Below, piece by piece: positions 1-38,535 of a stretch of 38,535 bases of DNA. The DNA is taken from the IMG/VR virus record IMGVR_UViG_3300048797_000086, positions 1 to 38,535 of that record. One strand, 5' to 3'. The position numbers were made by a program, and so were the translations under genes. This stretch comes from a virus. The notes beneath the pieces were generated by a model, which made no database searches, was not told where the DNA came from, and saw only the letters and a list, made by a program, of their open reading frames with translations. The number at the start of each line of letters is the position of its first letter. Within the stretch, counting starts at the first letter, position 1.

Positions 1-618
1 CTCGCCAACAAGGATCATTTTGCTACATGGATGAAGGACAGGATTGAACAGTTCGACTTTGTTGAAAATCAAGACTTTGTGACTTATTCGGGAAATACCG
101 AAAAAGGCCGACCATCCAAGGAATATGCACTTTCCCTCGATATGGCAAAAGAACTCTCTATGGTCGAACGCACAGCAAAAGGTAAGCAGGCTCGCCAGTA
201 TTTCATTGAATGCGAACGCCGAGCAAAGGCCCCTCAACCAGACCCTCCACAAATCAGCATTCCCTCCACCCGCTACATTGAATTTCTGGAGCTCGAAAAT
301 AGAGACCTCCGAATAAAGAGAGCAGACCGAGCCATTCTGGACAGGGCGGCGAAGGAAGCCCGCACCGATTCAGACAACGTCCTCCTTACCCGCTTTATGG
401 CGCTCTATGGCGGCAAAACAAATGTAAAGCAGTTCTGCAAACAGAAAGCAATTCCCTTGTCGCTTGAAACGGTTACGGCCGCGATCTACCGCAACAGAAA
501 ATTATCCGCGCTATCCTTCACCGTTATTGCGACGGCGCTGGATTTCAGCAAAAAGGAGATTTCAGCAATACTGTCAGCCAGAGGCGAATCTGAAATGTTA
601 TTGAATGTTTTGAACTAA
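1..618 (+). CDS. AntA/AntB-type phage antirepressor with C-terminal HTH-like region (5' partial)
   Basis: The reading frame is open from base 1, so the start codon lies left of the window. The visible product is 205 residues, and an internal ATG sits at 31. The first 70 or so residues match the AntA/AntB antirepressor pattern: an NKDHFATW start, then RIEQFDF, then GRPSKEY followed by LSLDMAKELSMVERTAKGKQ and the closing YFIECER. Known family members are expressed late in phage induction and interfere with a repressor. The middle is charged and probably helical. The last 70 residues (KTNVKQFCKQKAIPL, then LSALSFTVIATALDFS) resemble a small helix-turn-helix fold, so the protein may also bind DNA; that part is inference. 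It heads a run of small early genes. Confidence 0.8.
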   Translation, partial: LANKDHFATWMKDRIEQFDFVENQDFVTYSGNTEKGRPSKEYALSLDMAKELSMVERTAKGKQARQYFIECERRAKAPQPDPPQISIPSTRYIEFLELENRDLRIKRADRAILDRAAKEARTDSDNVLLTRFMALYGGKTNVKQFCKQKAIPLSLETVTAAIYRNRKLSALSFTVIATALDFSKKEISAILSARGESEMLLNVLN

Positions 619-630
619 AAGGGAGTTCTT

Positions 631-792
631 GTGAAAATCACCAATCAAGTAGATGCCGTCGAAATGTGTTTCATAGAAGTACAGGGGCAGCTCAAAGAGA
701 ACGGCAGCGAGCAACCGCTTTTTAAAGATGCAGTGAGATCACTCAGTGAAGCAGTCAGTATGCTGGAGGAGTTAATTGATGGGAGAAATTAA
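631..792 (+). CDS. small hypothetical protein, 53 aa
   Basis: A GTG start follows a GGGAG ribosome site 12 bases after the antirepressor stop. The 53-residue product is acidic and probably helical, with the C-terminal stretch AVSMLEELIDGRN. It overlaps the start of the next gene by 14 bases, which suggests translational coupling. I recognise no family. It is supported by the Shine-Dalgarno sequence, the tight packing and the phage operon context rather than by similarity. Confidence 0.5.
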   Translation: MKITNQVDAVEMCFIEVQGQLKENGSEQPLFKDAVRSLSEAVSMLEELIDGRN

Positions 793-988
793 ACGGGAAA
801 CAATGGCGCTGGAGACAGCAGTCGAACTGTACGACGTCAAACTGTCAACATTGCGGCTGATGTGTTTAAGAAAGACAGTTAAAGCAACGAAAGTCGGTAA
901 GTACTGGTATGTGACTCCGGCGGCGATGGACAAGGTATTCAAGGGGCTTGTTGTCCCGGAGCCAAAAGCTAAACGTCAGGCAAAATAA
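779..988 (+). CDS. excisionase-like helix-turn-helix DNA-binding protein, 69 aa
   Basis: This is a small basic protein. The core (ETAVELYDVKLSTLRLMCLR, then KVGKYWYVTPAAMDKVFKGL) has the helix-turn-helix plus wing pattern of the MerR/excisionase-type HTH_17 family: helix, turn, recognition helix, then a G-K-x-W-Y-V beta wing. Such proteins act as recombination directionality factors or small regulators in phages and plasmids. No integrase is visible to pair it with. The ATG at 779 follows a GGAGGAG ribosome site at 764-770; a TTG at 776 and an ATG at 803 are alternatives. The stop codon ends just before the first copy of the dispersed palindrome. Confidence 0.6.
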   Translation: MGEIKRETMALETAVELYDVKLSTLRLMCLRKTVKATKVGKYWYVTPAAMDKVFKGLVVPEPKAKRQAK

Positions 989-1005
989 TCAATCTAATTG
1001 ATTGA
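989..1005. promoter_or_regulatory. dispersed palindrome site 1 (candidate operator)
   Basis: The site reads TCAATCTAATTGATTGA, one mismatch from the consensus TCAATCAANTTGATTGA. It begins immediately after the stop codon of the HTH gene and lies 17 bases before the ATG of the RHH gene, just upstream of its GGAAGG ribosome site. It is one of seven copies in the window, all at gene boundaries. Confidence 0.6.
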
Positions 1006-1021
1006 AAGGAAGGTGGTGATT

Positions 1022-1174
1022 ATGGCAAGAATGATGGAGAACCCCAGGTACAACGTTGTGTCGGCTCGTTTGACCGACGAAGAAAAAAAGCAGTTTGTAA
1101 AGGTGTGCGACGGCGTTCCGCAAAGCGAGTTCGTCCGGCAGATCATTCTGGAGAAGATTCAAACGATCAAGTAG
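1022..1174 (+). CDS. ribbon-helix-helix (Arc/CopG-type) small DNA-binding protein, 50 aa
   Basis: The 50-residue product fits a minimal ribbon-helix-helix fold. A short N-terminal strand (YNVVSARLTD) would insert in the DNA major groove as a dimer. It is followed by two helices (EEKKQFVKVC, then QSEFVRQIILEKI) separated by a G-V-P turn. Arc, Mnt, CopG and MetJ are repressors of this size and architecture and bind short palindromes. The gene is bracketed by two copies of the dispersed 17-bp palindrome, one upstream at 989-1005 and one overlapping its stop codon at 1167-1183. That arrangement makes it the best candidate in the window for the protein that binds this site and controls itself; the link is inference. 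It is preceded by a GGAAGG ribosome site and is not in any longer overlapping frame. Confidence 0.65.
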   Translation: MARMMENPRYNVVSARLTDEEKKQFVKVCDGVPQSEFVRQIILEKIQTIK

Positions 1175-1183
1175 ATTGATTGA
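1167..1183. promoter_or_regulatory. dispersed palindrome site 2 (degenerate)
   Basis: The right arm is a perfect TTGATTGA (1176-1183), while the left arm matches 5 of 8 bases. It overlaps the stop codon of the RHH gene and lies upstream of the ribosome site of the next gene. It is the weakest of the seven copies and is listed because its right arm and boundary position match the others. Confidence 0.4.
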
Positions 1184-1206
1184 TTACAGATCAGGAGGTA
1201 ACAACC

Positions 1207-1566
1207 ATGAGCAAGTACGACCGGTCGACGCACCGAAACGATAAAGCGGAAAAGAACAGAATCACGGATAACCGGCATACAGAAGACGATGAGCAGGCGG
1301 CATATTTGGGCCGGTGGCACAGCGAGAACCCGGCTGGTGATATTGCTGGTTACTGCTTTGTCCTCTGCATCGCCATGATTGCCCTTTGCGCTGCCCTGGC
1401 GTGGATCAAGCACAGCAAGCCGCAACCGCTCACCCTGTCCGTCGGTTGTCGGGAATGCCACTTCGACCCCTCGCCGGTAATCAGGAATCTTGCCGAATAC
1501 AAGATCAAAATGCGCCGGCCACACAAGATCAAGCAGGTTGACCTGGCTGAGTTGGTGCGGCCGTAA
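1207..1566 (+). CDS. hypothetical single-pass membrane protein, 119 aa
   Basis: A strong AGGAGGT ribosome site at 1193-1199 selects the ATG at 1207. The N-terminal 40 residues are very polar and charged. One hydrophobic segment follows, from about residue 46 to 66 (IAGYCFVLCIAMIALCAALAWI). The C-terminal 50 residues are basic and contain a C-R-E-C-H pair of cysteines. By the positive-inside rule the topology is uncertain, because both flanks are charged. It overlaps the next gene by one base. I do not recognise a family; a small phage inner-membrane protein with an early function is all that can be said. Confidence 0.55.
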   Translation: MSKYDRSTHRNDKAEKNRITDNRHTEDDEQAAYLGRWHSENPAGDIAGYCFVLCIAMIALCAALAWIKHSKPQPLTLSVGCRECHFDPSPVIRNLAEYKIKMRRPHKIKQVDLAELVRP

Positions 1567-1715
1567 TGGATATCATTCTCAGGCATTGCGGCTCGGTCGG
1601 CTGGTTGGGGATCGTGGAGGAAAACGGAGTGGAAACGTATCGAACGGGAAAGCACCATCCCTGCAAATTTGCAGCATTGGCAGCAGTTGATTACTGGATT
1701 GAACAAGAGAAATAG
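1566..1715 (+). CDS. small hypothetical protein, 49 aa
   Basis: The ATG shares its A with the stop codon of the preceding membrane protein (TAATG), a typical coupled arrangement. The 49-residue product starts MDIILRHCGSVGWLGIVEEN and ends AALAAVDYWIEQEK. It looks like a compact alpha/beta miniprotein with two cysteines. No family is recognised. A GC-rich hairpin follows within a few bases of the stop, consistent with this being the end of a transcription unit. Confidence 0.5.
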   Translation: MDIILRHCGSVGWLGIVEENGVETYRTGKHHPCKFAALAAVDYWIEQEK

Positions 1716-1718
1716 AAA

Positions 1719-1737
1719 AGCCCGCTATGAACGGGCT
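1719..1737 (+). terminator. possible terminator hairpin after the first small-gene cluster
   Basis: A 6-bp perfect stem (AGCCCG / CGGGCT) with a 7-base loop lies 4 bases after a stop codon and before a 53-base gap to the next gene. There is no run of T after the stem, so it could be a Rho-type or mRNA-end hairpin rather than an intrinsic terminator. Confidence 0.35.
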
Positions 1738-1790
1738 GATCGTGAATGAACGAGTTGGTCTGAAACCAATTAAAAGGAGAATAAAACCAA

Positions 1791-2093
1791 ATGGCTGAAA
1801 AATCAAGTAAGATCACATCGGAATGGCTCAAGGGCCACAAATCATGCAGCGTAGGACTTAGCTGGTTCATGAAACACTTCCCTTCCGGCGGAGATATTGA
1901 CTCAGCTCTGGTGATGGTTGCCACGGACGAAGATGCGGACGGTTCGTGGGTGTCTTGGCTTATGACCCGGTCAAAATATAGTGGTGTGTCTTGGCTGGAG
2001 GGATTGGAGGTAACCGGTTCCCTCGACCTGAGAGGCAGCAAAGTCAAAGTATCCGCTGTCCCGAAACATCTCAAAAGCAAGGTTATCTCGTGA
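1791..2093 (+). CDS. hypothetical protein, 100 aa
   Basis: An AAAGGAG ribosome site at 1772-1778 precedes the ATG. The protein has an N-terminal half rich in Trp and Ser (SEWLKGHKSC, SWFMKHFPSG, SWVSWLM). It ends in a short solenoid-like stretch (EVTGSLDLRGSKVKVSAVP) that recalls a single leucine or pentapeptide-type repeat turn. Its last four bases overlap the nuclease gene (GTGA), so the two are probably translated together. Function is unknown. Confidence 0.55.
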   Translation: MAEKSSKITSEWLKGHKSCSVGLSWFMKHFPSGGDIDSALVMVATDEDADGSWVSWLMTRSKYSGVSWLEGLEVTGSLDLRGSKVKVSAVPKHLKSKVIS

Positions 2094-2932
2094 ATATCAG
2101 AGCCTCAATGTTGCCAGGATATTCGGATTGCACGAGACGGGCGGTTGCTAAGCAGTTCAAAAGGAAGTTCCAGCAGCTCGGTTACGAGTTCAAGGAACTT
2201 CCGCCGTCGGTCGGATCGTCGGTGGGTACCGCCGTCCATGCGTCCACTGCTGCCCTGAATATCTCTATATGGCGCAAGGAAAAACCGAACGTCGATGCTG
2301 CTGTTGAAATGGCCTTGGTTGCTATGGTCAAGGAATTGTCCGCTGGCTGTATATGGGACGATACAACTCCGAATATGAATACGGCTCAGCTGCAGGTGCA
2401 GCGCATGACGGAGTGCTACACGCCCCGGATGCCTTTTACGATCAACGGCGCGCCTGCTGTGGAGATCGGCGGGGAACAAGGCTTAACGGCTGATTGTGGC
2501 GATGGATGGATATTGACCGGCCACCCCGACCTGATCGATTGCGAGCGGTTTCTGGAAGATACGAAGACCGGCTCGGTCGTCCGCCCGTATCAAGGGCAGC
2601 TCGGGGGGTATTCGTTGCTCGTTCGCAGTAACCAGATATGCGAACTGGCTGGACTCGGGATGCGGTACATCCCCCGGCTGGGGAAAACCAAGTTTCAGAC
2701 GCCACCGATATTTACCGGCTACTCAGTTGCACCTTGCGAACGGAACGCCATGGGGACGATCAACAGGATCAAGGCAGATATGAAGCTGTTTGATGGGAGC
2801 ATTTCCGATCAGCAGCCGTTAGGGGATTTGGATTTGGCGTTCCCGTGTAATCAGTCTTCAATGATGTGTAGTCCGAAGTATTGTCCTGCCATGGGTACGG
2901 CGTTCTGTGAGCTGGCGGGAAGTGTTAAATGA
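2090..2932 (+). CDS. RecB/Cas4-like PD-(D/E)XK nuclease
   Basis: The 280-residue product has the ordered signature of RecB-family nucleases: GTAVH (G46, H50), GHPDLID (D147), DTKTG (D157, K159) and QLGGY (Q170, Y174). These would form a metal-dependent nuclease site. A cysteine near the start (C14) and a C-terminal cluster (C253, C260, C265, C273) resemble the 4Fe-4S ligand layout of Cas4 and AddB, though the spacing is not classical. In phages such enzymes usually act as the exonuclease partner of a single-strand annealing protein, and a RecT-like gene lies 2.8 kb downstream. The GTG at 2090 overlaps the upstream stop codon; starts further upstream in the same frame would lie inside the previous gene. 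Confidence 0.75.
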   Translation: MNIRASMLPGYSDCTRRAVAKQFKRKFQQLGYEFKELPPSVGSSVGTAVHASTAALNISIWRKEKPNVDAAVEMALVAMVKELSAGCIWDDTTPNMNTAQLQVQRMTECYTPRMPFTINGAPAVEIGGEQGLTADCGDGWILTGHPDLIDCERFLEDTKTGSVVRPYQGQLGGYSLLVRSNQICELAGLGMRYIPRLGKTKFQTPPIFTGYSVAPCERNAMGTINRIKADMKLFDGSISDQQPLGDLDLAFPCNQSSMMCSPKYCPAMGTAFCELAGSVK

Positions 2933-3004
2933 GGGGTGTTTTAACGGTTCAAGGATCAGGAGTTTATCCCCTGCATCCGTTGGTTATGGTGGGAGGGAGG
3001 ATTT

Positions 3005-3709
3005 ATGGATTTATCGAAAGTGTTGGAAAAAGAACTTCTGGAAGGTCGCTTCTGGACGCACAGCAAAACGCTGGTGGAAGGTTGCACGAAGGTAAGTCCC
3101 GGCTGTTTGAACTGTTGGAGTGAAGCAATGCAGATGCGTTTCAACGGCGGGAAACCATTTGACGGCACAATCGTTGAACACCCTGAACGGTGCCTTGAAA
3201 TACTGCCAAAGTCTCGTAACCGTGCGCCTCGCGTGTGGACATTTTGGAATGATATTTTTCATGAGGGCGTGAGTGAAGCCTTGCATTGCAGGCTTTTCAA
3301 CTTGGTGGATTGCTCGACTGATTTCCACATCGTATGCACGAAGCGGCCAGAAAGAGCGGTTGAGTTTTTCCGTATGTATCCCGGACAAACTTCGGCAGCT
3401 AATCTGATTATCATGGTGACGATGGAAGATCAGATCAGAGTTAATGAGCGAAGCCCCTCTGCATTCAAGCTGACACAGCAGGGCTTAAAGGTCGGAATGT
3501 TGGTAGAGCCTATGCTGTCGCTGGTTGATATTTCCCTGTTGGGCTGGAAACCGGAGTGGATTATATGCGGCCCTGAAAATGGCAAGGGCAAGCGGGAATG
3601 GAATCCAGACAGGGCGATGTATCTGCAAAAATCGGCAGAAAGAAAAGGTATACCGTTTTTCTACAAGGCGGGCTTGCTCAACGGAAAGCGGTACATCGAA
3701 ACACCATAA
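3005..3709 (+). CDS. DUF5131 family protein (phage Gp37/Gp68, three-Cys motif)
   Basis: The sequence VEGCTKVSPGCLNCWSEAM near residue 27 is the hallmark three-cysteine motif (C-x7-C-x2-C) of the Gp37/Gp68 family. Further family features follow: FWNDIFHEGV, HIVCTKRPER, and a C-terminal WIICGPENGKGKRE with a late IPFFYKAG. The family resembles radical-SAM folds, but its reaction is not established as far as I know. It is often paired with a TcmP partner gene, and none is visible here. At 234 aa the length is normal. A strong GGGAGGGAGG ribosome site ends 5 bases before the ATG. Confidence 0.85.
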   Translation: MDLSKVLEKELLEGRFWTHSKTLVEGCTKVSPGCLNCWSEAMQMRFNGGKPFDGTIVEHPERCLEILPKSRNRAPRVWTFWNDIFHEGVSEALHCRLFNLVDCSTDFHIVCTKRPERAVEFFRMYPGQTSAANLIIMVTMEDQIRVNERSPSAFKLTQQGLKVGMLVEPMLSLVDISLLGWKPEWIICGPENGKGKREWNPDRAMYLQKSAERKGIPFFYKAGLLNGKRYIETP

Positions 3710-3720
3710 CGGCTTGAATT

Positions 3721-3758
3721 CAGCGGCTTGCCCGCTGGAATGTTTGGTTATCTGGAGG
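3721..3758 (+). promoter_or_regulatory. intergenic hairpin module A
   Basis: A perfect 6-bp stem CAGCGG/CCGCTG (3721-3737) is followed by TTTGGTTAT and a CTGGAGG ribosome site just before the ATG at 3763. The order hairpin, T-rich TTGTTAT-like box, GGAG is repeated before the next two genes, so this may be the most diverged member of a three-copy family. Confidence 0.4.
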
Positions 3759-3762
3759 GCGT

Positions 3763-4002
3763 ATGCCATACACAACTAGGCCACCTGCTACGGCCAAAAC
3801 AGCACGAAAAGCATGGGACTATTTCATCGCAAAATACCCGCCGCCGTACCATGTGCCGGATGAGATGTTTTATACCCCGGTATACGATTACGAGTTTCGG
3901 GGGTGGGTGATGGAATGGCAGTACGATGAGTCACGCAGAAACAGTTTCGGATCGGAAAACGAAAGTCATTTTGTTGCGTCGGAACTGTTGAAGTCCAGAT
4001 AA
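3763..4002 (+). CDS. hypothetical protein, 79 aa
   Basis: The ATG follows a CTGGAGG ribosome site. The product is aromatic-rich (AWDYFIAKYPPPYHVPDEMF, YDYEFRGWVMEWQYDE) with a basic start. It resembles the small phage proteins often encoded between methyltransferases and recombination genes, but I cannot name a family. It is flanked on both sides by intergenic hairpins. Confidence 0.55.
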   Translation: MPYTTRPPATAKTARKAWDYFIAKYPPPYHVPDEMFYTPVYDYEFRGWVMEWQYDESRRNSFGSENESHFVASELLKSR

Positions 4003-4013
4003 CGTTTTAAGCA

Positions 4014-4065
4014 CAGCAGACGGGCCTTTTCGGCCTGCTGCTGCGGTTTGTTATAATGCGGGGAG
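4014..4065 (+). promoter_or_regulatory. intergenic hairpin module B (before methyltransferase)
   Basis: The hairpin at 4014-4041 has an outer stem AGCAG/CTGCT and an inner stem GGCC/GGCC around a TTTTC loop. It is 27/28 identical to module C at 4746-4773. Downstream is an extended -10-like element (TG, one base, TATAAT at 4052-4057) and a GGGGAG ribosome site. The -10 is so close to the ATG that it would give an almost leaderless message, so it may only be readthrough sequence. Confidence 0.5.
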
Positions 4066-4734
4066 ATGAATTTGCAAATTGAGACGATTGGAAAAGCAAC
4101 TCTTTATCTCTGTGACTGTTCGGAGATATTGGCGCAAATCAAGGCTGATGCCGTGATAAGTGACCCGCCCTACGGTATTGCATATTCACCTGGCGGCGGT
4201 GGCCGGGGGGCTTTCGGTGACAGTGCTCACAAGAAATTCACTGGCAAGGACGTTGTGAAAGGTGATGACCGGCCTTTTGACCCTGCCCCGCTCCTTTCTC
4301 TGGCACCGGCTGTAATCCTCTGGGGAGCGAACCACTACGCGGACAAATTGCCGCCGTCTCCTCGTTGGCTGGTCTGGGATAAGCACCTGCAAGAAACCGG
4401 GCTGACTTTTGCCGAGGCGGAAATGGCGTGGTCAAACTGCAAGGGCACCGTGCGGGTTTTCCGGCACATGTGGAACGGGGTGGCAAAGCAGAGTGAATGC
4501 GGTGAATCACGGGAGCACCCGACACAGAAGCCGATTGCGTTGATGAAATGGTGCATCCGGCAAGCTGGAACCCCTGCAATAATTTTTGATCCGTATATGG
4601 GTAGCGGAACGACCGGAGTCGCGGCGGTTGATCTTGGTTTGGAGTTCATCGGCTGTGAAATTGAACAGCGGCATTTTGATACATCGTGCCGGAGAATAGA
4701 GCAAATACAGAGGCAGCTACAACTAGCATTATAA
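4066..4734 (+). CDS. DNA N4/N6 amino-methyltransferase
   Basis: The 222-residue enzyme carries the catalytic DPPY motif (residues 33-36) ahead of the SAM-binding motif FDPYMGSGTTG (174-184), with HPTQKP (151-156) between them. That order is the beta class of amino-methyltransferases, which methylate adenine N6 or cytosine N4. The region between the motifs, about 40-150, would hold target recognition. There is no restriction endonuclease next to it, so it is an orphan enzyme; in phages these usually protect DNA from host restriction. It is bracketed by two nearly identical hairpin modules, which suggests a mobile or duplicated cassette. Confidence 0.88.
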   Translation: MNLQIETIGKATLYLCDCSEILAQIKADAVISDPPYGIAYSPGGGGRGAFGDSAHKKFTGKDVVKGDDRPFDPAPLLSLAPAVILWGANHYADKLPPSPRWLVWDKHLQETGLTFAEAEMAWSNCKGTVRVFRHMWNGVAKQSECGESREHPTQKPIALMKWCIRQAGTPAIIFDPYMGSGTTGVAAVDLGLEFIGCEIEQRHFDTSCRRIEQIQRQLQLAL

Positions 4735-4745
4735 CGATCAAGCGT

Positions 4746-4796
4746 CAGCAGCCGGGCCTTTTCGGCCTGCTGCACAGCGCTTGTTATATTCTGGAG
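4746..4796 (+). promoter_or_regulatory. intergenic hairpin module C (after methyltransferase)
   Basis: The hairpin at 4746-4773 is the near-identical partner of module B. It is followed by CTTGTTATATTCTGGAG, which parallels the TTTGTTATAATGCGGGGAG of module B. It starts 12 bases after the methyltransferase stop and supplies the ribosome site of the next gene. Confidence 0.5.
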
Positions 4797-4802
4797 GTCA
4801 TT

Positions 4803-5483
4803 TTGAAGATACTTGTGGCATGTGAATACTCGGGGGTTGTCCGTAGGGCTTTTGAAGCTGAGGGGCATGATGTTATTTCGTGCGACCTGCTGCCCGCCGA
4901 GGATGATTCACCGTACCATTATCCGGGGCCGGTGGAAGATATGCTGAAAGAGGGCGGGAAGTGGGACTTGATGATTGCACACCCGCCCTGCACGTACCTC
5001 TGTTCCTCTGGCCTGCACTGGAATGGTCGCGTACCTGGTCGAGCAGAAAAGACGGAAGAGGCGTTGAAGTTTGTGCAAATGCTGATGGACGCGGACATTC
5101 CGAAAATTGCCATTGAAAATCCGATGGGGCGAATAGGTACGGCAATCCGCAAAGCAGATCAGGTTCTTCAGCCTTGGCATTACGGCCACTGTGAGAGCAA
5201 AGCAACGTGCCTCTGGCTGAAAGGGTTGCCACTGCTGAAGCCGTCAAAAATAGTACCTCCGGCATTTTACGGCTGCAAGTGCGGTCATAAATTCGATATT
5301 GCCCTGGGCGTGTACGGTTGCCCAAACTGCGAGGGTGATTATGGGGCAGCAAAGCCGCGCTATGAGAATCAGACGGCATCCGGGCAGAACAAGCTGGCAC
5401 CGAGCAAAGATCGCTGGAAAGACAGAAGTCGAACATACGAGGGAATCGCTGCTGCAATGGCGCAACAGTGGGGAAGAATATAA
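4803..5483 (+). CDS. cytosine-methyltransferase-like phage protein
   Basis: From a TTG start with a TGGAGG ribosome site at 4791-4796, the 226-residue product begins MKILVACEYSGVVRRAFEAE, the usual N-terminus of a widespread phage family annotated as DNA cytosine methyltransferase or unknown. It has a SAM-like start, a central AHPPCTYLC (residues 59-67) that parallels the Pro-Cys motif of C5 methyltransferases, an IENPMG segment, and an inserted zinc-ribbon-like C-K-C-G to C-P-N-C region. An ATG at 4686 in the same frame would overlap the upstream gene and lacks a ribosome site, so I prefer the TTG. The catalytic assignment is moderate; the family membership is firm. Confidence 0.7.
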   Translation: MKILVACEYSGVVRRAFEAEGHDVISCDLLPAEDDSPYHYPGPVEDMLKEGGKWDLMIAHPPCTYLCSSGLHWNGRVPGRAEKTEEALKFVQMLMDADIPKIAIENPMGRIGTAIRKADQVLQPWHYGHCESKATCLWLKGLPLLKPSKIVPPAFYGCKCGHKFDIALGVYGCPNCEGDYGAAKPRYENQTASGQNKLAPSKDRWKDRSRTYEGIAAAMAQQWGRI

Positions 5484-5502
5484 CATCAATTAGACAGTGG
5501 TA

Positions 5503-5530
5503 TTGACTATCTATTTTTCAGGGGTAATCT
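5503..5530 (+). promoter_or_regulatory. possible sigma-70 promoter for the RecT operon
   Basis: TTGACT at 5503-5508 and a weak TAATCT at 5525-5530 are separated by 16 bases, in the gap before the recombination block. Between it and the ATG at 5571, AAGAG and CTCTT arms could fold over an AT-rich loop. The -10 is poor, so this is only a candidate. Confidence 0.3.
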
Positions 5531-5570
5531 TTTAAGAGATTGAATAATAACTCTTTTAGGAGGTTGCCCC

Positions 5571-5702
5571 ATGAAAAAAGCAGAAGCAATCGCGGCCATG
5601 ACTGATGCCGTAAAAACCACCATGATTTATCTTCATCTGCTGCCAAAGATGGACGAAGTGGCATCACCGTTAGATTCAAGACCTGAATTACAAGCAGCAT
5701 AA
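5571..5702 (+). CDS. small hypothetical protein, 43 aa
   Basis: A strong TTAGGAGG ribosome site at 5556-5563 precedes an ATG encoding a 43-residue protein, MKKAEAIAAMTDAVKTTMIY through PELQAA. The first 25 residues form an amphipathic helix. It is 20 bases upstream of the RecT-like gene and probably cotranscribed. No family is recognised. Confidence 0.5.
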   Translation: MKKAEAIAAMTDAVKTTMIYLHLLPKMDEVASPLDSRPELQAA

Positions 5703-5722
5703 ACGAAAAAGGAGAGCACAGC

Positions 5723-6808
5723 ATGAGCAACGAAGTAGCAACGACAACGCAGGAAACAACGACCACCGCCGTAGCCAAGATCGATAACGGCAAACAGGCC
5801 CTCTACAACCCCGCAGCATTCGACCAGATCTGGCGAGCTGCACAGATGTTTTCCCGCTCTGACCTCGTGCCAACAGCGTACAAGGGCAAAACGGAGAACT
5901 GCTTTATCGCAATCGAAATGGCAGACCGCATGGGAATCAGTCCGTTCGCCATGTTGCAGAGCTTGGTGATCATTCAGGGCAAGCCCTCGATGGAAGCTAA
6001 GTTGATTATCGCTCTGGTGAACGACTCTGGTATTTTTGCTGACCCGCTGGAATATGAGATCGTCGGCAGTGACCCGTATCCTCCCGCCGGGACTAAGCCG
6101 GAACTGCATGATTACAAGGTGCGTGCTTTCGCCACGATGAAGAAATCCGGGAAACTCTGTCAGGGTCCGTGGATTACCTACAAGATGGTCGTAGGTGAAG
6201 GCTGGTTATCCAAGGGCGGGTCAAAGTGGCAGACAATGCCGTCAATCATGTTCATGTACCGGGCCGCGTCGTTCTTCGCCAAGGTTTACTGCCCGAATAT
6301 CACCATGGGGATGCAGACCCGCGAAGAGATGGAAGATTTGAAACCGATTGACATCACCCCGGCGAAACAGATCGCCCCTGCCCTGGTAGAGGCATTGCAG
6401 ATTGCGAAGGATACGGCGCCGCCTCTGGCTCCGGTAACAACTGTGGGGAACGCACCGCCCACGCTTGCCGCCGTTACCGAAGTGATCGACGTTGAAGGTG
6501 AGATCGTGGACACCACGACCGGCGAAGTTGTAAAAGAGAGACGCCCACGCCGCACCAAGGCCGAGATGGCAACTGATGCATTGGCGCTGGCGCTGGCACA
6601 GGCAGGGGCAGAACCCGTGATAGATCACGCCACACCGGCCCCGTCTGATGACGATGGTTTCCCCGACCCTCCCGGCACGAATAAGACCGCCGAAGTCATG
6701 AGGGATAATATGCCACCGTCGCCACAAGAACCACCACCTCACCCAGGCGACGAACAGCAGCCTTCCGAACCGGCCGCTGAAGCCGAAGGATCGGAAGATC
6801 TGTTCTAA
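5723..6808 (+). CDS. recT: RecT-family single-strand annealing protein
   Basis: The 361-residue product has the RecT-type core in residues 30-210: FDQIWRAAQMFSRSDLVP, then YKGKTENCFIAIEMADRMGI with PFAMLQSL and GKPSMEAKLIIALVNDSG. These are the usual features of phage annealing proteins that anneal complementary strands after 5' resection. The C-terminal 130 residues are low-complexity, acidic and proline-rich, ending EGSEDLF. That resembles the acidic tails by which SSB and related proteins recruit partners. It lies downstream of a RecB-like nuclease and just upstream of a Rad50-like ATPase, so the phage has a full homologous recombination set. A GGAGAG ribosome site precedes the ATG. Confidence 0.8.
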   Translation: MSNEVATTTQETTTTAVAKIDNGKQALYNPAAFDQIWRAAQMFSRSDLVPTAYKGKTENCFIAIEMADRMGISPFAMLQSLVIIQGKPSMEAKLIIALVNDSGIFADPLEYEIVGSDPYPPAGTKPELHDYKVRAFATMKKSGKLCQGPWITYKMVVGEGWLSKGGSKWQTMPSIMFMYRAASFFAKVYCPNITMGMQTREEMEDLKPIDITPAKQIAPALVEALQIAKDTAPPLAPVTTVGNAPPTLAAVTEVIDVEGEIVDTTTGEVVKERRPRRTKAEMATDALALALAQAGAEPVIDHATPAPSDDDGFPDPPGTNKTAEVMRDNMPPSPQEPPPHPGDEQQPSEPAAEAEGSEDLF

Positions 6809-6837
6809 CACTCGTGGCTATATTTGCGCCTTACTAA

Positions 6838-6854
6838 TCAATCAAGTTGATTGA
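6838..6854. promoter_or_regulatory. dispersed palindrome site 3 (perfect)
   Basis: The site is a perfect 17-bp TCAATCAAGTTGATTGA palindrome in the gap between the RecT-like gene and the 24-codon leader of the ATPase gene. There is no clear -35/-10 pair around it, so it may act by roadblock or through another mechanism rather than by covering a promoter. Confidence 0.65.
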
Positions 6855-6874
6855 AGAAAATAATGGAGGAAACA

Positions 6875-6949
6875 ATGGCAAAGCACAGCATTTACAAAAA
6901 CCTTTCCAAAGAAACGCTGCTTTCGGGCTCTTCTGAGGTGGCAGCATGA
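6875..6949 (+). CDS. 24-codon leader ORF coupled to the ATPase gene
   Basis: An ATG with a TGGAGGA ribosome site (6863-6869) opens a 24-codon frame, MAKHSIYKNLSKETLLSGSS to EVAA. Its stop TGA overlaps the ATG of the large ATPase by 4 bases. The ATPase has no other good ribosome site, so translation of this leader may feed ribosomes to it. The peptide may have no function of its own. Confidence 0.45.
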   Translation: MAKHSIYKNLSKETLLSGSSEVAA

Positions 6950-8736
6950 ACGTCACAATAAACAATTACCGAGGTCTGTCTAGCGCCACCTTAGACCTCT
7001 CCCGCATCTGCCTGTTGGCAGGCCCAAACGAAGCCGGGAAAACATCCGCAGCGCAGGCACTCGCCGCGGCCTTGACTGGCGACCCGATCCCGATCGTAGG
7101 TGTCAAGAAAACTCAGGCCGGTATGCTGATCCGGAGTGGGACGGCCAATGGCAGCGTCGAGCTTACCGGCGAGACTGGAACCACTAATATTCAATGGCCC
7201 GGGGCGAAGGTCAAAACGGAAGGACGCGCCCCGTTTGCGTCACATTTCGCTGCTGGCCTGCAGAGTATCGCAACGATGGACGAAAAAGACCGCCCGAAGG
7301 TTCTGGCTGAATATTTGAAGTCCGCACCGACTCGCGCTGATCTGGATGTTCAACTTGCCAGCATGAAGCTACCGGTTACCACCCTCGACCAGCTATGGGA
7401 ACTCATAGAAAAGCAGGGGTGGGATAACGCCCACTCGCAGATCAAGGAAAAAGGCGCTCGGCTCAAAGGGCAATGGCAGGAAGTAACCGGCGAGCAGTAC
7501 GGCAGCAAGAAAGCCGAATCGTGGCTACCTGATTCATGGGAACAGGATCTGATGGGGCAGTCTGAAACGACACTCAAGGCTCACTGCACCGATGCCCGTG
7601 ACGCGCTGGAGGCAACGATTGCCACTGACGCCGTGGACGAAAGCAAGTTGGATGGGCTGAGAATGCTGGCGGCACTGATCGAAGAACGCACGGCGGCGCT
7701 CGCTCAGGTGTCCGCTCAGGTTCTTGACCCGGCGCTGGCGCACCAGCTGGTAGAGGGGCAGGGCTTTGTCGATTCGATGGCGGTGATCCGCGACGGCATG
7801 AACGCCGCGCTGAAGGAGTTGCCGCGTCCTGATAATACGTTCCATCTGCCCTGCCCTGCCTGCGGTGTGGCCCTGGAATTGGAGCAGGGAAAGAAACTCT
7901 GCATTGCTACGGTGATGAGCGACGAAGAAAAAGCGACACGATCGGCGGCGATTGAGGCGCTCCAGAAGAAAATCACAGTGGCCAACGATGGCCTCACTAA
8001 GCACATGACCGCCCTTGCAGGGATTAAAACGAAGATACAGAACTTCGATACCGATAAGGCCCGCAACGTAACCGAGGCTACACGTCTGGTTGCTGAGTCA
8101 AAGCGGGCGGCAAACGAGCTTGCTGTGGTGAAGCCACCGGTAAAAGGTACGGATATAACCTTTGTGGAGCAGTGCCGCACTACGCTGGCTCGTGCCGACG
8201 AGCGGTTGCAGGCTTTCGTCAAGAAGACCAATAGCGACCGGATCCATGTTGCCATTGGACTTAACCAGGAACTGATCGGCAAGATTGCGCCGGAGGGTAT
8301 CCGGGGTGACGTGCTGGCCAAGGCGCTCAAGGGATTCAATGAGAAGGCTGTACCGCTATCCAAAGCGGCGAGCTGGAGACCGGTAACTTTGGAATCAGAT
8401 TTTGGCCCCTGTTATGGGGGGACGATTTATCTTTTATTGAGTGAGTCGGCCAAGTTTCGCGTTCGTACGATCCTGCAGCTGACGATGGCACTGATGGACC
8501 GGAGCGAGGCGGTGATTGTCGATGCTGCTGATATTCTGGACAAGGGCGGCCGGAACGGGCTGTTTAAGGCTCTGCGGCTGGCGGCGCTCCCGGCGTTGGT
8601 TTGTATGACGATCGATAAGTATGCCGATAAGGAGTTTCCGGAAAGGCCGGAGTCGTTCTTGGTGCCGAATCTTGGTAAGGCCGGGATCGGTGCTTCGTAT
8701 TGGATTCGTGATGCTGTGGCGGAGGTGGTGGGATGA
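6946..8736 (+). CDS. Rad50/SbcC-like SMC-family ATPase with central zinc hook
   Basis: The 596-residue protein has an N-terminal Walker A GPNEAGKT (residues 26-33) and a C-terminal Walker B-like AVIVDAAD (522-529), with a long charged helical region between. The central CPAC motif (303-306) lies almost exactly midway, where Rad50 has its CXXC zinc hook that joins two coiled-coil arms. The N-terminus (NVTINNYRGLSSATLDLS) is typical of RecF/SMC/OLD-type ATPases. With no SbcD nuclease beside it, the partner may be the VRR-NUC or the Cas4-like nuclease of this phage. Role in recombination or replication is inferred from context. Confidence 0.75.
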   Translation: MNVTINNYRGLSSATLDLSRICLLAGPNEAGKTSAAQALAAALTGDPIPIVGVKKTQAGMLIRSGTANGSVELTGETGTTNIQWPGAKVKTEGRAPFASHFAAGLQSIATMDEKDRPKVLAEYLKSAPTRADLDVQLASMKLPVTTLDQLWELIEKQGWDNAHSQIKEKGARLKGQWQEVTGEQYGSKKAESWLPDSWEQDLMGQSETTLKAHCTDARDALEATIATDAVDESKLDGLRMLAALIEERTAALAQVSAQVLDPALAHQLVEGQGFVDSMAVIRDGMNAALKELPRPDNTFHLPCPACGVALELEQGKKLCIATVMSDEEKATRSAAIEALQKKITVANDGLTKHMTALAGIKTKIQNFDTDKARNVTEATRLVAESKRAANELAVVKPPVKGTDITFVEQCRTTLARADERLQAFVKKTNSDRIHVAIGLNQELIGKIAPEGIRGDVLAKALKGFNEKAVPLSKAASWRPVTLESDFGPCYGGTIYLLLSESAKFRVRTILQLTMALMDRSEAVIVDAADILDKGGRNGLFKALRLAALPALVCMTIDKYADKEFPERPESFLVPNLGKAGIGASYWIRDAVAEVVG

Positions 8737-9254
8737 GCGACGAATTAGACGCAAAGGCAAGCAAGCTGGTTGATAGTGTGAAAACTTGTACCGTGAATCA
8801 GTATGCCTGCGAAAGTGCCATGTTGATACTTGAGTGCCTGCAAGAAATCGAGCGGCTGGAAGGGGTGAATGAAGGGCTGAAAGATAGTCTGCTGTACGTC
8901 AATCTGAAGCCCTGTCCTCAGTGCGAGATGTCCGAGGTTGAAGTCACGCGGCTGAAAGCAGAATACCTCACTGCAGCTGAATTGGTGGCAACGCTTTACG
9001 AAACCGTAACAGGCAACAAGGGTGGCCCCAAACGTGGAGTAGTTGAAGATGTCATAGACGTAATATCGTCACTGTCTGCCACGATAGCAAAACTCAATCA
9101 GCAACTTTCCGGCAAAACCTTTGACGATATGGAGTATCGGAGAGGGATGGAAGCGGCTGCGGTGATTGCGGACGCATGGACAATGGAATACGTGGACGAA
9201 GACCACGCGCCTAGAACATGCGGCGATATTATCCGCAAGGCCGCTGCAGCATGA
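8733..9254 (+). CDS. hypothetical coiled-coil protein, 173 aa
   Basis: This gene overlaps both neighbours by 4 bases (ATGA), so it is translated as part of the ATPase-helicase unit. It is helical and acidic, with a CPQC pair near residue 61 and heptad-like stretches such as ILECLQEIERLEGVNEGLKD and TIAKLNQQLSG. The C-terminal segment (EYRRGMEAAAVIADAWTMEY) occurs in several phage proteins of unknown function. No catalytic motif is visible. Confidence 0.6.
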   Translation: MSDELDAKASKLVDSVKTCTVNQYACESAMLILECLQEIERLEGVNEGLKDSLLYVNLKPCPQCEMSEVEVTRLKAEYLTAAELVATLYETVTGNKGGPKRGVVEDVIDVISSLSATIAKLNQQLSGKTFDDMEYRRGMEAAAVIADAWTMEYVDEDHAPRTCGDIIRKAAAA

Positions 9255-10699
9255 ACATCCAACTCCGAGATTATCAACTCGAAGGTGTCAACGCCATTAG
9301 GGAGCGGTTCAGGGCAGGTGATAGGAATGTCCTGTTCCAGCTCCCGACCGGCGGCGGCAAGACCATCGTCTTCAGTTATATCACCGAAGGCGCGGCGAAG
9401 AAGAACAACCGCGTCCTGATCCTGGTCCATCGGCAGGAGCTGATCCGGCAGACTTCTGCTTCACTGAACGATATCGGCGTAGAGCACGGCATCATTGCAC
9501 CTGGCTTCACCCCGTCATGGGATATCGTCCAGGTGGCCAGCGTGCAGACGCTCGTCAGGCGTTTGGACAAGATTCACCCGCCACAACTGATTATCTCTGA
9601 CGAGTGTCATCATGCCGGCGCCGCGTCATGGTCAAAGATATTTTCTCATTTCAACAAAGCATCGATCCTCGGCGTAACCGCCACACCAGTACGGCTTGAC
9701 GGTAAAGGTCTAGGACGTTCCGCCGGCGGGTTCTTTGATTCAATGGTGAATGGTCCGGCTGTAGCCGATCTGATCAAGCGCGGCTATTTGGCAACTCCGA
9801 AGGTCTACGCCCCGCCGATTGGTGCCGACCTGTCCAGCTTGCGGAAGAAGTACGGGGAGTTTGTTTCTGGCGAGGCTGCTGCAGCATTGGACAAGCCGGT
9901 CATTACCGGTTGCGCGGTGGAACATTACCGCAAACTCTGCGGAGGAGTCCCGGCCATTGCTTTCTGTGCTTCGGTGGCACATGCCGAGCATGTAGCTGAC
10001 CAGTTCCGGGCGGCAGGGTATCAGGCGGCATCTATTGACGGCACCATGCACGACAACGACCGCAAGCAGAGAATCCAAGCCCTTGGCGGTGGTGCGCTGA
10101 ATGTTCTCACTTCTTGTGACATAATCAGCGAAGGCACGGATATTCCTATAGTTGGCGCCGCGATCTTGTTGAGGCCTACCGCTTCGACAGGGTTGTATCT
10201 CCAGCAAGTAGGCCGGGCACTCCGGATGTATGAAGGCAAAACTCATGCTGTGATTCTGGATCATGTCGGTAATGTCATGCGTCATGGCATGCCGGATGAG
10301 GATCGGGAGTGGAGCCTTGACGGAGAAAAGCTGGGCGGCAAGAAGAAGAAAGATGATGAAAAAGATATTGCTGTGAAGCAATGCGACCAGTGTTACTGCT
10401 GCCATGCTCCCGCTCCGCGCTGCCCGGTCTGTGGTCATGTTTACGAGGTGACCGCCCGTGAGATTGAAACAGCTGAAGGGCAGCTGCAGGAGATCGATAG
10501 TAAGCGGTTGGCGCAGATCGAGGAAAAACGAGGGATTGAATTCAGAAAGCGCGACCGGGGAATGGCGAAGACGGAGGCGGAGTTGCGAGCTGTTATTGCA
10601 GAACAGGGCGGCAATCCAGATCAAGCCTATTATATCATGAAGGCAAGAGGGCAGCGCGGCGGTCCAGGTGTCCATCGGGCGGCTTCGTTGCCGTACTAA
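9251..10699 (+). CDS. DEAD/DEAH-type SF2 DNA helicase
   Basis: The 482-residue product starts with a Q-motif-like LRDYQLEGVNAI, followed by Walker A PTGGGKT (32-38), DECH box (117-120) and TATP (143-146). A C-terminal RecA-like domain contains SEGTDIPIVGAAILLRPTAS, then QQVGRALRM (motif VI). After the helicase core there is a zinc-binding segment (CDQCYCCHAPAPRCPVCGHV) and a charged tail. This architecture is the phage relative of RecG/UvsW-type unwinding enzymes used in recombination or replication restart. The ATG overlaps the previous stop; an upstream start in the same frame at 9218 would lie inside the preceding gene. Confidence 0.85.
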   Translation: MNIQLRDYQLEGVNAIRERFRAGDRNVLFQLPTGGGKTIVFSYITEGAAKKNNRVLILVHRQELIRQTSASLNDIGVEHGIIAPGFTPSWDIVQVASVQTLVRRLDKIHPPQLIISDECHHAGAASWSKIFSHFNKASILGVTATPVRLDGKGLGRSAGGFFDSMVNGPAVADLIKRGYLATPKVYAPPIGADLSSLRKKYGEFVSGEAAAALDKPVITGCAVEHYRKLCGGVPAIAFCASVAHAEHVADQFRAAGYQAASIDGTMHDNDRKQRIQALGGGALNVLTSCDIISEGTDIPIVGAAILLRPTASTGLYLQQVGRALRMYEGKTHAVILDHVGNVMRHGMPDEDREWSLDGEKLGGKKKKDDEKDIAVKQCDQCYCCHAPAPRCPVCGHVYEVTAREIETAEGQLQEIDSKRLAQIEEKRGIEFRKRDRGMAKTEAELRAVIAEQGGNPDQAYYIMKARGQRGGPGVHRAASLPY

Positions 10700-10700
10700 C

Positions 10701-10717
10701 TCAATCAACTTGATTGA
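10701..10717. promoter_or_regulatory. dispersed palindrome site 4 (perfect)
   Basis: A perfect TCAATCAACTTGATTGA palindrome begins 2 bases after the helicase stop codon and 18 bases upstream of the next ATG. A GATAAT sequence partly overlaps its right arm (10716-10721) and could serve as a -10, but no -35 is seen at the right distance. Confidence 0.65.
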
Positions 10718-10734
10718 TAATTATAGGAGATGTT

Positions 10735-10881
10735 ATGAGCTGTCATATATGCAAGCGAACAGGGATCAGAGAGTGTGACCCACAAGAGGCCGAAGTCAAG
10801 TGCATGGTCTGCGGTTTCTGCGAGAAAGAAGCGCTGCGGGAGCAGATCAAAGCGGAAGCGAGGGATGCAGCCGATGAGTGA
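10735..10881 (+). CDS. small cysteine-rich zinc-ribbon-like protein, 48 aa
   Basis: The ATG follows a TAGGAGATG ribosome site. The product has six cysteines (C3, C6, C14, C23, C26, C29), including two CxxC pairs (CHIC and CMVC), then a charged helical tail. This looks like a metal-binding miniprotein. It overlaps the VRR-NUC gene by 8 bases, so the two may work together. It is shorter than the usual annotation cutoff but has a strong ribosome site, and it lies directly downstream of an operator site. Confidence 0.55.
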   Translation: MSCHICKRTGIRECDPQEAEVKCMVCGFCEKEALREQIKAEARDAADE

Positions 10882-11293
10882 AAAAAACATTCAATCCATG
10901 ATCATGCTGGCAGCAAGCCAAACCGGCGCGGCGATCTTTCGCAATAATTCAGGCAATGGCGTAGCTGGCGCAAAGATGTTCCGCATCGAAAGGGACGGCC
11001 CTGTTAATTTGCTGCAGGGCGATTGGGTTGTTCGTCACGGCTCCCGCATCCAATACGGCCTCACTGTTGGCAGCTCTGACCTGATCGGCTGGCGCCGGAC
11101 TATCATTACTCCGGACATGGTAGGGAAACCTGCAGCGCTGTTCCTTGCCCTGGAGGTCAAAACCGCAATCGGCAAAGCAACCCCTGAGCAGATCAACTTC
11201 ATTGCTGCTGTACGTAAAGCGGGTGGTCTGGCTGGAATCGTTCGGTCAGTTGACGAGGCGCTGGGCGTTTGTAATCCTCTGGAGGGGATCTAA
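10874..11293 (+). CDS. VRR-NUC domain nuclease
   Basis: The 139-residue product is one VRR-NUC domain (PD-(D/E)XK superfamily). It has FRNNSG near residue 22, GLTVGSSDLIGW (D69), then the catalytic LALEVKT (E94, K96) and TPEQINFIAAVRKAGG (Q107), ending GIVRSVDEAL. Proteins of this type are Holliday-junction or flap-type nucleases, and standalone phage copies are common next to primase-helicases. The ATG at 10874 overlaps the cysteine-rich gene; starts further upstream in this frame lie inside that gene and lack a ribosome site. Confidence 0.85.
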   Translation: MSEKNIQSMIMLAASQTGAAIFRNNSGNGVAGAKMFRIERDGPVNLLQGDWVVRHGSRIQYGLTVGSSDLIGWRRTIITPDMVGKPAALFLALEVKTAIGKATPEQINFIAAVRKAGGLAGIVRSVDEALGVCNPLEGI

Positions 11294-11338
11294 AGCACCA
11301 CTGCATAGCATACTTTAATATAATAAATCGGAGGCCAC

Positions 11339-11674
11339 ATGCAGCTATACGAAAAGATCACCTCACCATCAGGCCGCGTCACTTATCGGCTATATAGCCC
11401 AACAAATATAGTTATCCCGAACATGGAAATTGAGGCTGAAGAAGCTGTCTCAATCCTGACTACTCTCGTTGTTTCAATCATTCAGGTTATGGAAGATCAA
11501 TTACCACCGTCTGACATTCTCCACCGGCGGATCCGGAATACAAAGAACGAACTGACCGCGCTGGCTGCAATTGGATTCACCAAACCCAAGGACGGCATGG
11601 TCGACGTCGGTGTCGAGGCATGGAACGCTGCGGTGAATGCTATTCAGGATGGGTTATTGAGGGTGCGCTCATGA
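11339..11674 (+). CDS. hypothetical protein, 111 aa
   Basis: The product starts MQLYEKITSPSGRVTYRLYS, with a long amphipathic central helix (EAVSILTTLVVSIIQVMEDQ) and an alanine-rich end. The strong CGGAGG ribosome site and an ATGA overlap with the primase gene mark it as a real member of the operon. A TATAAT at 11319-11324 lies just upstream, without a matching -35. Similar small proteins occur ahead of phage primases, but no function is known to me. Confidence 0.6.
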   Translation: MQLYEKITSPSGRVTYRLYSPTNIVIPNMEIEAEEAVSILTTLVVSIIQVMEDQLPPSDILHRRIRNTKNELTALAAIGFTKPKDGMVDVGVEAWNAAVNAIQDGLLRVRS

Positions 11675-14310
11675 TCAATGCTATGCGAGAGGCAGGTATT
11701 GACCCGCCGGACACACTGATTGATGACGGCAAGCTCCGTCGTTATGCCGGATCAGGAGATAAGCCTCAAAATAAAAAAAACTGGTATGTTCTGTATCTCG
11801 TTGAAAATGGTATTCAAGCCGGATCGTTCGGGCGGTGGGTGGGCGACAGCAACGGCGCTATCAAATGGTGCAACAAATCAGCTATCGAATTCACCCCCGA
11901 AGAGAAGGCCACCTACGCAAAGCGGCAGGCAGATTTACGTCGCAAACAGGCCGAGGACCGCAAGCAAGCTTCTGAAGAGTGTATGTTGAAATGCGCTACA
12001 CTCTGGTCTGCTGCTGCATCAGCCACAGATGACCACCCATATCTGCAGCGCAAACAGGTTAAAGCGCATGGCCTGAAAATGATGGGTGACGCCCTGCTTG
12101 TCCCGATCAGATCCCTGAAAGGAGAGTTAAAAGGGCTGCAGTTCATCAAGCCGGATAGCTCCAAGATTTTCAAGACCGGAGTTGATTATACCGCATCTGT
12201 TCACATGATCGGCAAGCCTGTCGATAACACACTGATCATAACCGAGGGGTATGCAACGGCCGCGAGTATCCACCAGGCGACCGGCCACGCTGTGCTGATT
12301 GCTTTCGTGGCCGGCAACCTGAAGGCCGTTGCAGAGGCGGCAAAGGCGAAACAACCGACTTGGACGCTGATTCTGGCCGGTGATGATGACCGGTGGGCGA
12401 AAGAGCCGAAAGAGGATGGCTCTATTGTTTATCATGAGGTCCCGTGTGAGTTAAACGGTGGCAAACGGATCAATACCGGCAGGGTCAAAGCTGAGGAAGC
12501 GGCCCGTTCTGCTGGTGTTGCTGTCCGGTTCCCCAGATTCACTGATACATCATCACATCCTACCGATTTCAACGACCTCCATAACCTGGTCAATCTCGAT
12601 GCTGTGCGTGTCTGTATCTTCCCTCCCCCGATCGAGGAATACAACCCCGATCACGCGCCGGATCCAGAACATGAGCCTGATCCCTACGACGGCGAAAAGA
12701 CACCGAACCCGTTTCACAATCTCCCGTTTAAATTGCTCGGGTATGACCATGGCGATTATTTCTATCTCCCTCATGGAACCCGGCAAGTGAAAGTTTTACG
12801 AGCTCCTGAACATACCAAGTCGCACCTTATGGAGTTGGCGCCGCTGCAGCGATGGGAGATGTCCGATTTTAACGGTGGCAAAAATGGTGGGATGGATGTT
12901 GATAAAGCGGCCAACGCCATGATTCAAACCAATCAGGCGCTCGGCGTTTATGATTCCAATAAACTCAGGGGTCGCGGGGCTTGGTTCGATGCCGATCGTT
13001 CTGTTGTGCATGTCGGCAATCAATTGATCGTCAATGGTTCTCCAATCAAGATCGACCAGCTGGACTCTGAATTTATCTATGAGCGATCGATTAAAATGAA
13101 GTTCGATATCGGCAAAGACACACTCCCGAATAAAGAAGCTATTAAGATTGAAAAGTTGTGCGATGCCTTGCCTTGGCAACGTGGCGATATAAGTGGCAAG
13201 TTACTGGCGGGATGGTGTGCGCTGTCAGCAATCTGCGGTGCGCTCTCCTGGCGTCCCCACATCCAATTAACGGGCGGCGCCGGCTGTGGAAAGTCGTGGA
13301 TCATTGATAATATCGTGCGACCGATTGCAGGGCCTGGCGCGCTCATAGTTCTGGGCTCCACTTCGGAAGCAGGAATCAGGCAGACTCTCGGGGCTGATGC
13401 GCGGCCGGTTATTTTCGACGAGGCAGAGGGCGAAGATCAGAAGGCTCATACACGTATGCAGCAGATATTCGAACTTGCACGGCAGGCGTCCACCGAATCA
13501 GGGGGTAGCATTTACAAGGGTACGATGGGAGGCACCGCCCAGGCGTTCAGGATCCGGTCAATGTTCTGTTTTGCCTCAATCGGCATATCTCAGACTCAGC
13601 AGGCGGATCAGTCCCGCATATCGGTACTCACGCTCAAAAGCAAGAACGATGGTGGCAAGCATTTTCAAGAAGTAATCGTCCCACTCTGGAAGGAGATAGT
13701 AACGGATGAGTTCTGTTCAGCGCTCCGGGCCCGCATGGTTAAAACGATTCCGGTAATCGTTCAAAATGCCCTGATCTTCTCTGATGCTGTGGGTTTTGTT
13801 ATGGAGAACAAGCGGGCAGGTGACCAGATCGGCGGTCTGCTTGCGGGTGATTGGGCATTGCGCTCAACAGGCGTGATCAATGCTGCTGATGCCAAGCGCT
13901 TTGTCGAGTCGATTGATTGGACCGAGCACAAGATCACGCAAGAACAGTCCGACGAACAGCGCTGTTTGGCTGCAATGCTTGAACACCTGGTGCGCATGCC
14001 GAATACTGACAATGTCAGTATCGCTGAGTTGATTCGCACGGTGTCATCTACGATACTGATCGACGAAACCTGCCCTGCGCAAACGGCATTGAAAAACCAT
14101 GGCTTCAAAGTGGTACAGGGCGGCTTCTGCATTGCCAACCAGCATGGCGAACTAAAGAAGATCATGGAGCGTACTACATGGCCGGCTAACTGGGCTCAGA
14201 TCATTGGCCGCTTACCTGGCGCCGTCACTCCGGACAAGCCAACGTGGTTCTCTGGTGGTGCCGTGCGAACCAAGATGCTGCCATTGTCGTATGTCCTGGA
14301 GGGCGCATGA
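11671..14310 (+). CDS. Toprim primase fused to a P-loop replicative helicase
   Basis: The 879-residue product combines two replication activities. The N-terminal 250 residues hold a Toprim-like primase domain: LIITEGYATAASI around E192, and LILAGDDD around 234-240. A linker with a charged Pro/Asp/Glu-rich stretch (about 325-350) leads to a DUF927-like ATPase. That part has a Walker A GGAGCGKS (535-542) and a Walker B VIFDEAE (580-586). This layout matches phage and plasmid primase-helicases that prime and open the replication fork. An upstream start at 11620 would lie within the preceding gene. It is the main replication protein in view, and the repeat-rich candidate origins lie downstream of it. 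Confidence 0.82.
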   Translation: MINAMREAGIDPPDTLIDDGKLRRYAGSGDKPQNKKNWYVLYLVENGIQAGSFGRWVGDSNGAIKWCNKSAIEFTPEEKATYAKRQADLRRKQAEDRKQASEECMLKCATLWSAAASATDDHPYLQRKQVKAHGLKMMGDALLVPIRSLKGELKGLQFIKPDSSKIFKTGVDYTASVHMIGKPVDNTLIITEGYATAASIHQATGHAVLIAFVAGNLKAVAEAAKAKQPTWTLILAGDDDRWAKEPKEDGSIVYHEVPCELNGGKRINTGRVKAEEAARSAGVAVRFPRFTDTSSHPTDFNDLHNLVNLDAVRVCIFPPPIEEYNPDHAPDPEHEPDPYDGEKTPNPFHNLPFKLLGYDHGDYFYLPHGTRQVKVLRAPEHTKSHLMELAPLQRWEMSDFNGGKNGGMDVDKAANAMIQTNQALGVYDSNKLRGRGAWFDADRSVVHVGNQLIVNGSPIKIDQLDSEFIYERSIKMKFDIGKDTLPNKEAIKIEKLCDALPWQRGDISGKLLAGWCALSAICGALSWRPHIQLTGGAGCGKSWIIDNIVRPIAGPGALIVLGSTSEAGIRQTLGADARPVIFDEAEGEDQKAHTRMQQIFELARQASTESGGSIYKGTMGGTAQAFRIRSMFCFASIGISQTQQADQSRISVLTLKSKNDGGKHFQEVIVPLWKEIVTDEFCSALRARMVKTIPVIVQNALIFSDAVGFVMENKRAGDQIGGLLAGDWALRSTGVINAADAKRFVESIDWTEHKITQEQSDEQRCLAAMLEHLVRMPNTDNVSIAELIRTVSSTILIDETCPAQTALKNHGFKVVQGGFCIANQHGELKKIMERTTWPANWAQIIGRLPGAVTPDKPTWFSGGAVRTKMLPLSYVLEGA

Positions 14311-14579
14311 CAAGAGACCTGATGATCTTGTTACCGCGTCTAAAATTCGCTGATACGAACGGTAAATATGAACAGATGAAGTATCTCTCCGGCGAACTGG
14401 AAGAGCTGTACCTGGCGTATTATCACGAGCCCGACATCAACAGGGTGGCAGAGGAAGCAGCCGACGTGATGCAGGCAGCCATGACGCTGTTATGGATAAT
14501 TGAGCGTGATTCTGGATTACATCCGTTGGACGTGATTACAAGAATGATCGAAAAGAACAAAGTCAGGGGTTATGAGTAG
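14307..14579 (+). CDS. MazG-like all-alpha NTP pyrophosphohydrolase, 90 aa
   Basis: The helical protein has the pattern of the MazG/HisE superfamily: an ExxEL motif (GELEEL, residues 29-34) and an EEAADV motif (49-54) spaced about 17 residues apart, which together would bind Mg2+ and hydrolyse non-canonical NTPs. Phage members tune nucleotide pools or the stringent response. It overlaps the primase by 4 bases. Its TAG stop lies within the 11-base sequence also found at the far end of the IS element, so the IS sits exactly at the gene end and leaves it intact. Confidence 0.6.
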   Translation: MTRDLMILLPRLKFADTNGKYEQMKYLSGELEELYLAYYHEPDINRVAEEAADVMQAAMTLLWIIERDSGLHPLDVITRMIEKNKVRGYE

Positions 14580-14591
14580 GGTTGCGGAAAA

Positions 14592-14611
14592 CCCCGTCGT
14601 TCAGGGCTGGG
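14592..14611 (+). repeat. IS left-end hairpin
   Basis: Pairing of CCCCGTC with GGGCTGGG gives a 7-bp stem with one C-T mismatch. It sits between the predicted left cleavage point and the end of tnpA. In IS200/IS605 elements, TnpA recognises such imperfect hairpins as single-stranded DNA. Confidence 0.6.
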
Positions 14612-14627
14612 ATGTAGAGCAAAGGTC

Positions 14628-15053
14628 TTAGTCTGGTGTCTGTTGTTGTTCAACATACTGTTGAATAATAGCAATCGGCGCACCGCCGCAAGAGGCCGCA
14701 AAATATGATGGACTCCATAACATATTCTTCCAGTATCGCTTTTCAATGTCCGGTCTTTGTTTGCGGAGCAAACGGCTTGAAACACCTTTCAAGCTGTTCA
14801 CCAGCATAGCAACAGCCATTTTTGGCGGATACTCAAGCAAAAGATGAACGTGGTCATGTTCTCCATTCATTTCAACAAGCGTAGCCTCAAAGTCAGTGCA
14901 GACGCTTGCAAACATAACCCGGAGCCGTTCAATTGCATCATTGTCAAAGACATGTTTTCGATATTTAGTCACAAAGACCAAATGGACATGCATCTTAAAA
15001 ACACAGTGTCTACCATGCCTAATATCAGTATTGTTTCTCATAGCCCACCCCAT
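14628..15053 (-). CDS. tnpA: TnpA, Y1 HUH single-strand transposase
   Basis: The 141-residue protein has the compact Y1-transposase fold: FKMHVHLVFVTKYRKHVF at the start, the HUH metal-binding triplet within GEHDHVHLLLEYPP, and the catalytic tyrosine in the C-terminal IQQYVEQQ. TnpA excises and inserts the element as a single-stranded circle at short target sequences. All key residues are present, so it is probably active. The start may be the first Met at 15053 or the fifth residue at 15041, which has a better GGGTGGG ribosome site. Confidence 0.92.
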   Translation of the reverse strand: MGWAMRNNTDIRHGRHCVFKMHVHLVFVTKYRKHVFDNDAIERLRVMFASVCTDFEATLVEMNGEHDHVHLLLEYPPKMAVAMLVNSLKGVSSRLLRKQRPDIEKRYWKNMLWSPSYFAASCGGAPIAIIQQYVEQQQTPD

Positions 15054-15060
15054 AATTTAG

Positions 15061-15089
15061 TTGATATTTACTTTAGACCAAAGTATAAT
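15061..15089 (+). promoter_or_regulatory. tnpB promoter, near-consensus sigma-70
   Basis: TTGATA at 15061-15066 and TATAAT at 15084-15089 are separated by exactly 17 bases. The tnpB ATG is at 15097, only 7 bases past the -10, so transcripts would start at or next to the start codon and the message would be leaderless or nearly so. No ribosome site is present. Confidence 0.65.
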
Positions 15090-15096
15090 ACATCCT

Positions 15097-16284
15097 ATGA
15101 AACGTTTGCAAGCCTATAAATACCAGATAAAGACCAACGGCACCCAAGAGCGTCAATTGCGCCAGTTCGCCGGGAGTTGCCGCTTTGTCTGGAATAAAAC
15201 CCTTGCCATGCAGAAGGCCCGATTAGACTTAAAAGAAAGCTGTTTGTCATATAACAAGATTGCTATTTTGTTACCTCAATGGAAAGTTGAACATCCGTTT
15301 TTGAAAGAATCTCATTCGCAGGTGCTTCAACAAGCCCTCATGAATCTTGACCGAGCCATAAAGGATGCATTCGACAAGAAGAGTCCCAAACAGTTTCCGG
15401 TATTCAAAAAACGTGGCCGTCATGACTCTTTCCGCTTTCCACAAGGTTTCAAGCTCGATCAACCCAATAGCCGTATATTTCTTCCTAAAATCGGATGGAT
15501 TCACTACCGGAACAGCCGGATCATGGAAGGCACAGCCAAAAACGTCACAGTCAGTCAATCGGGAGGCCACTGGTATATCAGCATTCAGACCGAAAGAGAT
15601 ATAGAACAGCCGGTACACCCTTCGACCTCGATCATCGGCATAGACGTAGGCATAGCAAAGTTTGCCACACTATCAGACGGCACAATCTTTGAGCCGGTCA
15701 ACAGCTTCAAGAAGCACCAATTGAGACTTGCGCGGTATCAACGGGCCATGTCACGCAAAGAGAAATTCAGCAGCAATTGGAAGAAAGCAAAGACGAAGAT
15801 CAATAAGCTCCATACCCGAATTGCCAACGTGCGTAAAGACTATCTTCATAAGACCACTACCACAATCAGCCAAAACCACGCGATTGTATGTATTGAAGAC
15901 TTGAAGATCAAAAACATGTCTAAATCCGCGAATGGCACCATTGAAAAGCCGGGTAGAAACGTCAGAGCCAAAGCAGGACTCAATAAATCAATCCTCGATC
16001 AAGGATGGTTTGAGTTCAGACGACAGCTTGAATACAAACAAGTCTGGAACGGTGGAGAAGTAATCAGTGTCCCGGCCCGGAACACCAGTAGAAAATGCAA
16101 TGTTTGCGGTCATACAGCAGCCGACAACCGTACAAGCCAAGCAATATTCAAATGCACCGCTTGCGGCCATGAAGCCAATGCAGACGTAAATGCAGCATGT
16201 AACATCTTAGCGGCAGGACATGCCGTACTAGCCTGTGGAGAGATAGTGCGACCAGACTTCTCGATGAATCAGGAACCCTCCTAA
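15097..16284 (+). CDS. tnpB: TnpB, RNA-guided nuclease of the IS605 family
   Basis: The 395-residue protein has an N-terminal OrfB helix-turn-helix region (KRLQAYKYQIKTNGTQERQL). A RuvC-like nuclease is split in three: IIGIDVGIAKFATLSDG with the first Asp, IVCIEDLKIKNM with the Glu, and ANADVNAACNIL with the last Asp. A four-cysteine zinc finger (CNVCG, then CTACG) lies before the third motif. TnpB proteins are ancestors of Cas12 and use an omega RNA made from the element's right end to cut DNA next to the transposon-adjacent motif, helping the element persist after excision. All catalytic residues appear intact. A longer in-frame start at 15061 would overlap the promoter. Confidence 0.93.
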   Translation: MKRLQAYKYQIKTNGTQERQLRQFAGSCRFVWNKTLAMQKARLDLKESCLSYNKIAILLPQWKVEHPFLKESHSQVLQQALMNLDRAIKDAFDKKSPKQFPVFKKRGRHDSFRFPQGFKLDQPNSRIFLPKIGWIHYRNSRIMEGTAKNVTVSQSGGHWYISIQTERDIEQPVHPSTSIIGIDVGIAKFATLSDGTIFEPVNSFKKHQLRLARYQRAMSRKEKFSSNWKKAKTKINKLHTRIANVRKDYLHKTTTTISQNHAIVCIEDLKIKNMSKSANGTIEKPGRNVRAKAGLNKSILDQGWFEFRRQLEYKQVWNGGEVISVPARNTSRKCNVCGHTAADNRTSQAIFKCTACGHEANADVNAACNILAAGHAVLACGEIVRPDFSMNQEPS

Positions 16285-16369
16285 GCGATTTGGGCTTTTG
16301 CTTAAACGCCGTAGGAATCCCCGTCTGTTCACGGCGGGGAGGATGTCAAGAGTAGGGTTGTTTTTAACC
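16180..16369 (+). ncRNA. predicted omega RNA of TnpB with guide
   Basis: By analogy to ISDra2 and related systems, the scaffold covers the last part of tnpB and the right end, including the hairpin at 16319-16339. It finishes at the element border at 16349. The next 16-20 bases of flanking DNA (16350-16369, beginning GAGTAGGGTTG) would be the guide. The 5' limit is arbitrary. The call rests on position and hairpin, not on a covariance search. Confidence 0.5.
16319..16339 (+). repeat. IS right-end hairpin
   Basis: CCCCGTC pairs with GGCGGGG (7 bp, one T-G wobble) around the loop TGTTCAC. It is followed by AGGATGTCAA, the usual end of this IS group. It serves both as the TnpA right-end recognition structure and as the 3' stem of the omega RNA. 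Confidence 0.7.
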
Positions 16370-16372
16370 AGC

Positions 16373-16432
16373 GCACCATAAATTATAACTTCGCACCATA
16401 AATTATAACTTCGCACCATAAATTATAACTTC
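16373..16432 (+). repeat. three perfect 20-bp tandem repeats
   Basis: The unit GCACCATAAATTATAACTTC occurs three times without change at 16373, 16393 and 16413. A fourth, degraded copy starts at 16433 (GCACGCTTAATTTTAACTATTC), and further GCAC-type starts continue to about 16560. The block begins 23 bases after the IS end and is very AT-rich. It looks like an iteron array. Confidence 0.85.
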
Positions 16433-16531
16433 GCACGCTTAATTTTAACTATTCGCACACGCATTTTAGTTATTTTAACGCTAAATTTAATGGTGTTCAG
16501 AGTAATTTTAACTTTATACGCAGCGCACGCA

Positions 16532-16575
16532 GCTAAATTTAGCCAGCGCACAGCCGTAAAAAGCTAAATTTAGCT
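16532..16575. repeat. two copies of an AGCTAAATTTAGCT-type palindrome
   Basis: GCTAAATTTAGC is at 16532-16543 and the longer perfect palindrome AGCTAAATTTAGCT is at 16562-16575. A partial copy, GCTAAATTTAA, is at 16480-16490. The centre-to-centre distance of the two full copies is about 31 bases, or three helical turns, so they would face the same side of the DNA. Confidence 0.65.
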
Positions 16576-16645
16576 AAAAACGGCCGTGATTAGGTGCACC
16601 CTCTCAGCTAAAAATCCGTTTAAAAACGCTAAAAACACTAAAATC

Positions 16646-16948
16646 CATTACAACATTACAAATAAATTACAGGGTGTAATGCAAAATGATTAACAATATC
16701 AGACACCTTACAGCATTACATTACAATTTAAGAAACAGCCCCACACACGCATGATGCGGACATGCGCACACACACGTATATGCGCCCGTGTAGTGTATAT
16801 ATAATATATATTGTAATGTATTGTTATTTATAGAGAGATAGTTGTTTATAATCAATAGGTTAGTGCATTACATTTTCATTACACAGCATTACAAAACAGG
16901 GCTTTTCATTACAAATGCGCTGTAAGTTATTGAATTGCAAGCATTACA
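16646..16948. other. CATTACA iteron cluster, candidate replication origin
   Basis: Eleven exact copies of CATTACA or its complement TGTAATG occur in 303 bases. They start at 16646, 16654, 16675 (reverse), 16714, 16719, 16812 (reverse), 16866, 16877, 16887, 16907 and 16942. An AT-rich core (TATATATAATATATATTG around 16794-16813) lies in the middle. There is no gene in 16350-17003. Iterons beside an AT-rich stretch and downstream of a primase-helicase gene are typical of phage and plasmid origins, but this is inference. Confidence 0.55.
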
Positions 16949-16954
16949 TGTTAA

Positions 16955-16971
16955 ACAATCAATTTGATTGA
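16955..16971. promoter_or_regulatory. dispersed palindrome site 5
   Basis: The sequence ACAATCAATTTGATTGA is one mismatch from consensus and lies 32 bases upstream of the small terminase ATG. A TTGACA hexamer overlaps the right arm (16968-16973), so the site may cover the -35 of a late promoter; the matching -10 is weak. Confidence 0.6.
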
Positions 16972-17003
16972 CAGACACCAAAAGACAGGAGTATTTCACA
17001 GAC

Positions 17004-17540
17004 ATGAGCCAAGACATCGAAACATATGACTTTCTGCCGAATATAAGCACTACAGAGGCCCAGACAACTCAGGCACAGACAAATCCTGACACTATCCAGA
17101 CTAGTACGCAAAAATTGCATAACGGAAACCCCCGGAAAATTGATCTTAAAAAAGCCATAGACATGAGGCTCAAGGGTATCACGTTGGATGACATCGCAAA
17201 GTACTTCGGATGCACCAAACAGTCGGTTCATGAGAGGCTAAAGCCGTACGTAGACAGCGAAGACATTGATCTGGAACTCTGGAAGGAAAAGAGGGCCGAC
17301 ATCCTTGCAGGGAAGCAGGCAACTGCGCTCAGTCTCCTTACTCCAGACGATATAAAGAAGGCAAGCGCCAAAGATAAGTCGTTGATCTTCGCTATCCTCT
17401 ATGACAAGGAGCGCTTGGAGCGAGGCCAGAGCACTAGCAACGTGTCGGTGCTGTTCAGGGTGGCCGAGGAGGCGGAGAAGATCCAGCAAGAAGGCTACGC
17501 GCAAGGGCTGATTGTTGATGCAGAGGTTGATGAAAGCTAG
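17004..17540 (+). CDS. terS: terminase small subunit
   Basis: The 178-residue product directly precedes the large terminase region. A disordered, Thr/Gln-rich N-terminus of about 45 residues leads to a helix-turn-helix (DMRLKGITLDDIAKYFGCTKQSVHERLK), the part that recognises the phage pac or cos site. The rest is helical, as expected for oligomerisation and contact with TerL. The ATG at 17004 has an AGGAG 12 bases upstream. An upstream TTG at 16968 falls in the palindrome and has no ribosome site, so it was not chosen. Confidence 0.75.
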   Translation: MSQDIETYDFLPNISTTEAQTTQAQTNPDTIQTSTQKLHNGNPRKIDLKKAIDMRLKGITLDDIAKYFGCTKQSVHERLKPYVDSEDIDLELWKEKRADILAGKQATALSLLTPDDIKKASAKDKSLIFAILYDKERLERGQSTSNVSVLFRVAEEAEKIQQEGYAQGLIVDAEVDES

Positions 17541-17690
17541 CCTCTTGTTACTTGGGTTGTTACCTGACAGCCGTTGAATTAGCATAGATGCAACAATACC
17601 AGCATGTTAAGCATTACTCTGCACTAGAGTATCAATCAAGTGTGGGGAAAACAGGGGTGAGGTCGTGGTTGAGGTGTTTGTTGATAAGAC

Positions 17691-17768
17691 AGTGTAAAAA
17701 CAGTTGACAAAGTTGTGGACAAACTGTTGATATGCCTGTGGATAAACTGTTGATATACCTGTGGATAA
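17691..17768 (+). repeat. 23-bp tandem repeats carrying DnaA-box-like sequences
   Basis: TGTGGACAA (17714), TGTGGATAA (17737) and TGTGGATAA (17760) recur with exactly 23-base spacing, linked by ACTGTTGATAT. Two of the three are perfect complements of the E. coli-type DnaA box TTATCCACA. A half unit lies upstream near 17691. The whole stretch 17541-17859 has no convincing gene besides this cluster. Confidence 0.75.
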
Positions 17769-17858
17769 CTCGGAGGGAACACCCCCCCATGGTATGGAGT
17801 TAGGACCGTCCAGCGCCATACCGTGCCTCGGCAGCCCACCAAAAACAAAAGGGGCCTC

Positions 17859-17888
17859 CATGCAATCAGTGACCATGCAATCAGTGAC
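17859..17888 (+). repeat. 15-bp perfect tandem duplication
   Basis: CATGCAATCAGTGAC occurs twice back to back. Because 15 is a multiple of three, the frame of the small ORF starting at 17860 is kept and reads MQSVT twice. This looks like a recent slippage event. Confidence 0.8.
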
Positions 17889-17976
17889 TTACCTCAATAT
17901 TTGCTATCATCGGAGTTATTCGGAGTGTTTAGAAATCATCTCGCACCTGTTTCCATCTGAGGAAGCCACCGAATGA
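17860..17976 (+). CDS. possible small ORF coupled to terminase, 38 aa
   Basis: The frame starts MQSVTMQSVTYLNICYHRSY and its TGA overlaps the terminase ATG by 4 bases, the same coupling used through this genome. The ribosome site (GGGGCC) is weak and the repeat means either of two ATGs (17860 or 17875) could be used. It may serve only as a leader for terL. Confidence 0.35.
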   Translation: MQSVTMQSVTYLNICYHRSYSECLEIISHLFPSEEATE

Positions 17977-19526
17977 AGAAACAGGACGTAACCGCACATG
18001 CGAAGAAGTTGGTTTACTGGCGCACTCATCCCTTAGAGTGGGTGAAGGCGATCTTCGGAGACAACATCAAGAAGAGTCCTCTGGCGTCAAAACTGACTGA
18101 GACCGGCCTGTCCCGGCAGCAGGAGGACATGCTGATCCTTTGGGGTAAGTTTCTGGATGCCAAGTTCAAGCGCGCGTTCAACAAGCCTATGGACGAAGCG
18201 GAAACCATACTGGCGTCCAAGATTGGCATGTCGACCATGTCCGGCACCGGAACTGGTAAGGACTTCTGTGCGGCGATCATCACCTGGCATTTCATGTTTT
18301 GCTTCCACTTCCCGAAGGTTCTGGCGACCGCTAAAACTGGCAAACAGCTGAAAGACGTGTTTTGGTCGGAGCTGGCAAAGGTTCAATCTCTGGCTGTGAA
18401 GTGCGACGAAGATCCGGAAACGCTGAACGAGCTGCAGCAGTCGTTCACGATTCAGGCCGAGCTGATGTTTGCGAATCTTCCAGCAAATAAGGGTCGTGGC
18501 CAGCGGTGGTTTTGCCGTGCGGTCACGATCAATGCGAAGTCTTCCCCCGAGGAGCAGGGTGAGGCTTTGGCCGGACGTCATGAGGACTATCAGCTGTTTG
18601 TACTGGACGAGGCCTCCGGTATTCCTGACGCGGTGTTTAAACCGGTGGAAGGCACGCTTACCGGGATATTGAACGTTGTTTTTATGATTTTCAACCCTAC
18701 CCGCACGACCGGGTTTGCTGTGAGGAGTCATTATGAAGAAAAAGACAAATGGGTTACGGTGCGGTGGAATTCGGCTGAGAGCGAAATCGTGTCGAAAAGC
18801 CACATTGAGAACTTGGCGCGTTATGGCGTGGACAGTCCGACGTACCGCTGTCGCGTGCTGGGTTTACCTCCTTACGCCGATAAGAACACACTGATTCCGA
18901 TGGACTGGGTTATGGCTGCAGTGGAACGGTGGCGGGAAAAGGAGATCACGCCCCTGGAGAGCGCCCCGTTGATTCTGGGCTGCGATGTTGGCGGCGGCGG
19001 CGATAAGTCGGTGATCATCAGCCGGCAGGGTGGGCTTGTGGAACATCCGATCTACAACAACGCGAAGGACTCCACGATCGTTGAGGACTGGGTGGCCGGG
19101 GAATACGACCGCAAGGGCAGCAATGGCGGTGTGCTGGACGTCATCGGCATCGGCCATGGTGTTTTCTGGCGGTTGCACAAACGCGGGTACAACATCCGCC
19201 CGGGAGATGCTCGTCGTCAAGCGCGTGATCCTGAGCGTTTTTTCAATGCCCGGGCGGAGGCATGTTGGCGGCTGCGCGAACAGTTCGAAAAAGGGACGAT
19301 TGCGATTCCAGACTGTCAGGATCTGGTCGACCAGTGCGGTGCCATCAAATATTTTCCGGAGCAGAAAAACAAGGTGCAGCTTAAATCTGAGATCGTGCGG
19401 GAACAGGGGCACTCTCCAGATGAGTTCGACGCACTGGCTCAAACGTATTATTACCCTGATGAGGTATTCTCGGGTACCGGCAGCAAGAAAGCCGAATCGT
19501 CGTTTATGAACGTGTTTAGTCGTTAA
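17973..19526 (+). CDS. terL: terminase large subunit (packaging ATPase and nuclease)
   Basis: The 517-residue motor protein has an N-terminal ATPase with a variant Walker A SGTGTGKD (90-97) and Walker B LFVLDEAS (208-215). After the linker, a C-terminal RNase-H-like nuclease begins at LILGCDVGGGGDKS with its first metal-binding Asp at 338. It pumps DNA into the prohead through the portal and cuts the concatemer. The length is typical of terminases. It follows TerS by 432 bases, an unusually large gap filled with DnaA-box-like repeats. A perfect palindrome operator and promoter follow its stop codon. Confidence 0.9.
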   Translation: MKKQDVTAHAKKLVYWRTHPLEWVKAIFGDNIKKSPLASKLTETGLSRQQEDMLILWGKFLDAKFKRAFNKPMDEAETILASKIGMSTMSGTGTGKDFCAAIITWHFMFCFHFPKVLATAKTGKQLKDVFWSELAKVQSLAVKCDEDPETLNELQQSFTIQAELMFANLPANKGRGQRWFCRAVTINAKSSPEEQGEALAGRHEDYQLFVLDEASGIPDAVFKPVEGTLTGILNVVFMIFNPTRTTGFAVRSHYEEKDKWVTVRWNSAESEIVSKSHIENLARYGVDSPTYRCRVLGLPPYADKNTLIPMDWVMAAVERWREKEITPLESAPLILGCDVGGGGDKSVIISRQGGLVEHPIYNNAKDSTIVEDWVAGEYDRKGSNGGVLDVIGIGHGVFWRLHKRGYNIRPGDARRQARDPERFFNARAEACWRLREQFEKGTIAIPDCQDLVDQCGAIKYFPEQKNKVQLKSEIVREQGHSPDEFDALAQTYYYPDEVFSGTGSKKAESSFMNVFSR

Positions 19527-19557
19527 GCAATCAATTTTAAAACCAGTTAAAAAATAC

Positions 19558-19589
19558 TTGACATCTCAATCAAATTGATTGAATGATAC
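19558..19589 (+). promoter_or_regulatory. promoter with operator in the spacer, upstream of portal
   Basis: A consensus -35 TTGACA (19558-19563) is followed by the perfect 17-bp palindrome (19566-19582) and a -10-like AATGAT or TGATAC between 19582 and 19589. The palindrome fills the spacer between the two promoter boxes, an arrangement in which a bound protein would block RNA polymerase. A half-site copy (CAATCAATTTTAA) lies 39 bases upstream. Confidence 0.55.
19566..19582. promoter_or_regulatory. dispersed palindrome site 6 (perfect)
   Basis: The sequence TCAATCAAATTGATTGA is a perfect inverted repeat between the terminase and portal genes. It is the one copy that clearly sits within a promoter, which supports a repressor-operator role for the family of sites. 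Confidence 0.7.
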
Positions 19590-19637
19590 CCGCAAAAATC
19601 AGATGTACGGGCAACTACATCATTTTTACGGGCAACC

Positions 19638-21137
19638 ATGTTCAAAACTCTGTCGGACAAAATACCGTGTGACCCTGATTATCCCTGTAGAGTCCATGAC
19701 CTGGCAGTCCTCAAGGCCGTGCTTGACGGCACGATCTACGATTCACTGCAATTCCCTTTTTCTACCGAGCGATCCAGTTCCGGAGAGTACATCCCCTTGG
19801 CTGAACGCCGCCCTTCAGTCCGTTACAACCTCTGTCGCATCGTTGTCGAAGATTCCGTCGGCTTGCTTTTCTCTGAAGGCCACTTCCCTACCGTCAATTC
19901 ATCGGCCCCTGACCTGGTTGCGTTTTTTGCCGACCTGGTGAAAGAAACTTGCTTGAACTGGACGATGATCGATGCCGGGATCAAAGGTTCAATCGGATCC
20001 GTGGCGATTTTGTTCAAGGTGATGGGCGGGCGTCCGTTTTACGAGGTCATAGAGACGGTCTTTCTCACTCCGAAATGGAAGGCCCTTGCGCCGGATACGC
20101 TGGAAAGCGTAACGGAGCAGTACAAGGTCACTAAGAAAGCCGCCATTACCGCTGGCTATGTCATCGACAACACAGATCCAATGACCGCGCAGTACTGGTT
20201 TCGTCGCGACTGGACCGAACAGGAAGAAATCCATTATCAGCTCCTGAATGTCAAAAAATACAATGCTGGCAAAGAAATCTTTGTCCGCGACAGTAGCAAA
20301 ACAGTCAAGCACAGTCTCGGCTTCGTCCCGGTGGTTTGGATCAAGAACCTTCCCCCGGGAGGTGATGTCGATGGGTGGTGCACGTTCAAACTTGGGATTG
20401 ATGATCAGATCGAAATCGAGTACCAGCTATCCCAGGGCGGCAGGGGTTTGAAATACAGCTCTGACCCGGTAACGCTGATCAAGGCCCCGATGTTTGGTGA
20501 TGGTGAAGCTGTCCGCTCCGCATCGAATGCACTGATCGTGAGCGCGGACGGTGACGCAAAGATGCTGGAGATCACCGGAGAGGCTTCACGGGCAATCATT
20601 GACTACGTGAAGACCCTGCGGGAATTCGGTATCGAAGCTTGCCACGGCAACCGCTCGAACGCGGAGAAGATCTCTGTCGCTCAGTCCGGACGTGCCATGG
20701 AGATGATGAACCAGGCTTTGATCGGGTTAGCTGATAAGCTCCGCATTACCTACGCTGAATCCGGCCTGGTGTCGCTCTTGAAAATGGCGGTACTGGCATC
20801 GCATAAAATAGAGCTGAAGGTTGCTGAAAAAACGTACTCCAAACTGGACAAGTCCGCGAAGATCGTTCTTGAGTGGCCGGCATGGTATGCGCCGACCTCG
20901 CAAGATTTATTGACCAAGGCTCAAGCGCTCGATGTGCTGGTAGGAGCTGACCTGATAAGCCGACCAACAGCCGTGCGGAATATCGCTCCGGATTACGATA
21001 TTGAGGATTTGGAACTCGAACTGGCGGCGATCAAGAAACAAAAAGACGAGGCCCAGGCTCAGGAACTGGCACAGCAGACGGCTCTTGCTTTGGCACAACC
21101 TCCAACTCCTAGCAAAAAGGGGAATAACGATGATTAA
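19638..21137 (+). CDS. portal protein
   Basis: The 499-residue product occupies the portal position between terminase and scaffold and has family features. These are an N-terminal NLCRIVVEDSVGLLFSEG stem, a central FVPVVWIKNL beta region, and a C-terminal NRSNAEKISVAQSGRAMEMM segment with a long helix, as in SPP1 gp6-type portals. Twelve copies form the ring at one capsid vertex through which DNA moves and to which the neck binds. A charged Gln-rich tail ends the protein. The ATG at 19638 has a weak ribosome site; no better upstream start exists in frame. A direct repeat TACGGGCAAC occurs twice just before it. Confidence 0.8.
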   Translation: MFKTLSDKIPCDPDYPCRVHDLAVLKAVLDGTIYDSLQFPFSTERSSSGEYIPLAERRPSVRYNLCRIVVEDSVGLLFSEGHFPTVNSSAPDLVAFFADLVKETCLNWTMIDAGIKGSIGSVAILFKVMGGRPFYEVIETVFLTPKWKALAPDTLESVTEQYKVTKKAAITAGYVIDNTDPMTAQYWFRRDWTEQEEIHYQLLNVKKYNAGKEIFVRDSSKTVKHSLGFVPVVWIKNLPPGGDVDGWCTFKLGIDDQIEIEYQLSQGGRGLKYSSDPVTLIKAPMFGDGEAVRSASNALIVSADGDAKMLEITGEASRAIIDYVKTLREFGIEACHGNRSNAEKISVAQSGRAMEMMNQALIGLADKLRITYAESGLVSLLKMAVLASHKIELKVAEKTYSKLDKSAKIVLEWPAWYAPTSQDLLTKAQALDVLVGADLISRPTAVRNIAPDYDIEDLELELAAIKKQKDEAQAQELAQQTALALAQPPTPSKKGNNDD

Positions 21138-21201
21138 AACGACATCCAGGTTAGGCAATTAATACGCGGTAGATCCGCAAACTATTCAAAGGGGGGAGCC
21201 G

Positions 21202-21771
21202 ATGCTCTTCAAAAAGCTTGTAAGAATTTGTAGAGATAACGGGGAAGGAGGCGGTGGAACAGCTACCACTACGGTAAGCGTTACTAAAGGCAACGAGACT
21301 TTTACCCGTGAGTACGTGCACGAACTCCGGGAAGAAAACAAAGGCCTGCGCATCAAAGCCACCGAAAATGAGACTCGTGCCAAGACAGCGGAAGAATCCG
21401 CCGGCAAAGTAAAAACCGACTCCGAAACAGCCGCCAAGGTAGCCATTGCTGATGCTTTGAAAACCTCAAACGAACGAGTCATCCGCGCAGAACTGAAAGC
21501 GCTTGCCACTTCGGCCGGTATCAAGAACATGGATTATCTGAGGCTGGCTGACGTATCCACCATCACGCTTGATGCTGATGGTAACGTGGTTGGAGCCGAC
21601 AAGATTATCGAGGCCATGAAGAAGGACATGCCGGACCTGTTCGGCACCACAAGCACTACGAATCCTGACAAAAAACCAGATCCGGATGATCAGAAACCGA
21701 AAAAAGCTACAGACATGACCGAAGCAGAATATGCCGCTGCAAAAAAAGAGTTGCTAAAAAAGAAAAGTTAG
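21202..21771 (+). CDS. capsid scaffolding protein
   Basis: The 189-residue protein is strongly charged and helical, with a central coiled-coil-like stretch (YVHELREENKGLRIKATENE). It has a DUF4355-like tail (MDYLRLADVSTITLDADGNV) and a basic C-terminus (KKELLKKKS). Scaffolds of phage Gp20 type shape the prohead, and the position between portal and capsid genes is diagnostic. An AAGGGGGGAG ribosome site precedes the ATG. No head protease is seen next to it. Confidence 0.75.
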   Translation: MLFKKLVRICRDNGEGGGGTATTTVSVTKGNETFTREYVHELREENKGLRIKATENETRAKTAEESAGKVKTDSETAAKVAIADALKTSNERVIRAELKALATSAGIKNMDYLRLADVSTITLDADGNVVGADKIIEAMKKDMPDLFGTTSTTNPDKKPDPDDQKPKKATDMTEAEYAAAKKELLKKKS

Positions 21772-21785
21772 AGCACAAACAGTCA

Positions 21786-21802
21786 TCAATCATCTTGATT
21801 GA
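21786..21802. promoter_or_regulatory. dispersed palindrome site 7
   Basis: TCAATCATCTTGATTGA has one mismatch from consensus and lies 14 bases after the scaffold stop and 83 bases before the capsid ATG. There is no matching -35 and -10 pair. It is the last copy found in the window. Confidence 0.6.
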
Positions 21803-21884
21803 TTAACAACTGAATATCCCATCGAGGAAAGACTCCTAGGGGATGGCATGTAACCAAAAACCATCTATCAAAGGAGTTTTTCTT

Positions 21885-23192
21885 ATGGGAATCCAGAACT
21901 TTCCGGCTGCATTGCAGCCCATCATCCAACAGGGCTTTCTTGAGCGAGAATTTCAGGAAGGCCTTCACGCCCGCCTCGGTTTCCGCGCAATTGCCGATAA
22001 GGAACTATTCGCCGTTGCTGTTGGCGAATCAGTCACCAAAACCCGCCGTGGTCTCAAAGCTCCTAAAACCGCGTTCCGTGATCCTACCACCAACAGCGGC
22101 CTGGATAACGGTATCACCGCATCCGGATGGACTGTTGAACAGTACGTTCTCGCTATCGGCCAGGTTGATGATTCTATCGACTTGAACACCGTCACATCCC
22201 GCGTCGGCATCGCCTCACAGTTTATGCAGAACGCCAAGGTAAACGGTATTCAGGCCGCCACCACGCTCGACATTCTTGCCCGTAACGCCCTCTTTAATGC
22301 CTATCAGGGCGGCAATACCCGCGTAACCACTACTCTCGGCGCTCCGGCCGCAACCATTGCTGTTGATGATATCCGTGGCTTCCAAACCGCCGTAGCCAAC
22401 GGTGTGCAGATTGCCGTTTCAGTAGGCAACACCATGGCTGTTATCGTGGGCGCAACCTCCTACACCCTAACCGGTGTCGTTGCTGATGGTGCCAACGTCT
22501 CCACTGCGCCTAACGGTATTTCCGGCACGCTTACCTTTTCCGGTAATGTCACAGTAGTCAACGGCACTATTGGCATCGCCGTTATATCCGCCGTTGCTCC
22601 CCTGGTCATCAGACCGAACGCCAAGACAGCAACTTCCGATTTGATCGTTACCGACCTGCTCACCATGCAGATGGTGCTCAACGGCGTTGCACAGCTCCGC
22701 TCCAACAACGTCCCCGACCATGCTGGCGCCTACAACTGCTATCTGGACGATTTCATGTTGCTGGAACTGTTCCAGGATGGTGACTTCAAACTGCTCTATC
22801 GTGGCGCTTACGGTTCTTCCGAATACAAAAACGGGCAGATATTCGAACTACTCGGCGCGCGTTTCATCCCGGTCAATACCACTTACCAACAGAAGCTTGG
22901 CGCCGTGCCTATCCGCCGTGCTCTGCTTTGCGGACAAGGCGCACTCATAGAGGGCGAATTTGAGGCAACCGGTTACACTGAGGTAACCCCCGGCGATTCC
23001 CTGATTAGCGTCATTGACGGGATTGCCATGGTAACCCGTGAACCGCTTGACCGTTTGCAGCAGATCATTGCTCAGTCGTGGTACTACATCGGCGGATTTG
23101 CCGTACCGACTGACATCACTGCCAATGCCAACGTCATCCCGACAGCCTCAAACAGCTACTTTAAACGGGCCGTTTTGCTCGAAACGGCATAA
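21885..23192 (+). CDS. major capsid protein
   Basis: The 435-residue product follows the scaffold and has the HK97-fold style of long alpha/beta core. It opens MGIQNFPAALQPIIQQGFLE and includes a P-domain-like YNCYLDDFMLLELFQDGDFK. The middle region (about 165-230: AVDDIRGFQTAVANGVQIAV and TLTFSGNVTVVNGTIGIAV) is rich in Val, Thr and Gly. It may form an inserted Ig-like domain exposed on the capsid surface. The AAAGGAG ribosome site selects the ATG at 21885. It is probably one of the most abundant products, and a hairpin follows its stop. Confidence 0.85.
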   Translation: MGIQNFPAALQPIIQQGFLEREFQEGLHARLGFRAIADKELFAVAVGESVTKTRRGLKAPKTAFRDPTTNSGLDNGITASGWTVEQYVLAIGQVDDSIDLNTVTSRVGIASQFMQNAKVNGIQAATTLDILARNALFNAYQGGNTRVTTTLGAPAATIAVDDIRGFQTAVANGVQIAVSVGNTMAVIVGATSYTLTGVVADGANVSTAPNGISGTLTFSGNVTVVNGTIGIAVISAVAPLVIRPNAKTATSDLIVTDLLTMQMVLNGVAQLRSNNVPDHAGAYNCYLDDFMLLELFQDGDFKLLYRGAYGSSEYKNGQIFELLGARFIPVNTTYQQKLGAVPIRRALLCGQGALIEGEFEATGYTEVTPGDSLISVIDGIAMVTREPLDRLQQIIAQSWYYIGGFAVPTDITANANVIPTASNSYFKRAVLLETA

Positions 23193-23204
23193 CTAACAAC
23201 GTGG

Positions 23205-23227
23205 GAGGCGGTGGGTAATGCCGCCTC
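23205..23227 (+). terminator. hairpin after the capsid gene
   Basis: GAGGCGG and CCGCCTC pair as a 7-bp perfect stem with a 9-base loop that contains an ATG. There is no T tract, so it may reduce readthrough or stabilise the capsid message and so lower expression of the next genes. The hairpin would also hide the upstream start at 23218. Confidence 0.4.
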
Positions 23228-23247
23228 TCACAGTGAGGATAAATCAT

Positions 23248-23613
23248 ATGGCAGCTCCAAGTTATGTGGATTTGAAGGGTAAGGTTAAAGAATTCCAGGT
23301 AGCGGAATCAGCTTTGAAAGCGGAAATAGAAAGATTGACGGGCGAACTTGCTGGTAAAGCGGAAGGCAGCGACGAGGCTAAACGGGATGCTGAGGCTAAA
23401 GCAAAAGCTGAGGCGGAAACGGCCGAACTGCAAAAACAAATCGAAGATTTAACCGCTCAAATAAGCACCATGTCCGGCAGCGACGAGGCTAAGGTGATTC
23501 TCTCCAGGCCTTACGCGTTTTATGATGATGAGGATGTCTTGCATCAATGGCAGGCAGGCGAAGTTACCGATGAAGATCACATCAATACTCTTCGAGATCG
23601 TGGAGTAATCTGA
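23248..23613 (+). CDS. hypothetical head-region protein with coiled coil, 121 aa
   Basis: From ATG 23248, with a GTGAGGA ribosome site, the product has an N-terminal coiled coil (KVKEFQVAESALKAEIERLT and AETAELQKQIEDLTAQIS). A short C-terminal globular part follows (RPYAFYDDEDVLHQWQAGEV). The pattern is typical of a small neck or capsid accessory protein. An alternative start at 23218 lies within the hairpin. It overlaps the next gene by one base. Confidence 0.6.
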   Translation: MAAPSYVDLKGKVKEFQVAESALKAEIERLTGELAGKAEGSDEAKRDAEAKAKAEAETAELQKQIEDLTAQISTMSGSDEAKVILSRPYAFYDDEDVLHQWQAGEVTDEDHINTLRDRGVI

Positions 23614-23987
23614 TGGCTTTATCCAGTGCTCAAAAAACCGAAGTGCGCAGGCATTGCGGTTATCCGTTGTTCGGTAACCAGCCGACGGCTACCTTCGGCT
23701 ACCGGTATTTCACCCAGTACGGCACGCTGGAATACCGGATGACGAACATGAGCACAGATGAAGAAGCGGTCGTAGTTTCATACCTGGCCAACCTGACGAT
23801 TTTAGAAGCCGCTATCCCGTTGGCCTCAGCAAATCTCGACACTGATCGAGCTGCAGTATGGTTTCATAACAAGAACGAACTTCAGGACCGCGACAGGTTA
23901 TATGGCATGTGGTGCAAGAAACTACTTAGTTTTTTCGGCATACCTCCCGGCCCTGGCGCACGAACCGGCATATCGTGGGTAGTTTGA
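23613..23987 (+). CDS. head-tail connector-type protein, 124 aa
   Basis: The 124-residue helical protein begins MALSSAQKTEVRRHCGYPLF and resembles the gp6/gp15-type adaptors that sit below the portal. It has a helical core (EEAVVVSYLANLTILEAAIP) and a C-terminal CKKLLSFFGIPPGPGARTG. The place right after the capsid supports this. It is translated with the previous gene through a TGATG overlap. Confidence 0.6.
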   Translation: MALSSAQKTEVRRHCGYPLFGNQPTATFGYRYFTQYGTLEYRMTNMSTDEEAVVVSYLANLTILEAAIPLASANLDTDRAAVWFHNKNELQDRDRLYGMWCKKLLSFFGIPPGPGARTGISWVV

Positions 23988-23988
23988 T

Positions 23989-24624
23989 ATGGACGGAGCA
24001 ACCTTACAGCAGAAGATTTACAGCGGCTACGGCATGTCAGCCCAGCGTATCGGCAAAACAGCGCTTCAATACCGCCCAGTTTCCGCAATGGCACCTATCA
24101 ACACCGTAATCGGTACTTTACCTGTTTCATTCACACAGAATCTTGAATATTCAAAGTTCAACACTTATGCAAACGCGACCTGGACCTCACTGCACGACGG
24201 CTCTTTGACACTACCAGGCGATTATCTTGTTACCGAAGACGGCACCTGGTTCATAGCAGCACAGCAACCGATCCTGCCAATCCTGACCGTGGGATGCAAC
24301 CGGGTAATCAATGTACTCAGGGTTACGCAGCCGGAAGGTTTTGGAGTGGTGGGTTACAGCGGAGATACACCGGCAACCGAAACGGCGATCATGGCAGGTT
24401 GGCCAGCATCGATCCTGCAGGGGACAAAGGGTGAGAAAAACCCAGCTCAGCTTCCTGGAGATGAAAGAACACCCTGGCTGGTCATTCTGGTACCTGAATT
24501 CGTGGGGATCGTTATCAGAAACGGCGACATCATCACCGACGATATCGGGAACCGGTACGTTGTGAGTTCACCGGAACTCTCTGATTTAGGCTGGCGCATA
24601 ACCGCCGCACTTCAGGTGGCGTGA
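23989..24624 (+). CDS. conserved phage neck or head-completion protein, 211 aa
   Basis: The protein is largely beta-type (TEDGTWFIAAQQPILPILTV, VVGYSGDTPATETAIMAGWP) without a recognisable catalytic motif. It starts one base after the previous stop. Position and composition match a head-completion or neck protein of myoviruses. I cannot assign it to a named family with confidence. Confidence 0.55.
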   Translation: MDGATLQQKIYSGYGMSAQRIGKTALQYRPVSAMAPINTVIGTLPVSFTQNLEYSKFNTYANATWTSLHDGSLTLPGDYLVTEDGTWFIAAQQPILPILTVGCNRVINVLRVTQPEGFGVVGYSGDTPATETAIMAGWPASILQGTKGEKNPAQLPGDERTPWLVILVPEFVGIVIRNGDIITDDIGNRYVVSSPELSDLGWRITAALQVA

Positions 24625-24625
24625 C

Positions 24626-25423
24626 ATGGCAGATATCGACGACGTACTGACAACGCTGGGCGGCCTGATTGCAACTGCTCTCTACCCAAACGGCACAACC
24701 CACGCATCAGCGGTGACCGCGCAAGTAAAGATCTATCCCGGGTGGCCGGTACCGAATGTACTGGATGCAGATCTGGCAGCCGGTAATGCTCATGTGTCGA
24801 TCTTCCCGAGACCTGAAGAGCGCAACACGACCCGTCATGCTCCTGAATATCAGCAAGCCGTAATCACCCCGGCCACATTGACGGTACTGGCATTGGGAAA
24901 CACGGTCACGATCGGCGGGATCGTTTCAGTACCGCAGGCGGTCATGGTGGTGACCAACTTCGGGAAACAGTCTTACAGTTATTTTGTTCTGCAGGCTGAT
25001 ACGCTGGACAGCATTGCAACCGCGCTCGCTGCATTGATACCCGACGCAACCGCAATCGGCGCGGTGATCACCATCCCAGGTGTTTATGACATCCGCGCTC
25101 AGATCATAACTTCGGGTACCGCGATCAAGGAAGTCCGCCGGCAGGAACGGTTGGTCCAAATGGTGATATGGGCTCCAACTCCGGCTTTAAGAACTGCGAT
25201 CGCAAGAGTGGTTGACCCGATACTGGCTCAAACGGAACGATTCATACTTCCAGACGGTTCAAACGCCCGGTTGACGTACAAGAGCAGTCCAATCAACGAC
25301 ATGCTGCAAAAAGCCACAATTTACCGCCGGGACCTGTTCTACACGGTTGAATACGCCACCACAGTACAGGGCACATTTTATACAGTAGGCAATACCGAAA
25401 TTACTCTAAATCCAGCTCACTAG
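24626..25423 (+). CDS. tail-neck protein upstream of the sheath, 265 aa
   Basis: The product has an N-terminal helical part (IDDVLTTLGGLIATALYPNG), a small beta domain in the middle (TLTVLALGNTVTIGGIVSVP), and a C-terminal alpha/beta part (AQIITSGTAIKEVRRQERLV and ILPDGSNARLTYKSSP). This looks like a tail terminator or tail-completion protein fold with an insertion of about 70 residues. It begins directly after the upstream stop and lies before the sheath gene. Confidence 0.5.
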   Translation: MADIDDVLTTLGGLIATALYPNGTTHASAVTAQVKIYPGWPVPNVLDADLAAGNAHVSIFPRPEERNTTRHAPEYQQAVITPATLTVLALGNTVTIGGIVSVPQAVMVVTNFGKQSYSYFVLQADTLDSIATALAALIPDATAIGAVITIPGVYDIRAQIITSGTAIKEVRRQERLVQMVIWAPTPALRTAIARVVDPILAQTERFILPDGSNARLTYKSSPINDMLQKATIYRRDLFYTVEYATTVQGTFYTVGNTEITLNPAH

Positions 25424-25431
25424 GAGCCTCT

Positions 25432-25563
25432 ATGATCCTGATCGTAAAAGAACCGTTCAAAGGTTACAGCAAGGGCGACAAAATCACCGACCCTGACCGA
25501 ATCACAGTAATTCTTGAATCTGACAACAGCGGCCACGTAATCAAGTCCGCGCGGGAGGAATAA
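25432..25563 (+). CDS. small hypothetical protein before the sheath, 43 aa
   Basis: An AGGAGCC ribosome site precedes the ATG at 25432. The compact product, MILIVKEPFKGYSKGDKITD then PDRITVILESDN, resembles the short beta-rich proteins found in front of tail sheath genes in Mu-like phages, where they are unknown. It ends 1 base before the sheath ATG. Confidence 0.5.
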   Translation: MILIVKEPFKGYSKGDKITDPDRITVILESDNSGHVIKSAREE

Positions 25564-25564
25564 C

Positions 25565-27097
25565 ATGATTATCAAAGGCGGAAACATCAATACATCTGCC
25601 ATCAACGTCCCCGGTGGCTATGTCCAGGTGATTGCACCACCTCCCGCTCTCCAGGGCGCACCGTCGAACATTATCGGCATCGTCGGCACCGCGCAGTGGG
25701 GCCCCGTAAACTCACCATTCATTATCGGTGATTACAACGGGTTCCTCAGTACATTCGGTCCTCTTACCGCCGGAGCCAACGACCTCGGCACACAGCTCTG
25801 GCTTGCAATGCTGCAGGGCGCGAACAACTTCCGTATGGTCCGCGTCACTGACGGCACCGACATGGCGGCCACCTTGGACTTGTTGGACACGGCAGTCTCT
25901 CCGGCAATTGGCGCGATACTGACATCGATATACACCGGGACGTATGGCAACAACCTGAAAGCATCCATCTCCGCCGGCACGATTACCGGCACCTACAACG
26001 TAACTATTTCGATGCCAAACGGCACACCCGAGCAGTTCACCAACATCGGCGGAGTCGGCGCCACGTTTTGGGCCAACCTTGTTGCAGCAGTGAACAATGG
26101 ACAGAGCGGCATCCGTGGACCTTCGCTCCAGGCAATTGCCAGCATCGGCGGCGGTATCGCAGCTCCGGATGTAGTGACCACCTACACTGCATCTGCAGGC
26201 ACCGACGGCAACACAACGATTACCAATACCGTGCTTGTCGGTACAGACGGCACATCTCGTACCGGTATGTATGCCCTTCGCAATACCGGTTGTGCGGTTG
26301 CCTTTCTTGCAGGAAATACCTCCGTCACTTCGTGGCCACTGGAAATTGCCCTGGCAAACGCCGAAGGATGGGAGGCAATTCTTGTTGGTCCTTCCGGACA
26401 GAGCATTGCGGCTGCCATTACTGCAAAGGCGACCGCAGCAGTAGACGATACCAGCTTCAAGGTGCTCATGGGCGACTGGGCGTACTTCCTGGATTCCGTC
26501 AACGGCCAGACGCGGCTTGTGTCTCCTCAGGGAATCTCCGCAGGGATCCGCGCTGTTCTCTCTCCGGAACAATCGGTGCTTAACAAGCAGGTGTACGGCA
26601 TCATTGCCACCCAGAAGACCAGCGTTAATCAGGTTTACAGCTACGCTGACCTGTCCGCTCTTGCCACTGCCCGTATCGATGTAATCAGCTCGCCTTCCCC
26701 TGGTGGCGCCTACTTCTCGCACTTGCTCGGTATCAATGGCAGTTCCAACGTGGTGATGATGGGCGACGAGTACACCACACTGACAAACTACCTGTCAAAG
26801 TCGGTAAATAGCCAGATCGGCATATTTGTTGGCCAACTGCAGACTCCCGGCGAGCAGCGCACAGCTCAGGACTTTATCGAGGACTGGTTGCAGACTTTGA
26901 TGCCGAAAGAGCAGGGCGGGACCTTTGAAATGATTCAGGGGTTTGACGTCCAGCTCAACGCATCGAACAACCCACAGAACACCGTCGAGCTTGGGTTCCA
27001 GATCGCCAACGTCAGCATTCAGTATTTCGGCACCGTCCGCTATTTCATCGTCAACCTGGTAGGCGGCTCGTCTGTGAAGACGACCGTCATACAGTAA
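25565..27097 (+). CDS. contractile tail sheath protein
   Basis: The 510-residue product begins MIIKGGNINTSAINVPGGYV, with a classic sheath opening (APSNIIGIVGTAQWGPVNSP and YNGFLSTFGPL). Its Gly/Thr/Ala-rich middle, and C-terminal ARIDVISSPSPG and AQDFIEDWLQTLMPKEQGGT segments, are characteristic of phage Mu gpL and P2 FI relatives. Sheath subunits polymerise around the tail tube and contract on infection. Its presence fixes the virus as a myovirus. A GGGAGGAATAAC ribosome site precedes the ATG. Confidence 0.88.
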   Translation: MIIKGGNINTSAINVPGGYVQVIAPPPALQGAPSNIIGIVGTAQWGPVNSPFIIGDYNGFLSTFGPLTAGANDLGTQLWLAMLQGANNFRMVRVTDGTDMAATLDLLDTAVSPAIGAILTSIYTGTYGNNLKASISAGTITGTYNVTISMPNGTPEQFTNIGGVGATFWANLVAAVNNGQSGIRGPSLQAIASIGGGIAAPDVVTTYTASAGTDGNTTITNTVLVGTDGTSRTGMYALRNTGCAVAFLAGNTSVTSWPLEIALANAEGWEAILVGPSGQSIAAAITAKATAAVDDTSFKVLMGDWAYFLDSVNGQTRLVSPQGISAGIRAVLSPEQSVLNKQVYGIIATQKTSVNQVYSYADLSALATARIDVISSPSPGGAYFSHLLGINGSSNVVMMGDEYTTLTNYLSKSVNSQIGIFVGQLQTPGEQRTAQDFIEDWLQTLMPKEQGGTFEMIQGFDVQLNASNNPQNTVELGFQIANVSIQYFGTVRYFIVNLVGGSSVKTTVIQ

Positions 27098-27109
27098 AGG
27101 AGTTATGCC

Positions 27110-27535
27110 ATGCCATTAAACGGCTATTCAGTTGGTAAGGATGTCGTCCTTACCGTCAACACCCCGAACGGCGTATTGCGGTTGAATATCACCAATTTTG
27201 ACGCCAAACCGGTTTACACGGATCTCAAGTCAATGCCGCTGGGATCGCCACCTAAGCACATGAGCATCCCTACCGGCTGGAAAGGCACGATGAAGCTTGA
27301 TCGTGAGGATTCCACCGTGGATGACTACGCGGCCCAGGTCGAGGCTGCCTACTGGGCCGGTCAAAACATCGTAACCGGGTCGATCACTGAAACGATCAGC
27401 GAAGTGAACGGCGCTACCAGTCGTTACCGCTATACCAATGTCAATCTGAAGATCACCGACCCCGGCGCATGGGCGGGGGAAAAGCTTGTCGACCAGTCTC
27501 TTGAATTCGAAGCATCGCGGAGACTGAAACTATGA
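27110..27535 (+). CDS. tail tube protein
   Basis: The 141-residue beta-rich protein (MPLNGYSVGKDVVLTVNTPN, MSIPTGWKGTMKLDREDSTV) sits directly after the sheath, the invariant place of the tube gene in myoviruses. The SRYRYTNVNLKITDPGAWAG end resembles Mu gpM and XkdM. Rings of six form the rigid inner tube for DNA. An AAGGAG ribosome site precedes it, and it overlaps the chaperone gene by 4 bases. Confidence 0.8.
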   Translation: MPLNGYSVGKDVVLTVNTPNGVLRLNITNFDAKPVYTDLKSMPLGSPPKHMSIPTGWKGTMKLDREDSTVDDYAAQVEAAYWAGQNIVTGSITETISEVNGATSRYRYTNVNLKITDPGAWAGEKLVDQSLEFEASRRLKL

Positions 27536-27918
27536 GCGCAAAGTTAAAGGCAGCGGGGCCCTCAAAGGCCCCTTCGCCATCGGAACAGGCAGTGAGGGCC
27601 GGAAGGCCTGAATTCTCCGCTACTGATGCCCTGGGACGGCTGATCGTACTCCGCAAGCCGACCACCTGGGAGAAGTTCGAACTTCCCCGGATTCTCGGTG
27701 CCAGTTCCATCAACCCCGGTTGGATATTCCAGGCCCAGATGATCCTCCACATCAAGCAGATCGGCGAGGACACGGACGTGTTCTTCACCACCGAAAGAGA
27801 ACTGAAGGCCATCGTAGAATCTCTTGGCGACGAGGGCATGGAAACGGTGGAAATGCTGTTCATTGAACACTTCATGAAGAGTGGCGAGGATGCGAAGGAC
27901 GAGATAAAAAACTGGTAG
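27532..27918 (+). CDS. tail assembly chaperone, G form
   Basis: The 128-residue product lies between tube and tape measure, where tail assembly chaperones are found. It has a variable N-terminus and a core GRLIVLRKPTTWEKFELPRI followed by QMILHIKQIGED and a helix VEMLFIEHFMKSGEDAKDEI. A canonical slippery heptamer lies 6 bases before the TAG stop, so part of translation should continue in the -1 frame to make a longer GT form of about 184 residues. Confidence 0.8.
   Translation: MSAKLKAAGPSKAPSPSEQAVRAGRPEFSATDALGRLIVLRKPTTWEKFELPRILGASSINPGWIFQAQMILHIKQIGEDTDVFFTTERELKAIVESLGDEGMETVEMLFIEHFMKSGEDAKDEIKNW
27906..27912 (+). promoter_or_regulatory. programmed -1 ribosomal frameshift site A_AAA_AAC
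   Basis: The heptamer sits in phase with the zero frame (ATA AAA AAC) just before the TGG TAG end of the G frame. A hairpin-forming sequence follows at 27925-27951 (CCAGCC / GGCTGG), and CTGG at 27912-27915 could pair with CCAG at 27925-27928, so a stimulatory structure is plausible. Confidence 0.85.
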
Positions 27919-28085
27919 GAGACCCCAGCCTTCGCGAAAGTCTCTGGCTGGTGAAGAATGGGGTTAACTGGGATGTAGCATTCGGAGTTGAGGACACGCT
28001 CCGCACGGCAATATCAATCATATTCAGCGAAATGGAAGGCCGCAAGTTCAACTTCAACACTATGCGGCTGGAAGATCCGGCGTAA
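27912..28085 (+). CDS. tail assembly chaperone T domain, made by -1 frameshift
   Basis: This 57-codon open frame has no start codon of its own that makes sense. In the -1 frame right after the slip site it reads LVGDPSLRESLWLVKNGVNW, then DVAFGVEDTLRTAISIIFSE, and ends MRLEDPA. These are typical for the T part of phage tail chaperones that bind the tape measure. The two forms are normally made at a fixed ratio and bracket tape measure assembly. It begins 6 bases before the G stop, so it would be missed by ordinary gene callers. Confidence 0.8.
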   Translation: MVGDPSLRESLWLVKNGVNWDVAFGVEDTLRTAISIIFSEMEGRKFNFNTMRLEDPA

Positions 28086-28121
28086 GCAAGCGGCGTAAGC
28101 AAGCAGACAGGAGCTTTTCTA

Positions 28122-28436
28122 ATGCCAGAATCAAATGCAGTAATTTGGGCCGTAGCCGTAGCCCTGATCGTGGGGATGCTGGCGACCATCGGATACCTGA
28201 TAGATAAAGGCTTTTATGGCTTAAAGGCTGATCTGAAAGCGGAAATGGCAAAGTTATGGGAAAAGCTGGACAGCCATCAATCACTTGCTAATACCAATGC
28301 CGCGAACATGCTTGAGCATAAGGGTGCGGATGCCGAAAGGCAGCTGGCGTGCGCAGAACGGCATAAACGGCTTGATCTCCAGCTAGCGCATCTACAGAGG
28401 CGTAGAACCGGCGAAAGTAACGAGGGTTCGGAATAG
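28122..28436 (+). CDS. membrane-anchored coiled-coil protein, 104 aa
   Basis: A transmembrane segment (AVIWAVAVALIVGMLATIGYL, residues 6-26) is followed by a long charged coiled coil (KADLKAEMAKLWEKLDSHQS, then RHKRLDLQLAHLQRR). This topology matches inner-membrane spanins (Rz-like) and XhlA-type holin helpers, but neither is certain. Its place inside the tail operon is odd for a lysis gene. A CAGGAG ribosome site precedes the ATG, and an 11-bp repeat (CGTAAGCAAGC) occurs twice just upstream. Confidence 0.55.
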   Translation: MPESNAVIWAVAVALIVGMLATIGYLIDKGFYGLKADLKAEMAKLWEKLDSHQSLANTNAANMLEHKGADAERQLACAERHKRLDLQLAHLQRRRTGESNEGSE

Positions 28437-28928
28437 ATGGAATTTTCCAGCATGGCACATTTTGCAGACCACCTCCTGACCGCAGCCGTCAAGGAAGTTC
28501 TTGTCCTTCATGAAGGGCTGGAAAAGTGCGCCGCGCTGATTGAGAAGACCGCAAAAGCCGAACTCGGCACCTATCAGCCGCAAACTGGGCCATTTCAGGA
28601 CTGGGCGGAACTGACCGACGCAACAAAGACGGATCGTGTGCAGCAGGGCTACACCGAAAATGATCCACTGCTACGATCCGGCGAACTGCGCGATTCAATC
28701 AGCCACGAAACGGGCGGCCTTGAAGCTGTTATCGGCTCCACAAGTCCGGTTATGGCGATTCAGGAGTTCGGCACCAGCACCATTCCCCCACGCCCCGTAT
28801 TAGGCCCGGCAGCGTTTCGCAACAAAGAGAAGATCCAACGGATTCTCGGGGCTGCTGCACTCTCCGGTCTGTTCTCCGGAACGGCCATTCACCCGTCACT
28901 CGGCTATGATATGGAGGTGGCACCATGA
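28437..28928 (+). CDS. HK97 gp10-like or virion morphogenesis protein, 163 aa
   Basis: The protein has the usual gp10-type end (LLRSGELRDSISHETGG, then MAIQEFGTSTIPPRPVLGPA) and a helical start. Such proteins act at the head-tail joint or tail end. Its location after the tail chaperone rather than beside the head genes is slightly out of order for the family. The gene starts right after the upstream stop and overlaps the tape measure gene by 4 bases. Confidence 0.65.
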   Translation: MEFSSMAHFADHLLTAAVKEVLVLHEGLEKCAALIEKTAKAELGTYQPQTGPFQDWAELTDATKTDRVQQGYTENDPLLRSGELRDSISHETGGLEAVIGSTSPVMAIQEFGTSTIPPRPVLGPAAFRNKEKIQRILGAAALSGLFSGTAIHPSLGYDMEVAP

Positions 28929-30727
28929 GTTTAGAAGCATATTCAGTAGCCGTCAGGCTCCGACTCGTCAATGAAGTGAGCTCAGGGCTTACCGCCATAT
29001 CCGGCCATTTCCATAAAGCAGGTCTGGACGCCAAGGAGTTCCAGGCTGAGCTGCACAAAATTAAGATGATGGGTATGGTTGGTTTCGGTATGACGGCAGC
29101 CGGGGCCTTCGGTTTGGCAATGCTGAAAGGTCCGCTTGACGAGGCCAAGAAATACCAGATTGAGCTTGCCAAGTTTGAATCACTCGGTTTCGGTTCGGTT
29201 ATAAACAAGCAAGCCGATATATTCGCGTCTGGGTTAAAGACCATCGGCACAAGCGCGCGCGATAACATGACAATAGTTGGTGACGCTATGGCCGTATTCA
29301 AAGACCTGAACGAAGCCAAGATGGTATCTCCTTTGATGGCAAAAATGAAGTTTGCCAATGAGGTTATTTTCGGAGCAGGCGGAGGCGACCGCGACAAGAA
29401 GTTGATGGACATGATGAAGGTCGCAGAATTCCGAGGCGGCACAAGAAGTCCGGAGGAATTCGCTAAACAGGTCAACTTTGCACAACAGGCGATTGCTGGC
29501 AGCCGTAACAGGGTCGATTCATCGGCCATGCTTCAGGCTCTGAAAACTGGTGGAGTCGGGATATCACGCCGCACCAACGAGTCTTTCTATCTGGGCGCTG
29601 AGCCTCTTATTCAGGAATTCGGAGGGATGAGGTACGGCACGGGAGTTATGAGTCTCTATCAGAACCTTGTGCAGGCCAAAGGGTCTATTACTTCACAGCA
29701 GGAGCTTTACCGGCTGGGATTGCTGGATAAGAAGATGGTCCAGTTCAATAGTCTCGGTATGCTGAAAAAGGCGTTACCGGGGGCGTTTCTAGGATCAAGG
29801 ATACAAGAGGAAGAGGGTGAGCTCGCCCTACTCACCAAGGTGCTTCTTCCGGCGTTTGCAAAGAACGGGATCACATCTGATGAAGATGTAATCCGCGAAA
29901 TCGGGCGAATCGCTGGCAATCGTACCGGCTCTAATCTGCTGGCCCGTACATATCAGCAGCGCGTCAAGCTACAACAGCAGACGGATGCTAACTACCATGC
30001 GGAAAACCTTGATCAGTCGAGCAGCAGGGCATCTGGGATGCTGGCAGGGAAAGAAGCCGACTTAACCGCTAAGTGGGCAACGGCAATGAAGGACTTAGGC
30101 GTTACCATTCTTCCGGCAGCAATAACCGCACTGGAAGGGCTTACCGCTCTGATGAAGGGGGTTGCATACGTTGCAGAGACTTTCCCTCATATTACGCAAG
30201 GGCTTACCGTTTCTTTTGCGGCATTATCGCTGGCTCTCTTGGGCGGCGGGGTATCTCTGGGAGTAACCGCTGGGCTCCGTGGTCTAACGTTGGCCCTTCC
30301 TGGGGTATCAACAGCGCTGAGTGGTGTTATTGCTTCGTTTATCGGTCCTGTCGGTCTGGTCATTGCGATTGCCGCTGTTACTTATGCAATCGGGACTTTA
30401 GCAGCTAAAATGCTGGAGTTTGACAAGATACATAAAGATGAAATCAACGCCAAGGGTCAACACGTGACAACCACCAACAGTATGACCGCTTGGTTGCTTG
30501 ACCACGCCCTCGGGTTAGACACGAAAATGAGGTGGCTTCCAGAAACGGTGTCTGGACCAATGGGCGGCAGGCAACCGGTACAGGTTCACACCCAGATCAA
30601 CCTTGACGGACACAAGATAGCAACCGTCGTAACCAAACATCAAGCACGCGGCATGTCACAGCCTCAGGGCGGCGTGACCTTCGCCGACTCTATGATGTCT
30701 ATGCCTTCCCCGGCGAACCCCTACTAA
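28925..30727 (+). CDS. tail tape measure protein
   Basis: The 600-residue protein has the usual tape measure composition: helical, with an N-terminal domain (ISGHFHKAGLDAKEFQAELH). Several hydrophobic stretches follow about residue 400 (LTVSFAALSLALLGGGVSLG and IASFIGPVGLVIAIAAVTYA), with a Gly-rich end. Its length sets tail length at roughly 1.5 angstrom per residue, giving an expected tail near 90 nm. It overlaps the preceding gene by 4 bases and the following one by 1. The hydrophobic segments probably insert in the host inner membrane during DNA injection. Confidence 0.82.
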   Translation: MSLEAYSVAVRLRLVNEVSSGLTAISGHFHKAGLDAKEFQAELHKIKMMGMVGFGMTAAGAFGLAMLKGPLDEAKKYQIELAKFESLGFGSVINKQADIFASGLKTIGTSARDNMTIVGDAMAVFKDLNEAKMVSPLMAKMKFANEVIFGAGGGDRDKKLMDMMKVAEFRGGTRSPEEFAKQVNFAQQAIAGSRNRVDSSAMLQALKTGGVGISRRTNESFYLGAEPLIQEFGGMRYGTGVMSLYQNLVQAKGSITSQQELYRLGLLDKKMVQFNSLGMLKKALPGAFLGSRIQEEEGELALLTKVLLPAFAKNGITSDEDVIREIGRIAGNRTGSNLLARTYQQRVKLQQQTDANYHAENLDQSSSRASGMLAGKEADLTAKWATAMKDLGVTILPAAITALEGLTALMKGVAYVAETFPHITQGLTVSFAALSLALLGGGVSLGVTAGLRGLTLALPGVSTALSGVIASFIGPVGLVIAIAAVTYAIGTLAAKMLEFDKIHKDEINAKGQHVTTTNSMTAWLLDHALGLDTKMRWLPETVSGPMGGRQPVQVHTQINLDGHKIATVVTKHQARGMSQPQGGVTFADSMMSMPSPANPY

Positions 30728-32208
30728 TGGCGACGCGACTGCTCATAGATTCGTTTGAGTTTCTTGGGTTCGAGGTCCCGGACTCAATCACGTTCGGTGG
30801 CTCTCAATCTCTCGCTATCCACAAACTCCCCGGCGGCGTACGGATTATCGATTCCAACGGCCGCGACGATGCACCCATTGAATGGTCCGGTATCTTTACC
30901 GGGGCTGACGCTCTGAATAGGGTCCAGTATCTCGACGGGTACCGGGCACAAGGGCAGATCCACAAACTCACCCTGGGCACATTCTCCTACAACATCGTAA
31001 TCAAGGAGTTCCGGCCCCGCTTCGAACGAGCCTGGCATATCCCTTACCACATTGTTTGTGAGGTGGTTGAAGACCTCAATAACCCGACAACGGCTCTGAC
31101 TCCATCGGTGAGTCTCGATACATCTCTTGTCGCCTCGCTGAACGCCGCAGAGGATGCGGCAGCAGCACTTCTGCCCTCTATCGCTGTCACCACAGTTGAC
31201 ATGGTTGCTGCCCGAGACGCGGTATTGGATGCAGCGGCAAAAGCCCGCTTGTCCACAACGCTCAAAATCCCGGATGCTTCCCTTTTCGATACCATAGCCA
31301 ACGGACTCAAGACGGTTCAAGCCGCCGTTGCCAATGTTCAGTCAATTATGACCCGCGCAATGCAGGGAATCGCCTCAGTAGTTAATCTGGAAACGGCTGT
31401 CATCGTCACCATTCAAAGCTCAATCACCGACACCCTGATCACGGTCAACGGTGCCAGCGTGATGATCAACAACGGTCTCTTGCAGCTAACAGCTCTGTTC
31501 GCCAATCCGCTCGGTTACAGCACCGGATCAGGGGAAAGCGCGGGGGTGCAGTCAGCCACCCTGATAAGCACCTGGCAAATAGACTCGGTGAATCAGGCCA
31601 CGCTTTCACAGATAAGAGCTTCCCTGACAGTAGCCACACGTAATCTGGGCTTCATCAACGGAGCACCGAACGCCACGCAAGTAACCATGTTCGGCGGCAA
31701 TCTGGCGGTTTTGGCATTAAAATACTACGGCGACGCTACGCAATGGCCGCTGATCGCCGCGGCAAATGGCATGACAGATCCGATTATCTCGGGGCAGCAA
31801 ACCATAACCATTCCGCCGGCGGCGAATACCCCTTCCGCTCCAGGTGCCGGGGTCGATATCGATCACTGGATAGGTGCAGATGTTAGCCTTACAAGTCAAA
31901 ACGACCTGGTAACAGCCAGCAACGCCACCCAGAGACAGCAGCGGATATTGCGCAGAATCCTGACGAATCCCGGAGACTACCTATGGCATCCAACTTACGG
32001 CGCCGGGGTCATGCAGTACATCGGGGACATTGACAATAACCTGCAGATCATCGAGGGGCTGATCAATTCACAGGTCCAACTTGAACAGGGCGCAACATCA
32101 CCCTCCGTTACGTTCACTTCTGTTGATGGCGAAGTTATCGCGAACATCCAGTACACAGATCAAGATACTGGCGGCCTTCAGTTTCTCTCATTCACGGTGA
32201 CACCATGA
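30727..32208 (+). CDS. multidomain baseplate protein: circularisation-like N-terminus, LysM, gp25-like C-terminus
   Basis: The 493-residue protein appears to be a fusion. Residues 1-120 (SFEFLGFEVPDSITFGGSQS, WSGIFTGADALNRVQYLDGY) resemble the N-terminal domain of DNA-circularisation or tail-hub proteins. About 321-363 is a LysM-type module (GNLAVLALKYYGDATQWPLI, then NGMTDP). Residues 388-493 match the gp25/GPW wedge domain (QRQQRILRRILTNPGDYLWH, then YGAGVMQYIGD). Lytic LysM modules bind peptidoglycan. In most phages the gp25 protein is separate, so this fusion is noteworthy. Confidence 0.7.
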   Translation: MATRLLIDSFEFLGFEVPDSITFGGSQSLAIHKLPGGVRIIDSNGRDDAPIEWSGIFTGADALNRVQYLDGYRAQGQIHKLTLGTFSYNIVIKEFRPRFERAWHIPYHIVCEVVEDLNNPTTALTPSVSLDTSLVASLNAAEDAAAALLPSIAVTTVDMVAARDAVLDAAAKARLSTTLKIPDASLFDTIANGLKTVQAAVANVQSIMTRAMQGIASVVNLETAVIVTIQSSITDTLITVNGASVMINNGLLQLTALFANPLGYSTGSGESAGVQSATLISTWQIDSVNQATLSQIRASLTVATRNLGFINGAPNATQVTMFGGNLAVLALKYYGDATQWPLIAAANGMTDPIISGQQTITIPPAANTPSAPGAGVDIDHWIGADVSLTSQNDLVTASNATQRQQRILRRILTNPGDYLWHPTYGAGVMQYIGDIDNNLQIIEGLINSQVQLEQGATSPSVTFTSVDGEVIANIQYTDQDTGGLQFLSFTVTP

Positions 32209-33290
32209 GCGGACTAAGACAGCCACGCAGCATTGTGACCATCAATGGCGGGCAGATGCCCTTCATATCCTGGGAGACGAACAACAACGGCTACTACCAG
32301 GCTGACACGTTCACCGTTCGCTTGCCGCTGAACAAAGCGCAGGTTGCCTGGTGGTCGGAAACGCCAACAATGGATGTAATTGTCTACGATGCCGCGAACG
32401 TGAAGGACCCTCAAAACTTCTCAATCGCCAACTTGGCACTCAGGATACAGGGTGCCGTTGACACCATCGAAGTTGACCCGATTCAGCACTCTGTGCGGAT
32501 CACCGGCAGGGATTACACCTCAAAGCTGATCGACACGAAGGTGGCTCCTCCAAGCCGGAATGTTACCGCCTCGGATGTTGCTCAGTCATACGCCGCAAAA
32601 TACGGCCTCACATCGAATGTGACGCGAACGACCGCGAAGATCGGGACGTACTACGATTTCGATCATGTCAGCATGAAGGTCGAGAAGTCCGCATGGGACA
32701 TCCTGTGTTACCTGGCGCACCAAGAGCAGTTCATCGTTTATGTTTCCGGTAAAACACTGAACTTCATACCGTTGCCGCCCGAATCAGCAGCCAAAATATT
32801 GATGCTTGACGATTCACAGAGAATCATAACCGGCCCGACCCCAGCTTTGAACTTTATCCGGACGCTGACGATGGCGCGCGGAATTATCGTGTACGTGCAG
32901 AGCTGGAACGACAAGAGCAAGAAGGGCTTTACCAAAAAAGCCATGATGCACCACATAAAAGACCCGGTATTGAAAAAGAATTCACCAATGACCGGGCAGC
33001 AGCAGGTTTACACTTACGTCATTCCAAACCTGACCCCGGTTGAGGCTCAGGCAAAAGCAGACGCATACTTAGACCACATCAGCATGCACGAGGTACGGTT
33101 CACAGCAGACGATATGCCAGGAGACCCGACGCTTGACCCGTTCCAACCGGTGAAATGGATCTACAACGGCAATCGGTTTGCACAGGTGTATTACCTGGAA
33201 TCAATCATCAGGTCGTTTGACTTTGAGAACGGCTACAAGATGAGCCTGCGCGGCAAGAATCATTCGGTTGAAAGCGTGGTGCTCGCATGA
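32205..33290 (+). CDS. baseplate hub protein, gpD/gp44-like
   Basis: The 361-residue product is beta-rich with the gpD/T4 gp27-like opening (FTVRLPLNKAQVAWWSETPT) and a hub domain with RITGRDYTSKLIDTKV. A further segment is TYYDFDHVSMKVEKSAWDIL. The hub sits at the centre of the baseplate and holds the spike. It overlaps the upstream gene by 4 bases and the spike gene by 4 bases, in keeping with a fixed order of hub and spike. Confidence 0.78.
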   Translation: MSGLRQPRSIVTINGGQMPFISWETNNNGYYQADTFTVRLPLNKAQVAWWSETPTMDVIVYDAANVKDPQNFSIANLALRIQGAVDTIEVDPIQHSVRITGRDYTSKLIDTKVAPPSRNVTASDVAQSYAAKYGLTSNVTRTTAKIGTYYDFDHVSMKVEKSAWDILCYLAHQEQFIVYVSGKTLNFIPLPPESAAKILMLDDSQRIITGPTPALNFIRTLTMARGIIVYVQSWNDKSKKGFTKKAMMHHIKDPVLKKNSPMTGQQQVYTYVIPNLTPVEAQAKADAYLDHISMHEVRFTADDMPGDPTLDPFQPVKWIYNGNRFAQVYYLESIIRSFDFENGYKMSLRGKNHSVESVVLA

Positions 33291-33871
33291 TGGGGCACAT
33301 GCTCAATCAAATGAGGCAGCAAGCACTCGGGGTAGCCAACGGCATCGACCAGCTCCGCGTCGGGACGATCCAGAGCTACAATCCAGACACCTACAGTTGC
33401 ACGGTTCTTTTACAGCCAAGCGGCGTGATCACCGGCTGGTTGCCTATTCTTTCCCCCTGGGTAGGGAATGGCTGGGGCATGTTCTGCCCTCCTGGCCCTG
33501 GCGTTGCTGTTTCAGTTATCCCTCGCGAGGGCATGCTTGACGCGGCCTTCATATTGCCGGGGTTCTTCAATGACGTTGAGCGGCCCATATCGGTTCCTCA
33601 GGGTGAGTTTTGGCTGGTGCATGCTTCAGGCGCATCGTTCAAACTGACCAATGACGGCACGGTAGATTTTTCAGACGGGAACGGCGCGACAATCACTCTG
33701 GACGGTGCCGGGGCGGTCAGCACCGCTGGAACGTGGTCACATGATGGCGACATGTCTGTGAGCGGGGGTATGGCTGTAAAAAGCGGCATGTCTGTGACCG
33801 GAGACGTGGGTGTTGCTGGGAATTTGACGGTAGACGGACAAATAACGGGGGGGCCGTTTCTGACTCAGTAG
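33287..33871 (+). CDS. baseplate spike protein, gpV/gp45-like
   Basis: The 194-residue protein has an OB-like N-terminal domain (LRVGTIQSYNPDTYSCTVLL) and a PPGPGVAVSVIPREG turn. It ends in a Gly-rich repeating region (GDMSVSGGMAVKSGMSVTGD, then VGVAGNLTVDG) that reads as a triple-stranded beta-helix spike. Three copies make the membrane-piercing tip of the contractile tail. No iron-binding HxH tip motif is seen at the C-terminus. Starts at 33287 and 33290 are both possible. Confidence 0.78.
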   Translation: MMGHMLNQMRQQALGVANGIDQLRVGTIQSYNPDTYSCTVLLQPSGVITGWLPILSPWVGNGWGMFCPPGPGVAVSVIPREGMLDAAFILPGFFNDVERPISVPQGEFWLVHASGASFKLTNDGTVDFSDGNGATITLDGAGAVSTAGTWSHDGDMSVSGGMAVKSGMSVTGDVGVAGNLTVDGQITGGPFLTQ

Positions 33872-33876
33872 GAAGT

Positions 33877-34086
33877 ATGGCCGCCGATCGGATTGCATTT
33901 GGTGAAAATATTAATTCGGTACTTCCGCCGGAGATGGCCTCCGGGAAAGCTGTAGGAAAGTCAGCAAAAACCGGGGGTCTCGTCGTCCTTCCGGATGCAA
34001 CGACAAACCCATTCGCAGCTTTACCAAATGACGGCAAAGTTTATGTATGGAGGAACGGAGCATGCGAAGAATTGGTTATTGGATAA
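33877..34086 (+). CDS. small hypothetical protein, 69 aa
   Basis: The product MAADRIAFGENINSVLPPEM, then GGLVVLPDATTNPFAALPND and GKVYVWRNGACEELVIG, is compact and beta-prone. It resembles small tail-fibre-associated proteins in fibre regions. It starts 5 bases after the spike stop and overlaps the next, signal-peptide gene by 25 bases. Confidence 0.5.
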   Translation: MAADRIAFGENINSVLPPEMASGKAVGKSAKTGGLVVLPDATTNPFAALPNDGKVYVWRNGACEELVIG

Positions 34087-34178
34087 TCGGATTCGCCATT
34101 ATCGCGACGCTTGCGGATAAATCGCATGCAGCTAGCGTTGTTGGCTCCGCTAAATATAGCGCACAGGAGATACCATGA
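34062..34178 (+). CDS. small secreted protein with signal peptide, 38 aa
   Basis: An ATG with a GGAGGAACGGAGC ribosome region encodes 38 residues. The first 23 (MRRIGYWIIGFAIIATLADK then SHA) form a complete Sec signal peptide with a likely cut after SHA. Only about 15 residues remain. It overlaps the next gene by 4 bases. It is shorter than standard cutoffs. It might be a small lysis-related or periplasmic peptide, but there is no direct evidence. Confidence 0.5.
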   Translation: MRRIGYWIIGFAIIATLADKSHAASVVGSAKYSAQEIP

Positions 34179-34585
34179 AAACGATTACCACGAAGATTCT
34201 TACCCTGATAGTGGCACTATCACTAATTATTCCATCTCTTTCTTGTGCTGCTGATTGGTCGTGGGACCGGACGGACGTTCTCCGCGAAGTAGCGTCAGAC
34301 GGAATTACGGTATTAGATTGGGGCCAGACCAGAGACATAAGAAACCACAATGGCCACACAGAGCTTAATCCTATTCTTGGACCTACTCCGTCTAATGCAG
34401 CAATTAACAGGTACTTTACCAGTGTAATGATTATCCACCCCATTGTTTCTGCTCTGCTGCCAAAGACAGTTCTTGTCTGGGGGTTCGAGTTGAAGCCGCG
34501 CATGTCTTGGCAGTATCTTTACCTGGGCGTTGAGGTCGCAGCTATCAGTTCTAATTTTCATGGTGGCTTGAAGTTGTCTTTTTAA
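34175..34585 (+). CDS. secreted phage protein with signal peptide, 136 aa
   Basis: The N-terminus MKTITTKILTLIVALSLIIP then SLSCA is a clear Sec signal peptide, with a likely cut after the Ala near residue 25. The mature part has a DWGQTRDIRNHNGHTELNPI segment found in a recurrent phage family of unknown function, and two further hydrophobic stretches (FTSVMIIHPIVSALLPKTVL and YLYLGVEVAAI). I do not know its role; a periplasmic or membrane protein expressed during infection is likely. It and the preceding gene break up the otherwise structural run. Confidence 0.6.
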   Translation: MKTITTKILTLIVALSLIIPSLSCAADWSWDRTDVLREVASDGITVLDWGQTRDIRNHNGHTELNPILGPTPSNAAINRYFTSVMIIHPIVSALLPKTVLVWGFELKPRMSWQYLYLGVEVAAISSNFHGGLKLSF

Positions 34586-34622
34586 TACACTATCGAAATA
34601 CAGTAGCCACCGAGGAGGGATG

Positions 34623-35750
34623 ATGCCGCTAATTAATATCCAGACATTCGACCAGCTGGTCACCAACCAAGCAACGGCTCAACAGGCTCAATCGTCACAA
34701 ATACTTGATCAGAGCGAAGGTTCTGTGACATTGGCCGTCAACGAAAGCAACGCTGATATAGCTCAGTGGTTACAGAGCCTCGTTATCCAGCTGATAGCGG
34801 TCACAAGGCTGTCAACATCTACCGGTCCGGATGTCGACTCATTCATTGCCGACTTCGGTTGCATTCCCAGACTTCCAGCTATTCCAGCCACAGGAGCTGC
34901 AATATTCAGCCGCTTCACTTCGAGCATCCAAGCGCTTATTTATCCCGGTGCGACAGTCCAGAGTGCCGACGGCAGCGAAAACTATATTGTCACTACCGAC
35001 GCGACTAATTCGGCCTGGAGTCCCGATCTACTGGCTTATGTTGTGCCGATCTCTACAAGCAGCGTAACTGTTCCAATTCAAGCTGTTGTAGCTGGTTCAT
35101 CCGGTAACATGGCGGTCGGGAGTGTAACTGTAATAACAACAGCCATTCCGGGCGTCGATACGGTGACAAACGCCACGGCAACGACCGGTGGTCAAGACAT
35201 TGAACCAGATGGAGCGGTAAAGGCTCGCTTCGTTGAATTCATAGCGTCTTTCCAAGAAGGGACTATTGCCGCCGTCAAGTACGCGGTTGTTCAAACTCAG
35301 GTGGGGCTTGTTTGTAATATCGTCGAGAATTATAGCTATTCAAATGTCCTTCAGCTTGGTTATTTTTACGTGATTCTGGACGACGGGTCAGGTGCACCAT
35401 CCACTACACTGATTAATCTGGTGAAAGCAAATATCGAGGCAATCCGGCCCCTGTGCTCATCCTTCGATATCTTTGCCCCAGTCATCATAAATGCCGATGT
35501 TGCCATAGCACTGACTTTATCCAGTGGCAACCTTTCAGCAATCGAAGCCTTGGTGCAAGCGGCGATCATAGCATACATCAATTCAACACCGCTGGGTCAA
35601 CCACTCGCATATACGATGCTTAGCGCTGTAGCTTACGGAGTTTCACCACTAATTACCAACGTAACCGCAATTACGTTAAACGGCGGGATAGCAGACTTGA
35701 TCGCTACGAATCAGCAGACAATCAAAGCGGGAGCAATCACCATATCATAA
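34623..35750 (+). CDS. baseplate J-like wedge protein
   Basis: The 375-residue product has the Mu gp47/P2 gpJ layout. There is an N-terminal helical part (ADIAQWLQSLVIQLIAVTRL) followed by beta repeats (SRFTSSIQALIYPGATVQS). A central TATTGGQDIEPDGAVKARFV segment follows, then a C-terminal GFYVILDD-like sequence (QLGYFYVILDDGSGAPS). It forms the baseplate wedge around the hub. GAGGAGG precedes two ATGs (34620 and 34623), of which the second has the better spacing. Confidence 0.82.
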   Translation: MPLINIQTFDQLVTNQATAQQAQSSQILDQSEGSVTLAVNESNADIAQWLQSLVIQLIAVTRLSTSTGPDVDSFIADFGCIPRLPAIPATGAAIFSRFTSSIQALIYPGATVQSADGSENYIVTTDATNSAWSPDLLAYVVPISTSSVTVPIQAVVAGSSGNMAVGSVTVITTAIPGVDTVTNATATTGGQDIEPDGAVKARFVEFIASFQEGTIAAVKYAVVQTQVGLVCNIVENYSYSNVLQLGYFYVILDDGSGAPSTTLINLVKANIEAIRPLCSSFDIFAPVIINADVAIALTLSSGNLSAIEALVQAAIIAYINSTPLGQPLAYTMLSAVAYGVSPLITNVTAITLNGGIADLIATNQQTIKAGAITIS

Positions 35751-35759
35751 GGGGTTTAT

Positions 35760-36533
35760 ATGAAAAAGTTCATCGTAATAATCAGCATCTTTATGGCATC
35801 GGCACTGGCGTATGCGACTGGCACGAAGATTTCAGCGTTACCGGCGGCAACTTCAATCGGAGGAAGTGACACTACTTTACTGGTACAGGGCGGCGTGAAT
35901 ATGAAAGCCCCGGTATCAATGCTGACGCAGGGGTTACTCGCTTCCGACCTGTTGAATAAGATCAAGACGGTTGACGGCATAGGATCTGGACTTGACGCTG
36001 ACTTATTTCAAGGTAGACAGGCCAATACATTTCAGAATAGTTCCACGGCCATCAATACCCATAATATCAACGCACAAACTGTGGCGAACTCGTCGCAGTT
36101 GAATGGTAATTACTCATCTTTTTATGCACCCATTTTAAGTCCCGCGTTTTCAGGTGTACCCACAGCAGTAACAGCAACACCCGGTACAACAACAAACCAA
36201 CTAGCAACCACTCAGTTTGTTGCCTCTTCCATTACAGGTGGGAATTCGTTTCTTCCTAATGGATATCAGAAATTTCCAAGTGGCTTAATAATTCAGTGGG
36301 GGACATCCACAGTTCCATATAATGGTGGCAATGGGCAGGTGGAAACCCTTAATTTTGCTATACCATTCCCAAGTACGTGTCTGAATGTATCAATAACTTC
36401 ACATCTTGTTTCTGGAACCAGTTCAATGTGGGAATTAAGTGCAATGACAACCTCAAATGTCTCAGTTGTGTATACATATGATACGGGTGGGGCAGATTCT
36501 TCTACTTGGAGCTATGTAGCAATAGGGTACTGA
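35760..36533 (+). CDS. tail fibre protein with an N-terminal signal peptide
   Basis: Residues 1-19 (MKKFIVIISIFMASALAYA) form a textbook Sec signal peptide with an AYA cut site. Directly after it comes a standard phage fibre attachment motif, TKISALPAATSIGGSDTTLL then VQGGV. The C-terminal part (GYQKFPSGLIIQWGTSTVPY) resembles the gp53-type fibre tip domain that contacts host surfaces. A cytoplasmic virion protein should not carry an export signal, so this is unusual. It lies between the J and I baseplate genes. Its translation start region is nearly identical to that of the tailspike at 37300. Confidence 0.72.
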   Translation: MKKFIVIISIFMASALAYATGTKISALPAATSIGGSDTTLLVQGGVNMKAPVSMLTQGLLASDLLNKIKTVDGIGSGLDADLFQGRQANTFQNSSTAINTHNINAQTVANSSQLNGNYSSFYAPILSPAFSGVPTAVTATPGTTTNQLATTQFVASSITGGNSFLPNGYQKFPSGLIIQWGTSTVPYNGGNGQVETLNFAIPFPSTCLNVSITSHLVSGTSSMWELSAMTTSNVSVVYTYDTGGADSSTWSYVAIGY

Positions 36534-36534
36534 T

Positions 36535-37290
36535 ATGAATTTGCCGCCGGTTGACATAGTTTCAATGACATCCAGACTGCAGGCCACTCTCCCTGGGTCA
36601 TGGTTTCCTGATGATGCCTCTAATCTCCCTACGATGCTGCAAGGGGCGGCGTATGTGGCGAGCCAGACGTATACCAACCTGCTCCAAACGGCATTGTTGG
36701 CCCGGCTCAAAACGGCATCAGGCAACTTTCTGGATATAGCGTCCAATGACTTCTTTGGGGTCAATCTCCCAAGAATATACGGTGAAGCAGACTCTTTTTA
36801 CCTGGCGCGTATCCTGGCGAAGATCGCATTGAAGAAAGTTACCTTAGCTGCTTTAACCACCGCTGTGACCAATATGTTCGCCGGGACTGGCGTCACATTT
36901 TCAATTCAGGAATATGCACCAAATGGGGCAAACACCAATGTCCCATTAGGGGCAACGCCGGTCGGGATAAATATAGCGGATAGTGCTTCTCGTTATGGGT
37001 CACCATTACAACCGTTTGAGTGTGCCCTCATTTTAGTGGATGATCCAGCCAACGGGAGTGAAAATATCGAATTGGAAGATGGGACAGATTTACAAATGGA
37101 GGATGGTAGCACAATTGACCTTGAATTTCTGAGTTCGTCTCTGTATTCGCCCTTGTTGGCTTTGGTGTCGAGTATAAAACCTATCGCTACAACCGTCTGG
37201 ATCGTAGTAGGGTTGCCACTCACAGACGAAACAAACGGGAATACTCTTACTGATGACAACAACATAGCATTACATCTATCTTCACCATAA
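36535..37290 (+). CDS. baseplate/tail protein I-like, 251 aa
   Basis: The 251-residue protein starts MNLPPVDIVSMTSRLQATLP with a helical N-terminal half (TNLLQTALLARLKTASGNFL) like P2 gpI or Mu gp48-type proteins. These link the baseplate wedge to tail fibres. Near residues 180-200 there is an internal repeat (LEDGTDL, then MEDGSTIDLE). It has no signal peptide, unlike the genes on either side. It starts one base after the preceding stop. Confidence 0.65.
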   Translation: MNLPPVDIVSMTSRLQATLPGSWFPDDASNLPTMLQGAAYVASQTYTNLLQTALLARLKTASGNFLDIASNDFFGVNLPRIYGEADSFYLARILAKIALKKVTLAALTTAVTNMFAGTGVTFSIQEYAPNGANTNVPLGATPVGINIADSASRYGSPLQPFECALILVDDPANGSENIELEDGTDLQMEDGSTIDLEFLSSSLYSPLLALVSSIKPIATTVWIVVGLPLTDETNGNTLTDDNNIALHLSSP

Positions 37291-37299
37291 GGAGTTTGT

Positions 37300-38535
37300 A
37301 TGAAAAAGTTATTGTGTTTATGTCTTCTTTTAATTCCGATCAACAGCTTTGCCCTTTCTGAGACTTTTCAGCAGTATCTATCAACTAGACCTGTAGCATT
37401 AGCACCTACAGTCTCTGATTCCCTACTCATTTATCAAGGTGGGGTGGTAAAACAATTACTCACCGCTGCTCCTATTACGATAGAGTCTAATGGAGTTTCA
37501 TTCTCCAATCCTTCGATTACTACCCTTGAACAAGCCCGTACCTCAATATATGCAGCGAATGCAACCGTCAAAGTGAATAATGCCCTCACCGAGGCGCAGA
37601 GCAACATTACCGCACCGTGGCCTGCTGATCGCGCGCTAGAATTTGTCAAGGGCGGTAGTATCGCCAACTCTACGGCGTTTGCGTTTGCAACAGGTACAGT
37701 CGTTATTATTCCCGACAACCTATATGTGTTTGCGGGGAGTGGTGCGGTGACAGGACTAAAAGAGTCGATGCCGGAATGGTTCGGAGCTTTTGCTGATGGC
37801 TCAATAGGGCATGAGGCGGTTAACAATACAGCAATACAACGCGCGGTTGACTCAATTTCTGTCACGGGCGGAGAAGTGCTTTTCCGTGGCACATATGTAA
37901 AAAGTGGGACTGTTGTAGTGAATAAGAGCTTCATCACGCTGCGTGGATTTAATACAGGGGGGAAAAGCCTTGTATATGACTTGAGCGTCGGACAAGGGAG
38001 TAAGGTTGTCCAGAGTGACGAAAACATCGCTTTTAAAACAAATGTTCCACTGGGAACACCTTCTTATCCGGGGCACGCTTATTCCGCTATAACATATAAA
38101 GACTTCAATATATGGGGGCCATCTGTAAGCGGTGCTGCTGTTGGTATATCCATAAAAGATGATCGGTGGGATTTATTAAGCCCCAATGGCGACGCAACAG
38201 ATACAGTATTAATCCAGAATATGTCAATTAGTCACATTGGTCTCTGCATTGCTGCATGGAATTGTGATGCACCACGTATAATTGGCAACTGGTTGTGCGA
38301 ATCTGGAAAAGCTATTGAATTAACAGGCGGATACCACGGTATCATATCTGGCAACATTATTGCCGACAATACTGGATTAGCAAAAGATTCATTTCTATTC
38401 GGAGGGATCCATGTATCTCTTGAACTGAGAGCACTAATAACTAATAATACTACTGCAAGGAATATCAGAACAATATTTTTAAATGCAGTTACTGATAGTA
38501 TTGTTTCCGACAATATTATCAACCAAGACGTTATC
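37300..38535 (+). CDS. beta-helix tailspike with signal peptide (3' partial)
   Basis: The frame runs off the right edge after 412 codons with no stop. Residues 1-18 (MKKLLCLCLLLIPINSFA) form a Sec signal peptide. The next part (YLSTRPVALAPTVSDSLLIY then QGGVV) resembles the fibre attachment motif of the gene at 35760. From about residue 160 the sequence turns into right-handed beta-helix rungs of pectate-lyase type (DRALEFVKGG, ITLRGFNTGGK, RIIGNWLCESGKAIELTGGY, GIISGNIIADNTG). Tailspikes of this kind bind and often cut surface polysaccharide. AAGGAG precedes the ATG. Confidence 0.72.
   Translation, partial: MKKLLCLCLLLIPINSFALSETFQQYLSTRPVALAPTVSDSLLIYQGGVVKQLLTAAPITIESNGVSFSNPSITTLEQARTSIYAANATVKVNNALTEAQSNITAPWPADRALEFVKGGSIANSTAFAFATGTVVIIPDNLYVFAGSGAVTGLKESMPEWFGAFADGSIGHEAVNNTAIQRAVDSISVTGGEVLFRGTYVKSGTVVVNKSFITLRGFNTGGKSLVYDLSVGQGSKVVQSDENIAFKTNVPLGTPSYPGHAYSAITYKDFNIWGPSVSGAAVGISIKDDRWDLLSPNGDATDTVLIQNMSISHIGLCIAAWNCDAPRIIGNWLCESGKAIELTGGYHGIISGNIIADNTGLAKDSFLFGGIHVSLELRALITNNTTARNIRTIFLNAVTDSIVSDNIINQDVI

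Follow-up and report, generated by a model that had tools for sequence, protein, structure and literature searches.

Predicted Sec signal peptides on tail fibre genes of a tailed phage recur among fibres with a related N-terminal attachment module

Introduction

It is assumed that tailed phages both synthesize their fibres and attach them to the virion in the cytoplasm. We know of no signal peptide in the R1-type pyocin tail fibre. For an adhesin, absence of a signal peptide has been cited in favour of descent from a phage and not from a cell (PMC6199706). Many ordinary phage fibres carry an N-terminal module of the I-S-x-L-P...Q-G-G type, for example those of Halomonas phage QHHSV-1, Proteus phage 10, Erwinia phage RAY, the Roseobacter phages CRP-4 and CRP-5, Microcystis phage Mae-Yong1326-1 and a number of IMG/VR contigs, and these cytoplasmic proteins start at the module or a few residues earlier, without a signal peptide. 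N-terminal residues 1-26 anchor the trimeric fibre gp22 of phi-crAss001 (PDB 7qoj, 7qol, 8ckb) in its docking hub (PMC10172136), and the exact N-terminus of a fibre therefore matters. gp22 has a related module near its N-terminus and lacks a signal peptide; among solved phage chains it alone matches the module, albeit weakly (E 0.61).

Exported proteins that resemble phage fibres have been described in bacteria. The MAT fibres of Bdellovibrio are phage-fibre-like proteins with an N-terminal signal peptide (PMC10769870); they are encoded by bacterial predation genes outside phage baseplate operons and carry a domain of ~130 aa after the signal. Pantoea WceF, an exported tailspike-like beta-helix protein (PMC7949094), is a bacterial enzyme with a Tat signal and without a phage attachment module. 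Among phage-made proteins, the superinfection-exclusion lipoprotein Llp of phage T5 acts outside the cytoplasm, where it blocks a receptor (PMC9586334). Here, we analyze a stretch of 38,535 nt, the complete IMG/VR record IMGVR_UViG_3300048797_000086 (in the following, the window), in which a predicted signal is followed by a short phage module within a phage operon, setting it apart from MAT-type genes, and in which the proteins concerned are fibres with signal-peptidase-I-type sites, unlike the small lipoprotein Llp.

Results and Discussion

The tail operon and its fibre genes

Both fibre-type genes were recovered in an open reading frame check: P0001 (35760..36533, + strand, 257 aa) and the tailspike-type gene P0002 (37300..38535, + strand, 412 aa), which is open at its 3' end since it is cut by the end of the contig, its C-terminus lying beyond the sequenced stretch. 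The tail operon runs in the order baseplate J, P0001, gpI-like gene, P0002. The baseplate J-like gene (34620..35750, + strand; Pfam Baseplate_J, E 9e-30) is located immediately upstream of P0001 and shares 46% identity with its counterpart in L001, a syntenic relative; an alignment of five J proteins proved too diverse for use as a search query. The baseplate gpI-like gene between P0001 and P0002 (36535..37290, + strand) matches PHROG 26379 of unknown function (E 1e-17) as well as a tail-baseplate PHROG (E 4e-5), and aligns with L001 positions 9160-9900 at 31% identity. Upstream of the tail genes, the window contains open reading frames for a terminase (17973), a portal protein (19638) and a major capsid protein (21843), assigned by reading and not by profile. 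The window phage has a head and the locus is thus not one for a headless R-type pyocin or tailocin.

P0001 is laid out as MKKFIVIISIFMASALAYA-TGTK-ISALPAATSIGGSDTTLLVQGGV. The first element, a predicted Sec signal peptide (35760..35816, + strand), comprises codons 1-19 with predicted cleavage after AYA, or codons 1-15 with cleavage after ASA at codon 15. The last is the N-terminal fibre module (ISALP...QGGV, codons 24-46; 35829..35897, + strand), identified by a profile HMM match and by alignment. Beyond the module follow a shaft and a Gp53-like/R-pyocin-like C-terminal domain (residues 171-257; Pfam Gp53-like fibre domain, E 1e-15); residues 161-238 match the R1-type pyocin tail fibre (PDB 6cxb, E 6.5e-4; see also 6cl5), which has a different N-terminus. 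P0002 (MKKLLCLCLLLIPINSFA-LSETFQQYLSTRPVALAPTVSDSLLIYQGGV) consists of a predicted Sec signal peptide (37300..37353, + strand), a degenerate module ending in QGGV and a right-handed beta-helix (profile match, E 6e-6) with weak similarity to inulin fructotransferases. Against an HMM built only from 118 signal-less phage fibres, P0001 scored 35.8 bits and P0002 16.5 bits, compared with 5.8 bits for the best of 500 shuffles and at most 3.3 bits for all other open reading frames of the window. Single-sequence structure predictions had pLDDT values of 36 and 30. We infer that P0001 and P0002 are adhesion fibres of a contractile-tailed phage.

Predicted signal peptides in the window genes

Signal peptides were called with a strict n-h-c rule, which is a heuristic; a first, loose rule, passed by 11% of phage open reading frames and ~20% of shuffles, had been dropped. 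The strict rule was passed by 15 of 1062 other phage open reading frames (1.4%) and by 0.6-0.7% of shuffled P0001 and P0002 sequences, whereas among all window open reading frames of at least 100 aa it was passed only by P0001, P0002 and P0003 (34175..34585, + strand, 136 aa; MKTITTKILTLIVALSLIIPSLSCA). P0003, which brings the signal-bearing genes of the tail operon to three, gave no family match in profile searches, and every fibre test made on it was negative. The original prediction, that genes 35760 and 37300 begin with signal peptides followed directly by a fibre motif, thus holds for the signals of both genes. The motif itself is intact in P0001 only; in P0002 the ISALPAAT half is degenerate and the QGGV end is kept. 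The signals had further been called gene-specific because the "baseplate genes" between the two fibre genes have none. There is a single gene at this position, and it does fail the strict test; the flanking baseplate J-like gene also lacks a signal. P0003, on the other hand, had gone unmentioned.

The N-termini of P0001 and P0002 are of the Sec/signal-peptidase-I type, as predicted from sequence, and lie upstream of the fibre module. Strong Shine-Dalgarno sequences precede both start codons (AAGGGG before the ATG of P0001, AAGGAG before that of P0002); the sole in-frame alternative start in P0001, the ATG of codon 12, lacks such a match. Mis-called starts were set aside after these checks of Shine-Dalgarno sequences and inner starts. 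In the primary product of P0001 the module begins at residue 24, unlike the usual position around residue 5, which would be regained only if the signal was cleaved. A lipobox with Cys at +1 was absent in the window, the predicted sites being AYA-T (or ASA-L) and SFA-L; lipoprotein signals were considered for the fibre N-termini and set aside, as were Tat signals, a twin arginine not being seen.

Recurrence of signal and module in other phages

Since whole-protein searches with P0001 and P0002 found almost no relatives, IMG/VR was scanned with degenerate DNA patterns for the N-terminal module; one of these scans had an ATGA 17-27 residues upstream as its sole requirement, without any condition on hydrophobicity. 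At least 134 distinct module-bearing phage proteins were obtained among the matches listed. The distance from start to module is bimodal in this set: 118 of the 134 have no signal, and 116 of these have the module 3-15 residues after their start (mode 5), versus 16 that are extended by 20-35 residues, the extension scoring as a signal peptide. These 16 proteins, again among the matches listed, are distributed over 15 contigs, the window and 14 others, from Bacteroidota-like and proteobacteria-like phages of several apparently different types. The strict rule is passed by 14 of the 16; those from L017 and L069 fail it and are signal-like by eye. Most have a signal-peptidase-I-like site 2-8 residues upstream of the module (VQA-Q, TNA-Q, ASA-Q, VFA-Q, AVA-Q, AFA-Q, THA-Q, ALA-Q, SFA-A, AYS-Q, SYS-Q, AYA-T and AHA-Q), and cleavage there would leave a roughly ordinary fibre N-terminus.

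Six loci (window, L001, L017, L069, L093 and L103) are situated in tail operons beside baseplate hub or wedge genes, and the signal-bearing genes of L092 and L130 reside in podovirus-like contigs; L251, a putative phage context, overlaps a long open reading frame on the opposite strand. Tandem module-bearing pairs carry a signal on both members in G004, G008, L130 and the window, on neither in three other multi-gene records, and mixed records did not occur. None of the isolate records examined at the N-terminus of module fibres had a signal peptide, and a pattern scan of genome contigs yielded chance matches only, in Streptomyces and a Chloroflexi MAG.

This recurrence, in at least 14 contigs besides the window, strengthens the case for real signals that are gene-specific and unexpected, and it bears on three alternatives to export. 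That the hydrophobic N-termini arose by chance or mis-annotation, with no export function, could be argued from the heuristic nature of the signal calls and from the modularity of fibre genes, which acquire odd N-termini; given the low background and shuffle rates, the number of cases, the matching cleavage sites and the concordance of tandem genes, we lend this very little credence. Each gene might instead yield two products: translation from the outer start would give the exported protein, and initiation at an inner codon within the signal a cytoplasmic form for the virion. An inner ATG, GTG or TTG is indeed present in most of the genes, and that of P0001, 12 residues before the module, falls inside the usual range. 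Such codons are, however, expected by chance in segments rich in Leu, Met and Val, L092 and L093 have none, and Shine-Dalgarno support, which most of the 16 genes have at the outer start, is confined for inner starts to a weak GAG at the inner ATG of one L019 gene, making dual products highly improbable. Somewhat less remote, albeit still quite unlikely, is that the protein stays in the cytoplasm and that its uncut N-terminal helix inserts into the baseplate or docking hub, in the way residues 1-26 hold gp22 of crAss001 (PMC10172136), a segment similar in length to the extensions. The first 26 residues of gp22 are polar, whereas the extensions combine basic n-regions and uncharged h-regions with signal-peptidase sites near the module, which an uncut anchor does not need, and these sites appear host-typical by eye (SYS-Q/VQA-Q in AT-rich Bacteroidota-like contigs, AHA-Q/ASA-Q in GC-rich ones).

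The combination of signal and module is hence no one-off, and in some phages fibres may be completed or put to use beyond the cytoplasm. Recurring tail-operon fibre genes with Sec signals contradict the working rule that phage fibres are signal-less, a long-held assumption on fibre assembly becomes testable, and annotation pipelines should not label such genes as host adhesins.

Probable export and the fate of the fibres

The sequence itself shows the signal architecture, the choice of start, the module, the place in the operon and the recurrence; export, cleavage and attachment are what we infer. Genuine export and cleavage of the signal-bearing fibres is very probable. P0001 and P0002 would be synthesized as precursors carrying functional Sec signal peptides, exported by the host Sec machinery and trimmed by signal peptidase I, such that the mature chain would start a few residues ahead of I-S-x-L-P...Q-G-G, resembling ordinary cytoplasmic phage fibres. 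For the subsequent steps we favour, tentatively and as a nearly even call, maturation in the periplasm and attachment to virions at lysis: the fibres would fold and trimerize in the periplasm and, upon breach of the inner membrane and cell lysis, bind to the baseplates of virions, attachment being the last, extracytoplasmic step of assembly. Attachment is proposed because the module is kept. A literature search, mostly of open papers and therefore weak evidence, turned up no tailed phage in which fibres are known to be attached outside the cytoplasm.

The main rival, which we judge rather unlikely, is that the exported fibres stay free and work at the envelope rather than on virions, covering or stripping receptors or surface glycans so that neither superinfecting phages nor released progeny become trapped on that cell or its debris, or alternatively serving as a soluble depolymerase; the module would then be a leftover or a trimerization element. 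Secreted receptor blockers such as T5 Llp are known in phages (PMC9586334), and the weak similarity of the P0002 beta-helix to inulin fructotransferases agrees with such a role. Relatives of the window also provide support. In L001, one fibre from this module family carries a signal (9918-11270) and is adjoined by a non-exported fibre (11293-12954, N-terminus MDRQIVYPG) with 63% identity over a C-terminal half of 241 aa, whereas in L271 and L272 a signal-bearing module fibre was not seen and fibres have other N-termini. A signal in close homologues, proposed earlier as a check, is therefore found in one relative and not in the two others, and the signal-bearing fibre is accessory in these relatives, which fits a non-virion role as well. 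Several points speak against free fibres. What the L001 pair has in common is mainly the inner domain portion, and by eye the outermost tips are different. All 16 proteins keep a module for which a free fibre would have no need, Sec alone ends at the periplasm, short of surface receptors, and no module-bearing fibre without a signal was found in the longer signal-fibre contigs. Assembly or display at the envelope, release of free fibres and receptor masking had originally been listed without a choice among them; our results speak for a product that exits the cytoplasm with its fibre N-terminus complete, and both virion attachment at lysis and free-fibre action at the envelope are compatible with them. 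What is implied is either extracytoplasmic fibre attachment or a secreted family of phage-made adhesins that alters the envelope before lysis.

Late attachment can be extended, with more reserve and at less than even likelihood, to the proposal that one group of tailed phages spanning several bacterial phyla complete their virions outside the cytoplasm, all of their module-bearing fibres being Sec-exported and cut. The cut would restore the usual fibre N-terminus, folding would be periplasmic, with disulfides in some cases, and baseplates or tail hubs would capture the fibres during lysis. In keeping with periplasmic maturation, at least two cysteines within the first 40 residues from the module occur in 3 of the 16 exported fibres versus 0 of the 118 others (Fisher p 0.0014, kinship ignored; L016 and L070 are related, leaving fewer than three independent cases). 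Virion disulfides occur in crAss001, too (PMC10172136), and cysteines are thus no proof of periplasmic folding. The overall difference in cysteine content, which may partly be a lineage effect, amounts to 10.5 per 1000 aa in exported fibres versus 3.3 in the others, with 9.3 in genes neighbouring exported fibres versus 6.5 in those beside the others.

Predicted signal peptides ahead of a fibre attachment module

From its gene content, the virus (38,535 bases) is judged to be a contractile-tailed phage. Its tail operon comprises a gpD-like gene (32205), a gpV-like spike gene (33287), P0003 (34175-34585, 136 aa), the baseplate J gene (34620) and, directly after it, fibre gene P0001 (35760-36533), a gpI-like gene (36535-37290) and P0002, a tailspike-type gene (37300 to the contig end). 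The C-terminus of P0001 is a Gp53-like fibre domain (Pfam E 1e-15) with a match to the R1-pyocin fibre (E 6.5e-4), and a right-handed beta-helix lies within P0002. Signal peptides were predicted with a strict heuristic rule: a basic n-region, an h-region of nine uncharged residues with a mean hydropathy of at least 2.2 and, one to nine residues beyond the h-region, a cleavage site whose -3 and -1 positions hold small residues. Three window ORFs of at least 100 aa passed, P0003, P0001 and P0002, all with good ribosome-binding sites at their starts; the J and gpI-like genes carry no signal. The original prediction of signal peptides on the two fibre genes and none in between is thus borne out by this rule. 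The rule was passed by 15 of 1062 other phage ORFs (≥150 aa) and by 0.6-0.7% of shuffled P0001 and P0002 sequences, and chance is a very improbable source of the signals. Double starts appear equally improbable; no ribosome-binding site was found at the inner ATG of P0001. P0003 belongs to no Pfam and no convincing PHROG family, a tblastn search of the phage collection gave no match for it, and a small hydrophobic ORF (34047-34178) immediately precedes it.

In both P0001 and P0002, the I-S-x-L-P...Q-G-G module, degenerate in P0002, lies directly behind the signal. A profile built from 118 signal-less phage fibres, with the window left out, scored 35.8 bits for P0001 and 16.5 bits for P0002, compared with at most 3.3 bits for all remaining window ORFs and 5.8 bits for the best of 500 P0002 shuffles, which upholds the claim of a common fibre attachment motif after the signals.

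Distribution of signal-bearing fibres

Degenerate-DNA pattern scans of IMG/VR, cleared of evident chance matches, yielded at least 134 distinct module-bearing proteins, which among the matches listed split into 118 without and 16 with a signal. In 116 of the 118, the nearest start lies 3-15 residues ahead of the module (exactly 5 in 71 of them); the other two are internal module copies. In the 16, the chain starts 20-35 residues ahead, with an extension that is scored as a signal peptide; most of them show a signal-peptidase-I-like site 2-8 residues upstream of the module. An MK(K/N) start was demanded in one scan and Ala-Gln ahead of the module in another, which biases towards signals; an ATGA scan free of both conditions again gave these two groups among the matches listed. 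The 16 proteins stem from 15 contigs (GC 36-69%), some of which look Bacteroidota-like by eye (SYS-Q, VQA-Q sites) and others proteobacteria-like. Their genes adjoin baseplate genes in six loci, and two further cases lie in podovirus-like contigs.

The component parts are already known; their combination was not found in the searchable literature. Halomonas QHHSV-1, Proteus phage 10, Erwinia RAY, Roseobacter CRP-4, Microcystis Mae-Yong1326-1 and other annotated phages carry the module at the extreme N-terminus without a signal, and none of the isolate phages whose N-termini were examined has a signal ahead of it. The known exported fibre-like proteins Bdellovibrio MAT (PMC10769870) and Pantoea WceF (PMC7949094) are bacterial. 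Signal peptide absence has been cited as support for phage origin (PMC6199706), and signal peptides are described as characterising cellular targets (PMC8144416).

Probable export and possible late attachment

Because the signals are host-like and their cleavage sites are placed to roughly restore the usual fibre N-terminus, export is the simplest reading, and very probable; an uncut hydrophobic anchor is less likely, and rather improbable. The module is retained in every member, which argues that the mature protein still needs to attach to something; members were found via the module, so its presence is by construction, and the informative point is to see it intact immediately after a signal in the first place. 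In some model phages (T4, P22), fibres and tailspikes are able to attach to particles in vitro, which makes late attachment plausible. In crAss001, the docking hub grips the related fibre gp22 by its N-terminal residues 1-26 (PMC10172136). Given this docking and the retained module, we tentatively favour a route in which the fibre would be exported, lose its signal and join virions at lysis.

The main rival, an exported non-virion fibre working on receptors or surface glycans, is a less probable but serious alternative, and its best hint is the arrangement in L001, one of the contigs whose J gene is related (44-46% identical). There, a signal-plus-module fibre (9918-11270; N-terminus MMSRIKRGALLAPLVLACAGAPFAPPAHA-QSSTVHIGNLP) follows gpI, rather than J as in the window, and is itself followed by a signal-less one (11293-12954; MDRQIVYPG...). 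The N-termini are unrelated; the 241-aa C-terminal halves are 63% identical and, by look, nearly identical in the inner part with different tips. No module fibre with a signal was seen in L271 or L272, the fibres there having other N-termini. For the original refuting condition, no signal in close homologues, the outcome was mixed, with a signal in L001 and none seen in the other two; by this gene content, the signal fibre is an accessory present in some members of this phage group and missing from others.

Concordance within phages and cysteine content

Longer stretches were examined for six signal-fibre records, and all module genes found there have signals, including a 1579-aa gene of G008. 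Records with two module genes have signals on both (G004, G008, L130) or on neither (three); no mixed pair was seen among them. Further large genes, fibre-like or unassigned, also have signals: one with a PHROG tail-fibre match in G004, and three of 595-1806 aa in G002 (297-4580, 4589-10009 and 11466-13253 in locus L268; 1427, 1806 and 595 aa), which have repeated modules in common and matched no PHROG in the parts searched. In G005, a gene at 8093-9790 (locus L256) has a signal ahead of a different N-terminal sequence, ATFNLFQPANGILVGNPSTYVTTAATSSTVISLWSGTC, which matched nothing in the phage collection and may represent a second family of fibre attachment sequences with export signals.

Exported members contain 10.5 cysteines per 1000 residues versus 3.3 in the others; for neighbouring proteins the values are 9.3 versus 6.5. 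Of the exported members, 3/16 have at least two cysteines no more than 40 residues from the module start, versus 0/118 others (p 0.0014); the three sequences are MPCEQGGTKKC, IPCEQGGTRQC and NCEYTLVEQGGITSSAKVC, and two of the three members are related. At the fibre N-termini of L016 and L070 a cysteine pair flanks the module QGG (PCEQGGTKKC, PCEQGGTRQC); it is absent from the signal-less copies seen. The enrichment fits folding in an oxidising compartment, but crAss001 virions contain disulfides too, without export (PMC10172136).

The window also harbours, inside the phage, an IS200/IS605-type pair (14628-16284) with a TnpA-like gene on the minus strand and TnpB on the plus strand, the latter 62-63% identical to Escherichia coli plasmid copies.
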